This document shows positions 1 to 64,000 of a stretch of 64,000 nt of DNA, one piece after another. Under the pieces are notes generated by a model. The model had not been told where the DNA came from. It saw only the letters and a program-made list of their open reading frames with translations, and ran no database searches. The DNA lies in the NCBI RefSeq assembly GCF_000203975.2, contig NZ_AFCF02000009.1, forward strand, positions 62,001-126,000. Direction: 5' to 3'. The DNA comes from Leisingera sp. ANG1 (GTDB taxonomy: Bacteria > Pseudomonadota > Alphaproteobacteria > Rhodobacterales > Rhodobacteraceae). Every line of letters starts with the position of its first letter. Position 1 is the stretch's first letter. The position numbers and the translations under genes were made by a program.

Positions 1-182
1 GTGCCGACCGGGGTTTGGGGACTGCCCGCGGCGGTGGCCTCGGACGGTTTTACAGCGGGGATCATGTCGAGGTTCAGATAGGTGGAGGTCACCATGAAGA
101 ACACCAAGAGGATCAGCATGACGTCAATCATCGGCACCAGCGAAATCAGGGCGCGGGGGCGGGCGGGCCGGTTGATCATCAT
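1..182 (-). CDS. ExbD/TolR-family proton-channel subunit (partial, C-terminus outside window)
   Basis: Only the first 60 or so residues are in the window; the gene runs off the left edge. Translation from 182 gives a basic N-terminus (MMINRPARPR) followed by LISLVPMIDVMLILLVFFMV, the single transmembrane helix of ExbD/TolR proteins, including the functionally important Asp in PMIDVM that takes part in proton flow. In the family this subunit pairs with an ExbB/TolQ/MotA-like ring in the inner membrane and transmits proton-motive force to a periplasmic partner. The start lies 17 bases downstream of the ExbB-like stop, so the two are co-transcribed. ATG 179 is an equally possible start. The energised partner (TonB-, TolA- or other type) is not visible. 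Confidence 0.88.
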   Translation of the reverse strand, partial: MMINRPARPRALISLVPMIDVMLILLVFFMVTSTYLNLDMIPAVKPSEATAAGSPQTPVG

Positions 183-199
183 GGCGGCGTTCCCCCGTG

Positions 200-817
200 T
201 CAGCGTGACCCGTCGATCAGCAGCAGGCGGCCGGCGGCGCTTTCGATGGCTTGCGCGGCGGCGTCAATGCGGGCGGCGAAAAGCCCTGCTGCGATGGCGG
301 CGGGGATGGCGACCAGCAGGCCCGCGGCGGTGGTCAGGAGCGCCTGCCAGATGCCGCCGGCGAGGACCGAGGCATTGGCGGCACCCTGCGCCAGTTCCAG
401 TTCCTGAAATGACTGGATCATGCCGAGGACGGTGCCGAGGAGGCCGAGCAGGGGCGAGACCATGGCGATCAGTTCCAAGAGGCGGATGAGGGAATTCATC
501 CGGCTCACCTCCTCATTGCCGCGACGCTGCAGTTCGTCTTGCAGGAGCGGGCCGCGCAGACCCTCCTGCAGGGCCTGCATGGCGTAGGTCATGACGCGGT
601 CTGCGGGGGATTTGCCGCCCGCAATGCTGTCCTGTGCCTGCTTGCGGTCGCCGTCCTTCCATTGAGTCAGCGCCTGTTCGCGGGCTTGCCCGCCGGAGCG
701 CACCGGCCAGAGCTGGATCAGTTTGACGGCAATCACCGTCAGCGACAGAAGCGACATCAGGGCCAGGATCACGATCACTGGCCCGCCGGTGCCGAGCATA
801 TCCCAGGTGCCGGCCAT
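200..817 (-). CDS. MotA/TolQ/ExbB proton-channel family protein
   Basis: 205 residues, typical length for ExbB/TolQ. A first membrane helix lies at about residues 12-33 (GGPVIVILALMSLLSLTVIA). A cytoplasmic loop follows, then two more helices at about 115-140 (LIAMVSPLLGLLGTVLGMI) and 155-185 (LLTTAAGLLVAIPAAIAAG). The LLGLLGTVLGMI and TTAAGLLVAIPA segments are the conserved pore-lining blocks of the MotA_ExbB domain. It should form the pentameric ring that drives the ExbD-like protein encoded just downstream. The gene starts 3 bases after the stop of the periplasmic protein gene upstream, making one minus-strand operon divergent from the T6SS genes. Family assignment is firm; whether it serves T6SS, outer-membrane import or envelope stability is unknown. 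Confidence 0.93.
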   Translation of the reverse strand: MAGTWDMLGTGGPVIVILALMSLLSLTVIAVKLIQLWPVRSGGQAREQALTQWKDGDRKQAQDSIAGGKSPADRVMTYAMQALQEGLRGPLLQDELQRRGNEEVSRMNSLIRLLELIAMVSPLLGLLGTVLGMIQSFQELELAQGAANASVLAGGIWQALLTTAAGLLVAIPAAIAAGLFAARIDAAAQAIESAAGRLLLIDGSR

Positions 818-820
818 GGC

Positions 821-1243
821 TTATTTCACCAGCGGCGCGGCAGCGCGGGAAGTGAGCTCCAGGATCGGGAAACAGTCCATCTGATCCTCGTTCTGGGGCT
901 GGCAGGAGGTGATGTCGTGCAGCAGGATCTCGGAGATGTTGCTGCAGGCGGTTTCCGGGATCTCAAAGAGTTTCAGGGTGGTGCGCTGGACGGGCAGGGG
1001 GGCGGCGTCGATCGACAGCAGGCGGTCGATCACGCCCTGGCCGTCGAGGATCGCCAGCGACATCTCGAAGCCTTCGAAGCTTTTGCCGGTCTGGTTGCGG
1101 AACAGGAAGAAGGCGCGGCAGCCGCCGCCCTCGATTTCTTCGGTCTTGTTCAGCTCAACGTGCAGCGGGCCGGTTTCCGCGGCGGCGGTGAGCGGCAGGC
1201 AGATCAGGGCGAGGGCAGTCAGCAGGCGGGTCATGGGCATCAC
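821..1243 (-). CDS. Periplasmic protein of unknown function, signal peptide
   Basis: 140 residues beginning with a clear Sec signal peptide (MTRLLTALALICLPLTAAA, cleavage probably after AAA). The single Cys in the hydrophobic core does not sit in a lipobox, so this is more likely a soluble periplasmic protein than a lipoprotein. The mature part is about 115 residues, predicted mainly beta (HVELNKTEEI, GCRAFFLFRNQTG, FEMSLAILDGQG), with four Cys that could form disulphides. No family is recognised. It is encoded between a cytoplasmic hypothetical gene and the ExbB/ExbD pair, so it may be a periplasmic client or sensor of that channel. I considered TssJ, since the neighbouring T6SS lacks one, but the missing lipobox argues against it. 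Confidence 0.8.
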   Translation of the reverse strand: MMPMTRLLTALALICLPLTAAAETGPLHVELNKTEEIEGGGCRAFFLFRNQTGKSFEGFEMSLAILDGQGVIDRLLSIDAAPLPVQRTTLKLFEIPETACSNISEILLHDITSCQPQNEDQMDCFPILELTSRAAAPLVK

Positions 1244-1264
1244 GGTCTCCGGGTTCCGGTGGAT

Positions 1265-1293
1265 GCCCGGCCCGCAACCGCTGCGGGCCGGGC
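1265..1293. terminator. GC-rich intergenic hairpin, 11-bp perfect stem
   Basis: gcccggcccgc pairs with gcgggccgggc around a 7-base loop between two genes of the minus-strand operon. No T-run follows on the minus strand, so it may act as an mRNA-stabilising or attenuating hairpin rather than a strong terminator. Confidence 0.45.
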
Positions 1294-1304
1294 TGCGTTC
1301 GGGG

Positions 1305-2153
1305 TCAGACCAGGGCGGTCAGGGCCTTTTCAATCTTGTCCATCGCGTCGCGGGCAGAATCGAGGTCGCGGCGTTTCAGGTGCCGGGCGGCCACATGCAG
1401 TGCGCGGCCCAGCCGGTCGCGGGCCTTGCCCGGGGCGCGGGCGACATTGGCCTGCAGCGACTGGGCGCGTTTGACCTGGGCGCCAAGGGAGCGCTGGTCC
1501 ATTTCGCGCTGGCCGCGCTTCATCGACTTGGACTCATCCTCGCGGTCGGCGCCGATGCGGGCCACGGCGCGTTCGATCACCACGATCATCGTCTCGGCCT
1601 CCTGCAGGCGGCCGTCGTTGATCAGGCTGACCGATTTGGCGAGGGCGCGTTTCAGCTTCAGCTCCAGCGGGCCGGGGGCGAGGCCGATGCGCGGCTGGAT
1701 GCGTTTCAGGCGGCGCTTCAGCGGCGCGATGGCCTTGGCGTCGATGCCGGTGGCGGAAATGTCGGAGGCGTCTTCCTCTGTCACCTGGCCGCCGGAGGCC
1801 TCGGGTTTGAGGCTGTCCAGGAGGTTGCCGCCGTCATCGTAGAACAGCACGTTGACCTTGGCCGGGTTGCGCTTGAAGAATTTTTTGAGCTCGGTGACCA
1901 TGCGCTGCGGCGCGCTTTCGCAGATCATCTCCATGTCGCCGGAACGCACCACATAGGTGCCCCAGGCCATGGGCGGGCCGCCGCCCGCATTCTTCATCGG
2001 TGTTTTCAGGGTTTCCGGTTTCTTACCCGGCTGAATCATCAGAAGCGGGTCCTTGCTGGCGTCCAGGCAGAAGGCGAAACTCATCCGCTTCTTCGCCCCC
2101 TCGCGAACCATCTCTTTGACTTCTTTGCCAGAAATACGATCAATACTCATCAT
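1305..2153 (-). CDS. Cytoplasmic hypothetical protein, T6SS-adjacent
   Basis: 282 residues, no signal peptide or membrane segment. Residues 1-115 look like a small alpha/beta domain (FAFCLDASKDPLLMI, GTYVVRSGDMEMIC, KVNVLFYDDGGNLLDSL). The rest is strongly helical, rich in Arg, Lys and Ala (LKRRLKRIQPR, ALAKSVSLINDGRLQEAETMIV, AARHLKRRDLDSARDAMDKI) and probably forms a helical hairpin or coiled coil. No named family is recognised. It is the first gene of the minus-strand operon that ends in ExbB/ExbD, and its start is about 190 bases from tssA in the divergent direction. The shared regulatory region suggests a T6SS-linked role, which is inference. A second ATG at 2150 is an equally possible start. 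Confidence 0.78.
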   Translation of the reverse strand: MMSIDRISGKEVKEMVREGAKKRMSFAFCLDASKDPLLMIQPGKKPETLKTPMKNAGGGPPMAWGTYVVRSGDMEMICESAPQRMVTELKKFFKRNPAKVNVLFYDDGGNLLDSLKPEASGGQVTEEDASDISATGIDAKAIAPLKRRLKRIQPRIGLAPGPLELKLKRALAKSVSLINDGRLQEAETMIVVIERAVARIGADREDESKSMKRGQREMDQRSLGAQVKRAQSLQANVARAPGKARDRLGRALHVAARHLKRRDLDSARDAMDKIEKALTALV

Positions 2154-2268
2154 TCAGCCGCTGTTGAATGCTTGGAAAAGGTTTGACATTAGGATGGCGA
2201 TAAGGCTCTCTTGGGGTCAAGTTATTGTTTGAGGTTTCCGCAGGTTTAACCACCAGGCCCGAAAAGAG

Positions 2269-2284
2269 TGGCACCTGCTTTCCG
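2269..2284 (+). promoter_or_regulatory. Candidate sigma-54-type promoter for the T6SS operon
   Basis: TGGCACC-TGCT-TTCCG has a perfect -24 element (TGGCAC) and correctly spaced -12 element, but with CC where the usual GC lies. It sits 58 bases before the tssA ATG in the divergent region. One mismatch at a normally invariant base keeps the confidence low. Confidence 0.28.
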
Positions 2285-2342
2285 TTACGTTACCACACAG
2301 GAACGTGACCAAAAAAGAATGCACCCAGGGGGGCGAAAGAAG

Positions 2343-3410
2343 ATGGATCCTGCAGTATTGCTGCAATCCAAAGGGGATGATGCCCCTAGCGGTGAGAACC
2401 TCGAATATGACCCGGCTTTCACCGAGATGGAGCTGGCGGCCCAGCCGGGCGAAGAATCGGTGGTGGGCAACGAGACCATCGAGGCCACCGATCCCGACTA
2501 CCGCGAAGTTCAGAAGAAGGCGCTTGAGGTGCTGGAGCGCAGCCACGATTTGCGCGCTGCCGTTTTCCTGGGCGACGCGCTGCTGCACTCCGAAGGGCTG
2601 CCCGGTTTTGCCGATGTGACCACCTATATCCGCGGCTGCCTGGAAGAGTTCTGGGAGACCTGCCATCCGGAGCTGGACGAGGACGACGGCGATCCGACGA
2701 TGCGGATCAATGCGATCCAGGATCTGTGCGGCCAGCCGGACGGGATGGCGGGGGCTTCGCCGCTCTACCGGTCGCTGCGCCGGGCGCCGCTGAGCGAGAG
2801 CCGCGGCTTTGGCCGGTTCTGTCTGCGCGACATTGAAATTGCCGAAGGGGTGATGGCGGCGCCGGAGGACATGGAACATGTGCCGGACAGCGCCACCATC
2901 GGCGCGGCGTTTCAGGACAGCGACGAGGAAATCGTCGCGGCGCGGCTGGCTGCGGTCAAGACGGCGGAGGAGAACGTGCGCGCGATCTCTGCCGTGTTCG
3001 ACGAGCAGACGCCGGGGCAGGGCCCGGACCTGAGCGCGCTGATCAAGCTGCTGCAGCAGATCGGCAAGCGGATCGGCACCTATGCCAATCTGAGCGCCGA
3101 GGATGATGCTGCGGAAGATGAGGCGGCAGAGGACGGCGCGGAGGACAGCGGCGGCGCAGCGCCGGCTGCTGGCGGGCGGGCGATGCCGTCTGCGCCGGGC
3201 GCAATCAACTCGCACGCGGATGTGTCCAACACGCTGGACCGCATCATCAGCTACTACCGGCGGGCGGAACCTTCCAGCCCGCTGCCGATCCTGCTGGAGC
3301 GGTGCAAGCGGCTGGTGGGGGCCGACTTCCTCACCATCATGAATGACATGGCCCCGCAGGGGGTGGAGAACGTCCACCTGATCGGCGGGATTGACGAAGA
3401 CGACGACTGA
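2343..3410 (+). CDS. tssA: T6SS protein TssA (ImpA family)
   Basis: 355 residues from the ATG at 2343, chosen because a purine-rich stretch (gggggcgaaagaag) precedes it; reading further upstream gives an unlikely basic leader. Residues about 10-120 match the ImpA_N domain (GENLEYDPAF, DPDYREVQKKALEVLE, DLRAAVFLGDALL, EEFWETCHPELDEDDGDP). A variable acidic/Ala-rich linker follows at about 245-290. The C-terminus (NTLDRIISYYRRAEPSSPLP, GADFLTIMNDMAPQG, VENVHLIGG) is the conserved end of short TssA proteins. TssA acts in the cytoplasm at the baseplate and distal sheath end to prime tail-tube and sheath assembly. It is the first gene of the plus-strand cluster, 71 bases before tssB. Confidence 0.95.
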   Translation: MDPAVLLQSKGDDAPSGENLEYDPAFTEMELAAQPGEESVVGNETIEATDPDYREVQKKALEVLERSHDLRAAVFLGDALLHSEGLPGFADVTTYIRGCLEEFWETCHPELDEDDGDPTMRINAIQDLCGQPDGMAGASPLYRSLRRAPLSESRGFGRFCLRDIEIAEGVMAAPEDMEHVPDSATIGAAFQDSDEEIVAARLAAVKTAEENVRAISAVFDEQTPGQGPDLSALIKLLQQIGKRIGTYANLSAEDDAAEDEAAEDGAEDSGGAAPAAGGRAMPSAPGAINSHADVSNTLDRIISYYRRAEPSSPLPILLERCKRLVGADFLTIMNDMAPQGVENVHLIGGIDEDDD

Positions 3411-3481
3411 CGGACACGGGGAATTTCTGCGGCGGAACCTGCTGCGGACCCCGTGAAAGCAAGACGAGTAAGGAGACCTAG

Positions 3482-3997
3482 ATGGCCGGAAGTTCACAGA
3501 AATTCATTGCCCGCAACCGGGCACCAAGGGTCCAGATCGAATATGACGTGGAGCTGTATGGCGCCGAGAAGAAGGTGCAGCTGCCCTTCGTGATGGGCGT
3601 GATGAGCGACCTGGTGGGCAAATCCGAAGTGGAGCAGCCCGCCGTTGCGGACCGCAAGTTCCTGGAAATCGACGTGGACAACTTCGATGACCGGATGAAG
3701 TCGATGGCGCCGCGCGCCGCCTTCACCGTGCCCAACACGCTGACCGGCGAGGGCAACCTGGCGGTCGACATCACGTTTGAGAGCATGGACGATTTCAAGC
3801 CCGCCGCGATTGCCGCCAAGGTGGAGCCGCTGCGCGAGCTGCTGGAAGCGCGCACCCAGCTCAGCAACCTGATGACCTATATGGACGGCAAGACCGGTGC
3901 CGAGGATCTGATCTCCAAGATCATCCAGGACCCGAGCCTGCTGAAAACCCTGGCCGCGCAGCCGAAACCCGGCGGCGAAGCCGACAGCGAAGAATAA
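3482..3997 (+). CDS. tssB: T6SS contractile sheath small subunit TssB (VipA)
   Basis: 171 residues, normal for TssB/VipA/ImpB. Start ATG 3482 follows an aaggag ribosome site. Diagnostic blocks are SQKFIARNRAPRVQIEYDVE near the N-terminus, LPFVMGVMSDLVGKS, RKFLEIDVDNFDDRM and FESMDDFKPAAIAAKVEPL. With TssC it forms the cytoplasmic sheath whose contraction drives the Hcp tube and VgrG spike outward. The gene lies between tssA and tssC, 15 bases before tssC. A second copy of almost this whole protein (about 90% identical over 140 residues, counted by eye) forms the N-terminus of the giant fusion protein at 15279. Confidence 0.98.
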   Translation: MAGSSQKFIARNRAPRVQIEYDVELYGAEKKVQLPFVMGVMSDLVGKSEVEQPAVADRKFLEIDVDNFDDRMKSMAPRAAFTVPNTLTGEGNLAVDITFESMDDFKPAAIAAKVEPLRELLEARTQLSNLMTYMDGKTGAEDLISKIIQDPSLLKTLAAQPKPGGEADSEE

Positions 3998-4012
3998 GAG
4001 CGGAGGACGAAG

Positions 4013-5509
4013 ATGGCTGAAGAAGAACTCCAGGCGGAAGCCGCTGCTGGTGAAGCCGCCTTTGGCTCTGCCGAATTCGCGAGCCTGCTGCAGAAGGAAT
4101 TCCGTCCCAAGTCGGACCAGGCCAAGACCGCTGTTGAAAGCGCGGTCAAGACCCTGGCCGAGCAGGCGCTGGCAAACACCGCGCTGATTTCCGATGACGC
4201 GCTGCGCTCGATCGAGAGCATCGTGGCGGCGATTGACGAGAAGCTGACCGAGCAGGTCAACCTGATCCTGCACAACGAGGATTTCCAGCAGCTGGAAAGC
4301 GCCTGGCGCGGTTTGCATTATCTGGTCAACAACACCGAGACCGATGAGCAGCTGAAGATCCGGGTGATGCCAATCACCAAGAAGGAAATGTCGAAGACCC
4401 TGAAGAAGTTCAAGGGCACGGCATGGGATCAGTCGCCGATCTTCAAGAAGATCTATACCGAGGAATTCAGCCAGCTGGGCGGCGAGCCCTATGGCTCCCT
4501 GGTGGCCGACTATCACTTTGACCATTCGCCGCCGGATATCGAGCTGCTGGGTGAAATGTCCAAAATTGCAGCCGCCGCGCATGCGCCGCTGATCACCGGC
4601 GCCAAGCCGACCCTGTTCCAGATGGACAGCTGGGCGGAACTGTCGAACCCGCGCGATCTGACCAAGATCTTCCAGACCCCGGAATATGCCGCATGGCGCA
4701 GCTTGCGCGACAGCGAAGATGCGAAATACGTCGGGCTCGCGATGCCGCGCTTCCTGGGCCGTCTGCCCTATGGCTCCAAGACCGATCCGGTTGAGGAGTT
4801 CGCATTCGAGGAAGACACCGCAGGTGCCGGCAGCGAGAAATACGGCTGGGTCAACGCGGCCTATGGCATGGCGGTGAACATCACCCGCTCGTTCAAGATG
4901 TACGGCTGGTGCTCGCGCATCCGCGGCGTCGAGAGCGGCGGCACGCTGGAGAACCTGCCCAGCCACACCTTCCCGACCACCGATGGCGGCGTCGATCAGA
5001 AGTGCCCGACCGAGATTGCCATCGACGACCGGCGCGAGGCGGAACTGGCGAAGAACGGCATGATGCCGCTGATCCACCGCAAGAACACCGATGTTGCGAC
5101 CTTCATGGGCGCGCAGTCGCTGCACAAGCCGGCCGAATACGACGATCCGGACGCCACCGCCAACGCCAATCTGGGCGCGCGGCTGCCGTATCTGTTCGCC
5201 ACATGCCGGTTCGCGCACTATCTGAAGTGCATGGTGCGGGACAAAGTCGGCTCGTTCAAAAGCCGTCAGGACATGGAGTCCTGGCTGCAGGACTGGATCA
5301 ACAACTATGTTGATTTCAACGCAGACATCTCTTCGGAGACCGAGAAGGCGCGCAAACCTCTGGCCGCAGCTGAAGTGGTTGTGGAAGAGGTCGAGGGCAA
5401 CCCGGGGTATTACACCTCAAAATTCTTCCTGCGCCCGCATTACCAGCTGGAGGGGCTTTCCGTCTCGCTGCGTCTGGTATCGAAACTGCCCTCGGAAAAA
5501 GGAGGCTGA
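4013..5509 (+). CDS. tssC: T6SS contractile sheath large subunit TssC (VipB)
   Basis: 498 residues, the standard length. The N-terminal helix around residues 23-31 (FASLLQKEF) is the region that ClpV grips in characterised TssC proteins. The core shows FQQLESAWRGLHYLV, LKIRVMPITKKEM, YGSLVADYHFDHSPPD, KYVGLAMPRFLGRLPYG and KYGWVNAAYGMAVNI. The C-terminal sheath domain ends with FFLRPHYQLEGLSVSLRLVS, which interlocks with TssB in the assembled sheath. The ribosome site is gcggagga before ATG 4013. It follows tssB directly and precedes hcp by 67 bases. No missing blocks compared with the family. Confidence 0.98.
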   Translation: MAEEELQAEAAAGEAAFGSAEFASLLQKEFRPKSDQAKTAVESAVKTLAEQALANTALISDDALRSIESIVAAIDEKLTEQVNLILHNEDFQQLESAWRGLHYLVNNTETDEQLKIRVMPITKKEMSKTLKKFKGTAWDQSPIFKKIYTEEFSQLGGEPYGSLVADYHFDHSPPDIELLGEMSKIAAAAHAPLITGAKPTLFQMDSWAELSNPRDLTKIFQTPEYAAWRSLRDSEDAKYVGLAMPRFLGRLPYGSKTDPVEEFAFEEDTAGAGSEKYGWVNAAYGMAVNITRSFKMYGWCSRIRGVESGGTLENLPSHTFPTTDGGVDQKCPTEIAIDDRREAELAKNGMMPLIHRKNTDVATFMGAQSLHKPAEYDDPDATANANLGARLPYLFATCRFAHYLKCMVRDKVGSFKSRQDMESWLQDWINNYVDFNADISSETEKARKPLAAAEVVVEEVEGNPGYYTSKFFLRPHYQLEGLSVSLRLVSKLPSEKGG

Positions 5510-5576
5510 TTTTCCACTCCCCAGCCTTAACCAAGCATAGTGCAGTAGAGTTCAATATTTTTGAAAGGATAGCAAA

Positions 5577-6077
5577 ATGGCTGCAAACATGTTCGTACAG
5601 ATCTCGGACATCGAAGGCGATGCAACCGAGGAGAACCACAAGAAGTGGATCGTGATCCAGTCGGCGAGCTGGAACGTGGAGCGCGCGGTTGAAATGACCG
5701 ACCTGGGGTCCACCCAGCGGATGCACGCGAACTCGAACTTCGGCAAGATCGAGCTGACCTCGCAGATGGGCAAAGCGTCCAACGATCTGGCGCTGTCGGT
5801 TGCCAACGGCACCGTGCGCCCGGAAATCATCATGCACTGGTGCCGTTCGGGTGACAGCGCCAGCCAGGGCCTGCTGGTCTATTCGGTCTGGAAGATGAAA
5901 GACGTGGTTGTCGACAGCTACTCGATCTCTGCCAGCGAAGACGGCATTCCGGAAGAAACCTGGTCGCTGGCCTATGCCGCGATTGAGCATGAGTACAAGT
6001 CGACCAACCAGAAGACTGGTAAACTCACCACTGAAGGCACCTTCAAGTGGAACGTGCAGACCGGCAAGGTCGAGTAA
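5577..6077 (+). CDS. hcp: T6SS tail-tube protein Hcp (TssD)
   Basis: 166 residues of the Hcp1 family. Recognisable blocks are MFVQISDIEGDATEENHKKW, WNVERAVEMTDLGSTQR, FGKIELTSQMGKASNDL, GDSASQGLLVYSVWKMKDV and TEGTFKWNVQTGKVE. Hcp hexamers stack into the tube inside the TssB/TssC sheath, carry small effectors in their lumen and are exported. No C-terminal effector extension is present. The gene has a good ribosome site (gaaaggat) and ends 9 bases before a strong rho-independent terminator, so it closes the first transcription unit tssA-tssB-tssC-hcp. This would let the abundant tube and sheath proteins be made in excess over the downstream baseplate and membrane proteins. Confidence 0.98.
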   Translation: MAANMFVQISDIEGDATEENHKKWIVIQSASWNVERAVEMTDLGSTQRMHANSNFGKIELTSQMGKASNDLALSVANGTVRPEIIMHWCRSGDSASQGLLVYSVWKMKDVVVDSYSISASEDGIPEETWSLAYAAIEHEYKSTNQKTGKLTTEGTFKWNVQTGKVE

Positions 6078-6086
6078 ACCAATTGG

Positions 6087-6126
6087 CGGACCCCGGGTAT
6101 ATTACATGCCCGGGGTCCGTTTTTTC
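6087..6126 (+). terminator. Rho-independent terminator after hcp
   Basis: An 11-bp perfect stem (cggaccccggg / cccggggtccg) with an 11-base loop is followed by six T residues. It is the clearest terminator in the window and lies inside the T6SS gene run, between hcp and tagJ. Confidence 0.9.
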
Positions 6127-6168
6127 TGACGTATTTGCAGCATCCATCCCCGTTGCGGAGTAGAGCCC

Positions 6169-6972
6169 ATGACCCCCGAAGAGCATCTGAAAGCTGGTGA
6201 TCCCAAGGCGGCGCTGGAGGCGCTGCAAGCCAAGATCCGCGCGGATGCGAGCAATCCGAAGCTGCGGGTGTTCCTGTTCCAGCTGTTGTGCGTGCTGGGC
6301 GACTGGAACCGGGCGATTGCCCAGTTGAAGGCCGCCGCCGGGCTGGACGAAGGCGCCACGGTGATGGCGCAGGCCTACCGCGAGGCGATCATCTGCGAGG
6401 TCTACCGCGAGAAGGTGTTCGCCGGTGAAAAGTCGCCGCTGATCCTGGGCGAGCCGGAAGAATGGCTGGCGCATCTGATCGAGGCGCAGAAACTGCTGGC
6501 AACCGGCAATCCCAAAGAAGCCGCCGAGCTTCGCGCCAAGGCGTTTGATGCAGCTCCGGCCAGCCCCGGTGAGGTGAACGGCAAGCGGTTCGAATGGATT
6601 GCGGACGCCGACATGCGGCTGGGTCCGGTGCTGGAGGCGGTGATCAACGGCAAATACTACTGGCTGCCGTTTTCCAAGATCGTCTCCTTTGAAGCAGAGG
6701 AACCGAGCGACCTGCGCGATGCGGTCTGGACAGCCGGCACGCTGACCCTGGCGGGCGGCGGTGAAGTGGCGGCGATGATCCCGACCCGTTATCCCGGCAG
6801 CGAGAAGGCCGACGGACTGTCGATGCTGGCACGCGCCACCGTGTGGGAGGATGCCGGCGAGGAAACCTATACCGGTCTGGGCCAGCGGCTGCTGGCGATC
6901 GGCGATGAGGACATTGCCATCATGGACGTGCGCACACTCCGGATGGATGGGCACGGCGAAGAGAATGGCTGA
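6169..6972 (+). CDS. tagJ: T6SS accessory protein TagJ (ImpE family)
   Basis: 267 residues. The N-terminal half is a TPR-like helical repeat region (DPKAALEALQAKIRADASNP, LRVFLFQLLCVLGDWNRAI). The C-terminal half is the ImpE domain (GKYYWLPFSKIVSFEAEEPS, DLRDAVWTAGTLTL, AAMIPTRYPGSE, GLGQRLLAIGDEDIAIMDVR). In other T6SSs TagJ binds the N-terminus of TssB and accompanies the sheath, although it is often dispensable. The start ATG 6169 follows a short leader after the hcp terminator, so a second promoter around 6127-6168 is likely but not recognisable. The end overlaps tssE by 8 bases. Confidence 0.95.
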   Translation: MTPEEHLKAGDPKAALEALQAKIRADASNPKLRVFLFQLLCVLGDWNRAIAQLKAAAGLDEGATVMAQAYREAIICEVYREKVFAGEKSPLILGEPEEWLAHLIEAQKLLATGNPKEAAELRAKAFDAAPASPGEVNGKRFEWIADADMRLGPVLEAVINGKYYWLPFSKIVSFEAEEPSDLRDAVWTAGTLTLAGGGEVAAMIPTRYPGSEKADGLSMLARATVWEDAGEETYTGLGQRLLAIGDEDIAIMDVRTLRMDGHGEENG

Positions 6973-7462
6973 CAAGACACTGGCCGAGCGCCTGCAGCCC
7001 TCGCTGCTGGACCGGCTGACCGACAATGCGCCTGGCGATCAGAAGGAAACCCGCGAGAGCCGGGTGATTGATCTGGTGCGGCTGCGGGAAATCATTCAGC
7101 GCGATCTGTCCTGGCTCTTGAACACCCAGAATGTCGAAAGCCATTTTGATGCGGAGAAATACCCGTCGGTGTCCAAGTCTGTGCTGAACTACGGGCTGAT
7201 CGAGGTGGCGGGCGAGGCCTCGACCACCGAGAAGGCGGAGGCGATCCGCCGGTCGATCAAACGGGCGATTGCCACCTATGAGCCGCGGATCATCGAAGGC
7301 TCTGTCGACGTGCGGCTGCAGGATGGCACGGATGCGACCGAGATGACCGTGGGGCTGGAGATCCGCGCCGACATGTGGGCACAGCCGATGCCGCTGGAAC
7401 TGTATCTGCGCAGCAAGGTTGATCTGACCACCGGCGAAGTTCAGATGGAAAGGGCCATGTGA
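6965..7462 (+). CDS. tssE: T6SS baseplate protein TssE (gp25-like)
   Basis: 165 residues from ATG 6965, which overlaps the end of tagJ by 8 bases; a longer reading upstream would be non-homologous. The N-terminus (LAERLQPSLLDRLTDNAPGD) and the block VIDLVRLREIIQRDLSWLLNT are typical TssE. The gpW/gp25 lysozyme-like baseplate fold follows with SVLNYGLIEVAG, SIKRAIATYEPRI and GLEIRADMWAQPMPLELYLRS. TssE works with TssF, TssG and TssK in the baseplate wedge and starts sheath assembly. The stop overlaps the tssF start (TGATG). Confidence 0.96.
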   Translation: MADKTLAERLQPSLLDRLTDNAPGDQKETRESRVIDLVRLREIIQRDLSWLLNTQNVESHFDAEKYPSVSKSVLNYGLIEVAGEASTTEKAEAIRRSIKRAIATYEPRIIEGSVDVRLQDGTDATEMTVGLEIRADMWAQPMPLELYLRSKVDLTTGEVQMERAM

Positions 7463-9339
7463 TGGATACACGGCTGCTGACCCATTACGAGAATGAGCTG
7501 AACTACCTGCGCGATATGGGCGCGGAGTTTGCTGCCGCCTATCCCAAGATTGCGGCCCGGCTGGGCATGGAAGGGGTCGAGGTTCTTGATCCTTACGTGG
7601 AGCGGCTGCTGGAAGGCGCCGCGTTTCTGACCGCGCGGGTGCAGCTGGAACTGGAGTTGCAGTATCCGAACTTCACCTCCAACCTTCTGGAAATCATCTA
7701 CCCGCATTACTTGGCGCCGACGCCCTCGATGATGATCGCGGCGTTTGAGCCGGATGTGGCGAATTCGGCGGTGAAAAGCGGCTATGTGCTGAAGCGCGGA
7801 TCGACCCTGCGCTCGCGGCTGACTGAGGGCGAGCAGACGCCTTGCGAGTTCCGCACCTCTGCCGATCTGACCATGTGGCCGATCCAGATCACCGAGGCGC
7901 AGTATATTGACGGGCGCGGCGAGCTGGTGGCGGCAGGGGTTGCCACCGGGTATGACGCGCGGGCGGGCATCCGGCTGCGGATCAAGCGGATCGACGGCGA
8001 TCCGATCAGCAAGCTGGAGATGGACAAGCTGTCGCTGTACCTGACCGGCGAGGCGGGCAACAGCTGGCCGCTGCTGGAACTGCTGTGCACGCAGGTGCAG
8101 GGGATTGTCGCGCGCTCCACCGACCGGCGGGCCGACTGGCAGCTGCCGCTGCGCGGTGCCAAGGTGGCGCACAAGGGATTCAGCCCCGAGGAGGCGCTGC
8201 TGCCGCTGCCGCGCCGGGTCTATGACGGCTACCGGCTGCTGCAGGAATATTTTGCGATGCCGGAGCGGTTCCGCTTTGTCGAGCTGCAGGGGCTGCAGGC
8301 GGGTCTGGAAAAATCCGCGGGCGATGAGGTGGATCTTTATATCCTGCTGCGCGAAGGGATGCCGGAGATTGCGCCGATCGTGGTGCCGGAGGTGTTCAAG
8401 CTGAACGCGGTGCCGGCCGTGAACCTGTTCGAAAAGCGTTGCGACCGGGTGCGGATTTCGCCGATTGATACCGAGCATCATGTGATTCCGAACCGCACTG
8501 CGGGCCTCGATTTCGAGATTTACGGATTGCAGAGCGTGACCGGGATCAGCGGCGAGGGGGAGGATGACGTAATTTTCCGCCCGTTCTATTCCGCCAATGA
8601 TTTCACCGCAGCAGGCGAGAGCCACCCGGCCTATTACACCGTCAAGCGGCGGATGCGGCAGCGGTCGGAGAAGGAGCGCCTGCGCGGGGTGCGCAGTTCC
8701 TATCTGGGATCGGAAGTGTTCCTGACGCTGGTGGACCGGGCGCAGGCGCCCTATTCCGCCGGGCTGGAGCAGCTGGCGGTCAACGCACTGTGCACCAACC
8801 GCGATCTGCCGATGCTGCTGGCGACCGGCAATGACGATGTATTCCACCTGCCCGAAGGCGGCCCGGTCAAGAAGGTGACGCTGCCGGTGTCGCCGACCCG
8901 GCCGCATCCCACCCTGGCGCAGGGCGATACCGCCTGGCGGCTGATTTCGCATCTGAGCCTTAACTATGTCTCAATCGCGGAAACCGGCAAGGGCCAGTCG
9001 GCGGAGGCGCTGCGCGAGCTGGTCGGGCTTTATGCGCCCTTGGGCGACCGGGTGACGGAAAAGCAGCTGGAGGGCATCCTGTCCGTCGGCGCCCGGCCCA
9101 TCGTGCGGCGCATGACCGACGAGGTGCTGTCCACTGCGGTGCGGGGTCTCGAGATCACCCTGGGCTTTGACGAGAGCTTTTTCGAGGGCAGCAATATCTA
9201 TGCGCTGGGAGCCGTGCTGGAGCGGTTCTTCCGCGGTTATGCCAGCATCAACTCGTTCACGGAGACCGTCCTGAAAACCGAAAAACGCGGGGAAATTGCC
9301 AGATGGCGACCGGAAAAGGGCCTCGGCCGGATGATCTGA
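7462..9339 (+). CDS. tssF: T6SS baseplate protein TssF (VasA/ImpG)
   Basis: 625 residues from ATG 7462, whose A is also the last base of the tssE stop (TGATG coupling); GTG 7459 is an alternative adding one residue. The N-terminus LLTHYENELNYLRDMGAEFA and the block VERLLEGAAFLTARVQLELE are hallmarks of TssF. The family blocks PHYLAPTPSMMIAAFEP, FVELQGLQAGL and the late region GLEITLGFDESFFEGSNIY are intact. TssF forms the baseplate wedge with TssE, TssG and TssK around the VgrG spike. It overlaps tssG by 37 bases, supporting tight co-translation. Confidence 0.97.
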   Translation: MDTRLLTHYENELNYLRDMGAEFAAAYPKIAARLGMEGVEVLDPYVERLLEGAAFLTARVQLELELQYPNFTSNLLEIIYPHYLAPTPSMMIAAFEPDVANSAVKSGYVLKRGSTLRSRLTEGEQTPCEFRTSADLTMWPIQITEAQYIDGRGELVAAGVATGYDARAGIRLRIKRIDGDPISKLEMDKLSLYLTGEAGNSWPLLELLCTQVQGIVARSTDRRADWQLPLRGAKVAHKGFSPEEALLPLPRRVYDGYRLLQEYFAMPERFRFVELQGLQAGLEKSAGDEVDLYILLREGMPEIAPIVVPEVFKLNAVPAVNLFEKRCDRVRISPIDTEHHVIPNRTAGLDFEIYGLQSVTGISGEGEDDVIFRPFYSANDFTAAGESHPAYYTVKRRMRQRSEKERLRGVRSSYLGSEVFLTLVDRAQAPYSAGLEQLAVNALCTNRDLPMLLATGNDDVFHLPEGGPVKKVTLPVSPTRPHPTLAQGDTAWRLISHLSLNYVSIAETGKGQSAEALRELVGLYAPLGDRVTEKQLEGILSVGARPIVRRMTDEVLSTAVRGLEITLGFDESFFEGSNIYALGAVLERFFRGYASINSFTETVLKTEKRGEIARWRPEKGLGRMI

Positions 9340-10358
9340 GCCTCTATGGCCGGCTGGCCATGGACCCTGAAAAGCACCACGTTTTTCAGGCCCTGAGGGT
9401 ATTGGAGGCGCATTTCGATGACGCCCCGCGCCTGGGCGAAAGCCGTCGGCCGCGGCAGGACCGGCTGCGTCTGGGGCAAGAGGCGGAACTGGCGTTTCCG
9501 CCCTCGACCATTGCCGCGTTCAAACCGGCGGAGGGGGACAAGCCGGCGGTGCTGACCAACCGGTTCTTCGGGCTGTTTGGCCCGCAAGGCCCGCTGCCGC
9601 TGCACCTGACCGAATACGCCCGCGACCGCAAACGCAACCACCGCGACCCGACGATGGTGGCCTTTGCCGATATGCTGACGCACCGGCTGATGAGTCTGCT
9701 CTACCGGGCCTGGACCCAAGGCTCGCCTGCGGTGAGCTTTGACCGGGCGGATGATCCGATGGCGCGCAAGGTGGCGTCGCTCATTGGCTATAACGGCTTC
9801 AAGTTCACTGGCCGCGACGACATGCCGGATCTGGCCAAGCTGCATTTTGCGGGCCATTTGGCCAAAGGCGCCAAGAACGCCGAGGGGCTGGTGTCGATCC
9901 TGTCGGCGTTTTTCGAGGTGCCGGTCAAGCTGGAGGAATACGTCGGCAGCTGGCTGGAGCTGGAGCCGGACGACCGCTGGCAGCTGGGATATGGCGAGCT
10001 GGGGCAAACCACCAGCATCGGCGACAAGGTCTGGAGCCGCACTGCGAAATTCCGCATCCGCATCGGGCCGCTGAAGCTGGAAGACTATGAGCGGCTGCTG
10101 CCGGGCGGTGAGGCCTTGAAGCGGCTGAGGGCCATTGTGCGGTCCTATGCCGGCGATGTGCTGGACTGGGACGTGAACCTGATTTTAGCGGGCGACGAGG
10201 TGCCGCGGGCATCCTTGGGCGGCACCACGCGGCTGGGGCATACCAGCTGGGTGCGCTCGCGCCCGGATCCGGATGCGGATCAGCCGGATGTGAATGATTT
10301 GTACCTGTACCCGGGATTAGGCGCCGGGGCTGAGATGCCTGTAGAGGGAGGGATTTGA
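9303..10358 (+). CDS. tssG: T6SS baseplate protein TssG (VasB/ImpH)
   Basis: 351 residues. Blocks typical of TssG are FQALRVLEAHFDDAPRLGES, FPPSTIAAFKP, VLTNRFFGLFGPQGPLPLHL, RDPTMVAFADMLTHRLMSLLY and SFDRADDPMARKVASLIG. The later region has VPVKLEEYVGSWLELEPDDR and LGGTTRLGHTSWVRS. Two TssF with one TssG bind the TssK trimers in the wedge. The start lies inside the 3' end of tssF and the stop is one base before the tssH ATG, so translation is coupled in both directions. Confidence 0.97.
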   Translation: MATGKGPRPDDLSLYGRLAMDPEKHHVFQALRVLEAHFDDAPRLGESRRPRQDRLRLGQEAELAFPPSTIAAFKPAEGDKPAVLTNRFFGLFGPQGPLPLHLTEYARDRKRNHRDPTMVAFADMLTHRLMSLLYRAWTQGSPAVSFDRADDPMARKVASLIGYNGFKFTGRDDMPDLAKLHFAGHLAKGAKNAEGLVSILSAFFEVPVKLEEYVGSWLELEPDDRWQLGYGELGQTTSIGDKVWSRTAKFRIRIGPLKLEDYERLLPGGEALKRLRAIVRSYAGDVLDWDVNLILAGDEVPRASLGGTTRLGHTSWVRSRPDPDADQPDVNDLYLYPGLGAGAEMPVEGGI

Positions 10359-10359
10359 G

Positions 10360-13083
10360 ATGACCGAGATCAGCCGCGTGGCGCTGTTTGGCAAATTGAA
10401 CAAGCTGGGATACCAGGCCGTCGAGAGCGCAACCGTGTTCTGCAAGATGCGCGGAAACCCTTATGTGGAACTGGTGCACTGGATGCATCAGCTGCTGGCA
10501 CAGCAGGACAGCGACATGCACCGGATCATTCAGCATTACGACCTGGACACCGGCAAGATTGCCAGCGAGCTGACCCGGGCGCTGGACATGCTGCCGCGCG
10601 GCGCCTCGACGATTTCCGACCTGTCGGACCATCTGATGGACGCGATGGAACGCGGCTGGGTCTGGGGCTCGCTGCTCTATTCCGCGGGCCAGGTGCGCAG
10701 CGGCCATCTGCTGCTGGGTATGCTGAAGACGCCGGCGCTGCGCAACATCCTGTCCAGCATGTCGCCGGAGCTGGCGAAGATTGGGGCTGATGACCTGGCC
10801 GACAATTTCCACGAGGCCACCGATGGCTCGCCCGAGGAACGGCTGGGGGCGCAGGACGGCTCTAATGTCACCGGCGGCGGGGCGGAACCGGGCGAGGCCT
10901 CGGGGTCGATGGCGCCGGGCGCGATGGGCAAGGGCGAGGCGCTGGAGCAGTTCTGCACCGACCTGACCGAACAGGCCCGCAATGGCGAGATCGACCCGAT
11001 CGTGGGCCGGGATGAGGAAATCCGCCAGATCGTCGATATCCTGATGCGGCGGCGCCAGAACAACCCGATCCTGACCGGTGAGGCGGGCGTGGGTAAAACG
11101 GCTGTGGTCGAGGGCTTTGCGCTGCGGATCGCACGCGGCGACGTGCCGCCGGCGCTGAAGGATGTGCGGCTCTTGGTGCTGGACGTGGGTCTGCTGCAGG
11201 CCGGGGCCAGCATGAAGGGCGAGTTTGAAAACCGCCTGCGCCAGGTGATCGACGAAGTGCAGGCAAGCCCGACGCCGATTGTGATGTTTGTGGATGAAAC
11301 ACACACGCTGGTCGGCGCGGGCGGCGCGGCAGGCACCGGCGATGCCGCGAACCTGCTGAAACCGGCGCTGGCGCGCGGCACCCTGCGCACCATCGGTGCC
11401 ACCACCTGGGCCGAGTATAAGAAATACATCGAGAAAGACCCGGCGCTGACCCGCCGCTTCCAGGTGGTCAAGGTTGAGGAACCCGGTATCCCGAAGGCGA
11501 TCCTGATGATGCGCGGCATTGCCTCAATGCTGGAGAACCACCACCGGGTGCAGGTGCTGGACGAGGGGATCGAGGCCGCCGTCAGCCTGTCGGCGCGCTA
11601 TATCCCGGCGCGGCAGCTGCCGGATAAGTCGGTGAGCCTGCTGGACACGGCCTGTGCGCGGGTCGCTGTCAGCCAGCACGCGGTGCCGGCCGAGGTCGAT
11701 GACAGCCAGCGCCGGATCGAGGCGCTGACCACCGAGCTGGAGATCATCGGCCGTGACGAGACTGCAGGGTATGAGGTTGCCGACCGGCGCGAGGCGGTGG
11801 AAGCGGCCAAGGCTGCCGAAGAGGAACGGCTGGCCGGGCTGACCGAGCGCTGGGACAAGGAAAAGGCGGTGGTCGAGGGCATTCTGGAGCTGCGCGCCAA
11901 GCTCCGGGAGGGGGCCGCGCCCGTGGATGCTGCCCCGGATGCTGGGGACGACGCTGCGGAGGGCGCTGCCGATAGCCCGCTGTCGGATGAAGAGCGCGCC
12001 AAGCTGATGCAGGAGCTGAAGGATAAGAACGCGGAGCTGGAAACGCTGCAGGGCGACTCTGCGCTGATCCTGCCGATTGTCGACCATCAGGCGGTGGCCT
12101 CGGTTGTCGGCGACTGGACCGGCATCCCGGTGGGCCGCATGGTCAAGGATGAGATCGAGACCATCCTGAACCTGGAAGAGCGGCTGGCGCAGCGGGTGAT
12201 CGGCCAGGATCACGCGATGAAGATGATCGCCAAGCGGATCCAGACCAGCCGCGCAGGACTTGATAATCCGAACAAGCCGATTGGTGTGTTCATGCTGGCC
12301 GGTACCTCTGGTGTGGGTAAGACCGAAACCGCGCTGGCGCTGGCCGAGGTGCTGTATGGTGGTGAGCAGAATGTCATCACCATCAACATGTCGGAGTATC
12401 AGGAGGCCCATACTGTCAGTTCGCTGAAAGGCGCACCTCCCGGCTATGTCGGCTACGGCGAGGGCGGGGTGCTGACCGAGGCGGTGCGGCGCAAGCCCTA
12501 TTCCGTGGTGCTGCTGGATGAGGTCGAGAAGGCGCACCCGGATGTGCATGAGATCTTTTTCCAGGTGTTCGACAAGGGCGTCATGGAAGACGGCGAAGGC
12601 CGCATCATCGACTTTAAGAACACGCTGATCCTGCTGACCTCCAACGTTGGCACCGAGACGATCATGGACTTGTGTTCCGATCCGGATCTGATGCCGGACC
12701 CGGAGGGCATGGCAAAGGCGCTGCGCGATCCGCTCTTGAAGGTGTTCCCGCCGGCGCTGCTGGGGCGTCTGGTGGCGATTCCGTACTATCCGCTCAGCCC
12801 GGAGATGATCGGCGAGATCACCAAGCTGCAGCTGGGCCGCATCCAGAAACGGGTGCAGGAGGCGCATGGGGTGCCGTTCGAATACACCGATGCTGTGGTC
12901 GAAGAGATCGTAAACCGCTGCCAGGAGCTGGACAGCGGCGGGCGTATGATCGACGCGATTGTCACCAACACCATGCTGCCGGAGATTTCCAACGAGTTCC
13001 TGCGCCGCCTGATGGAGGGTGCGGAGGTCGAGAAAGTCGCCATCGATGTCAAGGACGGAGAGTTCACCTACGCATTCGAATGA
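10360..13083 (+). CDS. tssH: T6SS sheath-recycling AAA+ ATPase TssH (ClpV)
   Basis: 907 residues, usual for ClpV. An N-terminal Clp-type domain covers about 1-160. NBD1 has Walker A GEAGVGKT at 240-247 and Walker B ending VDE near 308-312. A coiled-coil middle domain lies at about 440-560 with an acidic insert (AAPDAGDDAAEGAADS). NBD2 has Walker A GTSGVGKT at 648-655, Walker B LLDEVEKAHPDV near 716 and sensor motifs beyond. ClpV binds the N-terminal helix of TssC in contracted sheaths and disassembles them with ATP so subunits can be reused. Both ATPase sites look catalytically complete. It is the last core gene before three unusual genes. Confidence 0.97.
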   Translation: MTEISRVALFGKLNKLGYQAVESATVFCKMRGNPYVELVHWMHQLLAQQDSDMHRIIQHYDLDTGKIASELTRALDMLPRGASTISDLSDHLMDAMERGWVWGSLLYSAGQVRSGHLLLGMLKTPALRNILSSMSPELAKIGADDLADNFHEATDGSPEERLGAQDGSNVTGGGAEPGEASGSMAPGAMGKGEALEQFCTDLTEQARNGEIDPIVGRDEEIRQIVDILMRRRQNNPILTGEAGVGKTAVVEGFALRIARGDVPPALKDVRLLVLDVGLLQAGASMKGEFENRLRQVIDEVQASPTPIVMFVDETHTLVGAGGAAGTGDAANLLKPALARGTLRTIGATTWAEYKKYIEKDPALTRRFQVVKVEEPGIPKAILMMRGIASMLENHHRVQVLDEGIEAAVSLSARYIPARQLPDKSVSLLDTACARVAVSQHAVPAEVDDSQRRIEALTTELEIIGRDETAGYEVADRREAVEAAKAAEEERLAGLTERWDKEKAVVEGILELRAKLREGAAPVDAAPDAGDDAAEGAADSPLSDEERAKLMQELKDKNAELETLQGDSALILPIVDHQAVASVVGDWTGIPVGRMVKDEIETILNLEERLAQRVIGQDHAMKMIAKRIQTSRAGLDNPNKPIGVFMLAGTSGVGKTETALALAEVLYGGEQNVITINMSEYQEAHTVSSLKGAPPGYVGYGEGGVLTEAVRRKPYSVVLLDEVEKAHPDVHEIFFQVFDKGVMEDGEGRIIDFKNTLILLTSNVGTETIMDLCSDPDLMPDPEGMAKALRDPLLKVFPPALLGRLVAIPYYPLSPEMIGEITKLQLGRIQKRVQEAHGVPFEYTDAVVEEIVNRCQELDSGGRMIDAIVTNTMLPEISNEFLRRLMEGAEVEKVAIDVKDGEFTYAFE

Positions 13084-13119
13084 TCACACAATTTGGTAAC
13101 AAGTGGGGAAGGAGTTCCT

Positions 13120-14367
13120 ATGGTTAAACATGTTGTTATGGACATGAAAAACGTCGATGTCGGCGCGTCTGGGCTGGAGATGGTCAAGCCGCCCAAGCTG
13201 TCCTTCAAGGTTGTGGTCGAGCTCGATAAGAAAATGGAGAAGGGGGTCGAGAAAGACCCGCTTCTGCAGCAGGAGTTCCATGCCGGTGCCAGCGAGGTCT
13301 TTGAGCAGACCCGCGACACCATTGAGAAGAAGTGCAAGGTGTTCGACAAGGCCTTTGTCGAGATGGCCAACAAAGGCGCTGACAAGAAGGCGATGGAGAA
13401 GCAGCTGAAGGGGCTGAACGACGCCATCAAGAACGACATCAAGGTCGGCGAGAAGGCGGCGGAGCTGGCGGCGCAGAAGGCCTGGACGAACCTTCAGAAG
13501 AAGAAAAAGGAATGGTCCAAGTTTAAGATCAAGGTGGGGGTGTCGATTGCCGGCACTTTGGCCGGTCTGGCGGTGAGCATCGCGGCAATGGCAACCTCGC
13601 CGTTTTCCGGCGGTGCGGGCGCGGCCTTTGGCATCATCGGGCTGATCAAGTCCGGCGTCACGCTGGCCAAGGACATTGGCAAGCTGGCGATCAATATCGA
13701 CCAGTCCAAGACCATCCTGGTGAAGAACCTGGCGGTGGTGGAAAAGGCGGCCTCCAACAAGGCGCTGAATGCCACCAACGAGGTGTCGGCGGCGGTGTTC
13801 CAGGAGTTTCTTGGCATCTCGCAGCCGTCGGTCAAGACGGTCGAGGATGCGGCGGATACGCTGAAGGCCAAGTACGCCCAGATGGTCGTCAAGATGCATG
13901 ACCTGTCGAAGAACCTGAACAAGATCCTGAAGCAGCAGGAAAAGCTGAAGAAGGAATTCCTGGCCGAGGTCGGCAAGAAGCTGAAGAAACACCCTGTCAA
14001 GGATAAGAAGACGCAGCTGGTGATGATCAGCAAGGCGCTGGATACGGCGTTGGCGAAAAACTATGCCGAGGTGCAGAACGCGATCGACAAGATCCAGATC
14101 ATGTATGCCGATGCCCGCGGCTGGGCCAACAACATCAAGGACCTGATGAAGCGGGTGAAGGCGCTGACGATCAAAGACCCCAAGGCGCTGAAGGTGTTCC
14201 GCGAAGGGCTGAAATTTGCAGCTCTGGCACTGTCGCCGATCGACGGCAACTCGATCGCCACCGGCGCCAAGGATCTGGCTCTGGGCGTGGGCGGCGCGGT
14301 GGGTGGCTACGCCTATGACAAAATCACCAGCAAGGTGCTGGACGGGACTGTGTTCGACGCGGCCTGA
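13120..14367 (+). CDS. Helical protein with hydrophobic hairpin, pore-former-like; function unknown
   Basis: 415 residues from ATG 13120, chosen for the aaggag ribosome site (an upstream start would add nine residues). No signal peptide. Residues 30-135 are Lys/Glu-rich amphipathic helix (VVVELDKKMEKGVEKDP, LQKKKKEWSKFKIK). Residues 138-180 form a strongly hydrophobic, Gly-containing hairpin (GVSIAGTLAGLAVSIAAMAT, then GAAFGIIGLIKSGVTLAKDI). Long helices follow (MVVKMHDLSKNLNKILKQQE). A second apolar stretch near the C-terminus (LALGVGGAVGGYAYDK) completes it. This layout, long helices flanking a buried hairpin, resembles alpha-helical pore-forming toxins of the ClyA/HBL/XaxA type; that comparison is structural inference only. 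It lies directly after tssH and upstream of the Nav channel, so it could be a T6SS cargo, a membrane scaffold or a regulator. Confidence 0.75.
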   Translation: MVKHVVMDMKNVDVGASGLEMVKPPKLSFKVVVELDKKMEKGVEKDPLLQQEFHAGASEVFEQTRDTIEKKCKVFDKAFVEMANKGADKKAMEKQLKGLNDAIKNDIKVGEKAAELAAQKAWTNLQKKKKEWSKFKIKVGVSIAGTLAGLAVSIAAMATSPFSGGAGAAFGIIGLIKSGVTLAKDIGKLAINIDQSKTILVKNLAVVEKAASNKALNATNEVSAAVFQEFLGISQPSVKTVEDAADTLKAKYAQMVVKMHDLSKNLNKILKQQEKLKKEFLAEVGKKLKKHPVKDKKTQLVMISKALDTALAKNYAEVQNAIDKIQIMYADARGWANNIKDLMKRVKALTIKDPKALKVFREGLKFAALALSPIDGNSIATGAKDLALGVGGAVGGYAYDKITSKVLDGTVFDAA

Positions 14368-14382
14368 AACTGAAAAAGACCA

Positions 14383-14403
14383 CCGGGCGCATTCTGCGCC
14401 CGG
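14383..14403 (+). terminator. Hairpin between the pore-former-like gene and the Nav channel gene
   Basis: ccgggcgca pairs with tgcgcccgg around a 3-base loop (ttc), 15 bases after the upstream stop. No T-run follows, so it more likely tunes downstream expression or protects the 3' end than ends transcription. Confidence 0.4.
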
Positions 14404-14431
14404 ACAACTGAAAGACCGGTGGAGAAGTACC

Positions 14432-15286
14432 TTGGACAGCAGCGCGCAATCCGCAGAGACGCTTCGGGACAAGGCCCGTGAATTTGTCGAGCGCAGGTCG
14501 GTGACCAATGCCATTCTGGGCATCATCATCTTTAACGCCATCACGCTGGGCCTCGGCACCTCTGCTGCGGTGCGGGCGCATGCGGGCGGGCTGCTGGATG
14601 TGATCGACACCACCGTACTGGCAATCTTTGTGCTGGAGCTGGCGCTGAAGTTGTTTGCCTACGGCTGGCGGTTCTTTTCCTCGGCCTGGAATATCTTTGA
14701 CCTTGTCGTCGTCTCCTTCGGCCTGTTCCCGGACAGCCAGGGCCTGTCGGCGCTGCGCGGCCTGCGGGTGGTGCGGGCGCTGCGGCTTTTGTCGGTCATT
14801 CCGCAGATGCGGGCGGTTGTGCAGGCACTGCTGGATGCCTTGCCGGGCATGGGCGCGGTGATTGTTATGATCTCCATCGTGTTCTACGTCTTCGGGGTGA
14901 TGGCGACGATGATGTACGGCGCTGCATTTGACGAATGGTTCGGCACGCTGGGCCGGTCGCTGTATTCGCTGTTCCAGATCATGACACTGGAAAGCTGGTC
15001 GATGGGCATCGTGCGCCCGGTGATGGAGGAGTTCCCCTTCGCCTGGTCGTTCTTTGTGCCGTTCATCGTGATCACCGCCTTTTCCGTTTTGAACCTGTTC
15101 ATCGGCCTTTTGGTCAACACCATGCAATCCGCGGTGGAAGCGGATGCGGAGGCAGAGTTCGAGAAGCTGCGCGAACTGGTGAAGTCAGAGACAGATGTGG
15201 TGGATGAGCATGTCCGGGAGATGCATGAGGAGATCAAGGCGCTGCGGGCTGAGCTGGCCGAGCTGAAAGGGCAGGGCAATGGCTGA
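14432..15286 (+). CDS. NavBac-type voltage-gated sodium channel
   Basis: 284 residues from TTG 14432, preceded by a ggtggag ribosome site; no ATG fits. It is a six-helix ion-transport protein. S1-S3 lie in the first 100 residues and S4 carries regularly spaced arginines (LRGLRVVRALRLLS). S5 is FYVFGVMATMMYG. The pore helix and selectivity filter read MTLESWSMGIVRP, essentially the NavBac filter TLESWSM, and S6 is SFFVPFIVITAFSVLNLFIG. A C-terminal coiled coil (HVREMHEEIKALRAELAELK) assembles the tetramer as in NaChBac. Known members are Na+-selective inner-membrane channels found in marine bacteria, including roseobacters. The stop overlaps the start of the giant sheath fusion by 8 bases, so the channel is translated with T6SS proteins. 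Its role there is unknown. Confidence 0.93.
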   Translation: MDSSAQSAETLRDKAREFVERRSVTNAILGIIIFNAITLGLGTSAAVRAHAGGLLDVIDTTVLAIFVLELALKLFAYGWRFFSSAWNIFDLVVVSFGLFPDSQGLSALRGLRVVRALRLLSVIPQMRAVVQALLDALPGMGAVIVMISIVFYVFGVMATMMYGAAFDEWFGTLGRSLYSLFQIMTLESWSMGIVRPVMEEFPFAWSFFVPFIVITAFSVLNLFIGLLVNTMQSAVEADAEAEFEKLRELVKSETDVVDEHVREMHEEIKALRAELAELKGQGNG

Positions 15287-18200
15287 CAGCTCGCAGAAAT
15301 TCATCGCCCGGAACCGGGCGCCCAGGGTCCAGATTGAATATGACGTGGAGCTCTATGGCGCCGAGAAGAAGGTGCAGCTGCCCTTTGTCATGGGGGTGAT
15401 GAGCGATCTGGTGGGCAAGTCCACGGTAGAGCAGCCCGCGGTGGCGGACCGCAAGTTCCTAGAGATCGACGTTGATAATTTTGATGAGCGGATGAAGGGC
15501 CTGGCGCCGCGCGCCGCCTTCACCGTGCCCAACACGCTGACCGGCGAGGGCAACCTGGCGGTGGATCTGACGTTTGAGAGCATGGCGGATTTCGCGCCCG
15601 GTGCGATTGCCGCCAAGGTGGATGCGCTGCGCCCGCTGCTGGAGGCGCGCACCCAGCTGCAGAACCTGATGGCCTATATGGACGGCAAAACCGGGGCCGA
15701 GACGCTGATCGAGACGATCCTGAACGACCCGTCGCTGCTGGCGGCGGTGTCTGCACCCGCCGCGGATGCAGAGAGTGCCGCGGCGCTGGACAGCCTGCGC
15801 AATCTGGAACTGCCGGAGGAAGAGGCGGACACCACGGGTGACGTGCTGGCCGGCCTTGCCGCGCAAGCGCCAGAAGATACCGCGCCTGAGGACACATCCG
15901 GCGGGGTTCTGGATGCGCTGCGCGACGCCGCGCCGGAAGCTGCGGAGCCGGAAGACACGTCAGCGGACGTGCTGGCCGGTTTGAGCGCGGCGGCGCCTGA
16001 GGACACAGACCAGCCGGATGAAGCCGCAGATGCCCTGGCGTCGCTGGCCGCGGCTGAGGTTCCGGAGACTGTTGAGGAAGATACCTCTGCGTCGGTGCTG
16101 GAGGGGCTGGCCCAGGCTGACCTTCCGGAAGAAGAGGAAGACACGTCCGGTGAGGTGCTGGCCGGGCTTTCCGCACAGGCCCCGGAAGAAGCTGAAGCAG
16201 AGGATGGCTCCGGCAGCGTTCTGGATGACTTGCGGGCTGCTGAGCCTGAGCAGGCTGAAACGGATGATGGGTCCGCTGATGTGCTGGCGGGCCTGAGCGC
16301 TGCCGCACCCGAAGAAGAAGACCAGGGCGATGAGGCCGGAGAGGCGCTGGCCTCGCTCGCGGGCGCTGAGGTTCCTGAGGCTGAAGAGGACGATCAGACG
16401 GATTCTGTCCTCGAAGGGCTGGCGCAGGCGGACCTCCCCGAAGAGGACGAGGACACCTCTGGCGATGTGCTGGCCGGGCTGGCGGCGCAGGATGTGGAGG
16501 AGGCGGCCGAAGAAGATACCGCGGGAGCGGCGCTGGAAAGCCTGGCGTCCGTTGAAGTGACTGACGCGGAAGAAGAGGATCACGCTGGTGTGCTGGATGC
16601 GCTGGCGGATCTGGATGTGCCGGAAGAAGCCGATACGGCGGCTGATGATGCGCTGGAGAGCCTCGCCTCTGTCGAGATTGCGGAGGATGGCGAAGAAGAC
16701 CATTCCGGCGTGCTGGATGCCTTGGCAGATGCCGCGGTGGAAGAGGATGAAGACACCGCAGCGGAGGATGCGCTCGAAAGCCTTGCCGCTTTGGAGACCG
16801 GCGATGACGCGGAAGAAGACACTGCGGGCGCAGCTTTGGAGAGCCTTGCGGCTGCGGATGTGCCGGACGCTGACGAGGAAGAGGACCATGCCTCGGTTCT
16901 GGATGAGCTGGCCGCGATCGAGGTGGAGGATGAGGCCGATGATGCTGCAGGCGCCGCGCTGGAGAGCCTTGCAGCCGCAGAGGTGGCAGAGACTGAAGAT
17001 GAGGACCATTCGGACATTCTGGAGGGGCTGGCAGATCTGGAACCGGACGCGGCTGAGGAGGAGGATGACTCTGGTGCGGCTTTGGAAAGCCTGGCTGCGG
17101 TGGATGTTGCCGAAGACGAAGATGACGATGTTTCCGATGTTCTGACCGGGCTTGCAAATACGGATCTGGCAGAGGAAGACAGCGGCGAAGAGGCCGCTGC
17201 GGCCCTGGAGAGCCTGGCGGACGCGGTTGTGTCCGATGATGAAGAAGACGCCGGATTGGACGACGTGCTTGACGGGCTGCTGGAGGAGGCGCCCGGGGAG
17301 GACGAAACCGCCAGCGATACCGAAGATGCGCTGGAAAGCCTCGCCGCAGTTGAGATCGAAGATGCGGAAGATGACGGCTCCGATGATATTCTGGACGGTC
17401 TGCTCGACGCTGCGCCTGAAGAGGATGACGCGGAAGGTGACGACCTGAGCGCCGTTCTGGACAGCCTTGATGCGCCCGAAGAAGCCGGAGAGGCGGAGGA
17501 TGCCGGGGATATCCTGGCCGGCCTGACAGAGGGCGCGCCTGAGGAAGACACGGATGCCGGCACTGATCTGGATGACATCCTGGGCGGTCTTGAGGAACCG
17601 GAGGACGACGCCGGCGAAGAGGATCTGAGCGCGGCGCTGGATACGCTGGAGGCTCCTGAGGCAGCTGAAACCGAAGACAGCGGTCTGGACGATCTGCTTG
17701 CGGATCTTGGTAGTGATGAACCGGAAGAGGCTGCGGAGGATGGCGCTGATGATGTGCTGGCAGGCCTCGCGGACGCCGGCATTGAGGAGGATGCAGAAAG
17801 CAGCGGGGCCGATTTGGGGGCTTTGCTGGAGGATGACGATGAGGCGGAAGACTCCGCCAAAGACAGCGATCTGGACAGCCTGTTGGGAGACCTGGGCGGC
17901 GAGGATGATGCCGCGGACGAACTTGATGCGCTTATGAGCGGTGCGGAGGAAGAGACCGCAACTGAGGCCGCTGACGGCGAAGACGGGTTGGATGATCTTC
18001 TAGGCAGTTTGGATGCGGCGGAAGAGGAAGACACAGACAATTCTGATCTTGATGCGCTTTTGGCTGGCGATGAGGACTCTGCTGGGGCTGAGGATGATCT
18101 GGACGCCTTGCTGGGCGGTTTGGACGAGCCGGAAGAGAGTGCCCCGGAGGAAACGGATAGCAGCGCGGACGCCGGTGAGGATGGCCTGGACGCGCTGCTT

Positions 18201-20366
18201 GGCGGTCTGGATGAGGACGAGGCCGGCGGGGACGCCAGCCTGGATGACCTGCTGGGCGATCTTGGCAGCGATGAGGAAGACGACGGCGATCTGGATGGTC
18301 TGCTGGCAGGGCTTGGCGAGGAAGCGGAAGCCGAAGAGGCAGAGGACGCGGACAGTGCCGAAGACGACCTCGATGCGCTGCTGGGCGGTCTGGGGGACGC
18401 AGATGCGGATCTTGACAGCCTGATGGGCGGTGACAGCGGGGATATGGACCTGGATGATCTGCTTGGCGATTTAGGCGGTGACGACGAGGACACCGCCGAG
18501 GCCGGCGGCGATGATCTGGATGCGCTTCTGGGGGATCTGGACGAGGGCGGCGATGAACCGGCTGCGGCGGCAGAGGTCTCGGACGAGCCGGAGTTTGCCT
18601 ATGGCACCATGAGCGCGGAGCGGCCGGCTGCGCAGAAGCTTGAGCGCAAGCGGTTCCGGATGGCGATCCTGGGCGACTTCTCAGGCCGCGCGGCCAAGGG
18701 GATTATCGAAACTGGCGATGCGCTGGCAGCGCGCAAAGCGGTGCTGCTGGATCCGGATACGGTTGAGGACGTGATCGAGAGCTTCGCCACCGAACTGGTG
18801 CTGCCGATCGGCAAGGACGGTGCGGGCATTGCGGTCAAGCTGGAGGACCTGGACGGGCTGCACCCGGATGAGCTCTTTGAAAACGTGGAGCTGTTTTCCG
18901 AGCTGGTTGGCCTGCGCAAGCAATTGCAAAGCGGCGCAACGGCGGATCATGCGGCGGGGACGCTGAAAGCCTGGGCAGAGAAATTCGGCACCAAAGCACG
19001 GGCGCCGAAACGGACCTCGGCCGGGAATTCGGTGCCGGCTGACAAGCGACTGAGCGCCTTCCAGCAACTGATCGGCGACACTGGCAACACGCTGCGCGAG
19101 GCCTCGCCGGTGGAGGATTTGCTGGCGCGCGTTGTGGGGCCGCATATCCGGGCACTGCCAGATCCCGATGTGGCGGCGATGCAGAAGGCGGTGGATGAGG
19201 CGCTGTCAGATGCGATGCGGCTGGTGCTGCATCACCCGGAGTTCCAGTCGGTGGAAGCGCAGTGGCGCTCGCTGGATCTAATGGCGCGGTCGATTGAAGC
19301 GGACGATACGCTGGATGTGATGCTCTATGACATCTCGGCAGAGGAGCTGGCGGCGGATCTGGCCGCCGAGGACGACCTGTCAAAAACCGGTTTCGTGCGG
19401 CTGCTGACCGAGGAGCCGCTGGACGAGGAGAACGGGCGCGGCGGCTATTCGGCGCTGATCGGGATGTACCAATTCGAGGAAACCCCTCCGCATGCCGAAT
19501 TGCTGGGCCGGATCGCGCGGGTGGCGGCGCATGTGGACGCGCCTTTCTTTGCCTCCATTTCGCCGGAGTTCCTGAAAACGCCCAAGGCGGAGCGTCCCAA
19601 GCTGGTGGCCGATGCCTGGAACACGCTACAGGGGATGGCGGAGGCAGGCCATCTGGGGTTGGCCAGCCCGCGGTTCCTGCTGCGCCGGCCCTATGGCGAA
19701 AAAACCGATCCCTGCTATGAGTTTGATTTCGAGGAGTTTACCGAAACGGAAGGCCTGAAGGGTATGCTCTGGGCCAATCCGGTGGTGCTGGTGGCGATCC
19801 TGCTGGGGCGGTCGTTCACGGAACACGGGCCGTCGCTGCAGCTGGGTAAAATTATGTCTCTTGGAGGGATGCCCTATCATTATGTGAACGACAAGTTCGG
19901 CGACCAGGTGGCGCTGCCCTGCACCGAGCGCAATATCGATCTGGACAAGATCGCATTGGCGCAGGAACGCGGGTTCATGGCGGTGAGCGCGGTCAAGGGA
20001 CGGGACGAAGTGCGGCTGACCTCGTTCAACTCTCTGAAGGGCGGCGAGATTCTGGGGCCCTGGACCGGATTGCCGGCGCCGGAGCCCTCGCCGCCGGATC
20101 CGCGCGGGCTGCCGAAGCCCAAACCGCCTGCGGATAGCGGCGGTGATGAAGACGAAGACCTGGATCTTGATTTGGATTTGGGCGGAGACGATGAGGACGA
20201 TCTCGGCCTGGATGATCTTGATTTCGGAGGCGATGACGGGGATGACGATGGCCTCGGGGATCTGGATGACTTGTTGTCGTCGTTTGGGGATGACGATGAT
20301 GACGACGGTGGGGATGATGATGACGAAATGGATGCGGACCTCGCCGCGCTTTTGGATGATTTGTGA
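15279..20366 (+). CDS. Giant T6SS sheath fusion: TssB + acidic repeats + TssB-like + truncated TssC
   Basis: 1695 residues in one open frame. Residues 1-150 are a TssB almost identical to the one at 3482 (about 90% over 140 residues by eye). Residues about 160-1105 are extremely acidic Ala/Asp/Glu/Leu/Gly sequence with about 45 copies of a short helix motif (such as LDALLGGLDE or DVLAGL). At about 1126-1250 comes FRMAILGDFSGRA with a layout like TssB (second, divergent TssB-like domain). At about 1270-1600 comes a TssC core (EFQSVEAQWRSLDLM, HLGLASPRFLLRRPYGEKTD) that stops before the C-terminal sheath domain of TssC. An Asp-rich tail closes the protein (1618-1695). TssB'-TssC' proteins starting RILVLGDFSGR are known from other T6SS loci, as I recall; the TssB head and repeat spacer are unusual. 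The start overlaps the Nav gene by 8 bases; vgrG follows. Confidence 0.95.
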   Translation: MADSSQKFIARNRAPRVQIEYDVELYGAEKKVQLPFVMGVMSDLVGKSTVEQPAVADRKFLEIDVDNFDERMKGLAPRAAFTVPNTLTGEGNLAVDLTFESMADFAPGAIAAKVDALRPLLEARTQLQNLMAYMDGKTGAETLIETILNDPSLLAAVSAPAADAESAAALDSLRNLELPEEEADTTGDVLAGLAAQAPEDTAPEDTSGGVLDALRDAAPEAAEPEDTSADVLAGLSAAAPEDTDQPDEAADALASLAAAEVPETVEEDTSASVLEGLAQADLPEEEEDTSGEVLAGLSAQAPEEAEAEDGSGSVLDDLRAAEPEQAETDDGSADVLAGLSAAAPEEEDQGDEAGEALASLAGAEVPEAEEDDQTDSVLEGLAQADLPEEDEDTSGDVLAGLAAQDVEEAAEEDTAGAALESLASVEVTDAEEEDHAGVLDALADLDVPEEADTAADDALESLASVEIAEDGEEDHSGVLDALADAAVEEDEDTAAEDALESLAALETGDDAEEDTAGAALESLAAADVPDADEEEDHASVLDELAAIEVEDEADDAAGAALESLAAAEVAETEDEDHSDILEGLADLEPDAAEEEDDSGAALESLAAVDVAEDEDDDVSDVLTGLANTDLAEEDSGEEAAAALESLADAVVSDDEEDAGLDDVLDGLLEEAPGEDETASDTEDALESLAAVEIEDAEDDGSDDILDGLLDAAPEEDDAEGDDLSAVLDSLDAPEEAGEAEDAGDILAGLTEGAPEEDTDAGTDLDDILGGLEEPEDDAGEEDLSAALDTLEAPEAAETEDSGLDDLLADLGSDEPEEAAEDGADDVLAGLADAGIEEDAESSGADLGALLEDDDEAEDSAKDSDLDSLLGDLGGEDDAADELDALMSGAEEETATEAADGEDGLDDLLGSLDAAEEEDTDNSDLDALLAGDEDSAGAEDDLDALLGGLDEPEESAPEETDSSADAGEDGLDALLGGLDEDEAGGDASLDDLLGDLGSDEEDDGDLDGLLAGLGEEAEAEEAEDADSAEDDLDALLGGLGDADADLDSLMGGDSGDMDLDDLLGDLGGDDEDTAEAGGDDLDALLGDLDEGGDEPAAAAEVSDEPEFAYGTMSAERPAAQKLERKRFRMAILGDFSGRAAKGIIETGDALAARKAVLLDPDTVEDVIESFATELVLPIGKDGAGIAVKLEDLDGLHPDELFENVELFSELVGLRKQLQSGATADHAAGTLKAWAEKFGTKARAPKRTSAGNSVPADKRLSAFQQLIGDTGNTLREASPVEDLLARVVGPHIRALPDPDVAAMQKAVDEALSDAMRLVLHHPEFQSVEAQWRSLDLMARSIEADDTLDVMLYDISAEELAADLAAEDDLSKTGFVRLLTEEPLDEENGRGGYSALIGMYQFEETPPHAELLGRIARVAAHVDAPFFASISPEFLKTPKAERPKLVADAWNTLQGMAEAGHLGLASPRFLLRRPYGEKTDPCYEFDFEEFTETEGLKGMLWANPVVLVAILLGRSFTEHGPSLQLGKIMSLGGMPYHYVNDKFGDQVALPCTERNIDLDKIALAQERGFMAVSAVKGRDEVRLTSFNSLKGGEILGPWTGLPAPEPSPPDPRGLPKPKPPADSGGDEDEDLDLDLDLGGDDEDDLGLDDLDFGGDDGDDDGLGDLDDLLSSFGDDDDDDGGDDDDEMDADLAALLDDL
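15770..18580 (+). repeat. Long low-complexity acidic repeat tract inside the sheath fusion gene
   Basis: About 2.8 kb encoding some 45 short motifs spaced roughly 15-25 residues apart. The first half uses SVLEGLAQ/ALESLAA forms separated by EEDED linkers. The second half uses DLDALLGGLDE and DLDDLLGDLG forms. No stop or frameshift interrupts it, so it is under coding selection. Confidence 0.9.
15837..16460 (+). repeat. Two tandem 312-bp (104-codon) coding repeats
   Basis: Unit 1 is 15837-16148 and unit 2 is 16149-16460. Each encodes exactly 104 residues with five aligned VLAGL/VLDAL-type motifs and the same ending (QADLPEEEEDTS against QADLPEEDEDTS). The third unit, from 16461, begins the same way (GDVLAGLAAQ) and then diverges. 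The equal length with visibly diverged bases indicates an old in-frame tandem duplication. Confidence 0.85.
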
Positions 20367-20430
20367 TGCGAATGTTTGAGAACACTGCCGGCGATTACCG
20401 GCTCCGTTCCCGTCACGGAAAGGAGGAGAC

Positions 20431-22542
20431 ATGGTTGTAAGCAAGGGCCATGAAAATGACCTCGCCTGGATGTCGGGGACATATTCCACCGACGGCCTGA
20501 TGATGAGCCGGGCGATTGTGCGCGAAGGGCTTAGCAAGCTCACCGAGACAACGATCGAGTTTGCTGCGACCAAGGCCCAGCCCAAGCTGGAAGACCTGGT
20601 CGGCAAGCAGATGAACGTGCATGTGATGCGCCAGCAGACGGAGCATCAGTTCAACGGCATCTGCGTTTCGGTTGAGCATCTGGGGTTCCGCAATGGGTAC
20701 GAGATGTTCGTGGCCGAGGTGCGCCCCTGGTTCTGGATGCTGACGCGGACCTGCGATTTGCGGGTGTACCAGGACAAGAGCACGGTCGAGATCATCAAGC
20801 AGCTGTTCGGCGAATACGGCTTCAGCGATTTTACTGACAAGCTGAGCGATAGCTATGAGAAGCGGGAATATTGCCTGCAGTACCGCGAGAGCGACTTTGA
20901 TTTCCTGTGCCGCCTGATGGAGGAAGAGGGGATCTACTACTACTTTGAGAGCCCGGTCGGGGAGACTTCGCGCGAGAAGCTTATTCTGTGCGACGGGGTC
21001 AGCGGCCATTCTCCGATCAGCGGCGGATCAACCGTTGAATTTCACGCCCGCGATGACAGCGACAGGCGGCGCGAAGAGCATATTTCCGAGTGGACCAAGG
21101 ATGAGCGCGTGACCCGCGGCAAGGTTACGCTGAACGATTTTGACTTCCTGACGCCGTCAGCGGATCTCAAGGCCACATCGTCGATCCAGAAGGGCCAGCA
21201 TTCCTACAAGAGTTACGAGGTCTACGACTACCAGGGGCATTACCGGAAGAATTCCGGCCTGGGCAACAAGCTGGCGCGGGTGCAAATGGAGGCCGAGGCC
21301 ATCAAGCACATCCGCTGGCGCGGAGCCTCCAGCGTGCCGACTTTGGTCACGGGCTGCACCTTTACCATGAAAGAGCACCCGGTGAGCGAAAACAACAAGG
21401 AGTACCTGGTGATTGATGCGGAGCATCACATCAAGGTGGCTTGGGACTATGGCGAGCGGGAAAGCCAGAAGAAGAAGGAAGTTGCGACCAAAGGCGCGAT
21501 GCGCCGCGACCTGAAGCCGAGGAACATGGAAGTGCCGGAGGAGATGGAGCATGATGTCTATGCCTCCACCTTTGGTGCGATCCTGAAAGCCGATCAGTTC
21601 CGGGCGCCGCTGGTGACACCCTGGCCTGAGGTGCAGGGTCTGCAGACGGCCACCGTGGTGGGCCAGAGCGGCGAGGAAATCTGGACCGACGAGCATGGCC
21701 GCATCAAGATTCAGTTCCATTGGGACCGCGAGGGCAAGAAAAACGAAACATCCTCGTGCTTTGTTCGGGTGATGACGCCTTGGTCCGGCAAGAATTGGGG
21801 CATGGTGGCCGTTCCGCGGATGGGACAGGAGGTTGTGATCCAGTTCGAGGACGGCAACCCTGACCGGCCGATCTGCACCGGCATGCTTTACAATGCCGAA
21901 ACGATGCCGCCCTATACCTACCCCGCTGATCAGACCCAGCTGGGGATTAAGACCAATTCGTCAAAGGGCGGGGGCGGCTATAACGAGCTGATGTTCGACG
22001 ACAAGAAAGACAGCGAACTGATGCGGGTGCAGGCCGAGAAGGATCACCAGATGCTGGTCAAGGACCGCTCAACGGTGACGGTGGGGCTGGATGCGCCCGA
22101 CCCCGAAGTGACCTCTGCGGATGAGAAGAGCTATGTGTTCACGGTCCAGCAGCATATGACTGAAACCGTGCACCAGGGCGACCGGACTGAAGTCGTTGAG
22201 ACCGGCGACAAGTCCGAGACCATCCAGACCGGCAACATGACCCTGGATGTGGATACCGGCAATCTGACCGAGACCATCGCCAAGGGGAACCATTCGGAAA
22301 CCGTGTCGCTGGGCAATCTGACAGTGGATGTGACCGCGGGCAAGATCGCGATGAGCGCGGGCCAGGAGATCAAGCTGACCGTGGGTGCGTCGGAGGTGAA
22401 GATCGACAACTCCGGGGTCAGTATCAAAGGGCCGATGATCAAGATCGAAGGCACCGGTATGGTTGAGGCAAAAGCGCCGATGACCACCGTCAAAGGCGAG
22501 GCCATGCTGACCCTGAAGGGCGGCCTCACGATGATCAACTAG
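20431..22542 (+). CDS. vgrG: T6SS spike protein VgrG (TssI)
   Basis: 703 residues with an excellent ribosome site (aaggagga) before ATG 20431. The N-terminal gp27-like part includes EYCLQYRESDFDFLCRLMEE, EGIYYYFES and the Phe/Tyr-rich core. The gp5 OB-fold follows near residues 400-470 (ETATVVG-type region QTATVVGQSGEEIWTDEHGR, IKIQFHWDREGKKN, GKNWGMVAVPRMGQEVVI). The C-terminus is a regular beta-prism of T-E-T/D-V-D strands (TETVHQGDRTEVVETGDKSE onward) ending near MLTLKGGLTMIN, with no catalytic extension. It trimerises into the puncturing spike and is capped by the PAAR protein encoded two genes later. No effector domain is fused, so cargo would be bound non-covalently. Confidence 0.97.
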   Translation: MVVSKGHENDLAWMSGTYSTDGLMMSRAIVREGLSKLTETTIEFAATKAQPKLEDLVGKQMNVHVMRQQTEHQFNGICVSVEHLGFRNGYEMFVAEVRPWFWMLTRTCDLRVYQDKSTVEIIKQLFGEYGFSDFTDKLSDSYEKREYCLQYRESDFDFLCRLMEEEGIYYYFESPVGETSREKLILCDGVSGHSPISGGSTVEFHARDDSDRRREEHISEWTKDERVTRGKVTLNDFDFLTPSADLKATSSIQKGQHSYKSYEVYDYQGHYRKNSGLGNKLARVQMEAEAIKHIRWRGASSVPTLVTGCTFTMKEHPVSENNKEYLVIDAEHHIKVAWDYGERESQKKKEVATKGAMRRDLKPRNMEVPEEMEHDVYASTFGAILKADQFRAPLVTPWPEVQGLQTATVVGQSGEEIWTDEHGRIKIQFHWDREGKKNETSSCFVRVMTPWSGKNWGMVAVPRMGQEVVIQFEDGNPDRPICTGMLYNAETMPPYTYPADQTQLGIKTNSSKGGGGYNELMFDDKKDSELMRVQAEKDHQMLVKDRSTVTVGLDAPDPEVTSADEKSYVFTVQQHMTETVHQGDRTEVVETGDKSETIQTGNMTLDVDTGNLTETIAKGNHSETVSLGNLTVDVTAGKIAMSAGQEIKLTVGASEVKIDNSGVSIKGPMIKIEGTGMVEAKAPMTTVKGEAMLTLKGGLTMIN

Positions 22543-22552
22543 GCGGGTGCAG

Positions 22553-23161
22553 ATGTCGGCAAGATTTGAAAAGCTGGTGAAAATGCCTGCTGACCCGGTG
22601 GCCAAGCTGCTGTCGCGGGCAAATGTCATCCTGAAGACCCCGCTGGAGGCGCCGCCTACGGCGCTGGCGGGGGTTGTGCTGGAAGAGCTGGAGCGCAAGG
22701 GCGCATTGGTCGATCTCTTGCGCACGCTGGCGGTGCTGCTGCCCCCGCGGGAGCGGGTGTGGTGGGCCTGCCTGGCAGCGCGCGATTACATCGGGCCGCG
22801 CTCCGACAAGGACCCTGCCTCGCTGACCGCGTCGGAGGCCTGGGTGTTCGATCCCACGGAAGAGAACCGCGACAAGGCGCGGATCACCCTGGATCATGCC
22901 TATGTGGATGATGACACAGTGAATTGCGCGCTGGCGGTGCTCTATGCGGCCGGAACGCTGGGACCCGGAGAATTGAATCAATATCCTGCCCCGGCAGGGG
23001 CCTCTGAGGCGGCTGCCTTTGCCATGAATATGGTGGCCTTGGGTCAATTGTCTGATAAGTTTGAAGAACACGGCGCCGTTCTAATAGAGCGGGCGCTGGA
23101 TATTGCGCGCGGCGGCAAAGGGCAGGTGATCGAGGTCCCGCTGCACGCCGCGCAGGACTGA
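22553..23161 (+). CDS. VgrG-adjacent DUF6931-like protein
   Basis: About 202 residues, no signal peptide or membrane helix, helical (LVDLLRTLAVLLPPRERVWWACLA, LSDKFEEHGAVLIERALDIA). The WWACLAARD block and the helical layout resemble proteins catalogued as DUF6931, which occur beside vgrG and PAAR; that match is from memory. ATG 22553 is taken as start, with GTG 22547 two codons upstream as an alternative. It starts 10 bases after the vgrG stop and ends 16 bases before the PAAR gene. Position and size are those of an adaptor/chaperone that loads cargo on the spike, which is inference; it could also be a small effector or an immunity protein. Confidence 0.75.
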   Translation: MSARFEKLVKMPADPVAKLLSRANVILKTPLEAPPTALAGVVLEELERKGALVDLLRTLAVLLPPRERVWWACLAARDYIGPRSDKDPASLTASEAWVFDPTEENRDKARITLDHAYVDDDTVNCALAVLYAAGTLGPGELNQYPAPAGASEAAAFAMNMVALGQLSDKFEEHGAVLIERALDIARGGKGQVIEVPLHAAQD

Positions 23162-23177
23162 AAGGGAGGATGAACAG

Positions 23178-23480
23178 ATGGGAATGCCACAGGCCCGGGT
23201 GACGGATCTGCATGCCTGCATGCTGCCCTCCACCCCGCCGCCGCCGGTGCTGCCGGTGCCGACACCGATTCTGCCGCCTTGCGCGGTGACTGTGCTGGTG
23301 GCCAATCTGCCGGCCGCGCGGCTTACCGACATGTGCACCGCAGCGCCATCACCGCACCCGATCATCAAGGGGTCGGCAACGGTGCTGATCAACAACCTGC
23401 CGGCCGCGCGCATCTTGGACAGCACCGCCTGCGGCGGCATGGTTGCCAAGGGTGAAGTCACCGTTCTGGTGGGAGGATAA
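23178..23480 (+). CDS. PAAR-domain spike-tip protein
   Basis: 100 residues, a stand-alone PAAR. The pattern is typical: MGMPQARVTDLHACM at the start, a Pro-rich loop, two matching NLPAAR(L/I)xD repeats (NLPAARLTDMCTA and NLPAARILDSTAC), and a closing KGEVTVLVGG. His12, Cys14, Cys53 and the late Cys can supply the zinc site that sharpens the cone. PAAR caps the VgrG trimer and may carry effectors, but there is no N- or C-terminal extension here. The ribosome site aaaggga precedes the ATG at a good distance. The gene is 8 bases before the FHA gene. Confidence 0.95.
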   Translation: MGMPQARVTDLHACMLPSTPPPPVLPVPTPILPPCAVTVLVANLPAARLTDMCTAAPSPHPIIKGSATVLINNLPAARILDSTACGGMVAKGEVTVLVGG

Positions 23481-23488
23481 GCCCAGGC

Positions 23489-24955
23489 ATGGGAGTGACA
23501 CTGAAATTCCAGAGCTCGGGCGCGATGCCCGGCGATGCGGCCCCTGTTCCGATGCGGGGGCCGAGCCTGACGGTGGGGCGCGGTGCCAGCTGTGACTTGG
23601 TGCTGCCGGACCCGGACCAGATGCTGTCGCGCAATCACTGTGTGATCGAGGATCACAATGGCAATGTGGTGGTGGTCGACCTCAGTTCCAACGGCACCTT
23701 TCTGAACTATTCGAAGATCCCGCTGGGCCGCACCCCGACGCCGCTGAACAACGGCGATGTGCTGTGCGTCGGCAATTATGAGCTGGTGGTGGAAATCCGC
23801 GATGACCTGGCCGATGTCGGCGACATGATCGCGGCACCCGCGGCGCAAGGGGCAGCCTCGCACGGGAATGCGGCCAATGCGCCTGACCCCTTGCAGCTGC
23901 TTGAGGATGCGGGTCCGGGCGGCGATTTCCTGGATGACTTGCTGGGCGAAGGGCCGAAGGGGCCTGCGCAGTTCACCCCGGTGGACCCGATCGACGAGCT
24001 TTTGCCGCCCTTGGGTGAGGACGAGGATCCATTCTTCCAGAAGGCCAGCGACGGGCGCGAAGGGGAGGGGGCCAGCCTGCCCAATCACAATCCGACCGCC
24101 TCGGACGGGTTTTCAGCACCCGCGTCGCAGTCCAGCCTGATCCCCGACGATTGGGATGATGATTTCCTGTCCGGCATCGGCGAGCCGGAAAATCCGGTTC
24201 CCCAGCCGGACCCTCAGCCTGCACAGCCCCCGCGCGAGGTGCCGCAGCCGCCAACCGAGGTCCCGCCCACGGCCCCGCCGCAAGAAGCACCGCCCGCGCC
24301 GCCGCAAGAAATCCCGCCGCAGCAGGACACAGCAGAGAAGACAATCGCGCCTGCCGCTGCGCCTTCGCAAGAGGCACAGGAAGCGGTAGAAGCGTTTCTA
24401 AAAGGGGTCGGCGCAGACGTCGGCCTCGATCCGGCGGAGCACGCCAGCACCATGGCGCGGATGGGCCGGGTGATGAAAACACTGGTCACGGGCTTGCGCG
24501 AAATCCTGATGACCCGGACCTCGATCAAGTCCGAGTTCCGGATTGAACAGACGATGATTTCTGCCGGCGGAAACAACCCGCTGAAATTCTCGATCACGCC
24601 GGAACAAGCCATCGAGGCGATGGTGCGCCCGGCGACCAAGGGCTACCTGTCGCCTGAGACTGCCGCCGAAGAGGCGCTGCGGGATATCAAGGCGCATGAA
24701 GTGGCGATGGTCACCGGCATGGAGGCAGCGCTGAAAGGCGTGCTGAAGCGGCTCGACCCCAAGGCGCTGGAAGCGCAGATCGAGGACAAGGGCGGCTTTA
24801 CCGGCCTCTTGCGCGGCAAGAAGGCGCGGTACTGGGATGTATACGAGCAGCTTTATGCGGAGATTTCCGACCAGGCTGAGAATGATTTTCACGACCTGTT
24901 CAGCCGCGAATTTGCGCGGGCCTACAAGGACCAGCTGGACAGGCTGAAGGAATGA
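23489..24955 (+). CDS. tagH: T6SS-associated FHA-domain protein (TagH/Fha-like)
   Basis: 488 residues. The FHA domain is at about 25-105 with its phosphothreonine-binding signatures LTVGRGASCDLVL, LSRNHCVI and LSSNGTFLN. Residues about 130-230 form an acidic linker with GDFLDDLLGEG and PIDELLPPLGEDED, short motifs very like those repeated in the giant sheath fusion. A Pro-rich stretch (about 232-285) leads to a helical C-terminal domain (GRVMKTLVTGLREILMTRTS, FHDLFSREFARAYKDQLDR) typical of T6SS FHA proteins. In the threonine-phosphorylation pathway PpkA phosphorylates Fha, and PppA reverses it, to control assembly. Both enzymes are encoded nearby. Confidence 0.93.
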   Translation: MGVTLKFQSSGAMPGDAAPVPMRGPSLTVGRGASCDLVLPDPDQMLSRNHCVIEDHNGNVVVVDLSSNGTFLNYSKIPLGRTPTPLNNGDVLCVGNYELVVEIRDDLADVGDMIAAPAAQGAASHGNAANAPDPLQLLEDAGPGGDFLDDLLGEGPKGPAQFTPVDPIDELLPPLGEDEDPFFQKASDGREGEGASLPNHNPTASDGFSAPASQSSLIPDDWDDDFLSGIGEPENPVPQPDPQPAQPPREVPQPPTEVPPTAPPQEAPPAPPQEIPPQQDTAEKTIAPAAAPSQEAQEAVEAFLKGVGADVGLDPAEHASTMARMGRVMKTLVTGLREILMTRTSIKSEFRIEQTMISAGGNNPLKFSITPEQAIEAMVRPATKGYLSPETAAEEALRDIKAHEVAMVTGMEAALKGVLKRLDPKALEAQIEDKGGFTGLLRGKKARYWDVYEQLYAEISDQAENDFHDLFSREFARAYKDQLDRLKE

Positions 24956-25002
24956 CCGGCACCGCGCCCTGCGCGTGTGCCCGCAAGTAAGAGGAGATCC
25001 CG

Positions 25003-26343
25003 GTGTCCTGGGACAGCAAGGTACTTTGGACGGAGGGGCTGTTTCTGCAGCCGCACCATTTCCAGCAGTCCGACCGCTACAATGAGGCGCTGGTCAGCGG
25101 ACTGGCGCGGCGGCTGAGCCCCTATGCCTGGGGCGTGAACGGGCTGGAAATCGACCATGAGGCGCTGAAGATCGGCCAGTTCGCGGTGAAGTCCTGCGAG
25201 GGGCTGACCCATGACGGCACCGTGTTCCGGGTGCCGATGGCGGACCCGCATCCGCCGGCGATGGAAGTGCCGACCACCGTCAAGGACTGCATTGTTTACC
25301 TGACCGTGCCGCAGCGCCGGCAGGGGGCGACCGAAGTGGATCTGAGCGGCGCCGAACGTTCGGCCAGCCGCCTGCGCCCCGACAAGGTGGAAGTGACCGA
25401 TGTGACCTCGACCGAGCGCAAGCCGGTGGAGCTGGACGTGGGCAAGATGCGCCTGCAGTTCGCGCTGGAGGTGGATGATCTGGCTGATCTGCTGGCGGTC
25501 CCGGTGGCGCGAATCATCGAGGTGCGCCCCGACAAGGAGATCGTGCTGGATCAGGCATTCATCCCGTCTTGTCTGGACATCAGGGCGTCGCAGGCGCTCA
25601 GCGGTTTCCTGCGTGAGCTGGAGGGGCTTCTGGCGCACCGGATGGAGGCGCTGGCGGGCCGCCTGTCAGAGGCGGGCGGCGCCCGCGGTGTGGCGGATGT
25701 GTCGGATTTCATGCTGCTGGCAGTGGTGAACCGGATGCTGCCGCAGGTGCGCCACCTGCGCAACATCGAGAACCTGCACCCGGAACGGCTGTTCACCACC
25801 TGCGCAGGCATGGCGGGCGAGCTGTCGGTGTTCATGTCGACGGAAAAACAGGCGCCGGAATTTCCGCCCTATACCCACGACAATCTGGTCGAGTGCTTTG
25901 CGCCGGTGATCCGGGTGCTGCGCCAGTATCTGAGCTCTGTGCTGGAGCAGACCGCAATTCCGATCAAGCTGGAAGCGCGCAAATACGGCATCTCGGTGGG
26001 GGTCATCGCCGACCGCAAGCTGTTGGGCAACGCAGGCTTTGTACTGGCGGTCAGTGCCGACATCCCGGCCGAGGACGTGCGCAAGCATTTCTCCGGCCAG
26101 GCCAAGATCGGACCCGTCGAGGAAATCCGCCAGCTGGTGAACTCGGCCCTGCCGGGGATCACCCTGCGCCCCTTGCCGGTGGCGCCGCGGCAGATCCCCT
26201 ATCATTCCGGCGTGGTCTATTTCGAGATGGATGCGGACAGCCCCTATTGGCGCAAGATGACCACCTCGGGCGGTATCGCGGTGCATGTGTCGGGACAGTA
26301 TCCGGGGCTCAAGATGGAGCTTTGGGCGATCCGTAATGCATAA
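25003..26343 (+). CDS. tssK: T6SS baseplate protein TssK (VasE/ImpJ)
   Basis: 446 residues from GTG 25003, which has an agaggag ribosome site and gives the conserved N-terminus WDSKVLWTEGLFLQPHHFQQ. The length and later blocks (RLPYLxL-like core replaced here by VYLTVPQRRQGATEVDLSGA, ARIIEVRPDKEIVLDQAFIP, LLAVVNRMLPQVRHL) agree with TssK. TssK trimers attach the TssE-F-G wedge to the cytoplasmic domains of TssL and TssM. It is followed 14 bases later by tssL and preceded by the FHA gene by 47 bases. Confidence 0.97.
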   Translation: MSWDSKVLWTEGLFLQPHHFQQSDRYNEALVSGLARRLSPYAWGVNGLEIDHEALKIGQFAVKSCEGLTHDGTVFRVPMADPHPPAMEVPTTVKDCIVYLTVPQRRQGATEVDLSGAERSASRLRPDKVEVTDVTSTERKPVELDVGKMRLQFALEVDDLADLLAVPVARIIEVRPDKEIVLDQAFIPSCLDIRASQALSGFLRELEGLLAHRMEALAGRLSEAGGARGVADVSDFMLLAVVNRMLPQVRHLRNIENLHPERLFTTCAGMAGELSVFMSTEKQAPEFPPYTHDNLVECFAPVIRVLRQYLSSVLEQTAIPIKLEARKYGISVGVIADRKLLGNAGFVLAVSADIPAEDVRKHFSGQAKIGPVEEIRQLVNSALPGITLRPLPVAPRQIPYHSGVVYFEMDADSPYWRKMTTSGGIAVHVSGQYPGLKMELWAIRNA

Positions 26344-26357
26344 GGGAAGGCGCTGAA

Positions 26358-27785
26358 ATGGCTGATTATGACGATCCCTTTGCTGAACCGGGGGATACCG
26401 ACAAGACGGTGATCAAGCCGAACCCGGGCGGGCGGCGCACGGCCACGCCGATGCAGCAGCCGGAGGTGCCGCAGCAGACCCAGCCAGTGCCTGAGCAGCC
26501 AGCGGAGCCGGATCTGGATGCCTATGGCGTCCCGCAGGCGGCAGCCCCAAAACCGCAGGCTGCCGCGGGCGGGGCTAAGGCGCCGAAGATGGCGCTGACG
26601 GGTATGAACCAGCTGACGGCCTGCGCCTCAACCCTGTTTGCGCTGATTTCCCGTATCCGCAACCGTGCCCAGCACATGGACCCGGATGGCTTGCGCAAGA
26701 ACGTGGTGGCCGAGGTGCGCGCGTTTGAGAACCGCGCCCTGCAGGCGGGCATTGCGGCGCAGACCGTGAAGGTTGCGCGCTATGCGCTGTGCGCGACGCT
26801 GGACGACGTGGTGCTGAATACTCCTTGGGGCGGGCAGTCCGCCTGGGGGCTGCAGTCGATGGTGGCAACCTTCCACCGCGAGGTTGTCGGCGGTGACCGG
26901 TTTTATGACCTTTTGGCGCGGCTGGAGAAGGAGCCTGGTGCCAACATCGACATGCTCGAGTTTCTCTATATGTGCCTGTCACTGGGGTTCGAGGGGCGCC
27001 TGCGGGTGGAGCAGGGCGGTTCGGAAAAACATCTGCAGATCCGCGGTGCGCTGGCCCGGATCATCCGCAACCAGAGGGGCCCGGTAGAGCGCGATCTGTC
27101 GCCGCACTGGGAAGGCATCGTCAAACCGTTCAAGGCGCTGTCGGTCTGGCGGCTGGTGTGGATCACCATGGCCGCGACCCTGGCCATCCTGGCACTGCAG
27201 TTCTTAGGGCTAAGCTGGATGCTGTCGAACCAGACCGAAAATGTGGTCGGGCAGCTGACGATCGTGGATTCCGGCCCCAAGGCAGAGCTGGAACGGCGCG
27301 CGCCGCCGCCGCCGCCGCCGCCATTGGCGCCGACGACCGAAGAACAGGTCGCCAAGGTTTCTGGCTTCCTGGAACCTGAGATCAAGGAAGGCATCGTGCA
27401 GGTCTTCCAGAAGGGCAACACGCTCATCATCAGGCTGACCGGCTCCGGCATGTTCGGTTCCGGCTCGGACCAGCTGAGCAAGGCGTTCCGTAATCCCGTG
27501 AACCGGGTGGCCGAAGCGCTGAATGACGAAAAGGGCAAGATCATCGTGGCAGGGCATTCCGACAACGTGCCGATCCGTTCCTCGCGGTTCCCGTCCAACA
27601 TGGCGCTGTCGCTGGCACGGGCAAAGTCGGTGATGGCAGGCATGGCCAAGGTCATGACAGACCCGGACCGGCTGTCGGCCGAGGGCCGTGCTGACAAGGA
27701 ACCGATAGCAGACAACAGCACCCGCGCCGGGCGGGCCAAGAACCGCAGGATTGAAATTCTGCTGGTTCAGGAGGTTCAAGGATGA
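26358..27785 (+). CDS. tssL: T6SS membrane protein TssL with C-terminal OmpA domain
   Basis: 475 residues. A disordered Pro/Gln N-terminus (1-70) is followed by the DotU/IcmH cytoplasmic domain (about 75-255: TACASTLFALISRIR, YALCATLDDVVLNTPWG, EFLYMCLSLGFEGR). One membrane helix lies at about 265-288, then a Pro-rich hinge (APPPPPPPLAP). A periplasmic OmpA-type peptidoglycan-binding domain lies at about 345-475 (IIVAGHSDNVPIRSSRFPSN, LSLARAKSVM, NRRIEILLV). TssL joins TssM in the inner-membrane complex and here carries its own peptidoglycan anchor, as in the evolved TssL type. The last four bases overlap tssM (ATGA). Confidence 0.97.
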   Translation: MADYDDPFAEPGDTDKTVIKPNPGGRRTATPMQQPEVPQQTQPVPEQPAEPDLDAYGVPQAAAPKPQAAAGGAKAPKMALTGMNQLTACASTLFALISRIRNRAQHMDPDGLRKNVVAEVRAFENRALQAGIAAQTVKVARYALCATLDDVVLNTPWGGQSAWGLQSMVATFHREVVGGDRFYDLLARLEKEPGANIDMLEFLYMCLSLGFEGRLRVEQGGSEKHLQIRGALARIIRNQRGPVERDLSPHWEGIVKPFKALSVWRLVWITMAATLAILALQFLGLSWMLSNQTENVVGQLTIVDSGPKAELERRAPPPPPPPLAPTTEEQVAKVSGFLEPEIKEGIVQVFQKGNTLIIRLTGSGMFGSGSDQLSKAFRNPVNRVAEALNDEKGKIIVAGHSDNVPIRSSRFPSNMALSLARAKSVMAGMAKVMTDPDRLSAEGRADKEPIADNSTRAGRAKNRRIEILLVQEVQG

Positions 27786-30700
27786 TCCGCCGTTATATCT
27801 TTCCCCTGTTCCGGTCGATCTACACCATCCTGCTGATTCTGGCTGCGGTTCTGTCGGCCTGTGTGTGGTATTTTGCACCTTTCATCGGCAGCGATGACTG
27901 GCGGCCGTTTGACGGCGTGATGGCGCGGCTGATCACCATCGGGGTGATCTTCCTGCTGTATTTCATCATCATCGGCATCATCTTCTGGCGCCGCCGCCGC
28001 AAGGACAAGGAGATGACCGAGGAGATGGCGGAGGCCGTTGATACCTCGGAAGATGATGTCTTGTCCGAGGAAATCGGCGAGCTGCGCGGCAAGTTTAAGG
28101 ACGCGATGAAGGAGCTGCGCAAGTCCAAGGGCGGGCGGCGGCACCTGAACGACTTGCCGTGGTACATCATGATCGGCCCGCCGGGTGCCGGTAAGACCAC
28201 TGCCATTGTGAACTCAGGCCTGCAGTTCCCGCTGGCTGAGAAGATGGGCAAGGCCGCCATCGGCGGCGTCGGCGGCACCCGTAACTGCGATTGGTGGTTC
28301 ACCAATGAGGCGGTGCTGATCGACACCGCCGGGCGCTATACCACGCAGGAAAGCGATGCCGAGGCGGATAATGCGGCCTGGCTTGGCTTCCTCGGGCTGT
28401 TGAAGAAGTACCGCAAGCGGCAGCCGATCAACGGTGCGATCATTGCGATCTCGCTGTCGGATCTGTCCTTGCAGGATGAGATCACCCAGAAAAGCCACGC
28501 CGCCGCTGTGCGCCGCCGCCTGGCGGAGCTGCGCGAGAAACTGGGCGTGCGCTTCCCGGTCTATGTGCTGTTCACCAAGGCCGACCTGATTGCCGGCTTC
28601 CAGGAGTTCCATGACTCTTTAGGCAAGGAGGACCGCGAGCAGGTCTGGGGCTTCACGCTGCCCTTGCCCAAGGGCAAGAAAGAACAGCCGCCAATTGCCG
28701 GGTTTGACGAGGAATTCGGCCTGCTGCTGGGGCAGATCAACGCGCAGCTGCTGGAGAAGATGCAGACCGAGACCGACCATCAGCGCCGGGCGCTGATTGC
28801 GGGCTTCCCGGCGCAGGTCGCCTCCATGCGCGCAGTTGCGCGCGAGTTCCTGATGGAGGTGTTCCAGGACAACCGTTATGAGCAGCGCCAGATGCTGCGC
28901 GGGGTCTATTTCACCTCCGGCACCCAGGAAGGCACGCCGATCGACCGGCTGATGCTGGGTATGGCGCAGACCTTTGGCATCGGGCGCCAAGCGATTGGCA
29001 CGGGGCAGGGCACGGGGCGCAGTTTCTTCCTGACCCGCTTGTTCGAGAGCGTGATGTTCCCCGAGGCCGGTCTGGTATCGGCGGATGACAAGGTCGAGCG
29101 CCGCTACCGCTGGACCCGCCGGATTGCGATTACTGCCACAGTGCTGGTGGCAATTGCGATGGGGGCGCTGTGGGTGCGGTCTTATCTCAAGAACACCGAT
29201 CTGATTGCTCAGGCTGAAGGCCAGGTTGCGGCCTATCAGGCTGCCGCGGCGCAGCTTCCGCCCAGTCCGGTCGGCGATACCGATCTGGTGCCGGTAGCCG
29301 CCGCGCTGAACAACTTGCGCGACATGCCCGGCAACCCGGTGTTGTCCGATCCGGAGCCTGACGGGGCCATGACCTATGGGTTGTATCAGGGCGAAGTGAT
29401 CGGCACCCAGGCGGCGCAGACCTACCGCGGGGCGCTGAACCGGCGTCTGCTGCCGCGGCTGCTGGTGCGCCTGGAGCAGCAGATCGAGGGGAATATGAAC
29501 AACCCCGACACGCTGTATGAGGCGCTGAAGATCTATCTGATGCTGGGCCTTCAAGGGCCAATGAACCCCGATCTGGTCAAGGAGTGGATGCGCCTTGACT
29601 GGGAGAACATTGCCTATCCCGGTATCGCTCGCAACCAGTTGCGCGCTGATCTGACGGATCACCTCACCGCGCTGCTGTCGCAGCCGATGGAGGAAATCGC
29701 GCTCAACGGCCCGCTGATCGAGCAGGCACAGAACATCCTGTCGGAGATGCCCCTGGCCCAACGGGTCTATAACGGCATCCTGAATTCACAGCAGGCGACG
29801 GCGCTGCCGAAATGGCGGATCACCGATGTTGGCGGCCCGTCGGTCAAGCGGGTGCTGGTGCGCAGTTCCGGCAAGCCGCTGAACGACGGGATCGAAGGGA
29901 TCTTTACCTTTGACGGTTTCCACAACGTGTTCCTGCCGGAGGCGGTCAGCGTTGCCGAACGGGTCCACCGTGAGGCCTGGGTGCTCGGCGATAACAATGA
30001 AGCGTCCCAGAACGAGGCGGTTCTGCTGAAGCTCAGCCGCGATGTGCTGGATCTCTATTATAACGATTACATCAGCCGCTATGATCAGATCCTGGGCGAC
30101 ATCGACATTGTGCCGCTGGAGTCGCTGTCGCATGCGGTAGAAGTCACCAATGTGCTGTCGGGGCCGACTTCGCCGATCGTCAATATCCTGACCGACGTCA
30201 GCAACGAGACCCGGCTGAACGAGGATAAATCCGTTCTGGATGCGGGCACTTTGGCCGCGGGTGCCCAGAACGTGGCCGCGATTGAGGCGCGCTCGAACCT
30301 GTCGATCCAGGGACAGATTCTGCTGGAGGCGCTGGTCGGCTCTGCCGAAAATGCACCCGGTCAGGCGGCCAAGCCGCCGGGGGCCTATGTGCAGGAACGG
30401 TTCCAGTGGCTGTATGACCTGGTCAACCGGCCCGAGGGGCAGCCCTCGCAGCTGGATGATCTGATGGGGCAGTTGCAACTGGTCTATCAGGAGCTGAACA
30501 AGATGTCCTTCTCTGGCGTCGCCACGGGCGGCCAGAGCGGTCAAGCGCTGTTGCAGTTCCAGCAGACCGCCAGCCGGATGGGCGGGCCGCTGCCCCGCTG
30601 GGCAACGCAGATTTCGGCCGGATCGTCGGGCATCACGTCGGAAGGCACCCGGGCTTCGATCAACGCGCGCTGGCAATCGGCGGTGCTGCCGTTCTGCGAG

Positions 30701-31354
30701 AAAGCACTGGCGAACCGCTATCCCTTCAACCGCTCGGCACGTGCCGATGTGGCGATGGCGGATTTTGCCAAGCTGTTCTCCCCGAACGGGATGATCGACA
30801 GTTTCTTCAATGAGCATCTGCTGAAATACGTCGACACCCGCAGCCGGCCCTGGACATGGAAGCGCGTCAATGACGTGGATCTGGGCATCAGCCCTGCGGT
30901 GCTGCAGCAGATGCAATACGCATCTGAGATCAAGGAAGCCTTCTTTGCCGGCGGGGCGCAGCCTGCGGTGAACTTCCAGATCACCGTCAACGCGCTGGAC
31001 CCCAAGGCCAAGGAAGTGCTGCTGGAGATCGACGGCACCAAGGTGGCCTACAACCACCGCTCTGGTGCACCGACGCCGGTGGCGGTGACCTGGCCGGGCT
31101 CTGTCGGTCTGGCTCGGCTGACTTTACTGCCGCAAAAACGGGATAGCGAGAACGTGCTGTCGCGGGACGGGCCCTGGGCCTGGTTCCGGCTGTTGGATGC
31201 GGCGGAGGTGCGGCGCACCAATGTCTCTGACCGGCGGCGGGTGAACTTCCGCGTCGGCGGGCGACTGGCGCTGTTCGAGTTGCAGTCCGGGTCCGTTATC
31301 AACCCCTTCGCCCTGCCTGCCATGGCGAAATTCAGCTGCCCGAAGTCAATGTGA
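27782..31354 (+). CDS. tssM: T6SS membrane protein TssM (IcmF)
   Basis: 1190 residues. Two N-terminal membrane helices (about 14-35 and 48-70) precede a cytoplasmic NTPase-like domain with Walker A GPPGAGKT at 132-139 and an intact downstream VLIDTAGRY. A third helix at about 447-467 leads into a large periplasmic part (about 470-1190) containing the IcmF-related and C-terminal beta domains (KEVLLEIDGTKVAYNH, VTWPGSVGLARLTLLP). TssM spans the envelope and links the baseplate to the outer membrane, normally via the lipoprotein TssJ, which is not found here. Start overlaps tssL (ATGA) and stop overlaps tagF (TGATG). Confidence 0.97.
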   Translation: MIRRYIFPLFRSIYTILLILAAVLSACVWYFAPFIGSDDWRPFDGVMARLITIGVIFLLYFIIIGIIFWRRRRKDKEMTEEMAEAVDTSEDDVLSEEIGELRGKFKDAMKELRKSKGGRRHLNDLPWYIMIGPPGAGKTTAIVNSGLQFPLAEKMGKAAIGGVGGTRNCDWWFTNEAVLIDTAGRYTTQESDAEADNAAWLGFLGLLKKYRKRQPINGAIIAISLSDLSLQDEITQKSHAAAVRRRLAELREKLGVRFPVYVLFTKADLIAGFQEFHDSLGKEDREQVWGFTLPLPKGKKEQPPIAGFDEEFGLLLGQINAQLLEKMQTETDHQRRALIAGFPAQVASMRAVAREFLMEVFQDNRYEQRQMLRGVYFTSGTQEGTPIDRLMLGMAQTFGIGRQAIGTGQGTGRSFFLTRLFESVMFPEAGLVSADDKVERRYRWTRRIAITATVLVAIAMGALWVRSYLKNTDLIAQAEGQVAAYQAAAAQLPPSPVGDTDLVPVAAALNNLRDMPGNPVLSDPEPDGAMTYGLYQGEVIGTQAAQTYRGALNRRLLPRLLVRLEQQIEGNMNNPDTLYEALKIYLMLGLQGPMNPDLVKEWMRLDWENIAYPGIARNQLRADLTDHLTALLSQPMEEIALNGPLIEQAQNILSEMPLAQRVYNGILNSQQATALPKWRITDVGGPSVKRVLVRSSGKPLNDGIEGIFTFDGFHNVFLPEAVSVAERVHREAWVLGDNNEASQNEAVLLKLSRDVLDLYYNDYISRYDQILGDIDIVPLESLSHAVEVTNVLSGPTSPIVNILTDVSNETRLNEDKSVLDAGTLAAGAQNVAAIEARSNLSIQGQILLEALVGSAENAPGQAAKPPGAYVQERFQWLYDLVNRPEGQPSQLDDLMGQLQLVYQELNKMSFSGVATGGQSGQALLQFQQTASRMGGPLPRWATQISAGSSGITSEGTRASINARWQSAVLPFCEKALANRYPFNRSARADVAMADFAKLFSPNGMIDSFFNEHLLKYVDTRSRPWTWKRVNDVDLGISPAVLQQMQYASEIKEAFFAGGAQPAVNFQITVNALDPKAKEVLLEIDGTKVAYNHRSGAPTPVAVTWPGSVGLARLTLLPQKRDSENVLSRDGPWAWFRLLDAAEVRRTNVSDRRRVNFRVGGRLALFELQSGSVINPFALPAMAKFSCPKSM

Positions 31355-32001
31355 TGGCGGGGTTCGGCGCATTCGGCAAGATGCCTTCAGCCGGGGATTT
31401 CTTCCGGCTGAACACGCCTGGCGGCTTTGTGCGGGTCTGGGACGCCTGGCTGCAGCAGGTTATGCTGGATGGCAAAGCGGTCTACGGCGCAGGCTTCGAT
31501 GCGCATTACATGACTGCGCCGATCTGGCGGTTCACGCTGCCGGCGGGTCTTGCAGGTGCCGCATCCGTCTGGGGCGTGATGATGCCGTCGGTCGATCGGG
31601 TTGGGCGGCGGTTTCCGCTGACCCTGATGGAGGCGCTGCCTAAATCCGGCCCGCCGGCACTGGGCCATCTAAGCGCCGAACCGCTGTTTGAAGGGCTGGA
31701 GGATTTGGCGCTGGATGCATTGGAGGACACCATGACCAAAGACAGCTTGGCTGAACGGCTTGCAGCAATGCCAGTCCCTGACGGTGTTCAGCCAGCGGCA
31801 ACGGACGTGGTGATGGCTGGTCCGCTAGGCCCGGAGCGGCTGAAGCAATCAGACCCGCGACTGGCGGGCTGCAGCCTGTGGACGGCAGTGCTGGATGGGG
31901 AGCCCCGGACGCTGGCGTCCAGGGGGCTGCCCTCAGGTGCGGTGGCATTGGCGCTGTTTGATCTGGGCGCGCCGGTATGGTCGGGGGTTGAGGCTGCATG
32001 A
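31354..32001 (+). CDS. tagF: T6SS post-translational regulator TagF (ImpM)
   Basis: 215 residues from ATG 31354 (GTG 31351 would add one residue). The N-terminal ImpM/TagF domain is clear: GFGAFGKMPSAGDFFRLNTP, FVRVWDAWLQQVM, APIWRFTLPAG, VWGVMMPSVDRVGRRFPLTL. It is the stand-alone form, not fused to PppA as in some species, though pppA follows with a 4-base overlap (ATGA). TagF generally represses T6SS by sequestering Fha. Its placement with ppkA, pppA and the FHA gene completes the phosphorylation control set. Confidence 0.95.
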   Translation: MAGFGAFGKMPSAGDFFRLNTPGGFVRVWDAWLQQVMLDGKAVYGAGFDAHYMTAPIWRFTLPAGLAGAASVWGVMMPSVDRVGRRFPLTLMEALPKSGPPALGHLSAEPLFEGLEDLALDALEDTMTKDSLAERLAAMPVPDGVQPAATDVVMAGPLGPERLKQSDPRLAGCSLWTAVLDGEPRTLASRGLPSGAVALALFDLGAPVWSGVEAA

Positions 32002-32723
32002 TGAACCAGCTGCGCAAATACCGCTATACCGCGCAGACCCATGTGGGGCTGAAGCGCAAGGTCAACGAGGACTCCGTTCTGGCGCTTCCGGAACATGACA
32101 TCTGGCTGGTGGCAGATGGTATGGGCGGACATGATGCAGGTGACTTTGCCAGCCGGCTGATTGCCGATGCGGTGGCGATGATCCCGCTGGGCCTGGACCC
32201 GGCCGCGCGGATGCATGCGCTGCGCGATGCGATCCAAAACGCGCATAAGGCGATCCGCGCCGAGGCCGAGGCCCGCGGCGGCGGCACCATCGGGTCAACC
32301 GTTGCGGCACTGATCATGGCGAACCAGCATTTTGTCGGGCTTTGGGCCGGGGACAGCCGGATCTACCGGCTGCGCGATGGCCATATCGAGATGCTGACTG
32401 AGGATCACTCCGCGGTGGCGGAATATGTTCTGGCCGGCAAGATGACCTGGGATGAGGCAGAACAGCATCCGCATTCAAATGCGATCACCCGTGCTGTCGG
32501 GGTAGGGGAGGAGCTGGAGATCGACAAAATCCGCGGCGACACGGAACCAGGCGACCGGTTCCTGATCTGCTCTGACGGGCTGACCAAATACGCGACCTTC
32601 CAAATTCTGGAGGACGTTCTGGGCAGTGCGCCCCTGGAGACTGTCGGCGACCAGCTGATCCAGATCGCGTTGACGGGAGGCGGCGCGGATAACATCACGG
32701 CCATTGTCATCGACGTTTTGTAG
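31998..32723 (+). CDS. pppA: PP2C-type Ser/Thr phosphatase PppA
   Basis: 241 residues; ATG 31998 or 32001 are both possible. PP2C metal-binding motifs are visible: VNEDSVLALP, LVADGMGGHDAGDFAS, GSTVAALIM, LWAGDSRIYRLRDG, LTEDHSAVAE, FLICSDGLTKYAT and GGADNITAIVIDV. It should remove phosphate from the FHA protein or other PpkA targets and switch T6SS assembly off. It is the last gene of the plus-strand T6SS run. It converges on ppkA across a symmetrical hairpin. Confidence 0.96.
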   Translation: MMNQLRKYRYTAQTHVGLKRKVNEDSVLALPEHDIWLVADGMGGHDAGDFASRLIADAVAMIPLGLDPAARMHALRDAIQNAHKAIRAEAEARGGGTIGSTVAALIMANQHFVGLWAGDSRIYRLRDGHIEMLTEDHSAVAEYVLAGKMTWDEAEQHPHSNAITRAVGVGEELEIDKIRGDTEPGDRFLICSDGLTKYATFQILEDVLGSAPLETVGDQLIQIALTGGGADNITAIVIDVL

Positions 32724-32726
32724 GCG

Positions 32727-32751
32727 GAGGTTTCCCCTGAAGGGAAACCTC
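32727..32751. terminator. Hairpin between convergent pppA and ppkA
   Basis: gaggtttccc pairs with gggaaacctc around a 5-base loop, a 10-bp perfect stem placed 3 bases after the pppA stop and 9 bases before the ppkA stop. It may terminate both directions. T-runs on either side are poor. Confidence 0.6.
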
Positions 32752-32760
32752 GAAAGCCGG

Positions 32761-34935
32761 TCAGGGTTTGGCCGTCACCAGAATGCGGCTGTCGAGCGAG
32801 CGGATGCGGCTGGAGTCCGCCTCGTAACTGGCCTTCAGTGCCTCAGCAAATCCAACAGCACTTTCCGAAGTCGGACGCATACCGTCAAACAGCGGTTCCG
32901 CGGAATGCAGCACGAGCACCTTGCTTTTGCCCAATGTGCTGTCGTCGACCTTGAAGGCGATGCCGCCATTGGCCGCCGATTCTTCCAGGCTGTAAGCCAC
33001 CCGCACAGGGACATCCCCGGCTTCGCCGCCCCGGAGGCTTGAGACTGCGTTGTCCTCGCGCGAGATGTTGGGCAGCAGGTGGAACACATTGCCCGATACA
33101 TCCAGGATCGAAACCGTCAGATAGCCATCTGTCACATCGTTTGGCAGCACCACGTCGATCACCGGGTTTTCGCCGACAAAGAAACGCCCGGAGGGGTTTG
33201 GTTCCACGGGCGTTCCACCCACTGCGAATTCCACTTCGGCACCGCCTGGAGGTGCCTTTGGCAGATGCTGTTCAACCACGCAGAGCGAGTCGTTCAGGAC
33301 TTCCACATCCAGCACCACCTGCCTTTCATGGGCCAGCGCGCGCAGGGCATCAAACAACTCCAGCCGGGTGGCGGTGCTGGCAACCCGGCCGCTGATCAGG
33401 ATCGGATCCGTGGGGCCGTAACCTTCAATATGGCCGTTGCCGTCGCGGACCAGCGGGCCGCAGTCGGCGAAGGTGTCCATAATCGCCTTGACTTCCGCAA
33501 CGGGTAGAACCGGCAGTTCAAACCGGATTTCAGCCTTGCCCTCCAGCGCGCCCGGCAGGCCGTTGCGGAACATTTCATTGAGCATTTCTGCGACGTTGGG
33601 GTCATCGGTGCTGCCGCTGAGGCGGGCCTTGTTATTGCTGATCACCAGACGCCATTCGCGCAGGCCTTCCAGCGGCCGCACGGTGTCCAGAACATCGGCG
33701 CCCCAGGTCTCGGCAATGGCGCCGGTGGCCAGGGTCAGGTCAGCCTCCTGCGACAGTGCGGCCAATTCGTTGCGCACGGTTTCGGACGGTACATTGCCGA
33801 CGATTTGCACTGGGCCATCGGGCTGCTTTTCGGCAATCAGCGAATAGGGGCGCACCTCCGGGTAGCTGGGCCCGATGAAACTGTCGAGGAAACCGCCGAA
33901 ATAAGCGCCGGCTCCGCCGCCGCCCAGCAGCAAGAGAACCGCCAAAGCTGCCCAAAGGCCTTTGCCGCCGCTCTTCTTTGCATCTGCCGGTGCCGGTTTG
34001 GAAGAAGGCGGGGGAGGCGGTGCCGGTTTGCTGGTCTGCGGCACGATGATGGTGGCGTCTTCATTTGGTGCATCCAGCACATCGGCCAGGCTGCCGCCAT
34101 CAGAACCGCTGTCAGGGTTGTCGAGAAACGCCAGTACTTCGCCCGCGTTCTGGAACCGGTCAGCCGGATCCGGTGCGCACATCCGGTCAATCAGAGATTT
34201 CAGCGGTTCGGGGACACCTTCGGTGTCCAGCGGCTTTTGCTTGTTTTCAACTACTTCCATCGGGTTTGCACCCAATTTGGGCGCGGCACCGCGGAAGTTG
34301 GCCAAGAGCAGGGCCCCCAGCGAGTAAATATCCGAACGGGCATCGGTATTGCCGCTCATCTGCTCCGGCGCGGCATAGGAGTACTTGCCGGCAAATTCAT
34401 TGCCGACAATGGTTTGGGCACCGGGATTGGTGTCCTTGGCGATGCCGAAATCGATGATCACCGCCTCTGCCGGGTCGCCGCCGCGCAGGATGATGTTGTC
34501 GGGGCTGAGGTCGCGGTGAACGATGTTGCGCGCGTGCGCCGCCTGCAGGCCCTGTACCACCCGGCGGCAGACAACTAGCAGATCTTCGGCCGGCATCGGC
34601 CCCTGCTTCAGGCGCTTGTCGAGGCCGGGGCCGTCGACATAGTCCATCAGCAGGTAAATATGTCCGTCCGGCGTGCGGTGGTTCTCCGAATAGCGCACAA
34701 CGGCAGCGTGGCGGATTTCGCGGATGTTTTCCTCGCGCGCCATCAGGACGGTGAAATCCTCGTTGGCTGCGAGTTCCTGCTTCAACACCTTAAGTGCAAC
34801 CAGGTTACCGGAAATTTCCGACCGCGCCTTGTAGACGTCGGACGTTCCGCCACGACCCAGCAGGCATTCAATCCTGTAGGTATTGTTCAGCAGATCACCC
34901 GGCTGGAACAGGTCGCCAGGGCGCGATTCAAGCAT
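32761..34935 (-). CDS. ppkA: Membrane Ser/Thr kinase PpkA with periplasmic sensor region
   Basis: 724 residues. The kinase domain (about 18-280) is complete: Gly loop LGRGGTSDVYKA, Lys in LVALKVLKQ, catalytic loop IVHRDLSPDN and IIDFGIAKD. A Pro-rich linker (about 300-318) precedes one membrane helix at about 324-348. Most of the remainder is periplasmic, with BON-like tandem segments (VQIVGNVPSETVRNELAAL, ARLSGSTDDPNVAEML, ILISGRVASTATRLELF). A DUF4384-like domain lies near 580-655 (FFVGENPVIDVVLPND, GYLTVSILDVSGNVFHLLPN). PpkA senses envelope signals and phosphorylates the FHA protein to start T6SS firing. It is transcribed with its back to the OmpA-like gene, 44 bases upstream. Confidence 0.95.
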   Translation of the reverse strand: MLESRPGDLFQPGDLLNNTYRIECLLGRGGTSDVYKARSEISGNLVALKVLKQELAANEDFTVLMAREENIREIRHAAVVRYSENHRTPDGHIYLLMDYVDGPGLDKRLKQGPMPAEDLLVVCRRVVQGLQAAHARNIVHRDLSPDNIILRGGDPAEAVIIDFGIAKDTNPGAQTIVGNEFAGKYSYAAPEQMSGNTDARSDIYSLGALLLANFRGAAPKLGANPMEVVENKQKPLDTEGVPEPLKSLIDRMCAPDPADRFQNAGEVLAFLDNPDSGSDGGSLADVLDAPNEDATIIVPQTSKPAPPPPPSSKPAPADAKKSGGKGLWAALAVLLLLGGGGAGAYFGGFLDSFIGPSYPEVRPYSLIAEKQPDGPVQIVGNVPSETVRNELAALSQEADLTLATGAIAETWGADVLDTVRPLEGLREWRLVISNNKARLSGSTDDPNVAEMLNEMFRNGLPGALEGKAEIRFELPVLPVAEVKAIMDTFADCGPLVRDGNGHIEGYGPTDPILISGRVASTATRLELFDALRALAHERQVVLDVEVLNDSLCVVEQHLPKAPPGGAEVEFAVGGTPVEPNPSGRFFVGENPVIDVVLPNDVTDGYLTVSILDVSGNVFHLLPNISREDNAVSSLRGGEAGDVPVRVAYSLEESAANGGIAFKVDDSTLGKSKVLVLHSAEPLFDGMRPTSESAVGFAEALKASYEADSSRIRSLDSRILVTAKP

Positions 34936-34979
34936 GGAAGTCTCCCTGACCTCTTATCCGGCGCGGGTCCGGGCTGTTC

Positions 34980-35555
34980 TTAGCCCAGAGCCTGGAATTC
35001 TACGCGGCGGTTTTCATCGGCGCGTGTGTTGTCTTGGTTGAACGGGGCGGTTTCCCCCATACCGATCGCTTTCAGCATATCCTCCGGCACGCCGCAGGAG
35101 CTGATCAGATGGCGGCGCACTTCCTGCGCGCGCAACAGCGACAGCCGTTCGTTATAAGCTGCCGAGCCAGAGCTGTCGGTGTGGCCGATGATCTGGAACA
35201 CAGTGCCATCCAGAGCCTTCATCGAGGCACACATATTTGCCAGTTTCGGCTCCTGATCGGCGCGCAGGGCGGCGCTGTCGAAGTCAAAGGAGATCTGGAC
35301 ATTGATCTGAGTCTGGCGGTCAACCGGATTGTATTCCTCAGACGCCGCAGCCACGGTTGCGGTCTCCTCAGCTGCGGTTTCGGCTGTGCCGCCGCTGCTG
35401 GGCACAATGACCAGGCCGCGGGTCTTCTGCTTCTTGAACGCTTCGGTGATTTCTTCGACCGACAGTTCGCTGCTGTCGGACTGTGCTTGCGCCATCGGCG
35501 CGAAAATCAGGCCGGCACCCAGAACACTTGTGAAAATACCTTTCAGGCGGATCAT
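34980..35555 (-). CDS. OmpA-family periplasmic/outer-membrane protein
   Basis: 191 residues with a signal peptide (LGAGLIFAPMAQA, cleaved near residue 24). A short acidic/Ala linker leads to an OmpA C-terminal domain (about 80-190). The peptidoglycan-binding residues lie in IIGHTDSSGSAAYN and LSLLRAQEVRRHLIS, and the domain ends ADENRRVEFQALG. It has no beta barrel, so it is a soluble or loosely anchored peptidoglycan-binding protein. It is the first gene of the ppkA transcription unit. By position it could supply the wall signal to PpkA or anchor the T6SS (a TagL-like function), which is inference. Confidence 0.9.
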   Translation of the reverse strand: MIRLKGIFTSVLGAGLIFAPMAQAQSDSSELSVEEITEAFKKQKTRGLVIVPSSGGTAETAAEETATVAAASEEYNPVDRQTQINVQISFDFDSAALRADQEPKLANMCASMKALDGTVFQIIGHTDSSGSAAYNERLSLLRAQEVRRHLISSCGVPEDMLKAIGMGETAPFNQDNTRADENRRVEFQALG

Positions 35556-35737
35556 GCTCTGCGCCCTCCCCTACCGTTTGAACATTGCTGGCAGTCTATA
35601 CCAGCGCTATCTGCCTGCCAATGCCGGGCAGAGCCAAGCGCCGGAAAAAAACACGGTGTTTCCGGCAAGTTGTAAACAGGGGGTTTACTGCCGGGCGGCT
35701 AAAGATTGAAATGGGCGCAAACGTACCGGGAGGGAAA

Positions 35738-36580
35738 ATGCGGGTTTTGCCAGCTGTGATAATCGCCATCGGCCTAGTGCTGGCGCCGGCGATCTGGTTC
35801 GGTCTCAGCTGGCTGCTGAGCGAAGAGGATTACCAGGGGGCTGGCGGTGTGGATTCCACGGCGCGGATTGAAATCGAGATGCTGCGCCAGCAGGTGGAGG
35901 ATCTTCAAGCCCGGATGACAGATCTGCAAAATGAGGTTGCCAGCCTGCCCGCAGGAGGGGCAGGCACCGGAAGCCCTTTCACTGATGACGCGGCCGGCGA
36001 GGCTGCGATCTGGAACCAGACCGGCGGTGCTGATCTTGATTATGCGCAGGTGGTGCTGATTGCCGACCGGCTGAACGTGAACCGCGGGCTGCGGGTCACG
36101 GGCGGCAAATACCTGACCGAGAGGCTGGGCCGCCCGCGCGAGGATCTGAACGACACCTGCCAGCCGATGACCAACCCGGACTTGAAGGAAAAGCTGGTGA
36201 CCGAACAGGTTGGGCCGATCCGGGTCAGTATGCTGCGCCCCGCAATTGAAAGCCTGAAAGTAGTGTTTGAGAACATCCGCCAGGCCGACCCGGACCTTTA
36301 TGCCCGCATCAACACTGCCGGGGCACTGTGCGTGCGGCGGATCCGCGGCACCACCAACTCGCTGTCCACACACAGTTACGGGCTGGCGGTGGACCTGAAC
36401 ATTGACGGCAAGCTGGACAATTTCACCGATGGCAAAACCCAGCTGGGCCTCACCATCATGGCGGACTTCTTTTACGATCAGGGGTGGGTCTGGGGGGCCG
36501 GCTTCCGGCGCGAGGACAGCATGCACTTTGAGATCAGCCGCCGCCAGCTGGACGCGTGGATCGCTGACGGTCAGCTGTAA
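35738..36580 (+). CDS. Membrane-anchored M15-family peptidoglycan peptidase
   Basis: 280 residues from ATG 35738, chosen for the gggaggg ribosome site; ATG 35711 would add nine residues and has no such site. An N-terminal signal anchor (about 3-27) is followed by a coiled coil (about 43-68, MLRQQVEDLQARMTDLQ). The catalytic M15 domain is at about 100-275. The zinc ligands are visible as SxHxxGxAxD at 210-219 (His212, Asp219) and MHFE (His263, Glu265). Enzymes of this type cut peptide cross-links in peptidoglycan. It lies in the T6SS locus, divergent from ompA-ppkA, and probably opens the wall for the trans-envelope complex, as reported for TagX in Acinetobacter. An anti-bacterial effector is less likely because of the anchor. 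Confidence 0.9.
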   Translation: MRVLPAVIIAIGLVLAPAIWFGLSWLLSEEDYQGAGGVDSTARIEIEMLRQQVEDLQARMTDLQNEVASLPAGGAGTGSPFTDDAAGEAAIWNQTGGADLDYAQVVLIADRLNVNRGLRVTGGKYLTERLGRPREDLNDTCQPMTNPDLKEKLVTEQVGPIRVSMLRPAIESLKVVFENIRQADPDLYARINTAGALCVRRIRGTTNSLSTHSYGLAVDLNIDGKLDNFTDGKTQLGLTIMADFFYDQGWVWGAGFRREDSMHFEISRRQLDAWIADGQL

Positions 36581-36598
36581 AAGGCGTTGCTGTTCTGC

Positions 36599-37348
36599 TT
36601 AGACAGACCGCAACAGCACCTTGCTGGAATCGATCGCAGCTGCGATCCGCTGATAACGCACAACCGACCTTGTGGGTGAGCTTTCAGCTGAGCGCAACAG
36701 TTTGGTCTGGGTCTCCTCCAGCACAGCCAATGCCTGAGCGACTGCAGTTGCCTGCCGCTCCGGTGCCACGGCCACAATCGGGCGGTGCGACTTGTCCGTG
36801 CTGTTGACGGATCGTGCCTTGCCCCGGGGCTTTGAGGGGTCGCGGTTTTCCCGCGCAATCTGCCGCAGATCGCGGGCAGTGTCTTTGAGAATGGCGCGCA
36901 AGGGTTCATGTCCTGGCAAGCCGGCCAAGTCTTTTTCCAGCGCTTCAAACCGCTCAGCCAGACAATCGATCAGATAAGGGCCCACGATGCCGCAGAGATC
37001 CTGGAAACCGGCGACCCGGTCCACCACTTGATCGGCAGAGCGAATGCGGTTTCCAAAGAACCGGCCGCTGCCGGACGAACCGCCGAACGTGCTGCCGTCA
37101 CCCTCGCCGCCGTCACCACCACCACGTGAGCTGACCCCGCCGCCACCGCCGTCACCACCGTCGCCGCCGCCGTCACCACCATCGCCGCCGCCGTCACCAC
37201 CATCGCCGCCGCCGTCACCACCGTCACCGCCGCCGTCACCACCATCGCCGCCACCGTAACCGCCGCCATAGCCGCCGCCGGCCTGGCCATCCGAGGGGTT
37301 GTTCAGGAAGAAAGTGAGGAGAACGAGGAACAAAGCACGATGTAACAT
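36599..37348 (-). CDS. Secreted Gly/Asp-repeat protein of unknown function
   Basis: 249 residues. A hydrophobic signal sequence (about 2-22) is followed by a low-complexity stretch with two GGGY units and five perfect GGGDGGD heptads (residues 32-66). A helical part follows at about 100-249 with three Cys (DLCGIVGPYLIDCL) and repeated helices (LRAILKDTARDLRQIA, AVAQALAVLEETQTKLL). No catalytic family is recognised. It lies downstream of the caspase-like gene, 18 bases from its stop, on the same strand, and likely shares its transcript. The repeat is probably a flexible, possibly Ca2+-binding tether; this is inference. Confidence 0.75.
   Translation of the reverse strand: MLHRALFLVLLTFFLNNPSDGQAGGGYGGGYGGGDGGDGGGDGGDGGGDGGDGGGDGGDGGGDGGDGGGGGVSSRGGGDGGEGDGSTFGGSSGSGRFFGNRIRSADQVVDRVAGFQDLCGIVGPYLIDCLAERFEALEKDLAGLPGHEPLRAILKDTARDLRQIARENRDPSKPRGKARSVNSTDKSHRPIVAVAPERQATAVAQALAVLEETQTKLLRSAESSPTRSVVRYQRIAAAIDSSKVLLRSV
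37151..37255 (-). repeat. Five perfect 21-bp coding repeats (GGGDGGD)
   Basis: Direct 21-base units encode GGGDGGD heptads five times in a row. At the base level the units are almost identical, so slippage could change copy number between strains. Confidence 0.85.
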
Positions 37349-37366
37349 CGGCTTGAAGTAGGGCGG

Positions 37367-38866
37367 TTAGCCCTCCAGTCCATAGGCCTGACGGATTCCG
37401 CGCTGGGTTCCCGGGCCGAAGTCTCCGTCTATCGCGCCGGCATAGAAGTTGTTTTCCTTCAGCTTCGACTGCAGTGCCCGTCGGGTTTCTGCCGTGAACA
37501 TATTGGGCCGTTCGCTTAGGAGGCCCAGCACGTCAGAGCTTCCGCTGCGCAGGGCGGCATAAAGGTAATGCGCTGAATCTTCGGGACCTTTCGAGGGAAT
37601 CAAGCCGTCATCAATGAGCGCGGCAAAATTAAATTGGGCCTGCGGATGGCGCAGGTCAGCAGCTCGCTCGAAGAAGGTGAGCGCCTTTTTCGGGTTGGCA
37701 GGCAGACCCAGTCCGCCCTGATAGTGCAGGAAGCCAAGATCATTGATCGCGTCGGCAAAATCTTGTTCTGCGGCCGCTTGGTACAGTTCCAGAGCCTTGG
37801 TTTGATCGGCCTCCACTCCGGTACCGCGCTCATAAAGTTTGGCCAGTTCAAACTGGGCCTCCGGTGAGCCGGCATCCGCGGCGCGCTGCAGGAATTTCAC
37901 CGCCGCCTTGGGGTCAAACCGGCCCTCATTCGGGTTCAGCCGGATATAAGCCAGACCCAGCATAGAGCGGGTGTCGCCGAGCTCAGCCAGCGCCAGAAGC
38001 TGTTCCTCCTGGTCGGGTTTCAGTGCCGCCCAAGCGGCAGAGGCATCGGCCACAGAAACAGGGGCGTCATTTTCTCCGGGACCAGCCAGGTAGAAGGGCA
38101 CGCCGGTCAGCGAGCCGTAGGTATGCGGCTCCTGAAGGTTGGCGGTGCTCTGCAGCACCTGGTCGCGCACCTGGCGGAACATCAGGCTGATTTCCAGGCC
38201 GGGCTGCACCATTTTTTGCATCAGTGCTGTGGCGTAGGGTGAATTGCTGCCGCTGCCATCCAAAGCCACCTGGCCGTCCTTGGCGGCAAAGGCCACCAAG
38301 GTGCCGCGGTCCGGGTCTGCCGGGGCCATGCCGCCGCCGCCGCGGGTAGTTTCCGTGGTTTGAGTTGTTTGTTCGCTGCTCTGTTCCAGTGCGATGGAGT
38401 CGCCCAGCGGATTGTCGCGGCAGCTGTCCAGGATCACGATCCGCATCTTGCGGGCCCGGTCGACCGCGCCGAGCAGCTGTTTCAAGGACAGCGACTGCCG
38501 CTGCACATCACGGTTGCTTGCGACTTTGGCATCTGCCGGGATCAGAAAGTTCTCGCCCTGCACCTCAATCCCGTGGCCGGCAAAATAGACCAGCGCCAGA
38601 TCGGCGACTTCGGACCGGAAGGCAAAGTCATCCAGCAGCTGTTCCATCTCAGACGTGCCCGGATCCAGCGCCAGGCTGACGTCGAATCCGATGCCTTCCA
38701 GTGTATCCGCCATGGCAACGGCGTCATTGCGGGTATTTTCCAGCGGCGGCAGGTACTGGTAGTCCGCAACCCCGATGACCAGGGCTATGCGGTCGGTCGC
38801 AGCCTGCGCGCCGGCGGCGAGCAGCAGGCAAGCGGTGAAAATCAGGGGTTTGAAGAGAAACGACAT
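37367..38866 (-). CDS. Secreted caspase-like (C14) protease with Sel1 repeats and peptidoglycan-binding domain
   Basis: 499 residues. A signal peptide covers 1-22. A caspase-family domain spans about 24-235 with the His-Cys dyad in place: His98 in FAGHGIE and Cys149 in ILDSCRDNP. Three Sel1/TPR-like repeats follow at about 290-410 (SMLGLAYIRLNPNEG, AQFELAKLYERGTGVE, DAINDLGFLHYQGG). A PG_binding_1-type domain closes the protein (FYAGAIDGDFGPGTQRGIRQ). Such orthocaspases are widespread in roseobacters, mostly of unknown target. Placement in the T6SS locus beside ppkA and a wall peptidase suggests an envelope role. It starts the minus-strand unit with the Gly/Asp-repeat gene. Confidence 0.93.
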   Translation of the reverse strand: MSFLFKPLIFTACLLLAAGAQAATDRIALVIGVADYQYLPPLENTRNDAVAMADTLEGIGFDVSLALDPGTSEMEQLLDDFAFRSEVADLALVYFAGHGIEVQGENFLIPADAKVASNRDVQRQSLSLKQLLGAVDRARKMRIVILDSCRDNPLGDSIALEQSSEQTTQTTETTRGGGGMAPADPDRGTLVAFAAKDGQVALDGSGSNSPYATALMQKMVQPGLEISLMFRQVRDQVLQSTANLQEPHTYGSLTGVPFYLAGPGENDAPVSVADASAAWAALKPDQEEQLLALAELGDTRSMLGLAYIRLNPNEGRFDPKAAVKFLQRAADAGSPEAQFELAKLYERGTGVEADQTKALELYQAAAEQDFADAINDLGFLHYQGGLGLPANPKKALTFFERAADLRHPQAQFNFAALIDDGLIPSKGPEDSAHYLYAALRSGSSDVLGLLSERPNMFTAETRRALQSKLKENNFYAGAIDGDFGPGTQRGIRQAYGLEG

Positions 38867-38920
38867 GCGGATACCTGGGTTAGCGAATTCAGCTATGGCC
38901 CAATGTAGTCCTTAGCGGCA

Positions 38921-38960
38921 GAAAAGAAAAAGAAAATCCGCCGCTGGCAATAGCGGCGGA
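38921..38960 (-). terminator. Rho-independent terminator of the che operon
   Basis: On the minus strand a 9-bp perfect stem (tccgccgct / agcggcgga, 6-base loop) is followed by a long T-rich tail (ttttctttttcttttc). It lies 37 bases past the last che-operon gene. Confidence 0.9.
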
Positions 38961-38961
38961 C

Positions 38962-38989
38962 AGACCCTGCCCGAACCCGGACAGGGTCT
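38962..38989 (-). terminator. Second hairpin just upstream of the che-operon terminator
   Basis: agaccctg pairs with cagggtct with further pairing inside, immediately before the terminator hairpin. It may stabilise the 3' end or back up termination. Confidence 0.5.
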
Positions 38990-38996
38990 AACTGTA

Positions 38997-39323
38997 TCAG
39001 GTGCTGGCCATGCTGCCAGCCGACCGCAACCGGTCGCGCAGCTTTTCCAGGGTGACACCGGCCGCTGCCGCAGGCAGGTCCGCGGGGCCGGCCTCATCAA
39101 CCTGGGCCTGCACGCGCCGGTAGAACCCGGAGAGCCCCGACAGTGTCTGGATAACCAGGTCGAAGTCCTGCAGCGAGCGCAGCTCCTGACTGGTCGGCGC
39201 GGTTCCCCGCTCCAGAACGTCGAGGACGACGTCCTCCAGCGCTTGCATCTGACTGCGGAGCTGCTCCATTTCCCACGCGGATGCGGCGCAGAGCTCGCCG
39301 AGGGCTTTGTCGGGACGCTCCAT
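38997..39323 (-). CDS. Small helical che-operon protein, candidate CheZ/CheT-like CheY phosphatase
   Basis: 108 residues, all helical by appearance. It is the last gene of the che operon, 2 bases after the second cheY. The helix SLQDFDLVIQTLSGL contains QDF followed by D-x-x-x-Q (DLVIQ), the signature of the CheZ active-site helix (DxxxQ), where Asp and Gln act on phospho-CheY. CheT of rhizobial che operons has the same position, similar size and this motif, as I recall. No annotated family can be assigned by eye and the match is short. The alternative is a structural adaptor. The operon has no other obvious phosphatase. Confidence 0.8.
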   Translation of the reverse strand: MERPDKALGELCAASAWEMEQLRSQMQALEDVVLDVLERGTAPTSQELRSLQDFDLVIQTLSGLSGFYRRVQAQVDEAGPADLPAAAAGVTLEKLRDRLRSAGSMAST

Positions 39324-39325
39324 GA

Positions 39326-39712
39326 TCAGAGCCGCCCGACGACCTGTTCGATGGCCTGCTTCATGGTTGCCACCGTGAACGGCTTGCGGATGATGTTGTT
39401 CAGGCCGATCTGCTTGCCAACCTGGATGATTTCCGGTGTCGGCTTGCCGGTGACCAGGATGAAGCCGACACGCTGGGTCACCTGATGGCTGCGCAGCGCC
39501 TTCAGCAATCCGAGCCCGTCCATGCCTGGCATGTTGTAATCGGACAGCACCAGATGAACCGGGGTCTGGGTCAGCTTCTGATAAGCGCCCTGACCGGAGT
39601 TCTCGACCATGTAGTTCTTGATGCCGATCTCATCCAGGCTCTGTGTGATGATCCCCCGGCTCGTCGACATATCGTCAACAACCATGACGCGGAGAGAGTC
39701 TTTCAAGCTCAT
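39326..39712 (-). CDS. cheY: Chemotaxis response regulator CheY (second copy)
   Basis: 128 residues, single receiver domain. Acidic pocket VVDDMSTSRG (Asp13, Asp14), phospho-acceptor Asp58 in LVLSDYNMPGMDG, Thr in FILVTGK and Lys in IIRKPFTV are all present. It is followed 2 bases later by the small CheZ/CheT-like gene. The start codon follows a purine-rich stretch (ggaaagaaaaatgag on the minus strand). It differs clearly from the CheY at 43248, so the two probably divide roles, one at the motor and one as phosphate sink or adaptor; this is inference. Confidence 0.95.
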   Translation of the reverse strand: MSLKDSLRVMVVDDMSTSRGIITQSLDEIGIKNYMVENSGQGAYQKLTQTPVHLVLSDYNMPGMDGLGLLKALRSHQVTQRVGFILVTGKPTPEIIQVGKQIGLNNIIRKPFTVATMKQAIEQVVGRL

Positions 39713-39751
39713 TTTTCTTTCCTTCTGCTCTGCTTGCAGCCGTGGACAGGG

Positions 39752-40609
39752 TTACCTGCCAGCGGGTGAGTTGACATAAGTGGTGATCCCGGCCGTCTTC
39801 AGGTGCTGCGCCGCCGGGCCTGACATGCGCTCGGAGTGACCGATGAAGAGGGTGCCGCCCGGGTTCAGGGCATTCTGGAAGGCGCTCCAGACCTTCTGCT
39901 GGGTCGGGTTGTCGAAATAAATCGCAACGTTCCGGCAGAAAATCGCATCGAACTTCCCCTTGAAAGGGAAGGGTTCAATCAGGTTCAGCACCCCAAAGGT
40001 GATCAGCTTGCGCAGGCTGTCCGGCAGCCGCCCGTCCGGGTCGCGCTTGGGCACCAGCTTGCTGTATTTGGCGTCGATCTGGGCCAGCTCGTCCTCGGGG
40101 TACTTGGCCGCCTGGGCATGGCGCACCACCACCGGGTCGATGTCGGTGCCCAGGATCTTGATGTCCAGATTTGCGGCTTCCGGACAGACGTCCAGCAGTG
40201 TCATCGCAATCGAGTAGGGTTCCTGCCCGTTGGAGCAGCCCGCCGACCACAGCCGCACCCGGCCGCCACGCCGTGCCTGTTCCACCAGCGGCGGCAGCAC
40301 GTCGTTGCGCAGGGTTTCGAAGTGATGCGGCTCCCGGAAGAAATGGGTCACATTTGTGGTCAGCAGCGACAACAGCCCGCTGCGTTCCTCGTCGGCATTG
40401 GGGCCGTCCAGGCTGGCAAGGTAATCCTTGAAGTTGGTGATGTTGCGCTGCCGCAGCTTGCGGGCCAGGCGCGACGACACCAGCGGCTTCTTGCTTTTCG
40501 CCATCGCCAGTCCGAAGTTCTTGTGCGCGAATTGCGCAATGGCTTCGAATTCCTGGTCTGACAGCGAAAAGCTGTCCGCGTTGGGAGTGATAGTACCTTC
40601 TGCGCTCAC
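39752..40609 (-). CDS. cheR: Chemoreceptor methyltransferase CheR
   Basis: 285 residues. The N-terminal helical domain (FEAIAQFAHKNFGLAMAKSK, RNITNFKDYLASL) leads into the SAM methyltransferase fold with VRLWSAGCSNGQEPYSIAM, ILGTDIDPVVVRHAQAAKYP, FDAIFCRNVAIYFDN and GGTLFIGHSERMSG. It methylates glutamates of chemoreceptors and can dock on the receptor C-terminal pentapeptide. The transducer at 44320 ends with such a tail. It overlaps cheW by 4 bases. No cheB (the opposing methylesterase) is present in this operon. Confidence 0.97.
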   Translation of the reverse strand: MSAEGTITPNADSFSLSDQEFEAIAQFAHKNFGLAMAKSKKPLVSSRLARKLRQRNITNFKDYLASLDGPNADEERSGLLSLLTTNVTHFFREPHHFETLRNDVLPPLVEQARRGGRVRLWSAGCSNGQEPYSIAMTLLDVCPEAANLDIKILGTDIDPVVVRHAQAAKYPEDELAQIDAKYSKLVPKRDPDGRLPDSLRKLITFGVLNLIEPFPFKGKFDAIFCRNVAIYFDNPTQQKVWSAFQNALNPGGTLFIGHSERMSGPAAQHLKTAGITTYVNSPAGR

Positions 40610-41088
40610 GGCATCACCTGCTCCGGAGCCGAGATCACCGCATCCAGATTGATGATGCGCACCATGGTGTCATCATGCGAGATGATGCCCTGGATGTACT
40701 CCATCGTGTTGCGGCTATCCACCGGCGGGGTGTCCTGGATGTCGTCCGGGTTAATCGAGATGATCTCGGAGACCGATTCTGCCAGCAGGCCGACCGGTTT
40801 CCCGTGCACGGAGACAACGATGACCACATTGCGCTCGCTGGCTTCGGTCTGCTGCAGGCCGAAACGGGCGGAGAGGTCATAAATCGGGATCACCGCACCG
40901 CGCAGGTTCATCACCCCGAGCACGTCGGCGGGTGCATGCGGCAGGATGGTCACCGGCGACCAGCGCCGGATTTCCCGGATCTGGGTTATCTTCAGGCAGA
41001 ACGCCTGACCGGCCACGGTGAAGCTCACAAACTCGCTGTGTTCAGCGTGTTTCACTTCCTGATCGGTTTGCTTCACTTCAGCTTGCAT
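40606..41088 (-). CDS. cheW: Chemotaxis coupling protein CheW
   Basis: 160 residues, a single CheW SH3-like domain (FVSFTVAGQAFCLKITQIRE, RWSPVTILPHAP, VMNLRGAVIPIYDLSARFGL, VVIVVSVHGKPVGLLAESVS). It connects receptors to CheA at the cytoplasmic array. It overlaps cheA by 11 bases at its start and cheR by 4 bases at its end, so the proteins are made in a coupled manner. Confidence 0.97.
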   Translation of the reverse strand: MQAEVKQTDQEVKHAEHSEFVSFTVAGQAFCLKITQIREIRRWSPVTILPHAPADVLGVMNLRGAVIPIYDLSARFGLQQTEASERNVVIVVSVHGKPVGLLAESVSEIISINPDDIQDTPPVDSRNTMEYIQGIISHDDTMVRIINLDAVISAPEQVMP

Positions 41089-43246
41089 TGCTCATTCTCC
41101 GCTCGGTGTCAAAGGCGGCCGCAGTGGGCGAGGCCGCGATGATGCTTTCAGGGTCCAGGATCATGGCGATCTTGCCGTCGCCAAGGATGGTTGCCGCAGC
41201 GACGCCCGGGATCTCCCCGCAGACGCCGTCCAGGCTCTTGATCACCACCTGGCGCTGATCGTGGATGTCATCCACCGCCAGGGCGCAGCGCTGGCCGGTT
41301 TCGGTCTCCACCAGCAGGTAGACGCCCGCTTGCTGATCGCTTTCGCGGTAGAGCCCAAGGCCGCCGGCCACATCGCAGATCGGCACGAAGTTGCCGCGGA
41401 TCGACAACAGGGTGCCGTCAGCGCCCAGGCTGTTGATCATGTCGTCGCTGCCGCGCATGGTTTCGACGATCGAGGTGATCGGCACCACCATGGTCTGATC
41501 GGCAACCGACACCACCATGCCGTCCATCACTGCCAGGGTCAGCGGCAGGATGATGGTGAAGGTGGAGCCTTTGCCGGGCGAGGATGAGATGTTGATGCGC
41601 CCGCCGAGACCGGTCACCGCATTTTTCACCACATCCATGCCAACGCCGCGGCCGGAGAGATTGGAAATCTCCTTGGCCGTCGAGAAACCCGGCGCAAACA
41701 GAAGGTTGTCGATCTCGCTGTCGGTCAGTTCCGCATTTTCCGGGATCAGCCCTTTCTCGATCGCAATCTGTTTCACGCGCGGGCGGTTCACACCGGCCCC
41801 GTCGTCCTTGATCTCGATGCAGACACTGCCGGAACGGTGGGAGGCAGACAGCCGGATTTCACCGATTTTGGACTTCCCGGCCGCTTCTCTGTCGTCTGGC
41901 TTCTCCACACCGTGGTCGACCGCATTGCGCAGGATATGCGTCAGCGGGTCTGACAACCGTTCGATGACCGTCTTGTCGACCTCGGTGTTTTCGCCTTCGG
42001 TGACCAGCTTGCAGGTCTTGCCGGTTGCGGCCGAAGCCTCGCGGACGATCCGGGCCATGCGCTGGAACAGCGGCTTCACCGGCTGCGCGCGAATGGCCAT
42101 GACACCTTCCTGGATGTCGCGGGCCAGGTTTTTGAACCCTTCCAGCTCTGTCTCCACATCCCGGGTATCCGAGACGTTCAGGTTGGCGATCTGCTGGGCC
42201 AGCATCGAATGGTTGATGATAAGCTCCCCGACAGCGTTGATCAGCCGGTCCACCCGCTCGAGTTCGACGCGGAGCGTCGGCTTGGGACCGCCGCGCTGCT
42301 CCTGCTTGCCGCTCTCGGCTTTCGGGGCCGAGGCCTTTTCTTCGGCAGCTGCCGGCTTGGCTTCGGGTTCAGGTGCGGGGACCGGCGGCTCAAAAGGGGC
42401 TGCAGGCGCCTCCCCCTCAGGGGCAGCTGCGGCATCTGCGGCTGGCGGTGCAGCGAACATCGCATCCAGCGCGGCCAACGCATTGGCTTCCGCCTCGGCA
42501 TCGCCATCACCGTTGATCGACAGCTCGCACAGGCCCTCGACGAATTCGAACACGGCCTCAACCTTCGAACGCGTCTCCTTGGTGACCAGCACCAGATCCC
42601 AGGCCAGATAGGCTTCGCTCATGTCCATGGCATCAAAGCCGGGCAGCTCATTCTCGTCCATGGTGACGGTCAGCTCACCCAGATCCTTGAGCGCCTGGAA
42701 CAGGAAGAACGGCTCGTTGCCGGTGCCATACATTTCCTTCAGCGGCTGGAAGCGGATCCGGTAGGTCTCTTCCTGCGGTTCCGCCGGGGCGCCGCCCAGA
42801 TCGCCAAGATCCATCATGGGCGCCGGGCCGCCGAGCCCCATCGGCTCGAAGGTGAGGTCTTCCTCTTCTTCCGGAATGTATTCATCCAGCGCCGCCAACA
42901 GCGTATCATTGTGCGCTTCGTCTATCTCGCCGCCGTCCCGGGCAGCCTCGACCAGTGCTGACAGTTGATCGCTGGAGCGCAGCAGCAGCTGGATCAGCTT
43001 CTCGTCCAGCTCCAGCCGGTTGGAGCGCACTTCGTCAAACACGGTTTCGAACCGGTGGGCGAAAGCCACCAGATCATCGAGGCCAAAGGCCCCGGCGCCA
43101 CCCTTGATCGAGTGCACGGCGCGGAAGATCGCGTTGACAACCTCAGAGTCGTGATCGCCTCCTTCGATGGCGGTCAGACCCTCATCCGTTGCTTCAAGGA
43201 GCTCTTCGCACTCCTCAAAGAAGGTATCCTGAATCGAACCCGACAT
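41078..43246 (-). CDS. cheA: Chemotaxis histidine kinase CheA
   Basis: 722 residues with the usual order. P1 Hpt has His45 in FRAVHSIKGGAGA. A linker with a P2-like region and an Ala/Pro/Glu-rich segment lies at about 270-320. P3 dimerisation helices follow (LERVDRLINAVGELIINHSM). P4 kinase boxes N (LTHILRNAVDHGVEKP), G1 (IKDDGAGVNR), F and G2 (SGRGVGMDVVKNAV) are complete. The P5 CheW-like domain closes the protein. CheA autophosphorylates under receptor control and passes phosphate to the two CheY proteins. All catalytic boxes look intact. It begins 1 base from the upstream cheY stop. Confidence 0.97.
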   Translation of the reverse strand: MSGSIQDTFFEECEELLEATDEGLTAIEGGDHDSEVVNAIFRAVHSIKGGAGAFGLDDLVAFAHRFETVFDEVRSNRLELDEKLIQLLLRSSDQLSALVEAARDGGEIDEAHNDTLLAALDEYIPEEEEDLTFEPMGLGGPAPMMDLGDLGGAPAEPQEETYRIRFQPLKEMYGTGNEPFFLFQALKDLGELTVTMDENELPGFDAMDMSEAYLAWDLVLVTKETRSKVEAVFEFVEGLCELSINGDGDAEAEANALAALDAMFAAPPAADAAAAPEGEAPAAPFEPPVPAPEPEAKPAAAEEKASAPKAESGKQEQRGGPKPTLRVELERVDRLINAVGELIINHSMLAQQIANLNVSDTRDVETELEGFKNLARDIQEGVMAIRAQPVKPLFQRMARIVREASAATGKTCKLVTEGENTEVDKTVIERLSDPLTHILRNAVDHGVEKPDDREAAGKSKIGEIRLSASHRSGSVCIEIKDDGAGVNRPRVKQIAIEKGLIPENAELTDSEIDNLLFAPGFSTAKEISNLSGRGVGMDVVKNAVTGLGGRINISSSPGKGSTFTIILPLTLAVMDGMVVSVADQTMVVPITSIVETMRGSDDMINSLGADGTLLSIRGNFVPICDVAGGLGLYRESDQQAGVYLLVETETGQRCALAVDDIHDQRQVVIKSLDGVCGEIPGVAAATILGDGKIAMILDPESIIAASPTAAAFDTERRMSNAS

Positions 43247-43247
43247 C

Positions 43248-43622
43248 TTAGGCCGCAGCTCCAGTCACGCGCTTGAGCGCAAAAATCAGCGAGGCATCAT
43301 CAAACGGCTTGGTGATCCAGCCGGTGGCGCCAGCGCCGCGGGCACGGGCCTTCAGTTCAGGTGCGCTTTCAGTGGTCAGCACCAGAATCGGAACCTTGGA
43401 ATTGATGCCGGTGCCGCGCAGCTCCTCGATCACGCCGAAACCGTCGAGGTTGGGCATGTTGATGTCGGTGATCACCACGTCCGGATCCACGTCAGGGTAC
43501 ATGTCCACTCCCTCGCGGCCATCGACCGCGCAGTGGTATTCAAAACCGGCCTCTTCCAGGGTCGCGGCCAGAAGATTCCGGATGGTGCGGGAATCGTCGA
43601 TTGCCAGAACTTTGGTTTTCAT
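43248..43622 (-). CDS. cheY: Chemotaxis response regulator CheY
   Basis: 124 residues, single receiver. Asp9 and Asp10 in LAIDDSRT, phospho-acceptor Asp53 in VVITDINMPNLDG, Thr in ILVLTTES and Lys in WITKPFDD are present. It sits between the STAS gene (4-base overlap) and cheA (1-base gap), the place of CheY in many alphaproteobacterial che operons. It probably binds the flagellar motor switch, which is inference from position. Confidence 0.96.
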   Translation of the reverse strand: MKTKVLAIDDSRTIRNLLAATLEEAGFEYHCAVDGREGVDMYPDVDPDVVITDINMPNLDGFGVIEELRGTGINSKVPILVLTTESAPELKARARGAGATGWITKPFDDASLIFALKRVTGAAA

Positions 43623-43906
43623 GCTGTTTCCTCGTCTTCAAAACGGTTGGGCTCCAGCCCCAGAAGCGTCAGGGACTTGCGGCAGGATTCTGTGATGTTG
43701 GTGACTGCGAAGCCCGCCCCCTCGGACCGCCACTGCTGCTCTGCGCCAAGCAGAAGCTGCAGGCAGCGCGAAGGCATCAGGGCAACGCCGCTGCAGTCGA
43801 TTTCGACTGCCTTTGCGCGCGCTCCCTGCAGGAAGGCGATCAGCGGATCCAGCTCCGCGAAGGCGTTTGGCAGATCCAAAACGTGCTTTTGCGTTTCCGT
43901 AGTCAT
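43619..43906 (-). CDS. STAS-domain protein, first gene of the che operon
   Basis: About 95 residues from ATG 43906. It has the STAS (anti-sigma-factor antagonist-like) layout: VLDLPNAFAELDPLIAFLQ, AVEIDCSGVALMPSRCLQLLL and WRSEGAGFAVTNI, with a Ser in the usual phosphorylation loop (MPSRC). STAS genes at the head of che operons occur in roseobacters and rhizobia, where their role is undefined. No partner anti-sigma kinase is near. It overlaps cheY by 4 bases. An in-frame GTG further upstream is possible but no strong ribosome site decides it. Confidence 0.85.
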   Translation of the reverse strand: MTTETQKHVLDLPNAFAELDPLIAFLQGARAKAVEIDCSGVALMPSRCLQLLLGAEQQWRSEGAGFAVTNITESCRKSLTLLGLEPNRFEDEETA

Positions 43907-44319
43907 TTTCGGCGATTCGCACCCCCGTTGTCGGCGATCAGTTCGAGTTCGATGGGGCAATTCTTAGGTGGCGGGACTTAACATTTGATTGCCGTCAGCC
44001 GCGCCAGGAGGGGGATTCATAAGGAGACCGGCGAAAATTTCGCGTCAGAAACCCGATCAATTTTTATCTGTGTTCTGACGGTCCGGAGAATCACCTGCGG
44101 CGGTTCAGCAGGCGTGTTTTCAGGGCTCCGCACAGCCTGCGGATGCATCTTTACCAGACCTTCAGAAAGTGACGCCGGAGCGCAGCAGAATCCGGCATGT
44201 TTCTGCATCGAAATGCGGCATGCGGCATGCGCCGTAAGCGGCAAATTAACACCTGGGACGCATTCTGACTGGCATCACTATTGCGGTGGCCTAGACCGCA
44301 CTGCTCTTAGGAGGACGGA
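43907..44319. other. 413-bp divergent intergenic region between che operon and transducer gene
   Basis: No gene is credible here. It contains the start region of the che operon on the minus strand and, on the plus strand, a sigma-54-type promoter (44270-44285) and an aggagga ribosome site for the transducer. A short imperfect palindromic run of gcggcatgcggcatgcg near 44216-44232 is the only other visible pattern. Confidence 0.7.
44270..44285 (+). promoter_or_regulatory. Sigma-54-type promoter of the transducer gene
   Basis: TGGCATC-ACTA-TTGCG keeps the invariant GG and GC pairs with the exact 10-base gap of -24/-12 promoters. Transcription would start near 44296, 24 bases before the ATG and just ahead of the gaggacgg ribosome site. 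Confidence 0.45.
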
Positions 44320-46689
44320 ATGAAAACGTTCAAATCGCTCAAGCTGGCACATAAATTGCCATTGTTTGTTGTTGGGTTCGGTGTGCTTGTGACGGCGATT
44401 CTCGTCACCATCAGCACTATCAGCTTCCAAAAAAGCGCCGAAAAAACTGCGGAAGACCAGTTCCGCTCGATGGTGGCGGACCGGAAGTTTTCGGTGCAGA
44501 CGCTGCTGGACGGAATTCATGCGGATGTGCAGACGCTGGCGGCGGTACCGTCAACAGCCACTGCCATCGAATGGCTGACAATGACCTGGAACGATCTGGA
44601 TGGAAATCCAGGCCAGATCCTGCGCCAGGCCTATATCGACGACAACCCGAATCCGATCGGGCAGAAGCATCTTCTGGTGCGCGGCAAGGGCGAGTCGCCC
44701 TATCACATGCATCACGAGACCTTCCATCCGGCCTATAAGACGCTGATCGAAAGCAAAGGCTACTATGATGCCTTCCTGATCAACCTGGCCGGCGACATCG
44801 TCTACTCGGTGTTCAAGGAAAACGACTACGGTACCAACATGATGACCGGCCCGTTCAAGGACTCAGGTCTGGCCGACGTTTACCGTGCCGCCCTTGAAGG
44901 CAGCCGCGGCGAGGTCTTCTTTGCGGACATGAAGCCTTATGCGCCCTCCGGCGGCGCAGCTGCCGCTTTTGCAGCCTCTCCCGTGGTGAACGATGCCAAT
45001 CTGACTGTCGGCGTGCTGGCGGTGCAGATCCCCGTGGATCTGCTGGGGGCCATCGTCAACAACGACCAGGGCATGGGGCAAACCACCCAGATATATCTGG
45101 CAGGCTCAGATATGCTTGCGCGGACCACATCGCGGTTCGAGGACGGCTATCAAGTTCTGTCGCAACTGCCTTCGGTCCCTCAGGTTACCACTGCATTTGA
45201 CGGCGAGTCGCACGTCCAGAAAGGCGTCCCTGGGCTAAACGGCCATGCTGTGCTTGCTTATTCCGAGCCGCTGCCGCTGGAATTTGCAAATTGGGCGATC
45301 ATCGCCGAGCAGGACTGGGCGGAGCTGATGGCCCCGGCAGCTGAGAAGCGCAACATGCTGCTTCTGGCCTCGCTGATCTGCGCTGGCGGCATGTCCTTCT
45401 TCGGCTGGCTGTTTGCCCGGTCGGTGACCAAGCCGATCGACCGGATCTGCAGCGATATGGAAGCGGTGTCCTCCGGCGATCTCGACACCGAAGTTGCGGC
45501 GGCCAGCCGCGGCGACGAGATCGGCAAGATCGGCAAAACGCTGGTCTCGATGCAGGACGACCTGAAGCTGGCCCGCGCCGCCGAGGAGGAGCGCGCCGAG
45601 ATGCAGCGCCAGCAGCAGCAGGTGGTTGAGAAGCTGAGCAGCGGCCTGGTGCAGCTGGCAGACGGCGATTTCTCGCAGCCGATCAACAGCGCCTTCCCGG
45701 AGGAATACGAGCAGCTGCGGCAGAACTTCAACAGCACCGTCAGCAACCTCAGCGCCACCGTGCAGCAGGTGATCGAGGCCTCCGGCAGCATCCGCAACGG
45801 CGCCGCCGAGATCAGCCAGGCCTCCGACGACCTGTCGCACCGCACCGAGAGCCAGGCGGCCACCCTGGAGGAAACCGCCGCGGCGCTGGATGAGCTGACC
45901 GCGTCCGTCAAATCCGCCGCCGACGGCGCCCGCAGCGTCGAGGCGACCATGGCCGAGGCCCGCACCGAAGCGGAAAATAACCGCGAAGTGGTGCAAAGCG
46001 CGGTGTCGGCGATGACCGAGATCGAGCAGTCCTCGAACCACATCAGCCAGATCATTTCTGTGATCGACGACATCGCCTTCCAGACCAACCTGCTGGCGCT
46101 CAATGCCGGCGTCGAGGCGGCGCGGGCGGGCGAGGCCGGCAAGGGCTTTGCGGTGGTCGCCAGCGAAGTGCGCGCCCTGGCGCAGCGCTCCTCGGATGCG
46201 GCGATGGAGATCAAGACGCTGATCTCCGACAGCTCCAAGCAGGTGGAGCGCGGCGTCGATCTGGTCGGCAAGGCCGGCGAGGCGCTGCAGAGCATCGTCG
46301 AGCAGGTCACCCATATCTCGCAGCTGGTCTCCGGCATTGCCGAAGGCGCGGCGGAGCAGTCCACCGGCCTCAACGAGATCAACACCGGTGTGACCCAACT
46401 GGATCAGGTGACGCAGCAGAACGCGGCGATGGTCGAGGAGGCCACAGCAGCCGGCCACATGCTGAACACCGATGCCGGCAAACTGGCCGAGCTGGTGGCG
46501 CATTTCCGGGTTTCCGGCGGCGCGGCCCCCGCCCGCCCGGCGCCCGCAACGGCCCCTGCCGCCGTCCCGGCCGCCAAACCTGCGCCCTCGGCGCATGGCG
46601 AGGACAGCTGGGACATCGAAGCCAGCCCGGCGCCCGCAGCGGCAGCTTCCAACGGCAGCGCCGCCCGCGATCTCTGGCAGGACTTCTGA
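44320..46689 (+). CDS. Methyl-accepting chemotaxis protein with CheR-docking tail
   Basis: 789 residues. Membrane helices lie at about 14-35 and 345-366 and enclose a periplasmic Cache-like sensing region ([40 protein letters not shown]). HAMP covers about 367-420 ([20 protein letters not shown]). The signalling hairpin has its tip at [20 protein letters not shown] followed by [21 protein letters not shown] flexible Ala/Pro linker (about 735-780) ends in LWQDF, fitting the xWxxF pentapeptide that tethers CheR/CheB. It lies divergent from the che operon. The sensing domain type suggests small organic ligands, but none can be named. Confidence 0.95.
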
Positions 46690-46700
46690 AAACTCACCGG

Positions 46701-46728
46701 AGGCGCCGCAAAAACCTGCGGCGCCTTC
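46701..46728 (+). terminator. Hairpin after the transducer gene
   Basis: aggcgccgca pairs with tgcggcgcct around a 6-base loop, a 10-bp perfect stem 11 bases past the stop. Only two T follow, so termination may be weak or rho-assisted. Confidence 0.6.
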
Positions 46729-47145
46729 AGACTATGGCAACCTGTGCTTGAACGCGGCTGGCTGCCAGGCCGCTTGCGGCCACCGGACGCCACTCCAGCC
46801 GATAAGTTTCCAGGGCCGCGGCACTCGCTTGCAAGCCCCTTCTCCAGCTTGCTGCAACAGCCCCCTAAAAAACGCCAATTTTTCAATAAGTTTTAACTTC
46901 CGCACAGCATTCAGATTACCAGCCCGCGTGCAGGCACGCCGCTCCGAAATTTTTCCATAAAAGTTCAGCAAACTGCGAATTGAAACCGCAAAATCCTCCC
47001 CCCTCATGCAGCGGCTTAGTGTTCTTTAATCAAATCTCGTCTGATAATAACCCTTAGCGTGATCTTGTGTGATATAAACAATCCAAGCGAGTGCTCGTTC
47101 CGAATTATAATTCCGGGCGCTGTGTCAATTCAAAGGGGTACCAGG
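46729..47145 (+). other. 417-bp non-coding, AT-richer leader region
   Basis: No convincing gene. The part after 46860 is markedly richer in A and T than its surroundings (for example gccaatttttcaataagttttaac and ttctttaatcaaatctcg). It ends in a caaaggggtaccagg ribosome region for the response-regulator gene. It probably holds that gene's promoter and leader, but no consensus box is clear. Confidence 0.6.
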
Positions 47146-47877
47146 ATGAGTAACAATCGTTTTCAGAAAGTGACTGCACCGCCCTTCATGCCGCCCGTAA
47201 TCCTCAACATCCTTTCGGTTGATGATGACGAAATAGACCGGTTGCGCCTTAAAAAGCTGTGCCGCAAGGCTGGAATGGAAGCCGAGTTCTTTGAGGCTGC
47301 CAATCTGGAGGAAATGCGCAAGCTGCTGGACAAGGAGCAGTACGACCTGGTTTTTCTGGACCACAATCTTGGTATGGATACCGGCCTGGATGCGCTGAAA
47401 CTTCTGCTGAGCCACGAGGAACAGGTCCAAGCCGTCCCGATCATGCTCACTAGCGTCACCAGCTACCAGACTGCCGTCGAAGCCATGCGCCGGGGGTGCT
47501 CCGATTACATCGTCAAGGAAGAGCTTTCTGTGGATGCGCTGATAAAGTCTATTGCCTCCGCCATCGAAAGGCGGGCCCTTTACGGCCAGCTCTCCAGCGC
47601 CAAAGCTTCAGAGAAGGAACTGAAGCGGATCTTTCAGCGCTTCATCGTCGGCTGCGGCCCCGATCTGCGCCTGCTGCTGAGCCGGACGCTTGCCGGGGTC
47701 AGGATCGTCAAGTCGCAAGCCCGCCAGGATGACAGTTTTTCTCCAGCCGTGCTGTCGGATGTGTCGATGCTTGAACGCAGCTGCAAGGATCTGGTGGCCT
47801 TCATGGATGATCTGGACAGCGTGATCGAAGACACCCGCGAAGTGACAGCCCGCGTGTCCCCAACCCTTCTCCAGTAG
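47146..47877 (+). CDS. Response regulator with degenerate dimerisation-helix C-terminus
   Basis: 243 residues from ATG 47146. The receiver domain occupies about 20-140 with acidic residues in ILSVDDDEIDR, phospho-acceptor Asp72 in LVFLDHNLGMDTG, and Lys in DYIVKEELS. The C-terminal 90 residues look like a two-helix DHp region of a histidine kinase (KELKRIFQRFI, SMLERSCKDLVAFMDDLD). Where the phospho-accepting His would be, FIVGCGPDLRLLL has no His, and there is no ATPase domain. It may act as a decoy or adaptor in a phosphorelay with the next two genes. That reading is inference; the receiver assignment is firm. Confidence 0.88.
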   Translation: MSNNRFQKVTAPPFMPPVILNILSVDDDEIDRLRLKKLCRKAGMEAEFFEAANLEEMRKLLDKEQYDLVFLDHNLGMDTGLDALKLLLSHEEQVQAVPIMLTSVTSYQTAVEAMRRGCSDYIVKEELSVDALIKSIASAIERRALYGQLSSAKASEKELKRIFQRFIVGCGPDLRLLLSRTLAGVRIVKSQARQDDSFSPAVLSDVSMLERSCKDLVAFMDDLDSVIEDTREVTARVSPTLLQ

Positions 47878-47960
47878 GGGACCGCCGCGCTTCTTCCAGC
47901 CCTCCAGCTGGTGATCGCACCGAACAGCACCAAGCCCCGGCAGAAAGGAGTGTCAGCACG

Positions 47961-48452
47961 ATGCAAAGCCCCCGGAACGCCAGCCGCCCTGCCCTGAACA
48001 TCATTCTGGTGGAAGATGATGACGGCGACGCAAAGGCCTTGCGGCGCGCCTTTGAGCAGGCCAGGATTGCCAATCCAGTTACCCGGTTTGCTGACGGGGT
48101 CGAGGCCTTGGCCTTCCTGCGTGGTGAAATGAGTCAGGTTCCGCCGCCTCATTTCGTGGTGCTGAGCGACATTAACATGCCACGCAAGAACGGGATTGAG
48201 CTACTGCGGGAAATCCGCGCGGACCCGGTACTGCACAATATACTATTCATCGTGCTGACAACCTCGGATGACGAACGGGACATTTCTGAGGCTTATGCCA
48301 ATAATGTCGCCGGCTACATACTGAAATCAAAGGCCGGCGACATGTTTGCCGACCTAATGGCAACGCTCGATAATTACTGGCGGATTGTCGAACTGCCCGA
48401 AATCCACATTAGAAAGGTGACCGATGGCGGCGCTCAACATCCTGCTCATTGA
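47961..48452 (+). CDS. Single-domain response regulator (Rcp1/CheY-like)
   Basis: 163 residues. An agaaaggag ribosome site precedes ATG 47961. The receiver has IILVEDDDGDAKALRRAF, phospho-acceptor Asp in FVVLSDINMPRKNG, Thr in IVLTTSDDE and Lys in YILKSKAGD. The extended loop after the first strand and the C-terminal Tyr/Trp (LDNYWRIVELP) are typical of Rcp1-like regulators of phytochrome-type kinases. It overlaps the next gene by 29 bases. No phytochrome is in the window. Confidence 0.93.
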   Translation: MQSPRNASRPALNIILVEDDDGDAKALRRAFEQARIANPVTRFADGVEALAFLRGEMSQVPPPHFVVLSDINMPRKNGIELLREIRADPVLHNILFIVLTTSDDERDISEAYANNVAGYILKSKAGDMFADLMATLDNYWRIVELPEIHIRKVTDGGAQHPAH

Positions 48453-49514
48453 CGATGACGCCGGCGACCGGAAACTGCTGCGCCGGTTACTAAAGCAGCC
48501 TCACCCGGACGCCAGCATCTCCGAAGCCGACAGCGGCGAGAAAGCGCTGGGGTTTGCCGGGCAGCCGGCGGACGTGATTTTCCTCGACTACCTGCTCCGG
48601 ATGGAACCGGGCTCGACCTGATTGCACGTTTGAATGAAGCCTGGCCACGGGCGGTGCTGTTCATGACAACCGGCCATGGCGATGAGGAGATTGCCAAAAG
48701 CGTTATCCTGGTCGGAGCCAGTGACTACATTCCGAAGTCGGCGCTCAGTGCAGAGGCACTGAAACGGATGATCGCAAACGGGCTGAAAGTTTCGGATATG
48801 CGCTGGCGCATTCAGGAACAGCAAAACGAGCTGAGGCTTTTCTCCGACGTTCTGGTCCACGACATGCGGGCGCCGTTGCGGGCAATCAAGTTCCTGAGCG
48901 ATCAGATCCAGGAAGAGTACGCAGACGGTGACCTGGACGAGGTTGCCCGGCAATTCGACCTGATGAAGAAGTCGGTAAACAAGACATCAGAGCTGATTGA
49001 GCGGCTTGCCAGCCATATCAACCCGCACAGCGACGGCCGGGCAGAGCGAGTAACCGTTGACAGCCTGTTCGACAGCTTGCGTGCTGTCCTTGCGCAGGAT
49101 CTGGCAGAATCCGGTGCCCGCATTGATTGGCAGTCCGGTGGGCTGAGGGTGGTCTGTTTTCCACCCGATATTGTGCAGTTGCTGCAGAACCTGATTGGCA
49201 ACGCAATAAAGTACAGCGGCGGCAAAACACCTGAGATCGTAATAACCGCGGAACCAGCCCAGCCGGGGCTGATGATCTCTGTAGCCGACAATGGCATTGG
49301 CGTGCCGCCGGAATACCGGGATAAGATTTTTGAGCCCTTCAAGCGGCTGCAACGCGGCAGCGAGCAGCCTGGCACCGGCCTGGGGCTGGCAACCTGCGCA
49401 AAAATCGCCAAGCGGCACAAGGGACTAATCTGGTGCGACCCGCAAACTGAGGCCGGCACCACAATCCGGTTCACGATCAGCCTTGACGCGCTGCCTGCAC
49501 GGCAATCAGCCTGA
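48424..49514 (+). pseudogene. Receiver-histidine kinase gene broken by a one-base frameshift
   Basis: The first 65 codons from ATG 48424 encode a receiver (ILLIDDDAGDRKLLRRLL, VIFLDYLL) and then run into a stop at 48619. The rest (48598-49514) continues the same domain one frame back: GLDLIARLNEAWPRAV, FMTTGHGDEEIA, DYIPKSALSAEAL. A histidine kinase follows with VLVHDMRAPLRAIKFLS (H box), LIGNAIKYSG (N box), VADNGIGVPP and GTGLGLATCAKIA. Near 48596 ctccggatgg would read LLPDGTGLDL if one more C were present (ctcccggatgg). So one C of a CCC run seems lost, by mutation or by sequencing error. The repaired protein would be 363 residues. A re-start at TTG 48630 could still make a soluble kinase. 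Confidence 0.75.
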
Positions 49515-49735
49515 CATTAAAGGCATTACGTTATAGACAGCCTACACCGCTTCGCGATTGCTGAAGGTTGCGGACCGATCAGCAGAGGGGACGCTCCGCT
49601 ATCCTACTGCGCCGCGTTTTGCGTCATTGCCGAAAGGCGGGCTGCACCAGGCCAACTGAGGTCGCGCAGGCCGGAAATGCCTGTTTCAGCCGCAGCTGAC
49701 GGGATGTTTTCACGCCAAAGAGCGCCTTGCTGCGT

Positions 49736-50350
49736 TTATCCCTCCAACGACACCCAAAGCACCTTGGCGTCTTCTTTACTGACGGAAACACAGCCGTGGC
49801 CCATGCCGCTGTCATAATAAACGGAATCCCCGGCCCCCATGCGCAACGGCCGGTAATGCTCCGTATAAAGGATCAGCTCCCCGCTCAGCACGAACATGAA
49901 CTCCTCCCCCTGGTGGCGCACCCAATTGTCAAACTCGGTCACATCCCGGGCCTTGATGGTACTGATATAAGGCACCATGCGCTTGCTGGTCAGCTCGCTG
50001 CACAACAGTTCATGATCATAGGTCGAGGTTTCCTTGTGCTCGCCCTCGCCAGTGCGGGTGAAGTCCCGGCGCCCGGTGACGCCGCTTTGACTGGACTGCA
50101 CAAACAACTGCGGTGTTTCCAGTTCTAGCGTCTGCATCAGGCGGCGGATGATCTCGAAACTGGGACGGGTCTGGTTGTTCTCGATCTTGGATAAAGTGGA
50201 CCTGCCAATGGCTGCTGCCTTGGCGGCTTCCTCCAATGTCAGCCCCTTTTCTTTGCGGGCTTCGCGAATCATTTTTCCTAGAACTTCGCCATCCGGGGCC
50301 TCCATGGCCTCGGGGCCCAGTCCTGTTTCTTCTGAGGGAATTGGTTCCAT
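49736..50350 (-). CDS. XRE-family transcriptional regulator with cupin domain
   Basis: 204 residues. A helix-turn-helix of the XRE/Cro type is at about 24-78 (GKMIREARKEKGLTLEEAAK, IGRSTLSKIENNQTRPSFE). A cupin_2 domain is at about 135-200 (HQGEEFMFVLSGELILYTEH, GDSVYYDSGMGHGCVSV) that may bind a small effector or metal. Members of this architecture control amino-acid or amine catabolism. The gene is divergent from lpd with about 170 bases between, where a perfect palindrome overlaps the likely lpd promoter. Control of the glycine-cleavage cluster is therefore likely but unproven. Confidence 0.93.
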   Translation of the reverse strand: MEPIPSEETGLGPEAMEAPDGEVLGKMIREARKEKGLTLEEAAKAAAIGRSTLSKIENNQTRPSFEIIRRLMQTLELETPQLFVQSSQSGVTGRRDFTRTGEGEHKETSTYDHELLCSELTSKRMVPYISTIKARDVTEFDNWVRHQGEEFMFVLSGELILYTEHYRPLRMGAGDSVYYDSGMGHGCVSVSKEDAKVLWVSLEG

Positions 50351-50449
50351 TTCTGCGAATTCTCCTGATCCGCAAACACTTTAGCTTTGATGTATTTTCC
50401 GGTCAAAATTTCCGTGATCGCACTTTTTGTTTGCAAGAGGGAAAAAGTT

Positions 50450-50459
50450 TCCTATAGGA
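50450..50459. promoter_or_regulatory. Palindromic operator candidate upstream of lpd
   Basis: tcctatagga is a perfect 10-base palindrome that contains a possible -10 box (tatagg). A TTGCAA-like -35 lies 16 bases upstream of that box (ttgcaagaggg region). It is placed 64 bases before the lpd ATG, where the divergent XRE-cupin regulator could bind. Confidence 0.35.
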
Positions 50460-50523
50460 GACGCAACGTCGTATACGGCTGAATACGTGCCGGTCCTGAA
50501 CCGCATTTCGGAGGAGAAACCAC

Positions 50524-51906
50524 ATGAGCGCATATGATCTGGTCGTGATCGGAGCCGGTCCGGGCGGTTATGTCGCAGCAATCCGTGCTGCACAGCTGGG
50601 CATGAAGGTTGCCTGTGTCGAAGGCCGCGGCTCGCTGGGCGGCACATGCCTCAACGTTGGCTGCATTCCTTCCAAGGCGCTGCTGACTTCGTCCGCCAAG
50701 TACGCCGAGCTGTCCCACATCGCCGCGCACGGCATTTCCGTTGAGGGCGTCAGCCTGGATCTGGGGGCGCTGATGGCCCGCAAGGACAAAGTTGTTGGCG
50801 ACCTGACCAAGGGCATCGCCTTCCTGTTCAAGAAGAACGGCGTCGACCACATCGAAGGCTGGGCCAGCATTCCGGCCCCCGGCCAAGTGCAAGTGAGTGA
50901 CGTTACCTACACAGCGAAGAACATTCTGATTGCCACCGGTTCGGAACCCAGCCCCCTCCCTGGCGTGGAGATCGACGAGGTGGACGTGCTGAGCAGCACC
51001 GGAGCGCTGGCGCTGGAATCGGCGCCAGAGCATTTGGTGGTGATCGGCGCCGGCGTGATCGGGCTTGAACTCGGTCAGGTCTGGTCACGCCTTGGTTCCA
51101 AGGTGACGGTGGTGGAATACCTCGACCGCGTCCTGCCCGGCATCGATGGCGAGATCGCCAAGCTGTCCCAGCGCGCACTGAGCAAGCGCGGTCTGAAATT
51201 CCAATTGGGCCGCGCGCTGAAGTCCATTGAGAGAGGTGAAAACGGCCTGACCCTGACCCTGGACCGCGTGGGCAAAGACAAAGAAGAGCAAATCGAGGCT
51301 GACAAGGTGCTGATCGCCATCGGCCGCCGTCCGGTGACCCGCGGGCTGGGCCTCGAAGGCCTGGGGGTCTCCATCAACGCGCGAGGCTTCATCGAAGTGG
51401 ATGAAACCTTCCAGACCTCGGTGCCCGGCGTCTTTGCCATTGGCGATTGCGTGCCCGGCCCGATGCTGGCGCATAAGGCCGAGGAAGACGGCGTTGCCTG
51501 CGTCGAGATGCTGGCCGGCGAGCACGGCCATGTGGATTACAACACCGTGCCCGGCGTGGTTTACACCGACCCGGAAGTTGCCTCCGTCGGCCAGACCGAG
51601 GAAGCGCTGAAAGAGGCCGGCACCGAGTACATTTCCGGCAAATTTGCCTTCATGGCGAACTCCCGCGCGCGCTCAACCGGTGAAACTGACGGTGCCGTGA
51701 AGGTGCTGGCAACGCCAGCGGGCAAGATCCTTGGCGCACATATCTGCGGCGCGCATGGCGGCGACCTGATTGCCGAGCTGGTGCTGGCAATGACCAAGGG
51801 CGCAACCGTCGAGGAGGTAGCGCGCACCTGCCACGCACACCCCGCGATGGGCGAGGCGGTGAAAGAAGCCTGCCTCGACGCGCTTGGCCGCGCCATTCAC
51901 GCCTGA
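50524..51906 (+). CDS. lpdA: Dihydrolipoyl dehydrogenase (L-protein of glycine cleavage)
   Basis: 460 residues. FAD-binding GxGxxG is at 10-15 ([13 protein letters not shown]), the redox disulphide is Cys42-Cys47 in [13 protein letters not shown], a second NAD motif is [13 protein letters not shown], then [20 protein letters not shown]. The C-terminal active-site His-Glu lies in [11 protein letters not shown]. It reoxidises dihydrolipoyl GcvH using NAD+. The first gene of the plus-strand unit lpd-lipA-agcS-gcvT-gcvH-gcvP, it probably serves glycine cleavage specifically, since no other lipoyl complex gene is nearby. The ribosome site cggagga precedes ATG 50524. Confidence 0.97.
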
Positions 51907-51922
51907 TCCGGAGGTCCGCCAG

Positions 51923-52867
51923 ATGACGATCCAGCTGCGCCCCCGCCACCCGGAAAAGGCCCACAAGGCCGACAGCGCCATCCCGCGCAAGCCGAAATGG
52001 ATCCGCAAGAAGAAGATCGAAAGCGCGGAATACTATGAGACCCGCAAGCTGATGCGGGAGCATGATCTGGCCACCGTCTGCGAAGAGGCCGCCTGCCCCA
52101 ACATCGGCGAGTGCTGGTCCAAGCGCCACGCCACCATGATGATCATGGGCGAGGTCTGCACCCGCGGCTGCTCATTCTGCAACGTGACCACCGGCAAGCC
52201 GGACACGCTGGATGTGTTTGAGCCAGGCCGGGTTGCTGCGGCGGTCAAGAAGCTGGGACTGCGCCATGTGGTGATCACCTCTGTTGACCGCGATGATCTG
52301 GCGGACGGCGGAGCGGAGCATATCGCCCAAACCATCCGCGCCACCCGCCACCAGAACCCCGGCACCACAATCGAGGTGCTGACCCCGGACTTCCTGGGCA
52401 AAGGCGCGGCCGCTGATGCGGTATTCGAGGCTGCCCCGGACGTTTTCAACCACAACCTGGAAACGGTGCCACGCCTCTACCCGCGTGTGCGCCCTGGCGC
52501 GCGTTATTACACCTCGCTGCGGCTGCTGGATGACGCCAAACGCGCCAACCCGCAGTTGTTCACCAAATCCGGCATCATGGTCGGCCTGGGCGAAACACTG
52601 GAGGACGTGCGCCAGGTGATGGACGACCTGCGCGCGGCCCAGGTCGATTTCCTGACCGTCGGCCAGTATTTGCAGCCCACTCCCAAGCATCACCCGATCG
52701 ACCGCTTCTGGTCGCCGGAGGAGTTTGCGCAGTTGGAACAGATCGCGCGTTCCAAGGGCTTTTTGCATGTGTCAGCGACACCGCTGACCCGCTCTTCGTT
52801 CCACGCGGATGAAGATTTTGCCGCCCTGAAAGAGGCCCGTCAGATGGCCTTGGCAAAGGGCATTTAA
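51923..52867 (+). CDS. lipA: Lipoyl synthase LipA
   Basis: 314 residues from ATG 51923 with a ggagg ribosome site 14 bases upstream. The auxiliary [4Fe-4S] cluster ligands are Cys53, Cys58 and Cys64 ([12 protein letters not shown]). The radical SAM cluster is Cys79, Cys83 and Cys86 (CTRGCSFC). The C-terminal Ser-containing motif is [10 protein letters not shown]. It inserts two sulphur atoms into octanoyl groups on lipoyl carrier proteins such as GcvH. Lying 16 bases after lpd and upstream of gcvTHP, it is well placed to activate the H-protein encoded in the same cluster. The Lys/Arg-rich N-terminus is normal for alphaproteobacterial LipA. Confidence 0.97.
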
Positions 52868-52892
52868 CCTTAACGCAAGCGGGAGGAGACCC

Positions 52893-54263
52893 ATGGAAGC
52901 GTTAAATTCAATCGTAGGAGCCGTAAACGGCGTGGTTTGGGGGCCGATGATGCTGGTCCTCATTCTCGGCGTCGGCTTCTTCCTTCAGGTCGGCCTGAAA
53001 TTCATGCCGATCCGGAAACTGGGCATGGGCTTCGGCCTGATGTTCAAAGGCCGTGAAGGCACCGGCGAAGGCCAGATCACCCCGTTCAACGCACTGATGA
53101 CGGCACTGTCGGCCACAATCGGCACCGGCAACATCGCAGGCGTTGCGACTGCCGTTTTCCTCGGCGGCCCCGGTGCGCTGTTCTGGATGTGGATGACCGC
53201 GCTGGTCGGCATGGCCACTAAGTATTCCGAAGCTGTTTGCGCGGTGAAATTCCGCGAGCGGGACGAAGAAGGCAACTATGTCGGTGGCCCGATGTACTAC
53301 ATCAAGAACGGCCTCGGCGCGAAATGGGCCTGGCTGGGTGTTGCTTTTGCCGTGTTCGGCTCCATCGCGGCCTTCGGCATCGGCAACGGAGTACAAGCCA
53401 ACGGTGTGGCGCAAGTGCTGGAAACAAACTTCGGCTTCAACACCTCTGTCACCGGCGTAGTTCTGATGGTGCTGACCGGCGCTGTGATCCTGGGCGGCAT
53501 CACCCGCATCGGCGCAGTGGCTGGCAAGCTGGTTCCGTTCATGGCGGTCAGCTACATCATTGCGGGCCTGATCGTGCTGGTCATCAACGCAGACGCTATC
53601 GGCGCCGCGTTCGGCTTGGTGTTCACCCATGCCTTCACCCCGTCGGCAGCCGAAGGCGGCTTTGCCGGTGCGGCGGTCTGGGCCGCGATCCGCTTTGGTG
53701 TGGCCCGCGGTGTGTTCTCCAACGAAGCGGGCCTCGGCTCCGCCCCGATTGCGCACGCAGCGGCTGAGACCAAAGGTCCGGTCAACCAGGGCCTGATCGC
53801 GATGCTGGGCACCTTCATCGACACCATCATTGTCTGCTCGATCACCGGCCTGGCGATCATCGCCTCCGGCGCCTGGACCTCGGGTGAATCCGGTGCGGCG
53901 TTGACCTCGCTGGCGTTCGAAACCTCGCTGCCCGGCTTCGGTGGCTACCTGATCGCAATCGCTCTGTCGATCTTTGCCTTCACCACCATCCTTGGTTGGT
54001 CCTATTATGGCGAGAAGTGCATGGAGTTCCTGTTCGGTGTGAAGGTCATGCTGCCCTACCGCATCCTGTGGATCATCGCGATTTACTTCGGTGCAACCGC
54101 CGATCTGGGCTTCATCTGGCTGCTGGCTGACACGCTGAACGCGATGATGGCCATCCCGAACCTGATCGCCCTGGCGCTGCTGAGCCCGATCGTCTTCAAG
54201 GTGACGAAAGAGTTCTTTGCCACCGGCGGCAAATCGGAAGAAGCCGGCCACGCTGCCGAGTAA
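52893..54263 (+). CDS. Sodium:alanine/glycine symporter (AGCS family)
   Basis: 456 residues with about eleven hydrophobic segments. AGCS blocks are clear: GVGFFLQVGLKFMPIRKL near the N-terminus, ALMTALSATIGTGNIAGVAT, GGPGALFWMWMTALVGMATK, GGPMYYIKNGLG, ARGVFSNEAGLGSAPIAHAA and TILGWSYYGEKCMEFLFG. Such carriers import alanine or glycine with Na+. Between lipA and gcvT in one direction, it is very probably the glycine importer that feeds the cleavage system; glycine against alanine cannot be decided by eye. Ribosome site ggaggag lies before ATG 52893. Confidence 0.94.
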   Translation: MEALNSIVGAVNGVVWGPMMLVLILGVGFFLQVGLKFMPIRKLGMGFGLMFKGREGTGEGQITPFNALMTALSATIGTGNIAGVATAVFLGGPGALFWMWMTALVGMATKYSEAVCAVKFRERDEEGNYVGGPMYYIKNGLGAKWAWLGVAFAVFGSIAAFGIGNGVQANGVAQVLETNFGFNTSVTGVVLMVLTGAVILGGITRIGAVAGKLVPFMAVSYIIAGLIVLVINADAIGAAFGLVFTHAFTPSAAEGGFAGAAVWAAIRFGVARGVFSNEAGLGSAPIAHAAAETKGPVNQGLIAMLGTFIDTIIVCSITGLAIIASGAWTSGESGAALTSLAFETSLPGFGGYLIAIALSIFAFTTILGWSYYGEKCMEFLFGVKVMLPYRILWIIAIYFGATADLGFIWLLADTLNAMMAIPNLIALALLSPIVFKVTKEFFATGGKSEEAGHAAE

Positions 54264-54271
54264 GCTCTCCG

Positions 54272-54294
54272 GGAGGGCGCGTCCTGCGCCCTCC
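54272..54294 (+). terminator. Hairpin after the AGCS symporter gene
   Basis: ggagggcgc pairs with gcgccctcc around a 5-base loop, a 9-bp perfect stem 8 bases past the stop. No T-run follows, so partial attenuation or 3' protection between agcS and gcvT is more likely than full termination. Confidence 0.5.
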
Positions 54295-54332
54295 TCCACC
54301 CCGAAACCCTAGTAATTCAAAGGCTGCACAGG

Positions 54333-55430
54333 ATGACCGACGCACCCAAACGCACCCCGCTTTATGACCTGCACGTCGAGCTTGGCGGCAAAATGGTCGA
54401 CTTCGCCGGCTGGGAAATGCCGGTCCAGTATCCCATGGGCATCATGGGCGAGCACAAGCAGTGCCGTGAAAAAGCAGCGTTGTTTGACGTTTCCCACATG
54501 GGCCAGGTGATCCTGCGCGGTGAAAACGTGGGCGAGAAGCTGGAAACGCTCTGCCCGCAGGCCTATGCCACCCTCAAGGAAGGCAAGGCGCGCTACGGCT
54601 TCTTCACCAACGAGGGCGGCGGCATCATGGACGACCTGATTGTCTCCAACGCTGGCGATCATTACTTTGTGGTGGTGAACGCCGCCCTGCGCCACCAGGA
54701 CATCCCGCATATGCAGGCCAATCTGGACGGTGTCGAAGTAACCGAGATCTTCGATCGCGCGCTGGTTGCCGTTCAAGGCCCCAAGGCCGAGGACGTTGTC
54801 GGCGAGCTGTGCCCCGCAGCCCGTGAACTGAAGTTCATGGAGACCGCCATTGCCGAGATCGGCGGTGTCGAATGCCGCATCTCCCGCCTGGGCTACACCG
54901 GCGAGGACGGCTACGAGATCTCGATCCCGGAAGCCGACGCGATCCGCGTGTCCAAGCTATTCCTGGCCCATGACGACTGCGAGCCCGCAGGCCTGGGCGC
55001 CCGCGACAGCCTGCGCTTGGAAGCCGGCCTCTGCCTCTATGGCAACGACATCGACCAGTCGACCTCGCCGATCGAGGCGTCGCTGTCTTGGGCAATCCAG
55101 AAGCGCCGCAAGGAAGAAGGCGGCTTCCCCGGTGCCGACCGGATCCAGAAGGAACTGGCCGAAGGCGCCGCCAAGAAACTGGTCGGCATCAAGCCCGAAG
55201 GCCGTGCCCCTGCCCGCCAGGGCGTGGAAATCCAAAGCGAAAGCGGCGATACTCTGGGCGCCATCACCTCTGGCAGCTTCGGCCCCACTGTCGGCGGCCC
55301 GGTTGCCATGGGCTATGTTGCGGCGGATCACAGCGCCGCAGGCACCAAGGTGAATCTCATCATCCGCGGCAAGGCGCAGCCGGCTGAAATCGTCGCCCTG
55401 CCCTTCGTTACTCAGAACTACAAACGCTAA
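54333..55430 (+). CDS. gcvT: Aminomethyltransferase GcvT (T-protein)
   Basis: 365 residues. Family blocks are LYDLHVELGGKMVDFAGWEM, MGIMGEHKQCREKAALFDVS, HMGQVILRGENV, MDDLIVSNAGDHYFVVVNA, ISRLGYTGEDGYEISIP, ARDSLRLEAGLCLYGND and ITSGSFGPTVGGPVAMGYV. It transfers the methylene group from aminomethyl-lipoyl GcvH to tetrahydrofolate and releases ammonia. Folate-binding Asp and Arg regions are intact. It begins the gcvT-gcvH-gcvP set, 21 bases before gcvH, and follows the symporter across a hairpin. Confidence 0.97.
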   Translation: MTDAPKRTPLYDLHVELGGKMVDFAGWEMPVQYPMGIMGEHKQCREKAALFDVSHMGQVILRGENVGEKLETLCPQAYATLKEGKARYGFFTNEGGGIMDDLIVSNAGDHYFVVVNAALRHQDIPHMQANLDGVEVTEIFDRALVAVQGPKAEDVVGELCPAARELKFMETAIAEIGGVECRISRLGYTGEDGYEISIPEADAIRVSKLFLAHDDCEPAGLGARDSLRLEAGLCLYGNDIDQSTSPIEASLSWAIQKRRKEEGGFPGADRIQKELAEGAAKKLVGIKPEGRAPARQGVEIQSESGDTLGAITSGSFGPTVGGPVAMGYVAADHSAAGTKVNLIIRGKAQPAEIVALPFVTQNYKR

Positions 55431-55451
55431 GACATCATCAGGAGAGTCAAC

Positions 55452-55817
55452 ATGGCCACCTATTACTCTGAAGAGCATGAATGGATCACCGTCGAAGGTG
55501 ACGTGGCAACCCTGGGCATCACCCAGCACGCCGCCGACCAGCTGGGCGAAGTTGTTTTCGTCGAACAGCGCGAAGCGGGTGAAGAGTTCGAAAAAGGCGG
55601 CGAGATCGGCGTCATCGAGTCGGTGAAAGCAGCCTCCGAAATCTACGCGCCGCTGGACGGCGAAGTGGTCGAGGTGAACGAAGCCCTGGCCGACAACCCC
55701 GGCGCCCTGAACGAAAGCCCGGAAGGCGACGCCTGGATCTACAAGATCAAGCTGTCGGACGCGTCGCAGCTGGACGATCTGATGGATCTGGACGGCTACA
55801 AAGCCCTGATCGGCTAA
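55452..55817 (+). CDS. gcvH: Glycine cleavage H-protein GcvH
   Basis: 121 residues, normal length. The lipoyl-bearing Lys59 lies in [13 protein letters not shown], with [17 protein letters not shown] at the N-terminus and [14 protein letters not shown] after it. It shuttles the aminomethyl group between GcvP, GcvT and Lpd on its lipoyl arm. The ribosome site aggaga precedes ATG 55452. A strong GC hairpin follows between gcvH and gcvP. Confidence 0.98.
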
Positions 55818-55826
55818 GCACCCCCT

Positions 55827-55850
55827 CCCCGCCGGAACCGTCCGGCGGGG
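55827..55850 (+). terminator. Hairpin between gcvH and gcvP
   Basis: ccccgccgga pairs with tccggcgggg around a 4-base loop, a 10-bp perfect stem without a following T-run. It may protect the abundant gcvH message or reduce read-through to gcvP. Confidence 0.5.
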
Positions 55851-55878
55851 TCCATTGCCCCAGACAAGGACCTCTGTA

Positions 55879-58737
55879 ATGGCCTTCAAACTTACCGATT
55901 ACGAAGCCTATGACTTCGCCAACCGGCGCCATATCGGCCCGTCTCCGACCGAGATGCGGGATATGCTGCAGGTGATCGGCTTCAAAACCCTGGACGAGCT
56001 GATCGACGCCACCGTGCCGCCCGCCATCCGCCAGAAAGAGGCGCTGGACTGGGGCCCGGCAATGACCGAGCGCGACGCCCTCTTCCACATGAAGCAGGTG
56101 GCCTCCAAGAACAAAGTGCTGACCTCGCTGATCGGCCAGGGCTACTACGGCACCACCACCCCGGCGCCGATCCTGCGCAACATCCTGGAAAACCCGGCTT
56201 GGTACACTGCATATACTCCCTATCAGCCGGAAATCTCCCAGGGCCGTCTTGAGGCGCTTCTGAACTTCCAGACGATGGTCAGCGATCTGACCGGCCTGGA
56301 TGTTGCCAACGCCTCGCTGCTGGACGAAGCCACCGCCGCTGCCGAAGCCATGGCAATGGCGCATCGCGGCTCGCGCTCCAAGGCGAACAACGCGGCCTTC
56401 TTCGTCGACAAGAACTGCCACCCGCAGACCGTCGCCGTGATCCAGACCCGCGCCGAGCCTTTGGGCATCGACGTGGTGGTTGCCGATCCGGACGAGCTGG
56501 ACCCGGGCGCGGTCTTCGGTGCGATATTCCAGTACCCCGGCACCTACGGCCACGTGCGCGATTTCACCAAGGAAATCGAAGCCATTCACGAGCACAAGGG
56601 CATCGCCGTTGTCGCCGCCGACATCCTGGCGCTGGCATTGCTGAAGTCGCCCGGCGAAATGGGTGCGGATATTGCCATCGGCTCCACCCAGCGTTTCGGC
56701 GTTCCGATGGGCTATGGCGGCCCGCACGCAGCCTACATGGCGACCACCGACAAGCTGAAGCGCGCCATGCCCGGCCGCATTATCGGCGTGTCGGTCGACG
56801 CCCGCGGCAACAAGGCCTACCGCCTGGCGCTGCAGACCCGCGAACAGCACATCCGCCGCGAAAAAGCCAACTCCAACGTCTGTACCGCACAGGCATTGCT
56901 GGCTGTCATCGCGTCGATGTACGCGGTCTACCACGGCCCCGACGGCATCAAGGCAATTGCCCAGTCGGTGCACCGCAAGACCTCGCGCCTGGCCGCGGGG
57001 CTGGAGGAGCACGGTTTCAAGGTGGAGCCGGAAGTCTTCTTCGACACAATCACCGTCGAGGTTGGCCCGCTGCAGAAAACTGTCATGGAGGCAGCCGTTG
57101 CCCGCGGCGTGAACCTGCGCAAGATCGGCGACAGCCACGTCGGCGTCTCGCTGGACGAGCAGACCCGCCCGGAAACCATCGAAGCGGTCTGGGGTGCTTT
57201 CGGCATCGAGAAGAAGGACGACAGCGTCAAGAACCGCGCCTACCGCCTGCCGGACTATGCGCTGCGTGAAAGCGAGTACCTGACTCACCCGATCTTCCAC
57301 AAGAACCGGGCCGAGGCAGAGATCACCCGCTACATGCGCCGCTTGGCCGACCGCGACCTGGCGCTGGACCGTGCAATGATCCCGCTGGGGTCCTGCACCA
57401 TGAAGCTGAACGCGACCATCGAGATGATCCCGGTCACCTGGCCGGAATTCGGCAACCTGCACCCCTTCTGCCCGGAAGACCAGGCGCAGGGCTACCACCA
57501 GATGATCGCCGATCTGAACGACAAGCTCTGCCAGATCACCGGCTATGACGCGATCTCCCAGCAGCCGAACTCCGGTGCGCAGGGCGAATACGCGGGCCTC
57601 TTGACCATCCGCAACTATCACGCGGCCCGGGGTGAAGCACACCGCAACATCTGCCTGATCCCGACCTCCGCGCACGGCACCAACCCGGCGTCGGCACAGA
57701 TGGTGGGCTACAAGGTGGTTCCGGTGAAATCGGACGACAGCGGCAACATCGACGTCGCCGACTTCCGCGCCAAGGCCGAGGAGCATTCCGCAAACCTCGC
57801 GGCCTGCATGATCACTTACCCGTCGACCCACGGCGTGTTCGAGGAAACCGTGCAGGAAGTCTGCCAGATCACCCATGATCATGGCGGTCAGGTCTACATC
57901 GACGGCGCCAACATGAACGCCATGGTGGGCCTCGCGCAGCCGGGCAAGATTGGCGGCGACGTTTCGCACTTGAACCTGCACAAGACCTTCTGCATTCCGC
58001 ATGGCGGCGGCGGCCCTGGCATGGGTCCGATCGGCGTCAAGGCGCATCTGGAAGAGCACCTGCCGGGGCACCCGGAGTACGGCACTGCAGTCGGTCCGGT
58101 TTCGGCGGCTCCGTTCGGCTCGCCCTCGATCCTGCCGGTCAGCTGGGCCTACTGTCTGCTGATGGGCGGCGAGGGTCTGACCCAGGCGACCAAAGTTGCG
58201 ATCCTGAACGCGAACTACATCGCAGCCCGTCTCAAGGATGCCTACAAAATCCTTTACACCTCGGAAACGGGCCGTGTGGCGCATGAGTGCATCCTGGACA
58301 CCCGCCCGCTGAACGATGAAGGCCACGTCACCGTGGACGACATCGCCAAGCGTCTGGTCGACTCGGGCTTCCACGCCCCGACCATGTCCTGGCCTGTGGC
58401 CGGCACGCTGATGGTAGAACCAACCGAATCCGAGCCCAAGGATGAGCTGGACCGCTTCTGCGACGCCATGCTGTCGATCCGCTCGGAGGCGCAGGACATC
58501 ATCGACGGCAAGATCGACCCCGAAAACAACCCCCTGAAGCACGCGCCGCACACGGTGCGCGACCTGGTGGGTGAATGGGATCGTCCCTACAGCCGCGAAC
58601 AGGCCTGCTTCCCGCCGGGCAACCTCGGCGTCGACAAATACTGGCCGGCCGTGAACCGGGTCGACAACGCCTATGGCGACCGTCACCTGATCTGCACCTG
58701 CCCGCCGATGTCGGACTACGAAGAAGCTGAAGCCTGA
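55879..58737 (+). CDS. gcvP: Glycine dehydrogenase (decarboxylating) GcvP, single-chain P-protein
   Basis: 952 residues from ATG 55879; the frame is open for eight codons further upstream without a better start. It is the long fused form (N- and C-terminal halves in one chain). Landmarks are [72 protein letters not shown] and the PLP lysine Lys702 in [20 protein letters not shown]. It decarboxylates glycine and loads the aminomethyl group on GcvH. Last gene of the cluster; a hairpin follows 16 bases after its stop. Confidence 0.98.
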
Positions 58738-58752
58738 TCAAACAGGCTTTCT

Positions 58753-58777
58753 GCCCCGCCGGCCTGTCCGGCGGGGC
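58753..58777 (+). terminator. Hairpin after gcvP
   Basis: gccccgccgg pairs with ccggcggggc around a 5-base loop, a 10-bp perfect stem ending the glycine-cleavage cluster. No T-run follows, as with the other GC hairpins of this cluster. Confidence 0.55.
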
Positions 58778-58805
58778 ACCCCGCATGACCCGCTCAGAGG
58801 AGAGA

Positions 58806-59813
58806 ATGATGTCCCGTCTCGAACCGCTGATCGTGCCAGCGCCCCGGCAATCCGCTGACAGCGCGGCACAGGCCCGCTTCCACGATGTCGAAATCATTCT
58901 GCCGCAGCCAGATTCCCCCGCCGCGGCCCAGATGATCTGCGAAATCTTCCGCGCCGCCAATGATCTGTTCCCCGACAGCGGCTACCGCACCGCCGTGCGC
59001 AATCTGGCCTCGCATATGCGTACCGTGCCGGAGGGCTGGAAACCGCAGACCGTCATTTTCCTCGGTGGCATTTCCAACCGCTGGCCGCTGAACTCCGGCG
59101 AGAAAGCCAGCCTGCAGCGGATCTGCCGCCAGGCACAGCGCTGCCTGTTTGCCGGCAGTGCCATTTTCCTGCTGCCGGAAACCGGCCTGAATGCCGCTAT
59201 CGAGACCGCGGTACATACAAATTTTGCCGCCGCCGCGGAAGAGGAGCAGATGATCTGCGCTCCGTCAGGCACGTTGACCACCTCGGCAGGCCGCATCAGC
59301 ACAGCGGTCAGCAGTTTCGCTGCGCTGCGCGTGCTTGCGGCTTTCCTGCGCGCTGACCGCGGCGCCTTCATCGCTGATGCAGTCTGCGACTACCTGGGCC
59401 TTGCCTTTGGCCCGGCCTCTGAACAGTCCAAGGTCTCCTTGCAGCTGCGTCAGACAGCCGGCGGCGACGCGCTGGTGGTCAAGATCCTCGACCTGATGCA
59501 GCAGAACCTGGAAGAGCCGCTTTTGATCCGCGACATCGCTCAGCAGGCCGGGGTTTCTCCGCGCAAGCTGGAACGCCGCTTCCAGCAGAAAGCACAGACC
59601 AGCCCGCTTGCGGCCTACCGAAAGCTGCGCATCGAAAAGGCGCGCCAGCTTTTGTTGCACACCACCCTGCCGCTGGCCGAGATTGTGGCCGCCACCGGCT
59701 TTGGCTCGCGCAGCAGCCTGACGGAATGGTTCAAACGTGAGTACAAAACCAGCCCGCAGGCATTCCGCAAACAATATTATGCTGACCGGCATCCGGCAGG
59801 CTCGCTGGCCTGA
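58806..59813 (+). CDS. GlxA/AraC-family transcriptional regulator
   Basis: 335 residues from ATG 58806, which follows an agaggag ribosome site (ATG 58785 would add seven residues). Residues about 20-205 form a DJ-1/PfpI-like domain (VEIILPQPDSPAAAQMICEI, TVIFLGGISNRWPL, LFAGSAIFLLPETG). An AraC-type double helix-turn-helix is at about 225-325 (EEPLLIRDIAQQAGVSPRKL, LPLAEIVAATGFGSRSSLTE). Relatives control catabolism of glycine betaine, choline and related amines. It lies between gcvP and the convergent polyamine-type ABC importer genes, so either neighbour could be a target; the sequence does not decide. Confidence 0.93.
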   Translation: MMSRLEPLIVPAPRQSADSAAQARFHDVEIILPQPDSPAAAQMICEIFRAANDLFPDSGYRTAVRNLASHMRTVPEGWKPQTVIFLGGISNRWPLNSGEKASLQRICRQAQRCLFAGSAIFLLPETGLNAAIETAVHTNFAAAAEEEQMICAPSGTLTTSAGRISTAVSSFAALRVLAAFLRADRGAFIADAVCDYLGLAFGPASEQSKVSLQLRQTAGGDALVVKILDLMQQNLEEPLLIRDIAQQAGVSPRKLERRFQQKAQTSPLAAYRKLRIEKARQLLLHTTLPLAEIVAATGFGSRSSLTEWFKREYKTSPQAFRKQYYADRHPAGSLA

Positions 59814-59835
59814 GCACAGCCGGTCCTGGCAACTG

Positions 59836-59866
59836 AAAAGGCGGCCCCTTCGGGCCGCCTTTGGTG
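59836..59866. terminator. Bidirectional rho-independent terminator
   Basis: aaaggcggccc pairs with gggccgccttt around a 4-base loop (cttc), an 11-bp stem with T-rich flanks in both directions (ttggtgttt on plus, tttt run on minus). It separates the AraC-type gene from the convergent ABC permease gene. Confidence 0.85.
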
Positions 59867-59883
59867 TTTCAGGGCAGAGGAGT

Positions 59884-61176
59884 TCAGTTTCCGGAGCCGC
59901 TGTCCTCGCCGTCGCCTGACAGGGCGTTCGGATCAAAGACATTGCCGAAGCCGGAGTTGTTGCCCTGAGGCGCCTGCTCTGCCTCAGGCTCTGCCTCGCC
60001 TTCACCCGACAGACTGCCCGGGGCAAACACACCGCCAAAGCCGGAGTTGTTGCCGGAGCCGGTGGAGGGCGCGGTTGGTTCAGGGGCTTCGCCCTGCTGT
60101 TCCTGCAACTGCTGGCGGCGCAGTTCGCGCTGGCGGCGCAGTTCCTGGATGCGCTCTTCGGTCTCCAGGCGCTTTTGCTCCTGCACGTTGGCGATACACT
60201 GCTGCGGGCTGTAAACCGTTGCGGTTCCGACAACCGCAACTGTTACACAGGCAACAACCACAAGCGCTACCGCAGCAGCATTTGAGCTGAGGAAACCTGG
60301 AAGCCGCAGCTTGCCGCTCTCCAGCTCTTCCACGGTCGCCTTCTTGCGCGCCTCGGCCACCAGCTGCTTGCGGCGGATGCTGGCCTCGTTGAACAGCGCC
60401 GCAAAGACCGTCAGCACCACGATGATAAAGGCCAGGGCCGAGATCGCGGGCGTGATGCCGTAACGCACTTTCTGCGCCAGCTCGATGGTCAGCGTCGGGT
60501 ATTCACCGAAGGTGAAGGTGGTAGTGTTGTAGTTCTCAAAGCTCGCCAGGAACGCCAGCACCGCGGCGGAGGCGATGGCGGGCCGCATGAACGGCAGCAG
60601 AACCTTGCGGAAAGCCTGAGCATGGGTGGCCCCCAGATCCAGCGCCGCCTCTGTCAGGGCGATGTCATAGCGCTGCAGGCGCGCCACCAGCACCAGCATG
60701 CAATAGCTGGCGATGAAGGTGGACTGGCCGATGATGGTCAGGAACAAGCCGTTCGACAGGAAACTGTCGGCGCCAAGCCCCAGCATCCGGTTGATCCGGT
60801 CCCAGAATACCAGCGTCGAGATACCCAGCACCACGCCGGGGATCAGGATCGGCGCAATGATGACGGTGTAGTAGGTCGCCCTCAGCTTGGGCCAGATCTG
60901 GGTGAGCATCAGCGCGCCCGCCAGACCCATCGCCACCGACAGCACAACCGTGCCCGCCCCCACAAGGATCGAGTTCCAGATACCGTTCAAAATCCGCTCG
61001 TCCTGGAACAGGGCCGAGAACCACTCAAACGTCAGGCATTCCCAGGGGGTCATCCGCGGGAACGATGGCGAGTTGAAGGCGGTCGCCGACATGATCACCA
61101 GGGGGCCCAGCAGATAGGCAAAGAAGATCGCCAGATAGACCCAGAGGCTCAGGCGCATAAAGGTGAAGTTCTTCAT
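59884..61176 (-). CDS. potC: Polyamine-type ABC permease (PotC-like) with unusual C-terminal extension
   Basis: 430 residues, against about 265-280 usual for PotC. Residues 1-275 are a normal six-helix MetI-type permease with the coupling loop ALDLGATHAQAFRKVLLPFM and the start FFAYLLGPLVIMSATAFNSP. The extra part has one more hydrophobic helix (about 293-318, AAAVALVVVACVTVAVVGTA), a coiled coil (about 325-360, EERIQELRRQRELRRQQL), then two copies of NNSGFGxVFxPxxLSGxGE at residues 375 and 405. The extension is in frame with no break. Its start overlaps potB by 4 bases. Substrate class is judged from the operon, not from binding residues. Confidence 0.9.
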   Translation of the reverse strand: MKNFTFMRLSLWVYLAIFFAYLLGPLVIMSATAFNSPSFPRMTPWECLTFEWFSALFQDERILNGIWNSILVGAGTVVLSVAMGLAGALMLTQIWPKLRATYYTVIIAPILIPGVVLGISTLVFWDRINRMLGLGADSFLSNGLFLTIIGQSTFIASYCMLVLVARLQRYDIALTEAALDLGATHAQAFRKVLLPFMRPAIASAAVLAFLASFENYNTTTFTFGEYPTLTIELAQKVRYGITPAISALAFIIVVLTVFAALFNEASIRRKQLVAEARKKATVEELESGKLRLPGFLSSNAAAVALVVVACVTVAVVGTATVYSPQQCIANVQEQKRLETEERIQELRRQRELRRQQLQEQQGEAPEPTAPSTGSGNNSGFGGVFAPGSLSGEGEAEPEAEQAPQGNNSGFGNVFDPNALSGDGEDSGSGN

Positions 61177-62093
61177 TTGCCGATATCCCCCATGTTCACC
61201 TTGAACAAGCGCATGACCGCCAGCACCAGCAGGATACAGGTGACCAACAGAACCACCGCATAAGCAGCACCCTGCGGCCAGTCGGAATTGTCATTGAACT
61301 GCTGATAGATCAGCTGCGTGAACCACAGGGACGACGGGCCGCCGAGGATCTGCGGCGCCGCCAGTGCGCCCGCCGACAGCATGAACACCATGGTGCAGCC
61401 CGAAGAAATCCCCGGTTTGGCATAGGGAATGACCACCCGGCGGTGGATCATCGGCCAGCTGGCGCCCATGTCGCGCGCGGCCTCAATTTGGTTGCGGTCA
61501 AGGCTCTCGATCACGTTGTAGATCGGGAAGATCATCAGCAGGATGTAGGCATAGCCAAGCCCCGCATAAAGCGCGATGTCATTGCGGATGAAGTCAAAGG
61601 GCGTGTCGAAGATGCCGCTGCCCACCAAGAGGCTGTTCAGCACCCCGGTCTCGCCAAAGATGATGCGCAGTGCAAAGGCGCGCAGGATCTCGTTGATCCA
61701 GTACGGGATGATCAGCATCAGCGCGAAGATGCGGATATGGTTGCCCTTGGTCTGAGCCAGGTAATATGCGATCGGATAGCACAGGATCAGGTTGAAGATG
61801 GTGACGCAGACCGCCGCTACCAGGGTGCGGAAGAACACCTTGAGGTCGACCGCGTTATAGTCCTGGCTTCCGCCCTCCGGGCCGTAGATCAGGTATTTGT
61901 AGTTCTCCAGCGTATAGACGTCCTTGGGTCCGCCGATCTCCGGCGGCGGCAGGTTGGGACGGAACGAGAAGTCGAGCATCGACAGCTGCGGCAGAATGAT
62001 GAGGCCAATGGTCCAGAACAGGACCAGGCCCAGCATCAGACTGCCCATGCCGACGCCGTTGCGTTTGAAAAACTCCCTCAGGAAGCTTGGCAT
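61173..62093 (-). CDS. potB: Polyamine-type ABC permease (PotB-like)
   Basis: 306 residues from ATG 62093, preceded by a perfect aaggagg ribosome site on the minus strand. Six membrane segments, a first-periplasmic loop (FRPNLPPPEIGGPKDVYTLE), helices such as TIFNLILCYPIAYYLAQTKG, and the EAA coupling loop (EAARDMGASWPMIHRRVVIP). It pairs with the PotC-like permease through which substrate passes. The 4-base overlap with potC and 13-base gap to potA make a single operon. Spermidine/putrescine is the usual substrate class; glycine betaine-type substrates cannot be excluded. Confidence 0.94.
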   Translation of the reverse strand: MPSFLREFFKRNGVGMGSLMLGLVLFWTIGLIILPQLSMLDFSFRPNLPPPEIGGPKDVYTLENYKYLIYGPEGGSQDYNAVDLKVFFRTLVAAVCVTIFNLILCYPIAYYLAQTKGNHIRIFALMLIIPYWINEILRAFALRIIFGETGVLNSLLVGSGIFDTPFDFIRNDIALYAGLGYAYILLMIFPIYNVIESLDRNQIEAARDMGASWPMIHRRVVIPYAKPGISSGCTMVFMLSAGALAAPQILGGPSSLWFTQLIYQQFNDNSDWPQGAAYAVVLLVTCILLVLAVMRLFKVNMGDIGK

Positions 62094-62106
62094 GGTTTGG
62101 GCCTCC

Positions 62107-63219
62107 TTATTCCGCGGCCAGCTCACCGGCGGGAACACAGACGGCGTTCTTCGTCTCGTATTCCAGGGTGATATTCTGTCCGGTGTGATCCTCAAAGGAC
62201 TGGCCCAGATTGGGGATGGAGACCTTCAGCTCCTTACCGCCGTCGCCTTCCATGAAAATGTTGAAGACGTTGCCCTCAAACTCCTCGTGGTTGACCTTGG
62301 CCGTCACGAAATGGTCACCGGACGCGCCTTGCGGCGCCAAGGCAAAGGCCTCGGGGCGGATGAACATCATTGCATCGTCGCCTTCCTTCATCCTGCCCTG
62401 GTTGGCAGTGGAGATCCGCGCCACCAGTTCGCCGGAGCGGTTGGTCGCGATCAGAGCTTCATTGCCCATAACGCGCTTGACCTTGCCGCGGAAGACGTTG
62501 TTTTCGCCGACGAATGACGCCGCAAATGCGGTTGAGGGGTCGTTGTAGATGGTCTTGCCATCGGCGATCTGGTCAATGACGCCCGCCTTCATCACCGCGA
62601 TATTGTCGGACATGGTCAGCGCCTCGCCCTGGTCGTGGGTGATGTAGATGAAGGTGATGCCAACCCGCTGCTGAATCTCGCGCAGCTCGGTGCGCATGTG
62701 CTGGCGCAGCTTGAGATCCAAGGCCGACAGCGGCTCATCAAGCAGCAGCACATCCGGCTCTGCGCAGAGGGCGCGCGCAATCGCCACCCGCTGGCGCTGG
62801 CCGCCTGACAGTTCGGAGGGCAGCTTGTCGCCCTGTCCCGGCAGTGCGATCATGTCCAAGAGCTCATCCGCGCGCTTGCGGCGTTCCTTGGCAGAGGCGC
62901 CCTTGATTTCCATGGAAAAGGTGATGTTTTCCCAGATCTTCATCAGCGGGAACAGCGCCAGATTCTGGAAAATCAGCGCGGTCGGGCGTTTGTTCGGCCC
63001 GATCCCCTTCATGTCATTGCCGCCGATCAACACACGGCCGTCGCTCGGATCCAGAAAGCCGGAAACCGCGCGCAGGATCGTGGTCTTGCCGCAGCCCGAA
63101 GGCCCAAGGAAGGAAAAGAAATCCCCCCCATTGATGTTCACATTGGCATCTCGCACGGCGACAAAGTCACCGAAACGGATCCAGAGATTCTCGAGATCAA
63201 CGCCGACCCCAGCACTCAT
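62107..63219 (-). CDS. potA: Polyamine-type ABC ATPase (PotA-like)
   Basis: 370 residues from ATG 63219 with a ggggag ribosome site. Walker A FLGPSGCGKTT at about 38-48, Q-loop FQNLALFPLM, signature LSGGQRQRVAIARA, Walker B DVLLLDEPLSALD and switch His in YITHDQGEAL. A C-terminal TOBE-type regulatory domain (about 245-370: GENNVFRGKVKRVMGNEALI, MFIRPEAFALA) follows. It hydrolyses ATP to power the permeases. Upstream of it, 154 bases and one hairpin separate it from the substrate-binding protein gene. Confidence 0.96.
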   Translation of the reverse strand: MSAGVGVDLENLWIRFGDFVAVRDANVNINGGDFFSFLGPSGCGKTTILRAVSGFLDPSDGRVLIGGNDMKGIGPNKRPTALIFQNLALFPLMKIWENITFSMEIKGASAKERRKRADELLDMIALPGQGDKLPSELSGGQRQRVAIARALCAEPDVLLLDEPLSALDLKLRQHMRTELREIQQRVGITFIYITHDQGEALTMSDNIAVMKAGVIDQIADGKTIYNDPSTAFAASFVGENNVFRGKVKRVMGNEALIATNRSGELVARISTANQGRMKEGDDAMMFIRPEAFALAPQGASGDHFVTAKVNHEEFEGNVFNIFMEGDGGKELKVSIPNLGQSFEDHTGQNITLEYETKNAVCVPAGELAAE

Positions 63220-63330
63220 TTGGCTTCTCCCCAGGGTGCAGGTCCCCAATCCGGTGGCAAGCCACCGGCCCCGCTAGGCCTGCTTCCTGTTTCTATTCTT
63301 TTGTGATTGCGCCGCGCGGCACATGGCTGA

Positions 63331-63351
63331 CCCCCGGAAAAGATCCGGGGG
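63331..63351. terminator. Hairpin between binding-protein gene and ABC ATPase gene
   Basis: cccccgga pairs with tccggggg around a 5-base loop (8-bp stem). Placed after a binding-protein gene, it probably stabilises that upstream message and lowers read-through, as in many ABC operons; it has no T-run for the minus strand. Confidence 0.5.
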
Positions 63352-63373
63352 CCAAGTGTTTCAGGCGCAGTTG

Positions 63374-64000
63374 TTACGCGCTTTTGAACTTGTTGACGAA
63401 CTCGGTGCGCACGTCGGCGTACCAGGGTGCCTCTGCCGGCCAGGGGTTCAGGTTGGCCAGCGAATTGCCCGGATAAGCCTCGGCAAAGTTCTTCTTGTAG
63501 ACGTCGCCGGAGAAGCCGTCTGCGCCCAGCACCGGCGAGTTATATCCGTGGCTGTCGATCGCTTTGCCCGCGGGTTCCTGCTCATAGGCATAGGAGATGA
63601 AGGCATAGACCTGCTCTTCGTTCTGCGCGCCCACCGGCATCGAGATGCCGTCAACCCAGGCCATCGCGCCCTCAACAGGCGCCTGATAGTGCACCGGCTC
63701 CCCTGCGGATTTCAGCGCCAAGGGCGGGCCGTCCCAGGTCTGGCCAACCACCACGCCCTCGTTCAGGAGACCGTTTTTCTGGGTGTCGGCATCGTTCCAG
63801 ATCAGCTTGATGCGGTTCTTGCGCGCAACGCACCAGTCGGTGACCTGGCCCCAAACTTTCCGCATAGTTTCTTCATCGTCATAGGCCGCCCAGATCGAGC
63901 CAGGCTCCATCTCGCCCGAGGCTTCCATGTAAAGGCCCGCACCCAGCATCATCGAATGGGCCCGGCCCATGGTCTTGCCTGCATTCTCTTCGGACCAGAC
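63374..64000 (-). CDS. potD: Polyamine-type ABC substrate-binding protein (partial, N-terminus outside window)
   Basis: The C-terminal 208 residues are in the window; the gene enters from the right edge, as the frame is open to base 64000 (VWSEENAGKTMGRAH). It resembles extracellular solute-binding proteins of the spermidine/putrescine type: NDADTQKNGLLNEGVVVGQT, EGAMAWVDGISMPVGAQNEE, AYAFISYAYE-like QVYAFISYAYEQEPAGKAID, and the closing Trp-rich segment LANLNPWPAEAPWYADVRTE. The trailing part of the family (Trp and Asp residues lining the amine site) is visible but the signal peptide is not. First gene of the importer operon. Confidence 0.9.
   Translation of the reverse strand, partial: VWSEENAGKTMGRAHSMMLGAGLYMEASGEMEPGSIWAAYDDEETMRKVWGQVTDWCVARKNRIKLIWNDADTQKNGLLNEGVVVGQTWDGPPLALKSAGEPVHYQAPVEGAMAWVDGISMPVGAQNEEQVYAFISYAYEQEPAGKAIDSHGYNSPVLGADGFSGDVYKKNFAEAYPGNSLANLNPWPAEAPWYADVRTEFVNKFKSA

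Follow-up and report, generated by a model that had tools for sequence, protein, structure and literature searches.

Gene arrangement at the locus

The window, i.e. the whole analysed stretch of 64,000 nucleotides from Leisingera sp. ANG1, contains a type VI secretion system (T6SS) cluster, and one long fusion gene is located within this cluster (Table 1). The fusion gene is a single open frame at 15279–20366 on the forward strand, and encodes 1695 residues. From the N-terminus, the product consists of a copy of TssB (the head), an acidic spacer of about 940 residues, a core composed of a divergent TssB-like domain and a truncated TssC-like domain, and an Asp-rich tail. According to the Pfam analysis, PF05591 (VipA/TssB) matches two stretches, the stronger one at residues 10–158, and PF05943 (VipB N-terminal) matches residues 1303–1586. 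PF18945 (the gpW/gp25-like last domain) was not found in the fusion protein by Pfam; the separate TssC carries this domain at residues 381–492. The order of parts proposed in the initial annotation was thus reproduced, and the separate tssB and tssC genes are intact as it had stated.

In the cluster, tssB, tssC, hcp, tagJ (ImpE), the channel gene and the gene for a DUF6931 protein were named by Pfam, vgrG by NCBIfam, and clpV by its match to ClpV1. The names tssA, tssE, tssF, tssG, tagH, tssK, tssM and tagF, and those of the DotU protein, the PP2C phosphatase and the Ser/Thr kinase, were taken from the gene order of the Leisingera sp. S132 plasmid alone. The ATG codon of the fusion gene overlaps the stop codon of the channel gene.

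Table 1. Positions of the fusion protein parts and of the cluster genes discussed in the text (numbering of the window).
Feature	Position	Strand	Evidence or remark
Separate tssB	3482..3997	+	Open, Pfam domain kept
Separate tssC, both VipB domains	4013..5509	+	Open, Pfam domains kept
clpV (tssH), charged-groove class, R6 and D87 conserved	10360..13083	+	
BacNav-type voltage-gated channel gene	14432..15286	+	PF00520; 5hvx_A, E 2.2e-75; start estimated from Leisingera S132 length
TssB head (residues 1–160)	15279..15758	+	PF05591 at 10–158; TIGR03358; P. aeruginosa TssB1 4uqz_B, E 8.9e-73
Acidic spacer, units of ~20–21 residues with phi-L-x-x-L motif, 43 motifs	15759..18584	+	
TssB' (TssB-like domain of the core), lacking the N-terminal arm	18642..18938	+	Profiles, AlphaFold model; boundaries approximate
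TssC' (TssC-like domain of the core), PF05943 without PF18945	19185..20036	+	Matches 5n8n_B 29–333 of 461
Tail motif 1, LDDLLSSF in the window, LDDLLAGF in the family	20262..20285	+	Alignment
C-terminal motif MDADLAALLDDL	20328..20363	+	Alignment
tagH (FHA protein), linker motif DFLDDLLG from residue 146	23489..24955	+	Name from Leisingera record order

Structure of the fusion protein

In the case of TIGR03358, the entire fusion protein scores 201.9 bits against a cut-off of 97.25, and the head is therefore assigned to the TssB small subunits. Compared with TssB/VipA (P. aeruginosa TssB1/HsiB1; PDB 4uqz and 5n8n), the head is nearly a whole TssB, and differs in having about 1535 further residues attached. 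It retains the N-terminal arm of TssB as well as the segment bound by TagJ in the P. aeruginosa homologue. The head had been described as a near-copy of the local TssB, and 135 of 154 residues (87.7%) are indeed identical between the two. The DNA identity with the local tssB is 88% over 424 bases, and over 480 bases the changes at codon positions 1, 2 and 3 number 18, 14 and 48. Judged from the sequences, the head is under strong purifying selection: omega ranged from 0.009 to 0.127 in 13 comparisons between relatives, with silent sites close to saturation in the more distant pairs (pS up to 0.68).

The spacer (934 residues taken) contains 350 Asp and Glu residues and only four Lys and Arg residues. 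The phi-L-x-x-L motif is observed 43 times in the spacer, against a mean of 6.6 and a maximum of 15 in 1000 shuffles. Since the observed number exceeds all the shuffles, the motif array is not due to chance. Relatives were compared using the named loci, which are the best 80 of 509 confirmed loci. Among the 51 of them that carry the head (headed forms), 47 spacers beat all of 200 shuffles using a slightly wider pattern, and the other four (L126, L128, L129 and L133) are not above the shuffles (best 80 of 509). The motif number per spacer ranges from 1 to 56 in the 51 headed forms of the best 80 of 509, and tracks the spacer length of 166–1196 residues (r = 0.95). A strict ruler role of the spacer is disfavoured because its length is so variable.

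The second VipA stretch (PF05591) scores 32.8 bits, which is weak compared with the head, and the core profiles cover TssB1 only from residue ~32–35 to 128–134. In the case of TIGR03355, the fusion protein scores 136.2 bits, below the cut-off of 271.5 for TssC large subunits. The initial annotation regarded the TssC part as truncated by its last third. The truncation is real, and its extent is roughly the last quarter, as judged from the match to residues 29–333 of the 461-residue TssC1. According to the profiles and the structural model, the core is a single-chain sheath body with neither the N-terminal arm of TssB nor the handshake domain of TssC. Because the strands of the handshake mesh are lost, the core should not polymerise. 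The full-length model of the relative L133 is poor (pLDDT 52.5, pTM 0.44). Foldseek searches against viral models gave weak matches, and the top ones and many others are tail sheath proteins.

The tail, taken as the last 77 residues, contains 40 Asp and Glu residues and no Lys or Arg. Among the named loci (best 80 of 509), tail motif 1 is present in 74 of the 80 using a looser LDxLL-like pattern, and the terminal motif is present by pattern in 77.

Relation to known sheath proteins

The fusion protein is TssCL, whose architecture is already published for marine roseobacters. As described there, TssCL of Leisingera is a protein of 1684 residues with two VipA domains and one VipB domain, the first VipA domain is 86.2% identical to that of TssB, and TssCL is reported only from Alphaproteobacteria (Suria et al., 2022; PMC9515649). 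The window protein likewise has two PF05591 stretches and one PF05943 stretch in one frame, the first VipA stretch highly identical to the TssB of the cluster and the second only weakly similar, within a roseobacter T6SS cluster with separate tssB and tssC. The length is similar (1695 against 1684 residues), the order of VipA, short second VipA and VipB is the same, the identity between head and TssB is similar, both clusters keep separate tssB and tssC, and both proteins are from Leisingera. There is no difference in kind. The head plus spacer had looked new to the initial annotation; novelty of the domain order is not supported, as the full order is that of TssCL in PMC9515649, and a published account of this sort is what the annotation had given as a ground for refutation.

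The acidic array and the channel are not treated in the text of PMC9515649. The following points are new here. The spacer is a variable array of ~21-residue units (1–56 motifs in the best 80 of 509). Two conserved motifs close the protein, and an LDDLLG-like motif is common to TssCL and TagH and nearly absent from the other cluster genes (best 80 of 509). The core anatomy, a sheath body without arm or handshake domain, is deduced from sequence and model. Headless cores occur in metagenome-assembled genomes (MAGs) of Planctomycetota and Verrucomicrobiota and in a betaproteobacterium, seven orthologous clusters are without TssCL, and the channel is usually located upstream. In the open full-text literature, with most subscription journals and bioRxiv preprints outside, no functional study of TssCL was found, and the name TssCL turned up in PMC9515649 only.

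The fusion protein differs from TssC/VipB (P. aeruginosa TssC1, PDB 5n8n) in the missing gpW/gp25-like domain and in the TIGR03355 score below the cut-off. In other alphaproteobacteria, a second TssC is encoded near tssC (ImpD/TssC40-like by position only), which is likewise TssC-related and stands beside a regular TssC. The four such proteins analysed each carry the two VipB domains and are without a TssB domain, unlike the fusion protein. Atu4340/ImpD is marked as required for Hcp secretion in a table of PMC3702570. Judged against the four proteins, the core is not a second TssC of the ImpD/TssC40 type, as the fusion protein has a TssB domain and no PF18945. Against the single-chain sheaths of R-type pyocins and extracellular injection systems (3j9q, 9qgl and 6rao), the core aligns from residue ~20 to ~285–305, and thus lacks their chain ends.

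Occurrence in other genomes

The core was searched in 295 genomes of the family to which the window belongs. Matches were obtained in 72 genomes, 32 of them (including that of the window) to the core at 49–100% identity and 40 to TssC only. The 32 genomes with the core comprise 22 headed forms, seven headless forms and three cut by a contig end. The genomes of the named loci (best 80 of 509) overlap with this set, and the two counts are not additive. The named loci comprise 51 headed forms, including L086 and L089, which are both cut within the head, 21 forms without the head in frame, and eight cut before the head position (best 80 of 509). In the draft genome L088, the frame is interrupted between spacer and core, and the head sits in the preceding frame; subtracting this locus leaves 20 headless loci of the 80 (best 80 of 509). 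Since four of the 51 spacers are not above the shuffles and 20 of the 80 loci are headless, neither the array nor the head is essential to the core (best 80 of 509).

The frame including the head is uninterrupted in all four closed roseobacter plasmids, from Leisingera sp. S132, L. methylohalidivorans, Phaeobacter sp. G2 and Ruegeria conchae. This rules out a mis-assembly of two genes, which the initial annotation had named as a ground for refutation. In the same four plasmids, the annotated CDS begins within the spacer or close to the core, according to an incomplete gene table. These internal starts and the frame break of L088 would suit an artefact, either a wrong assembly that fused two genes or an extended frame that is not translated as a single product. 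The continuous frame in the four closed plasmids and in 51 of the 80 named loci (best 80 of 509), the low omega of the head, and the 1684-residue form described in PMC9515649 speak against this, and we consider an artefact extremely improbable. The annotation conceals the architecture, because the listed CDS of the four closed records omits the head.

All the 51 headed forms are alphaproteobacterial (best 80 of 509). Headless cores were found in MAGs of Acetobacteraceae, Rhodospirillales, Planctomycetota and Verrucomicrobiota, and in the betaproteobacterium Eleftheria terrae. When the class was sampled evenly (385 genomes, including that of the window), one additional clear core match was obtained, which is headless (G441). 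The shorter TssB'-TssC' proteins that the initial annotation mentioned from other loci therefore exist. The cores nearest to that of the window are from Leisingera. Beside the core of L142, a Pfam scan of eight of its frames gave no T6SS gene, and neither did 15 window queries beside that of L186.

In the core tree, which was calculated by a quick method and is unrooted with long branches flagged, the head state requires six changes, four of them forced. Because the short form is more widely distributed and shares the C-terminal motif, the head and spacer were probably added to an older TssB'-TssC' protein, the tree being unrooted. In the tree of heads and TssB sequences, the heads form no single clean clade (four changes, two forced), and the head of L060 groups with its own TssB (support 98/91). 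Thus, the head may have been acquired separately, or gene conversion may have occurred.

Seven clusters were picked from the 40 genomes without TssCL for a similar TagH or layout. Neither TssCL nor the channel was found in any of these seven orthologous clusters. Their gene order is the same, clpV being followed by vgrG, with a gap of 75–554 bp in six clusters and 1454 bp in one. TssCL is an accessory component of the roseobacter T6SS. As tssB and tssC are intact and seven orthologous clusters manage without TssCL, the fusion is an added part and not a replacement, in agreement with the initial annotation.

A motif common to TssCL and TagH

The pattern LD[DAES]LL[GASVD] is present in 72 of 80 TssCL, in 60 of 71 TagH and in two of 362 other recognised frames (loci of the best 80 of 509); the remaining 11 TagH frames beside a core are without it. 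The strict form FL[DE][DESA]LL is present in 59 of the 71 TagH, and in none of 726 other plus-strand frames of at least 200 residues, TssCL included (best 80 of 509). TssCL carries the looser form only.

TagH proteins of clusters without TssCL were taken from 30 of the 40 genomes that have no TssCL, at one locus per genome. The strict motif is present in seven of them, and an eighth, L199, has a variant. These eight score 385–674 bits against TagH of the TssCL clusters, and the remaining 22 score 78–169 bits, with the strict motif in none. As the strict motif is confined to seven of the eight closest TagH, the TagH motif follows the T6SS class independently of TssCL. The motif occurs in clusters without TssCL, and therefore its partner is not TssCL. 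The analysis found no partner for the motif. The DUF6931 protein was considered as the partner, but co-occurrence does not discriminate, since 31 of the 40 genomes without TssCL have DUF6931.

Possible function of TssCL

We tentatively propose that TssCL is a sheath-attached, non-polymerising multivalent scaffold that recruits, or competes for, the partner of TagH. Most likely, the head would pair with TssC and enter the sheath like any TssB. As the TssB C-terminus should be located at the outer sheath surface in view of published sheath structures, the acidic array would hang outside the sheath on a long flexible tether. The far end would be a single-chain sheath body, presumably unable to polymerise. 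The multivalent character is suggested by the array and both C-terminal motifs, which resemble the linker motif of TagH. Such a scaffold may bring the partner of TagH to the sheath or compete with TagH, and may thereby tune sheath assembly or turnover. For the contractile sheath, TssCL amounts to a natural experiment, in which a complete TssB and an arm-less single-chain sheath body are linked by a flexible motif array. If TssCL tunes sheath assembly, it would be an uncommon type of sheath regulator, and the motif common to TssCL and TagH would offer a handle on the route of the FHA pathway to the machine.

TssCL could instead terminate or cap the sheath at its distal end: having no acceptor domain, the core would dock on the last ring and halt growth. 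It has the fold of a sheath body, and is without PF18945, which would be involved in the handshake with the following subunit. However, it also lacks the TssB N-terminal arm, and so seems unable either to donate or to accept, and orthologous clusters exist without the gene. Since neither face of the core seems able to join a ring, the cap role suggested in the initial annotation is weakened, and we consider it unlikely; the linker also suggested there is a candidate role. A brake or decoy, whose head ties up TssC (or TagJ) or disrupts sheaths during growth and so limits firing, would agree with the complete and strongly constrained TssB head and with the accessory nature of TssCL. It leaves the conservation of the core and the motifs in headless forms unexplained, and we regard it as rather improbable.

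The repeats may also be a docking array, which mimics the VipB N-terminal helix (LLDEIM) and brings ClpV to the sheath. The repeats VLDGLL and ILDGLL resemble LLDEIM and ILDSII, and the local TssC carries EFASLL, as does P. aeruginosa HsiC1, which is without that motif according to PMC4239648. However, the groove of charged-groove ClpV proteins is reported to be blocked for such helices. VipB-type docking goes with a cognate ClpV having an uncharged groove, and the ClpV of the window shares R6 and D87 with ClpV1 of P. aeruginosa. ClpV docking is disfavoured by the charged groove of the local ClpV, and we hold it to be quite improbable. Rather than a cap, a brake or a ClpV array, the scaffold for the partner of TagH is the reading we prefer.

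The upstream channel gene

The product of the gene preceding TssCL resembles solved bacterial voltage-gated sodium channels; besides the best match (Table 1), the NavAb entry 6p6w was also matched. The protein carries TLESWSM, which we take to be a NavAb-type filter. In the open full-text literature, nothing was found joining type VI secretion, roseobacter and sodium channel. The channel and TssCL might form one module coupling the membrane state to the sheath, in which the channel senses voltage or sodium flux, TssCL, anchored to sheath subunits through its TssB head, changes the availability of the TagH partner through the motif array, and T6SS assembly or recycling follows membrane damage; we consider such a module very unlikely. 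A BacNav-type channel gene usually precedes TssCL: using tblastn (E 1e-15), the channel was detected in 43 of the 54 core-bearing named loci that have clpV and vgrG (best 80 of 509), and in 70 of 85 loci across all the sets, which overlap.

The channel gene and its neighbours

The BacNav-type channel gene is present in 43 of the 54 complete loci (those with both clpV and vgrG) among the named loci carrying the TssB'-TssC' core of TssCL, which are the best 80 of 509 confirmed, and it was found in none of the seven orthologous T6SS clusters of the same gene order without TssCL. The 424-aa frame on its clpV side gave no match in the Pfam search; at the equivalent position of Leisingera sp. S132, a hypothetical protein is annotated.

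Coordinates of the additional features in the window
Feature	Position	Location
424-aa frame	13093-14367	between clpV and the channel gene
BacNav-type voltage-gated channel gene	about 14432-15286	within the T6SS cluster; overlaps the TssCL start
Small protein with GGDGGDGGG repeats	36599-37348	adjoins gene 37367-38866

TssCL and headless cores in other genomes

In the closed plasmid records of Leisingera sp. S132, L. methylohalidivorans, Phaeobacter sp. G2 and Ruegeria conchae (L068, L069, L071 and L072), the annotated start of TssCL is internal to the frame, and thus the listed coding sequence lacks the TssB head. In the draft genome of Pseudophaeobacter leonis, the TssCL frame is broken between the spacer and the core. 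The TssB head of Sulfitobacter sp. M05 is only 35% identical to its best match, and the spacer and core are retained despite this divergence.

No T6SS gene was recognised near the headless TssB'-TssC' genes of the loci L142 (eight frames scanned against Pfam) and L186 (15 window queries). RebB-family R-body genes are located on the Eleftheria terrae plasmid (L070, about 30217-31419), in a plasmid stretch common to them and a T6SS with a headless core.

As for the gene adjoining the GGDGGDGGG-repeat protein, its likely counterpart in the Leisingera sp. S132 record is named caspase family.
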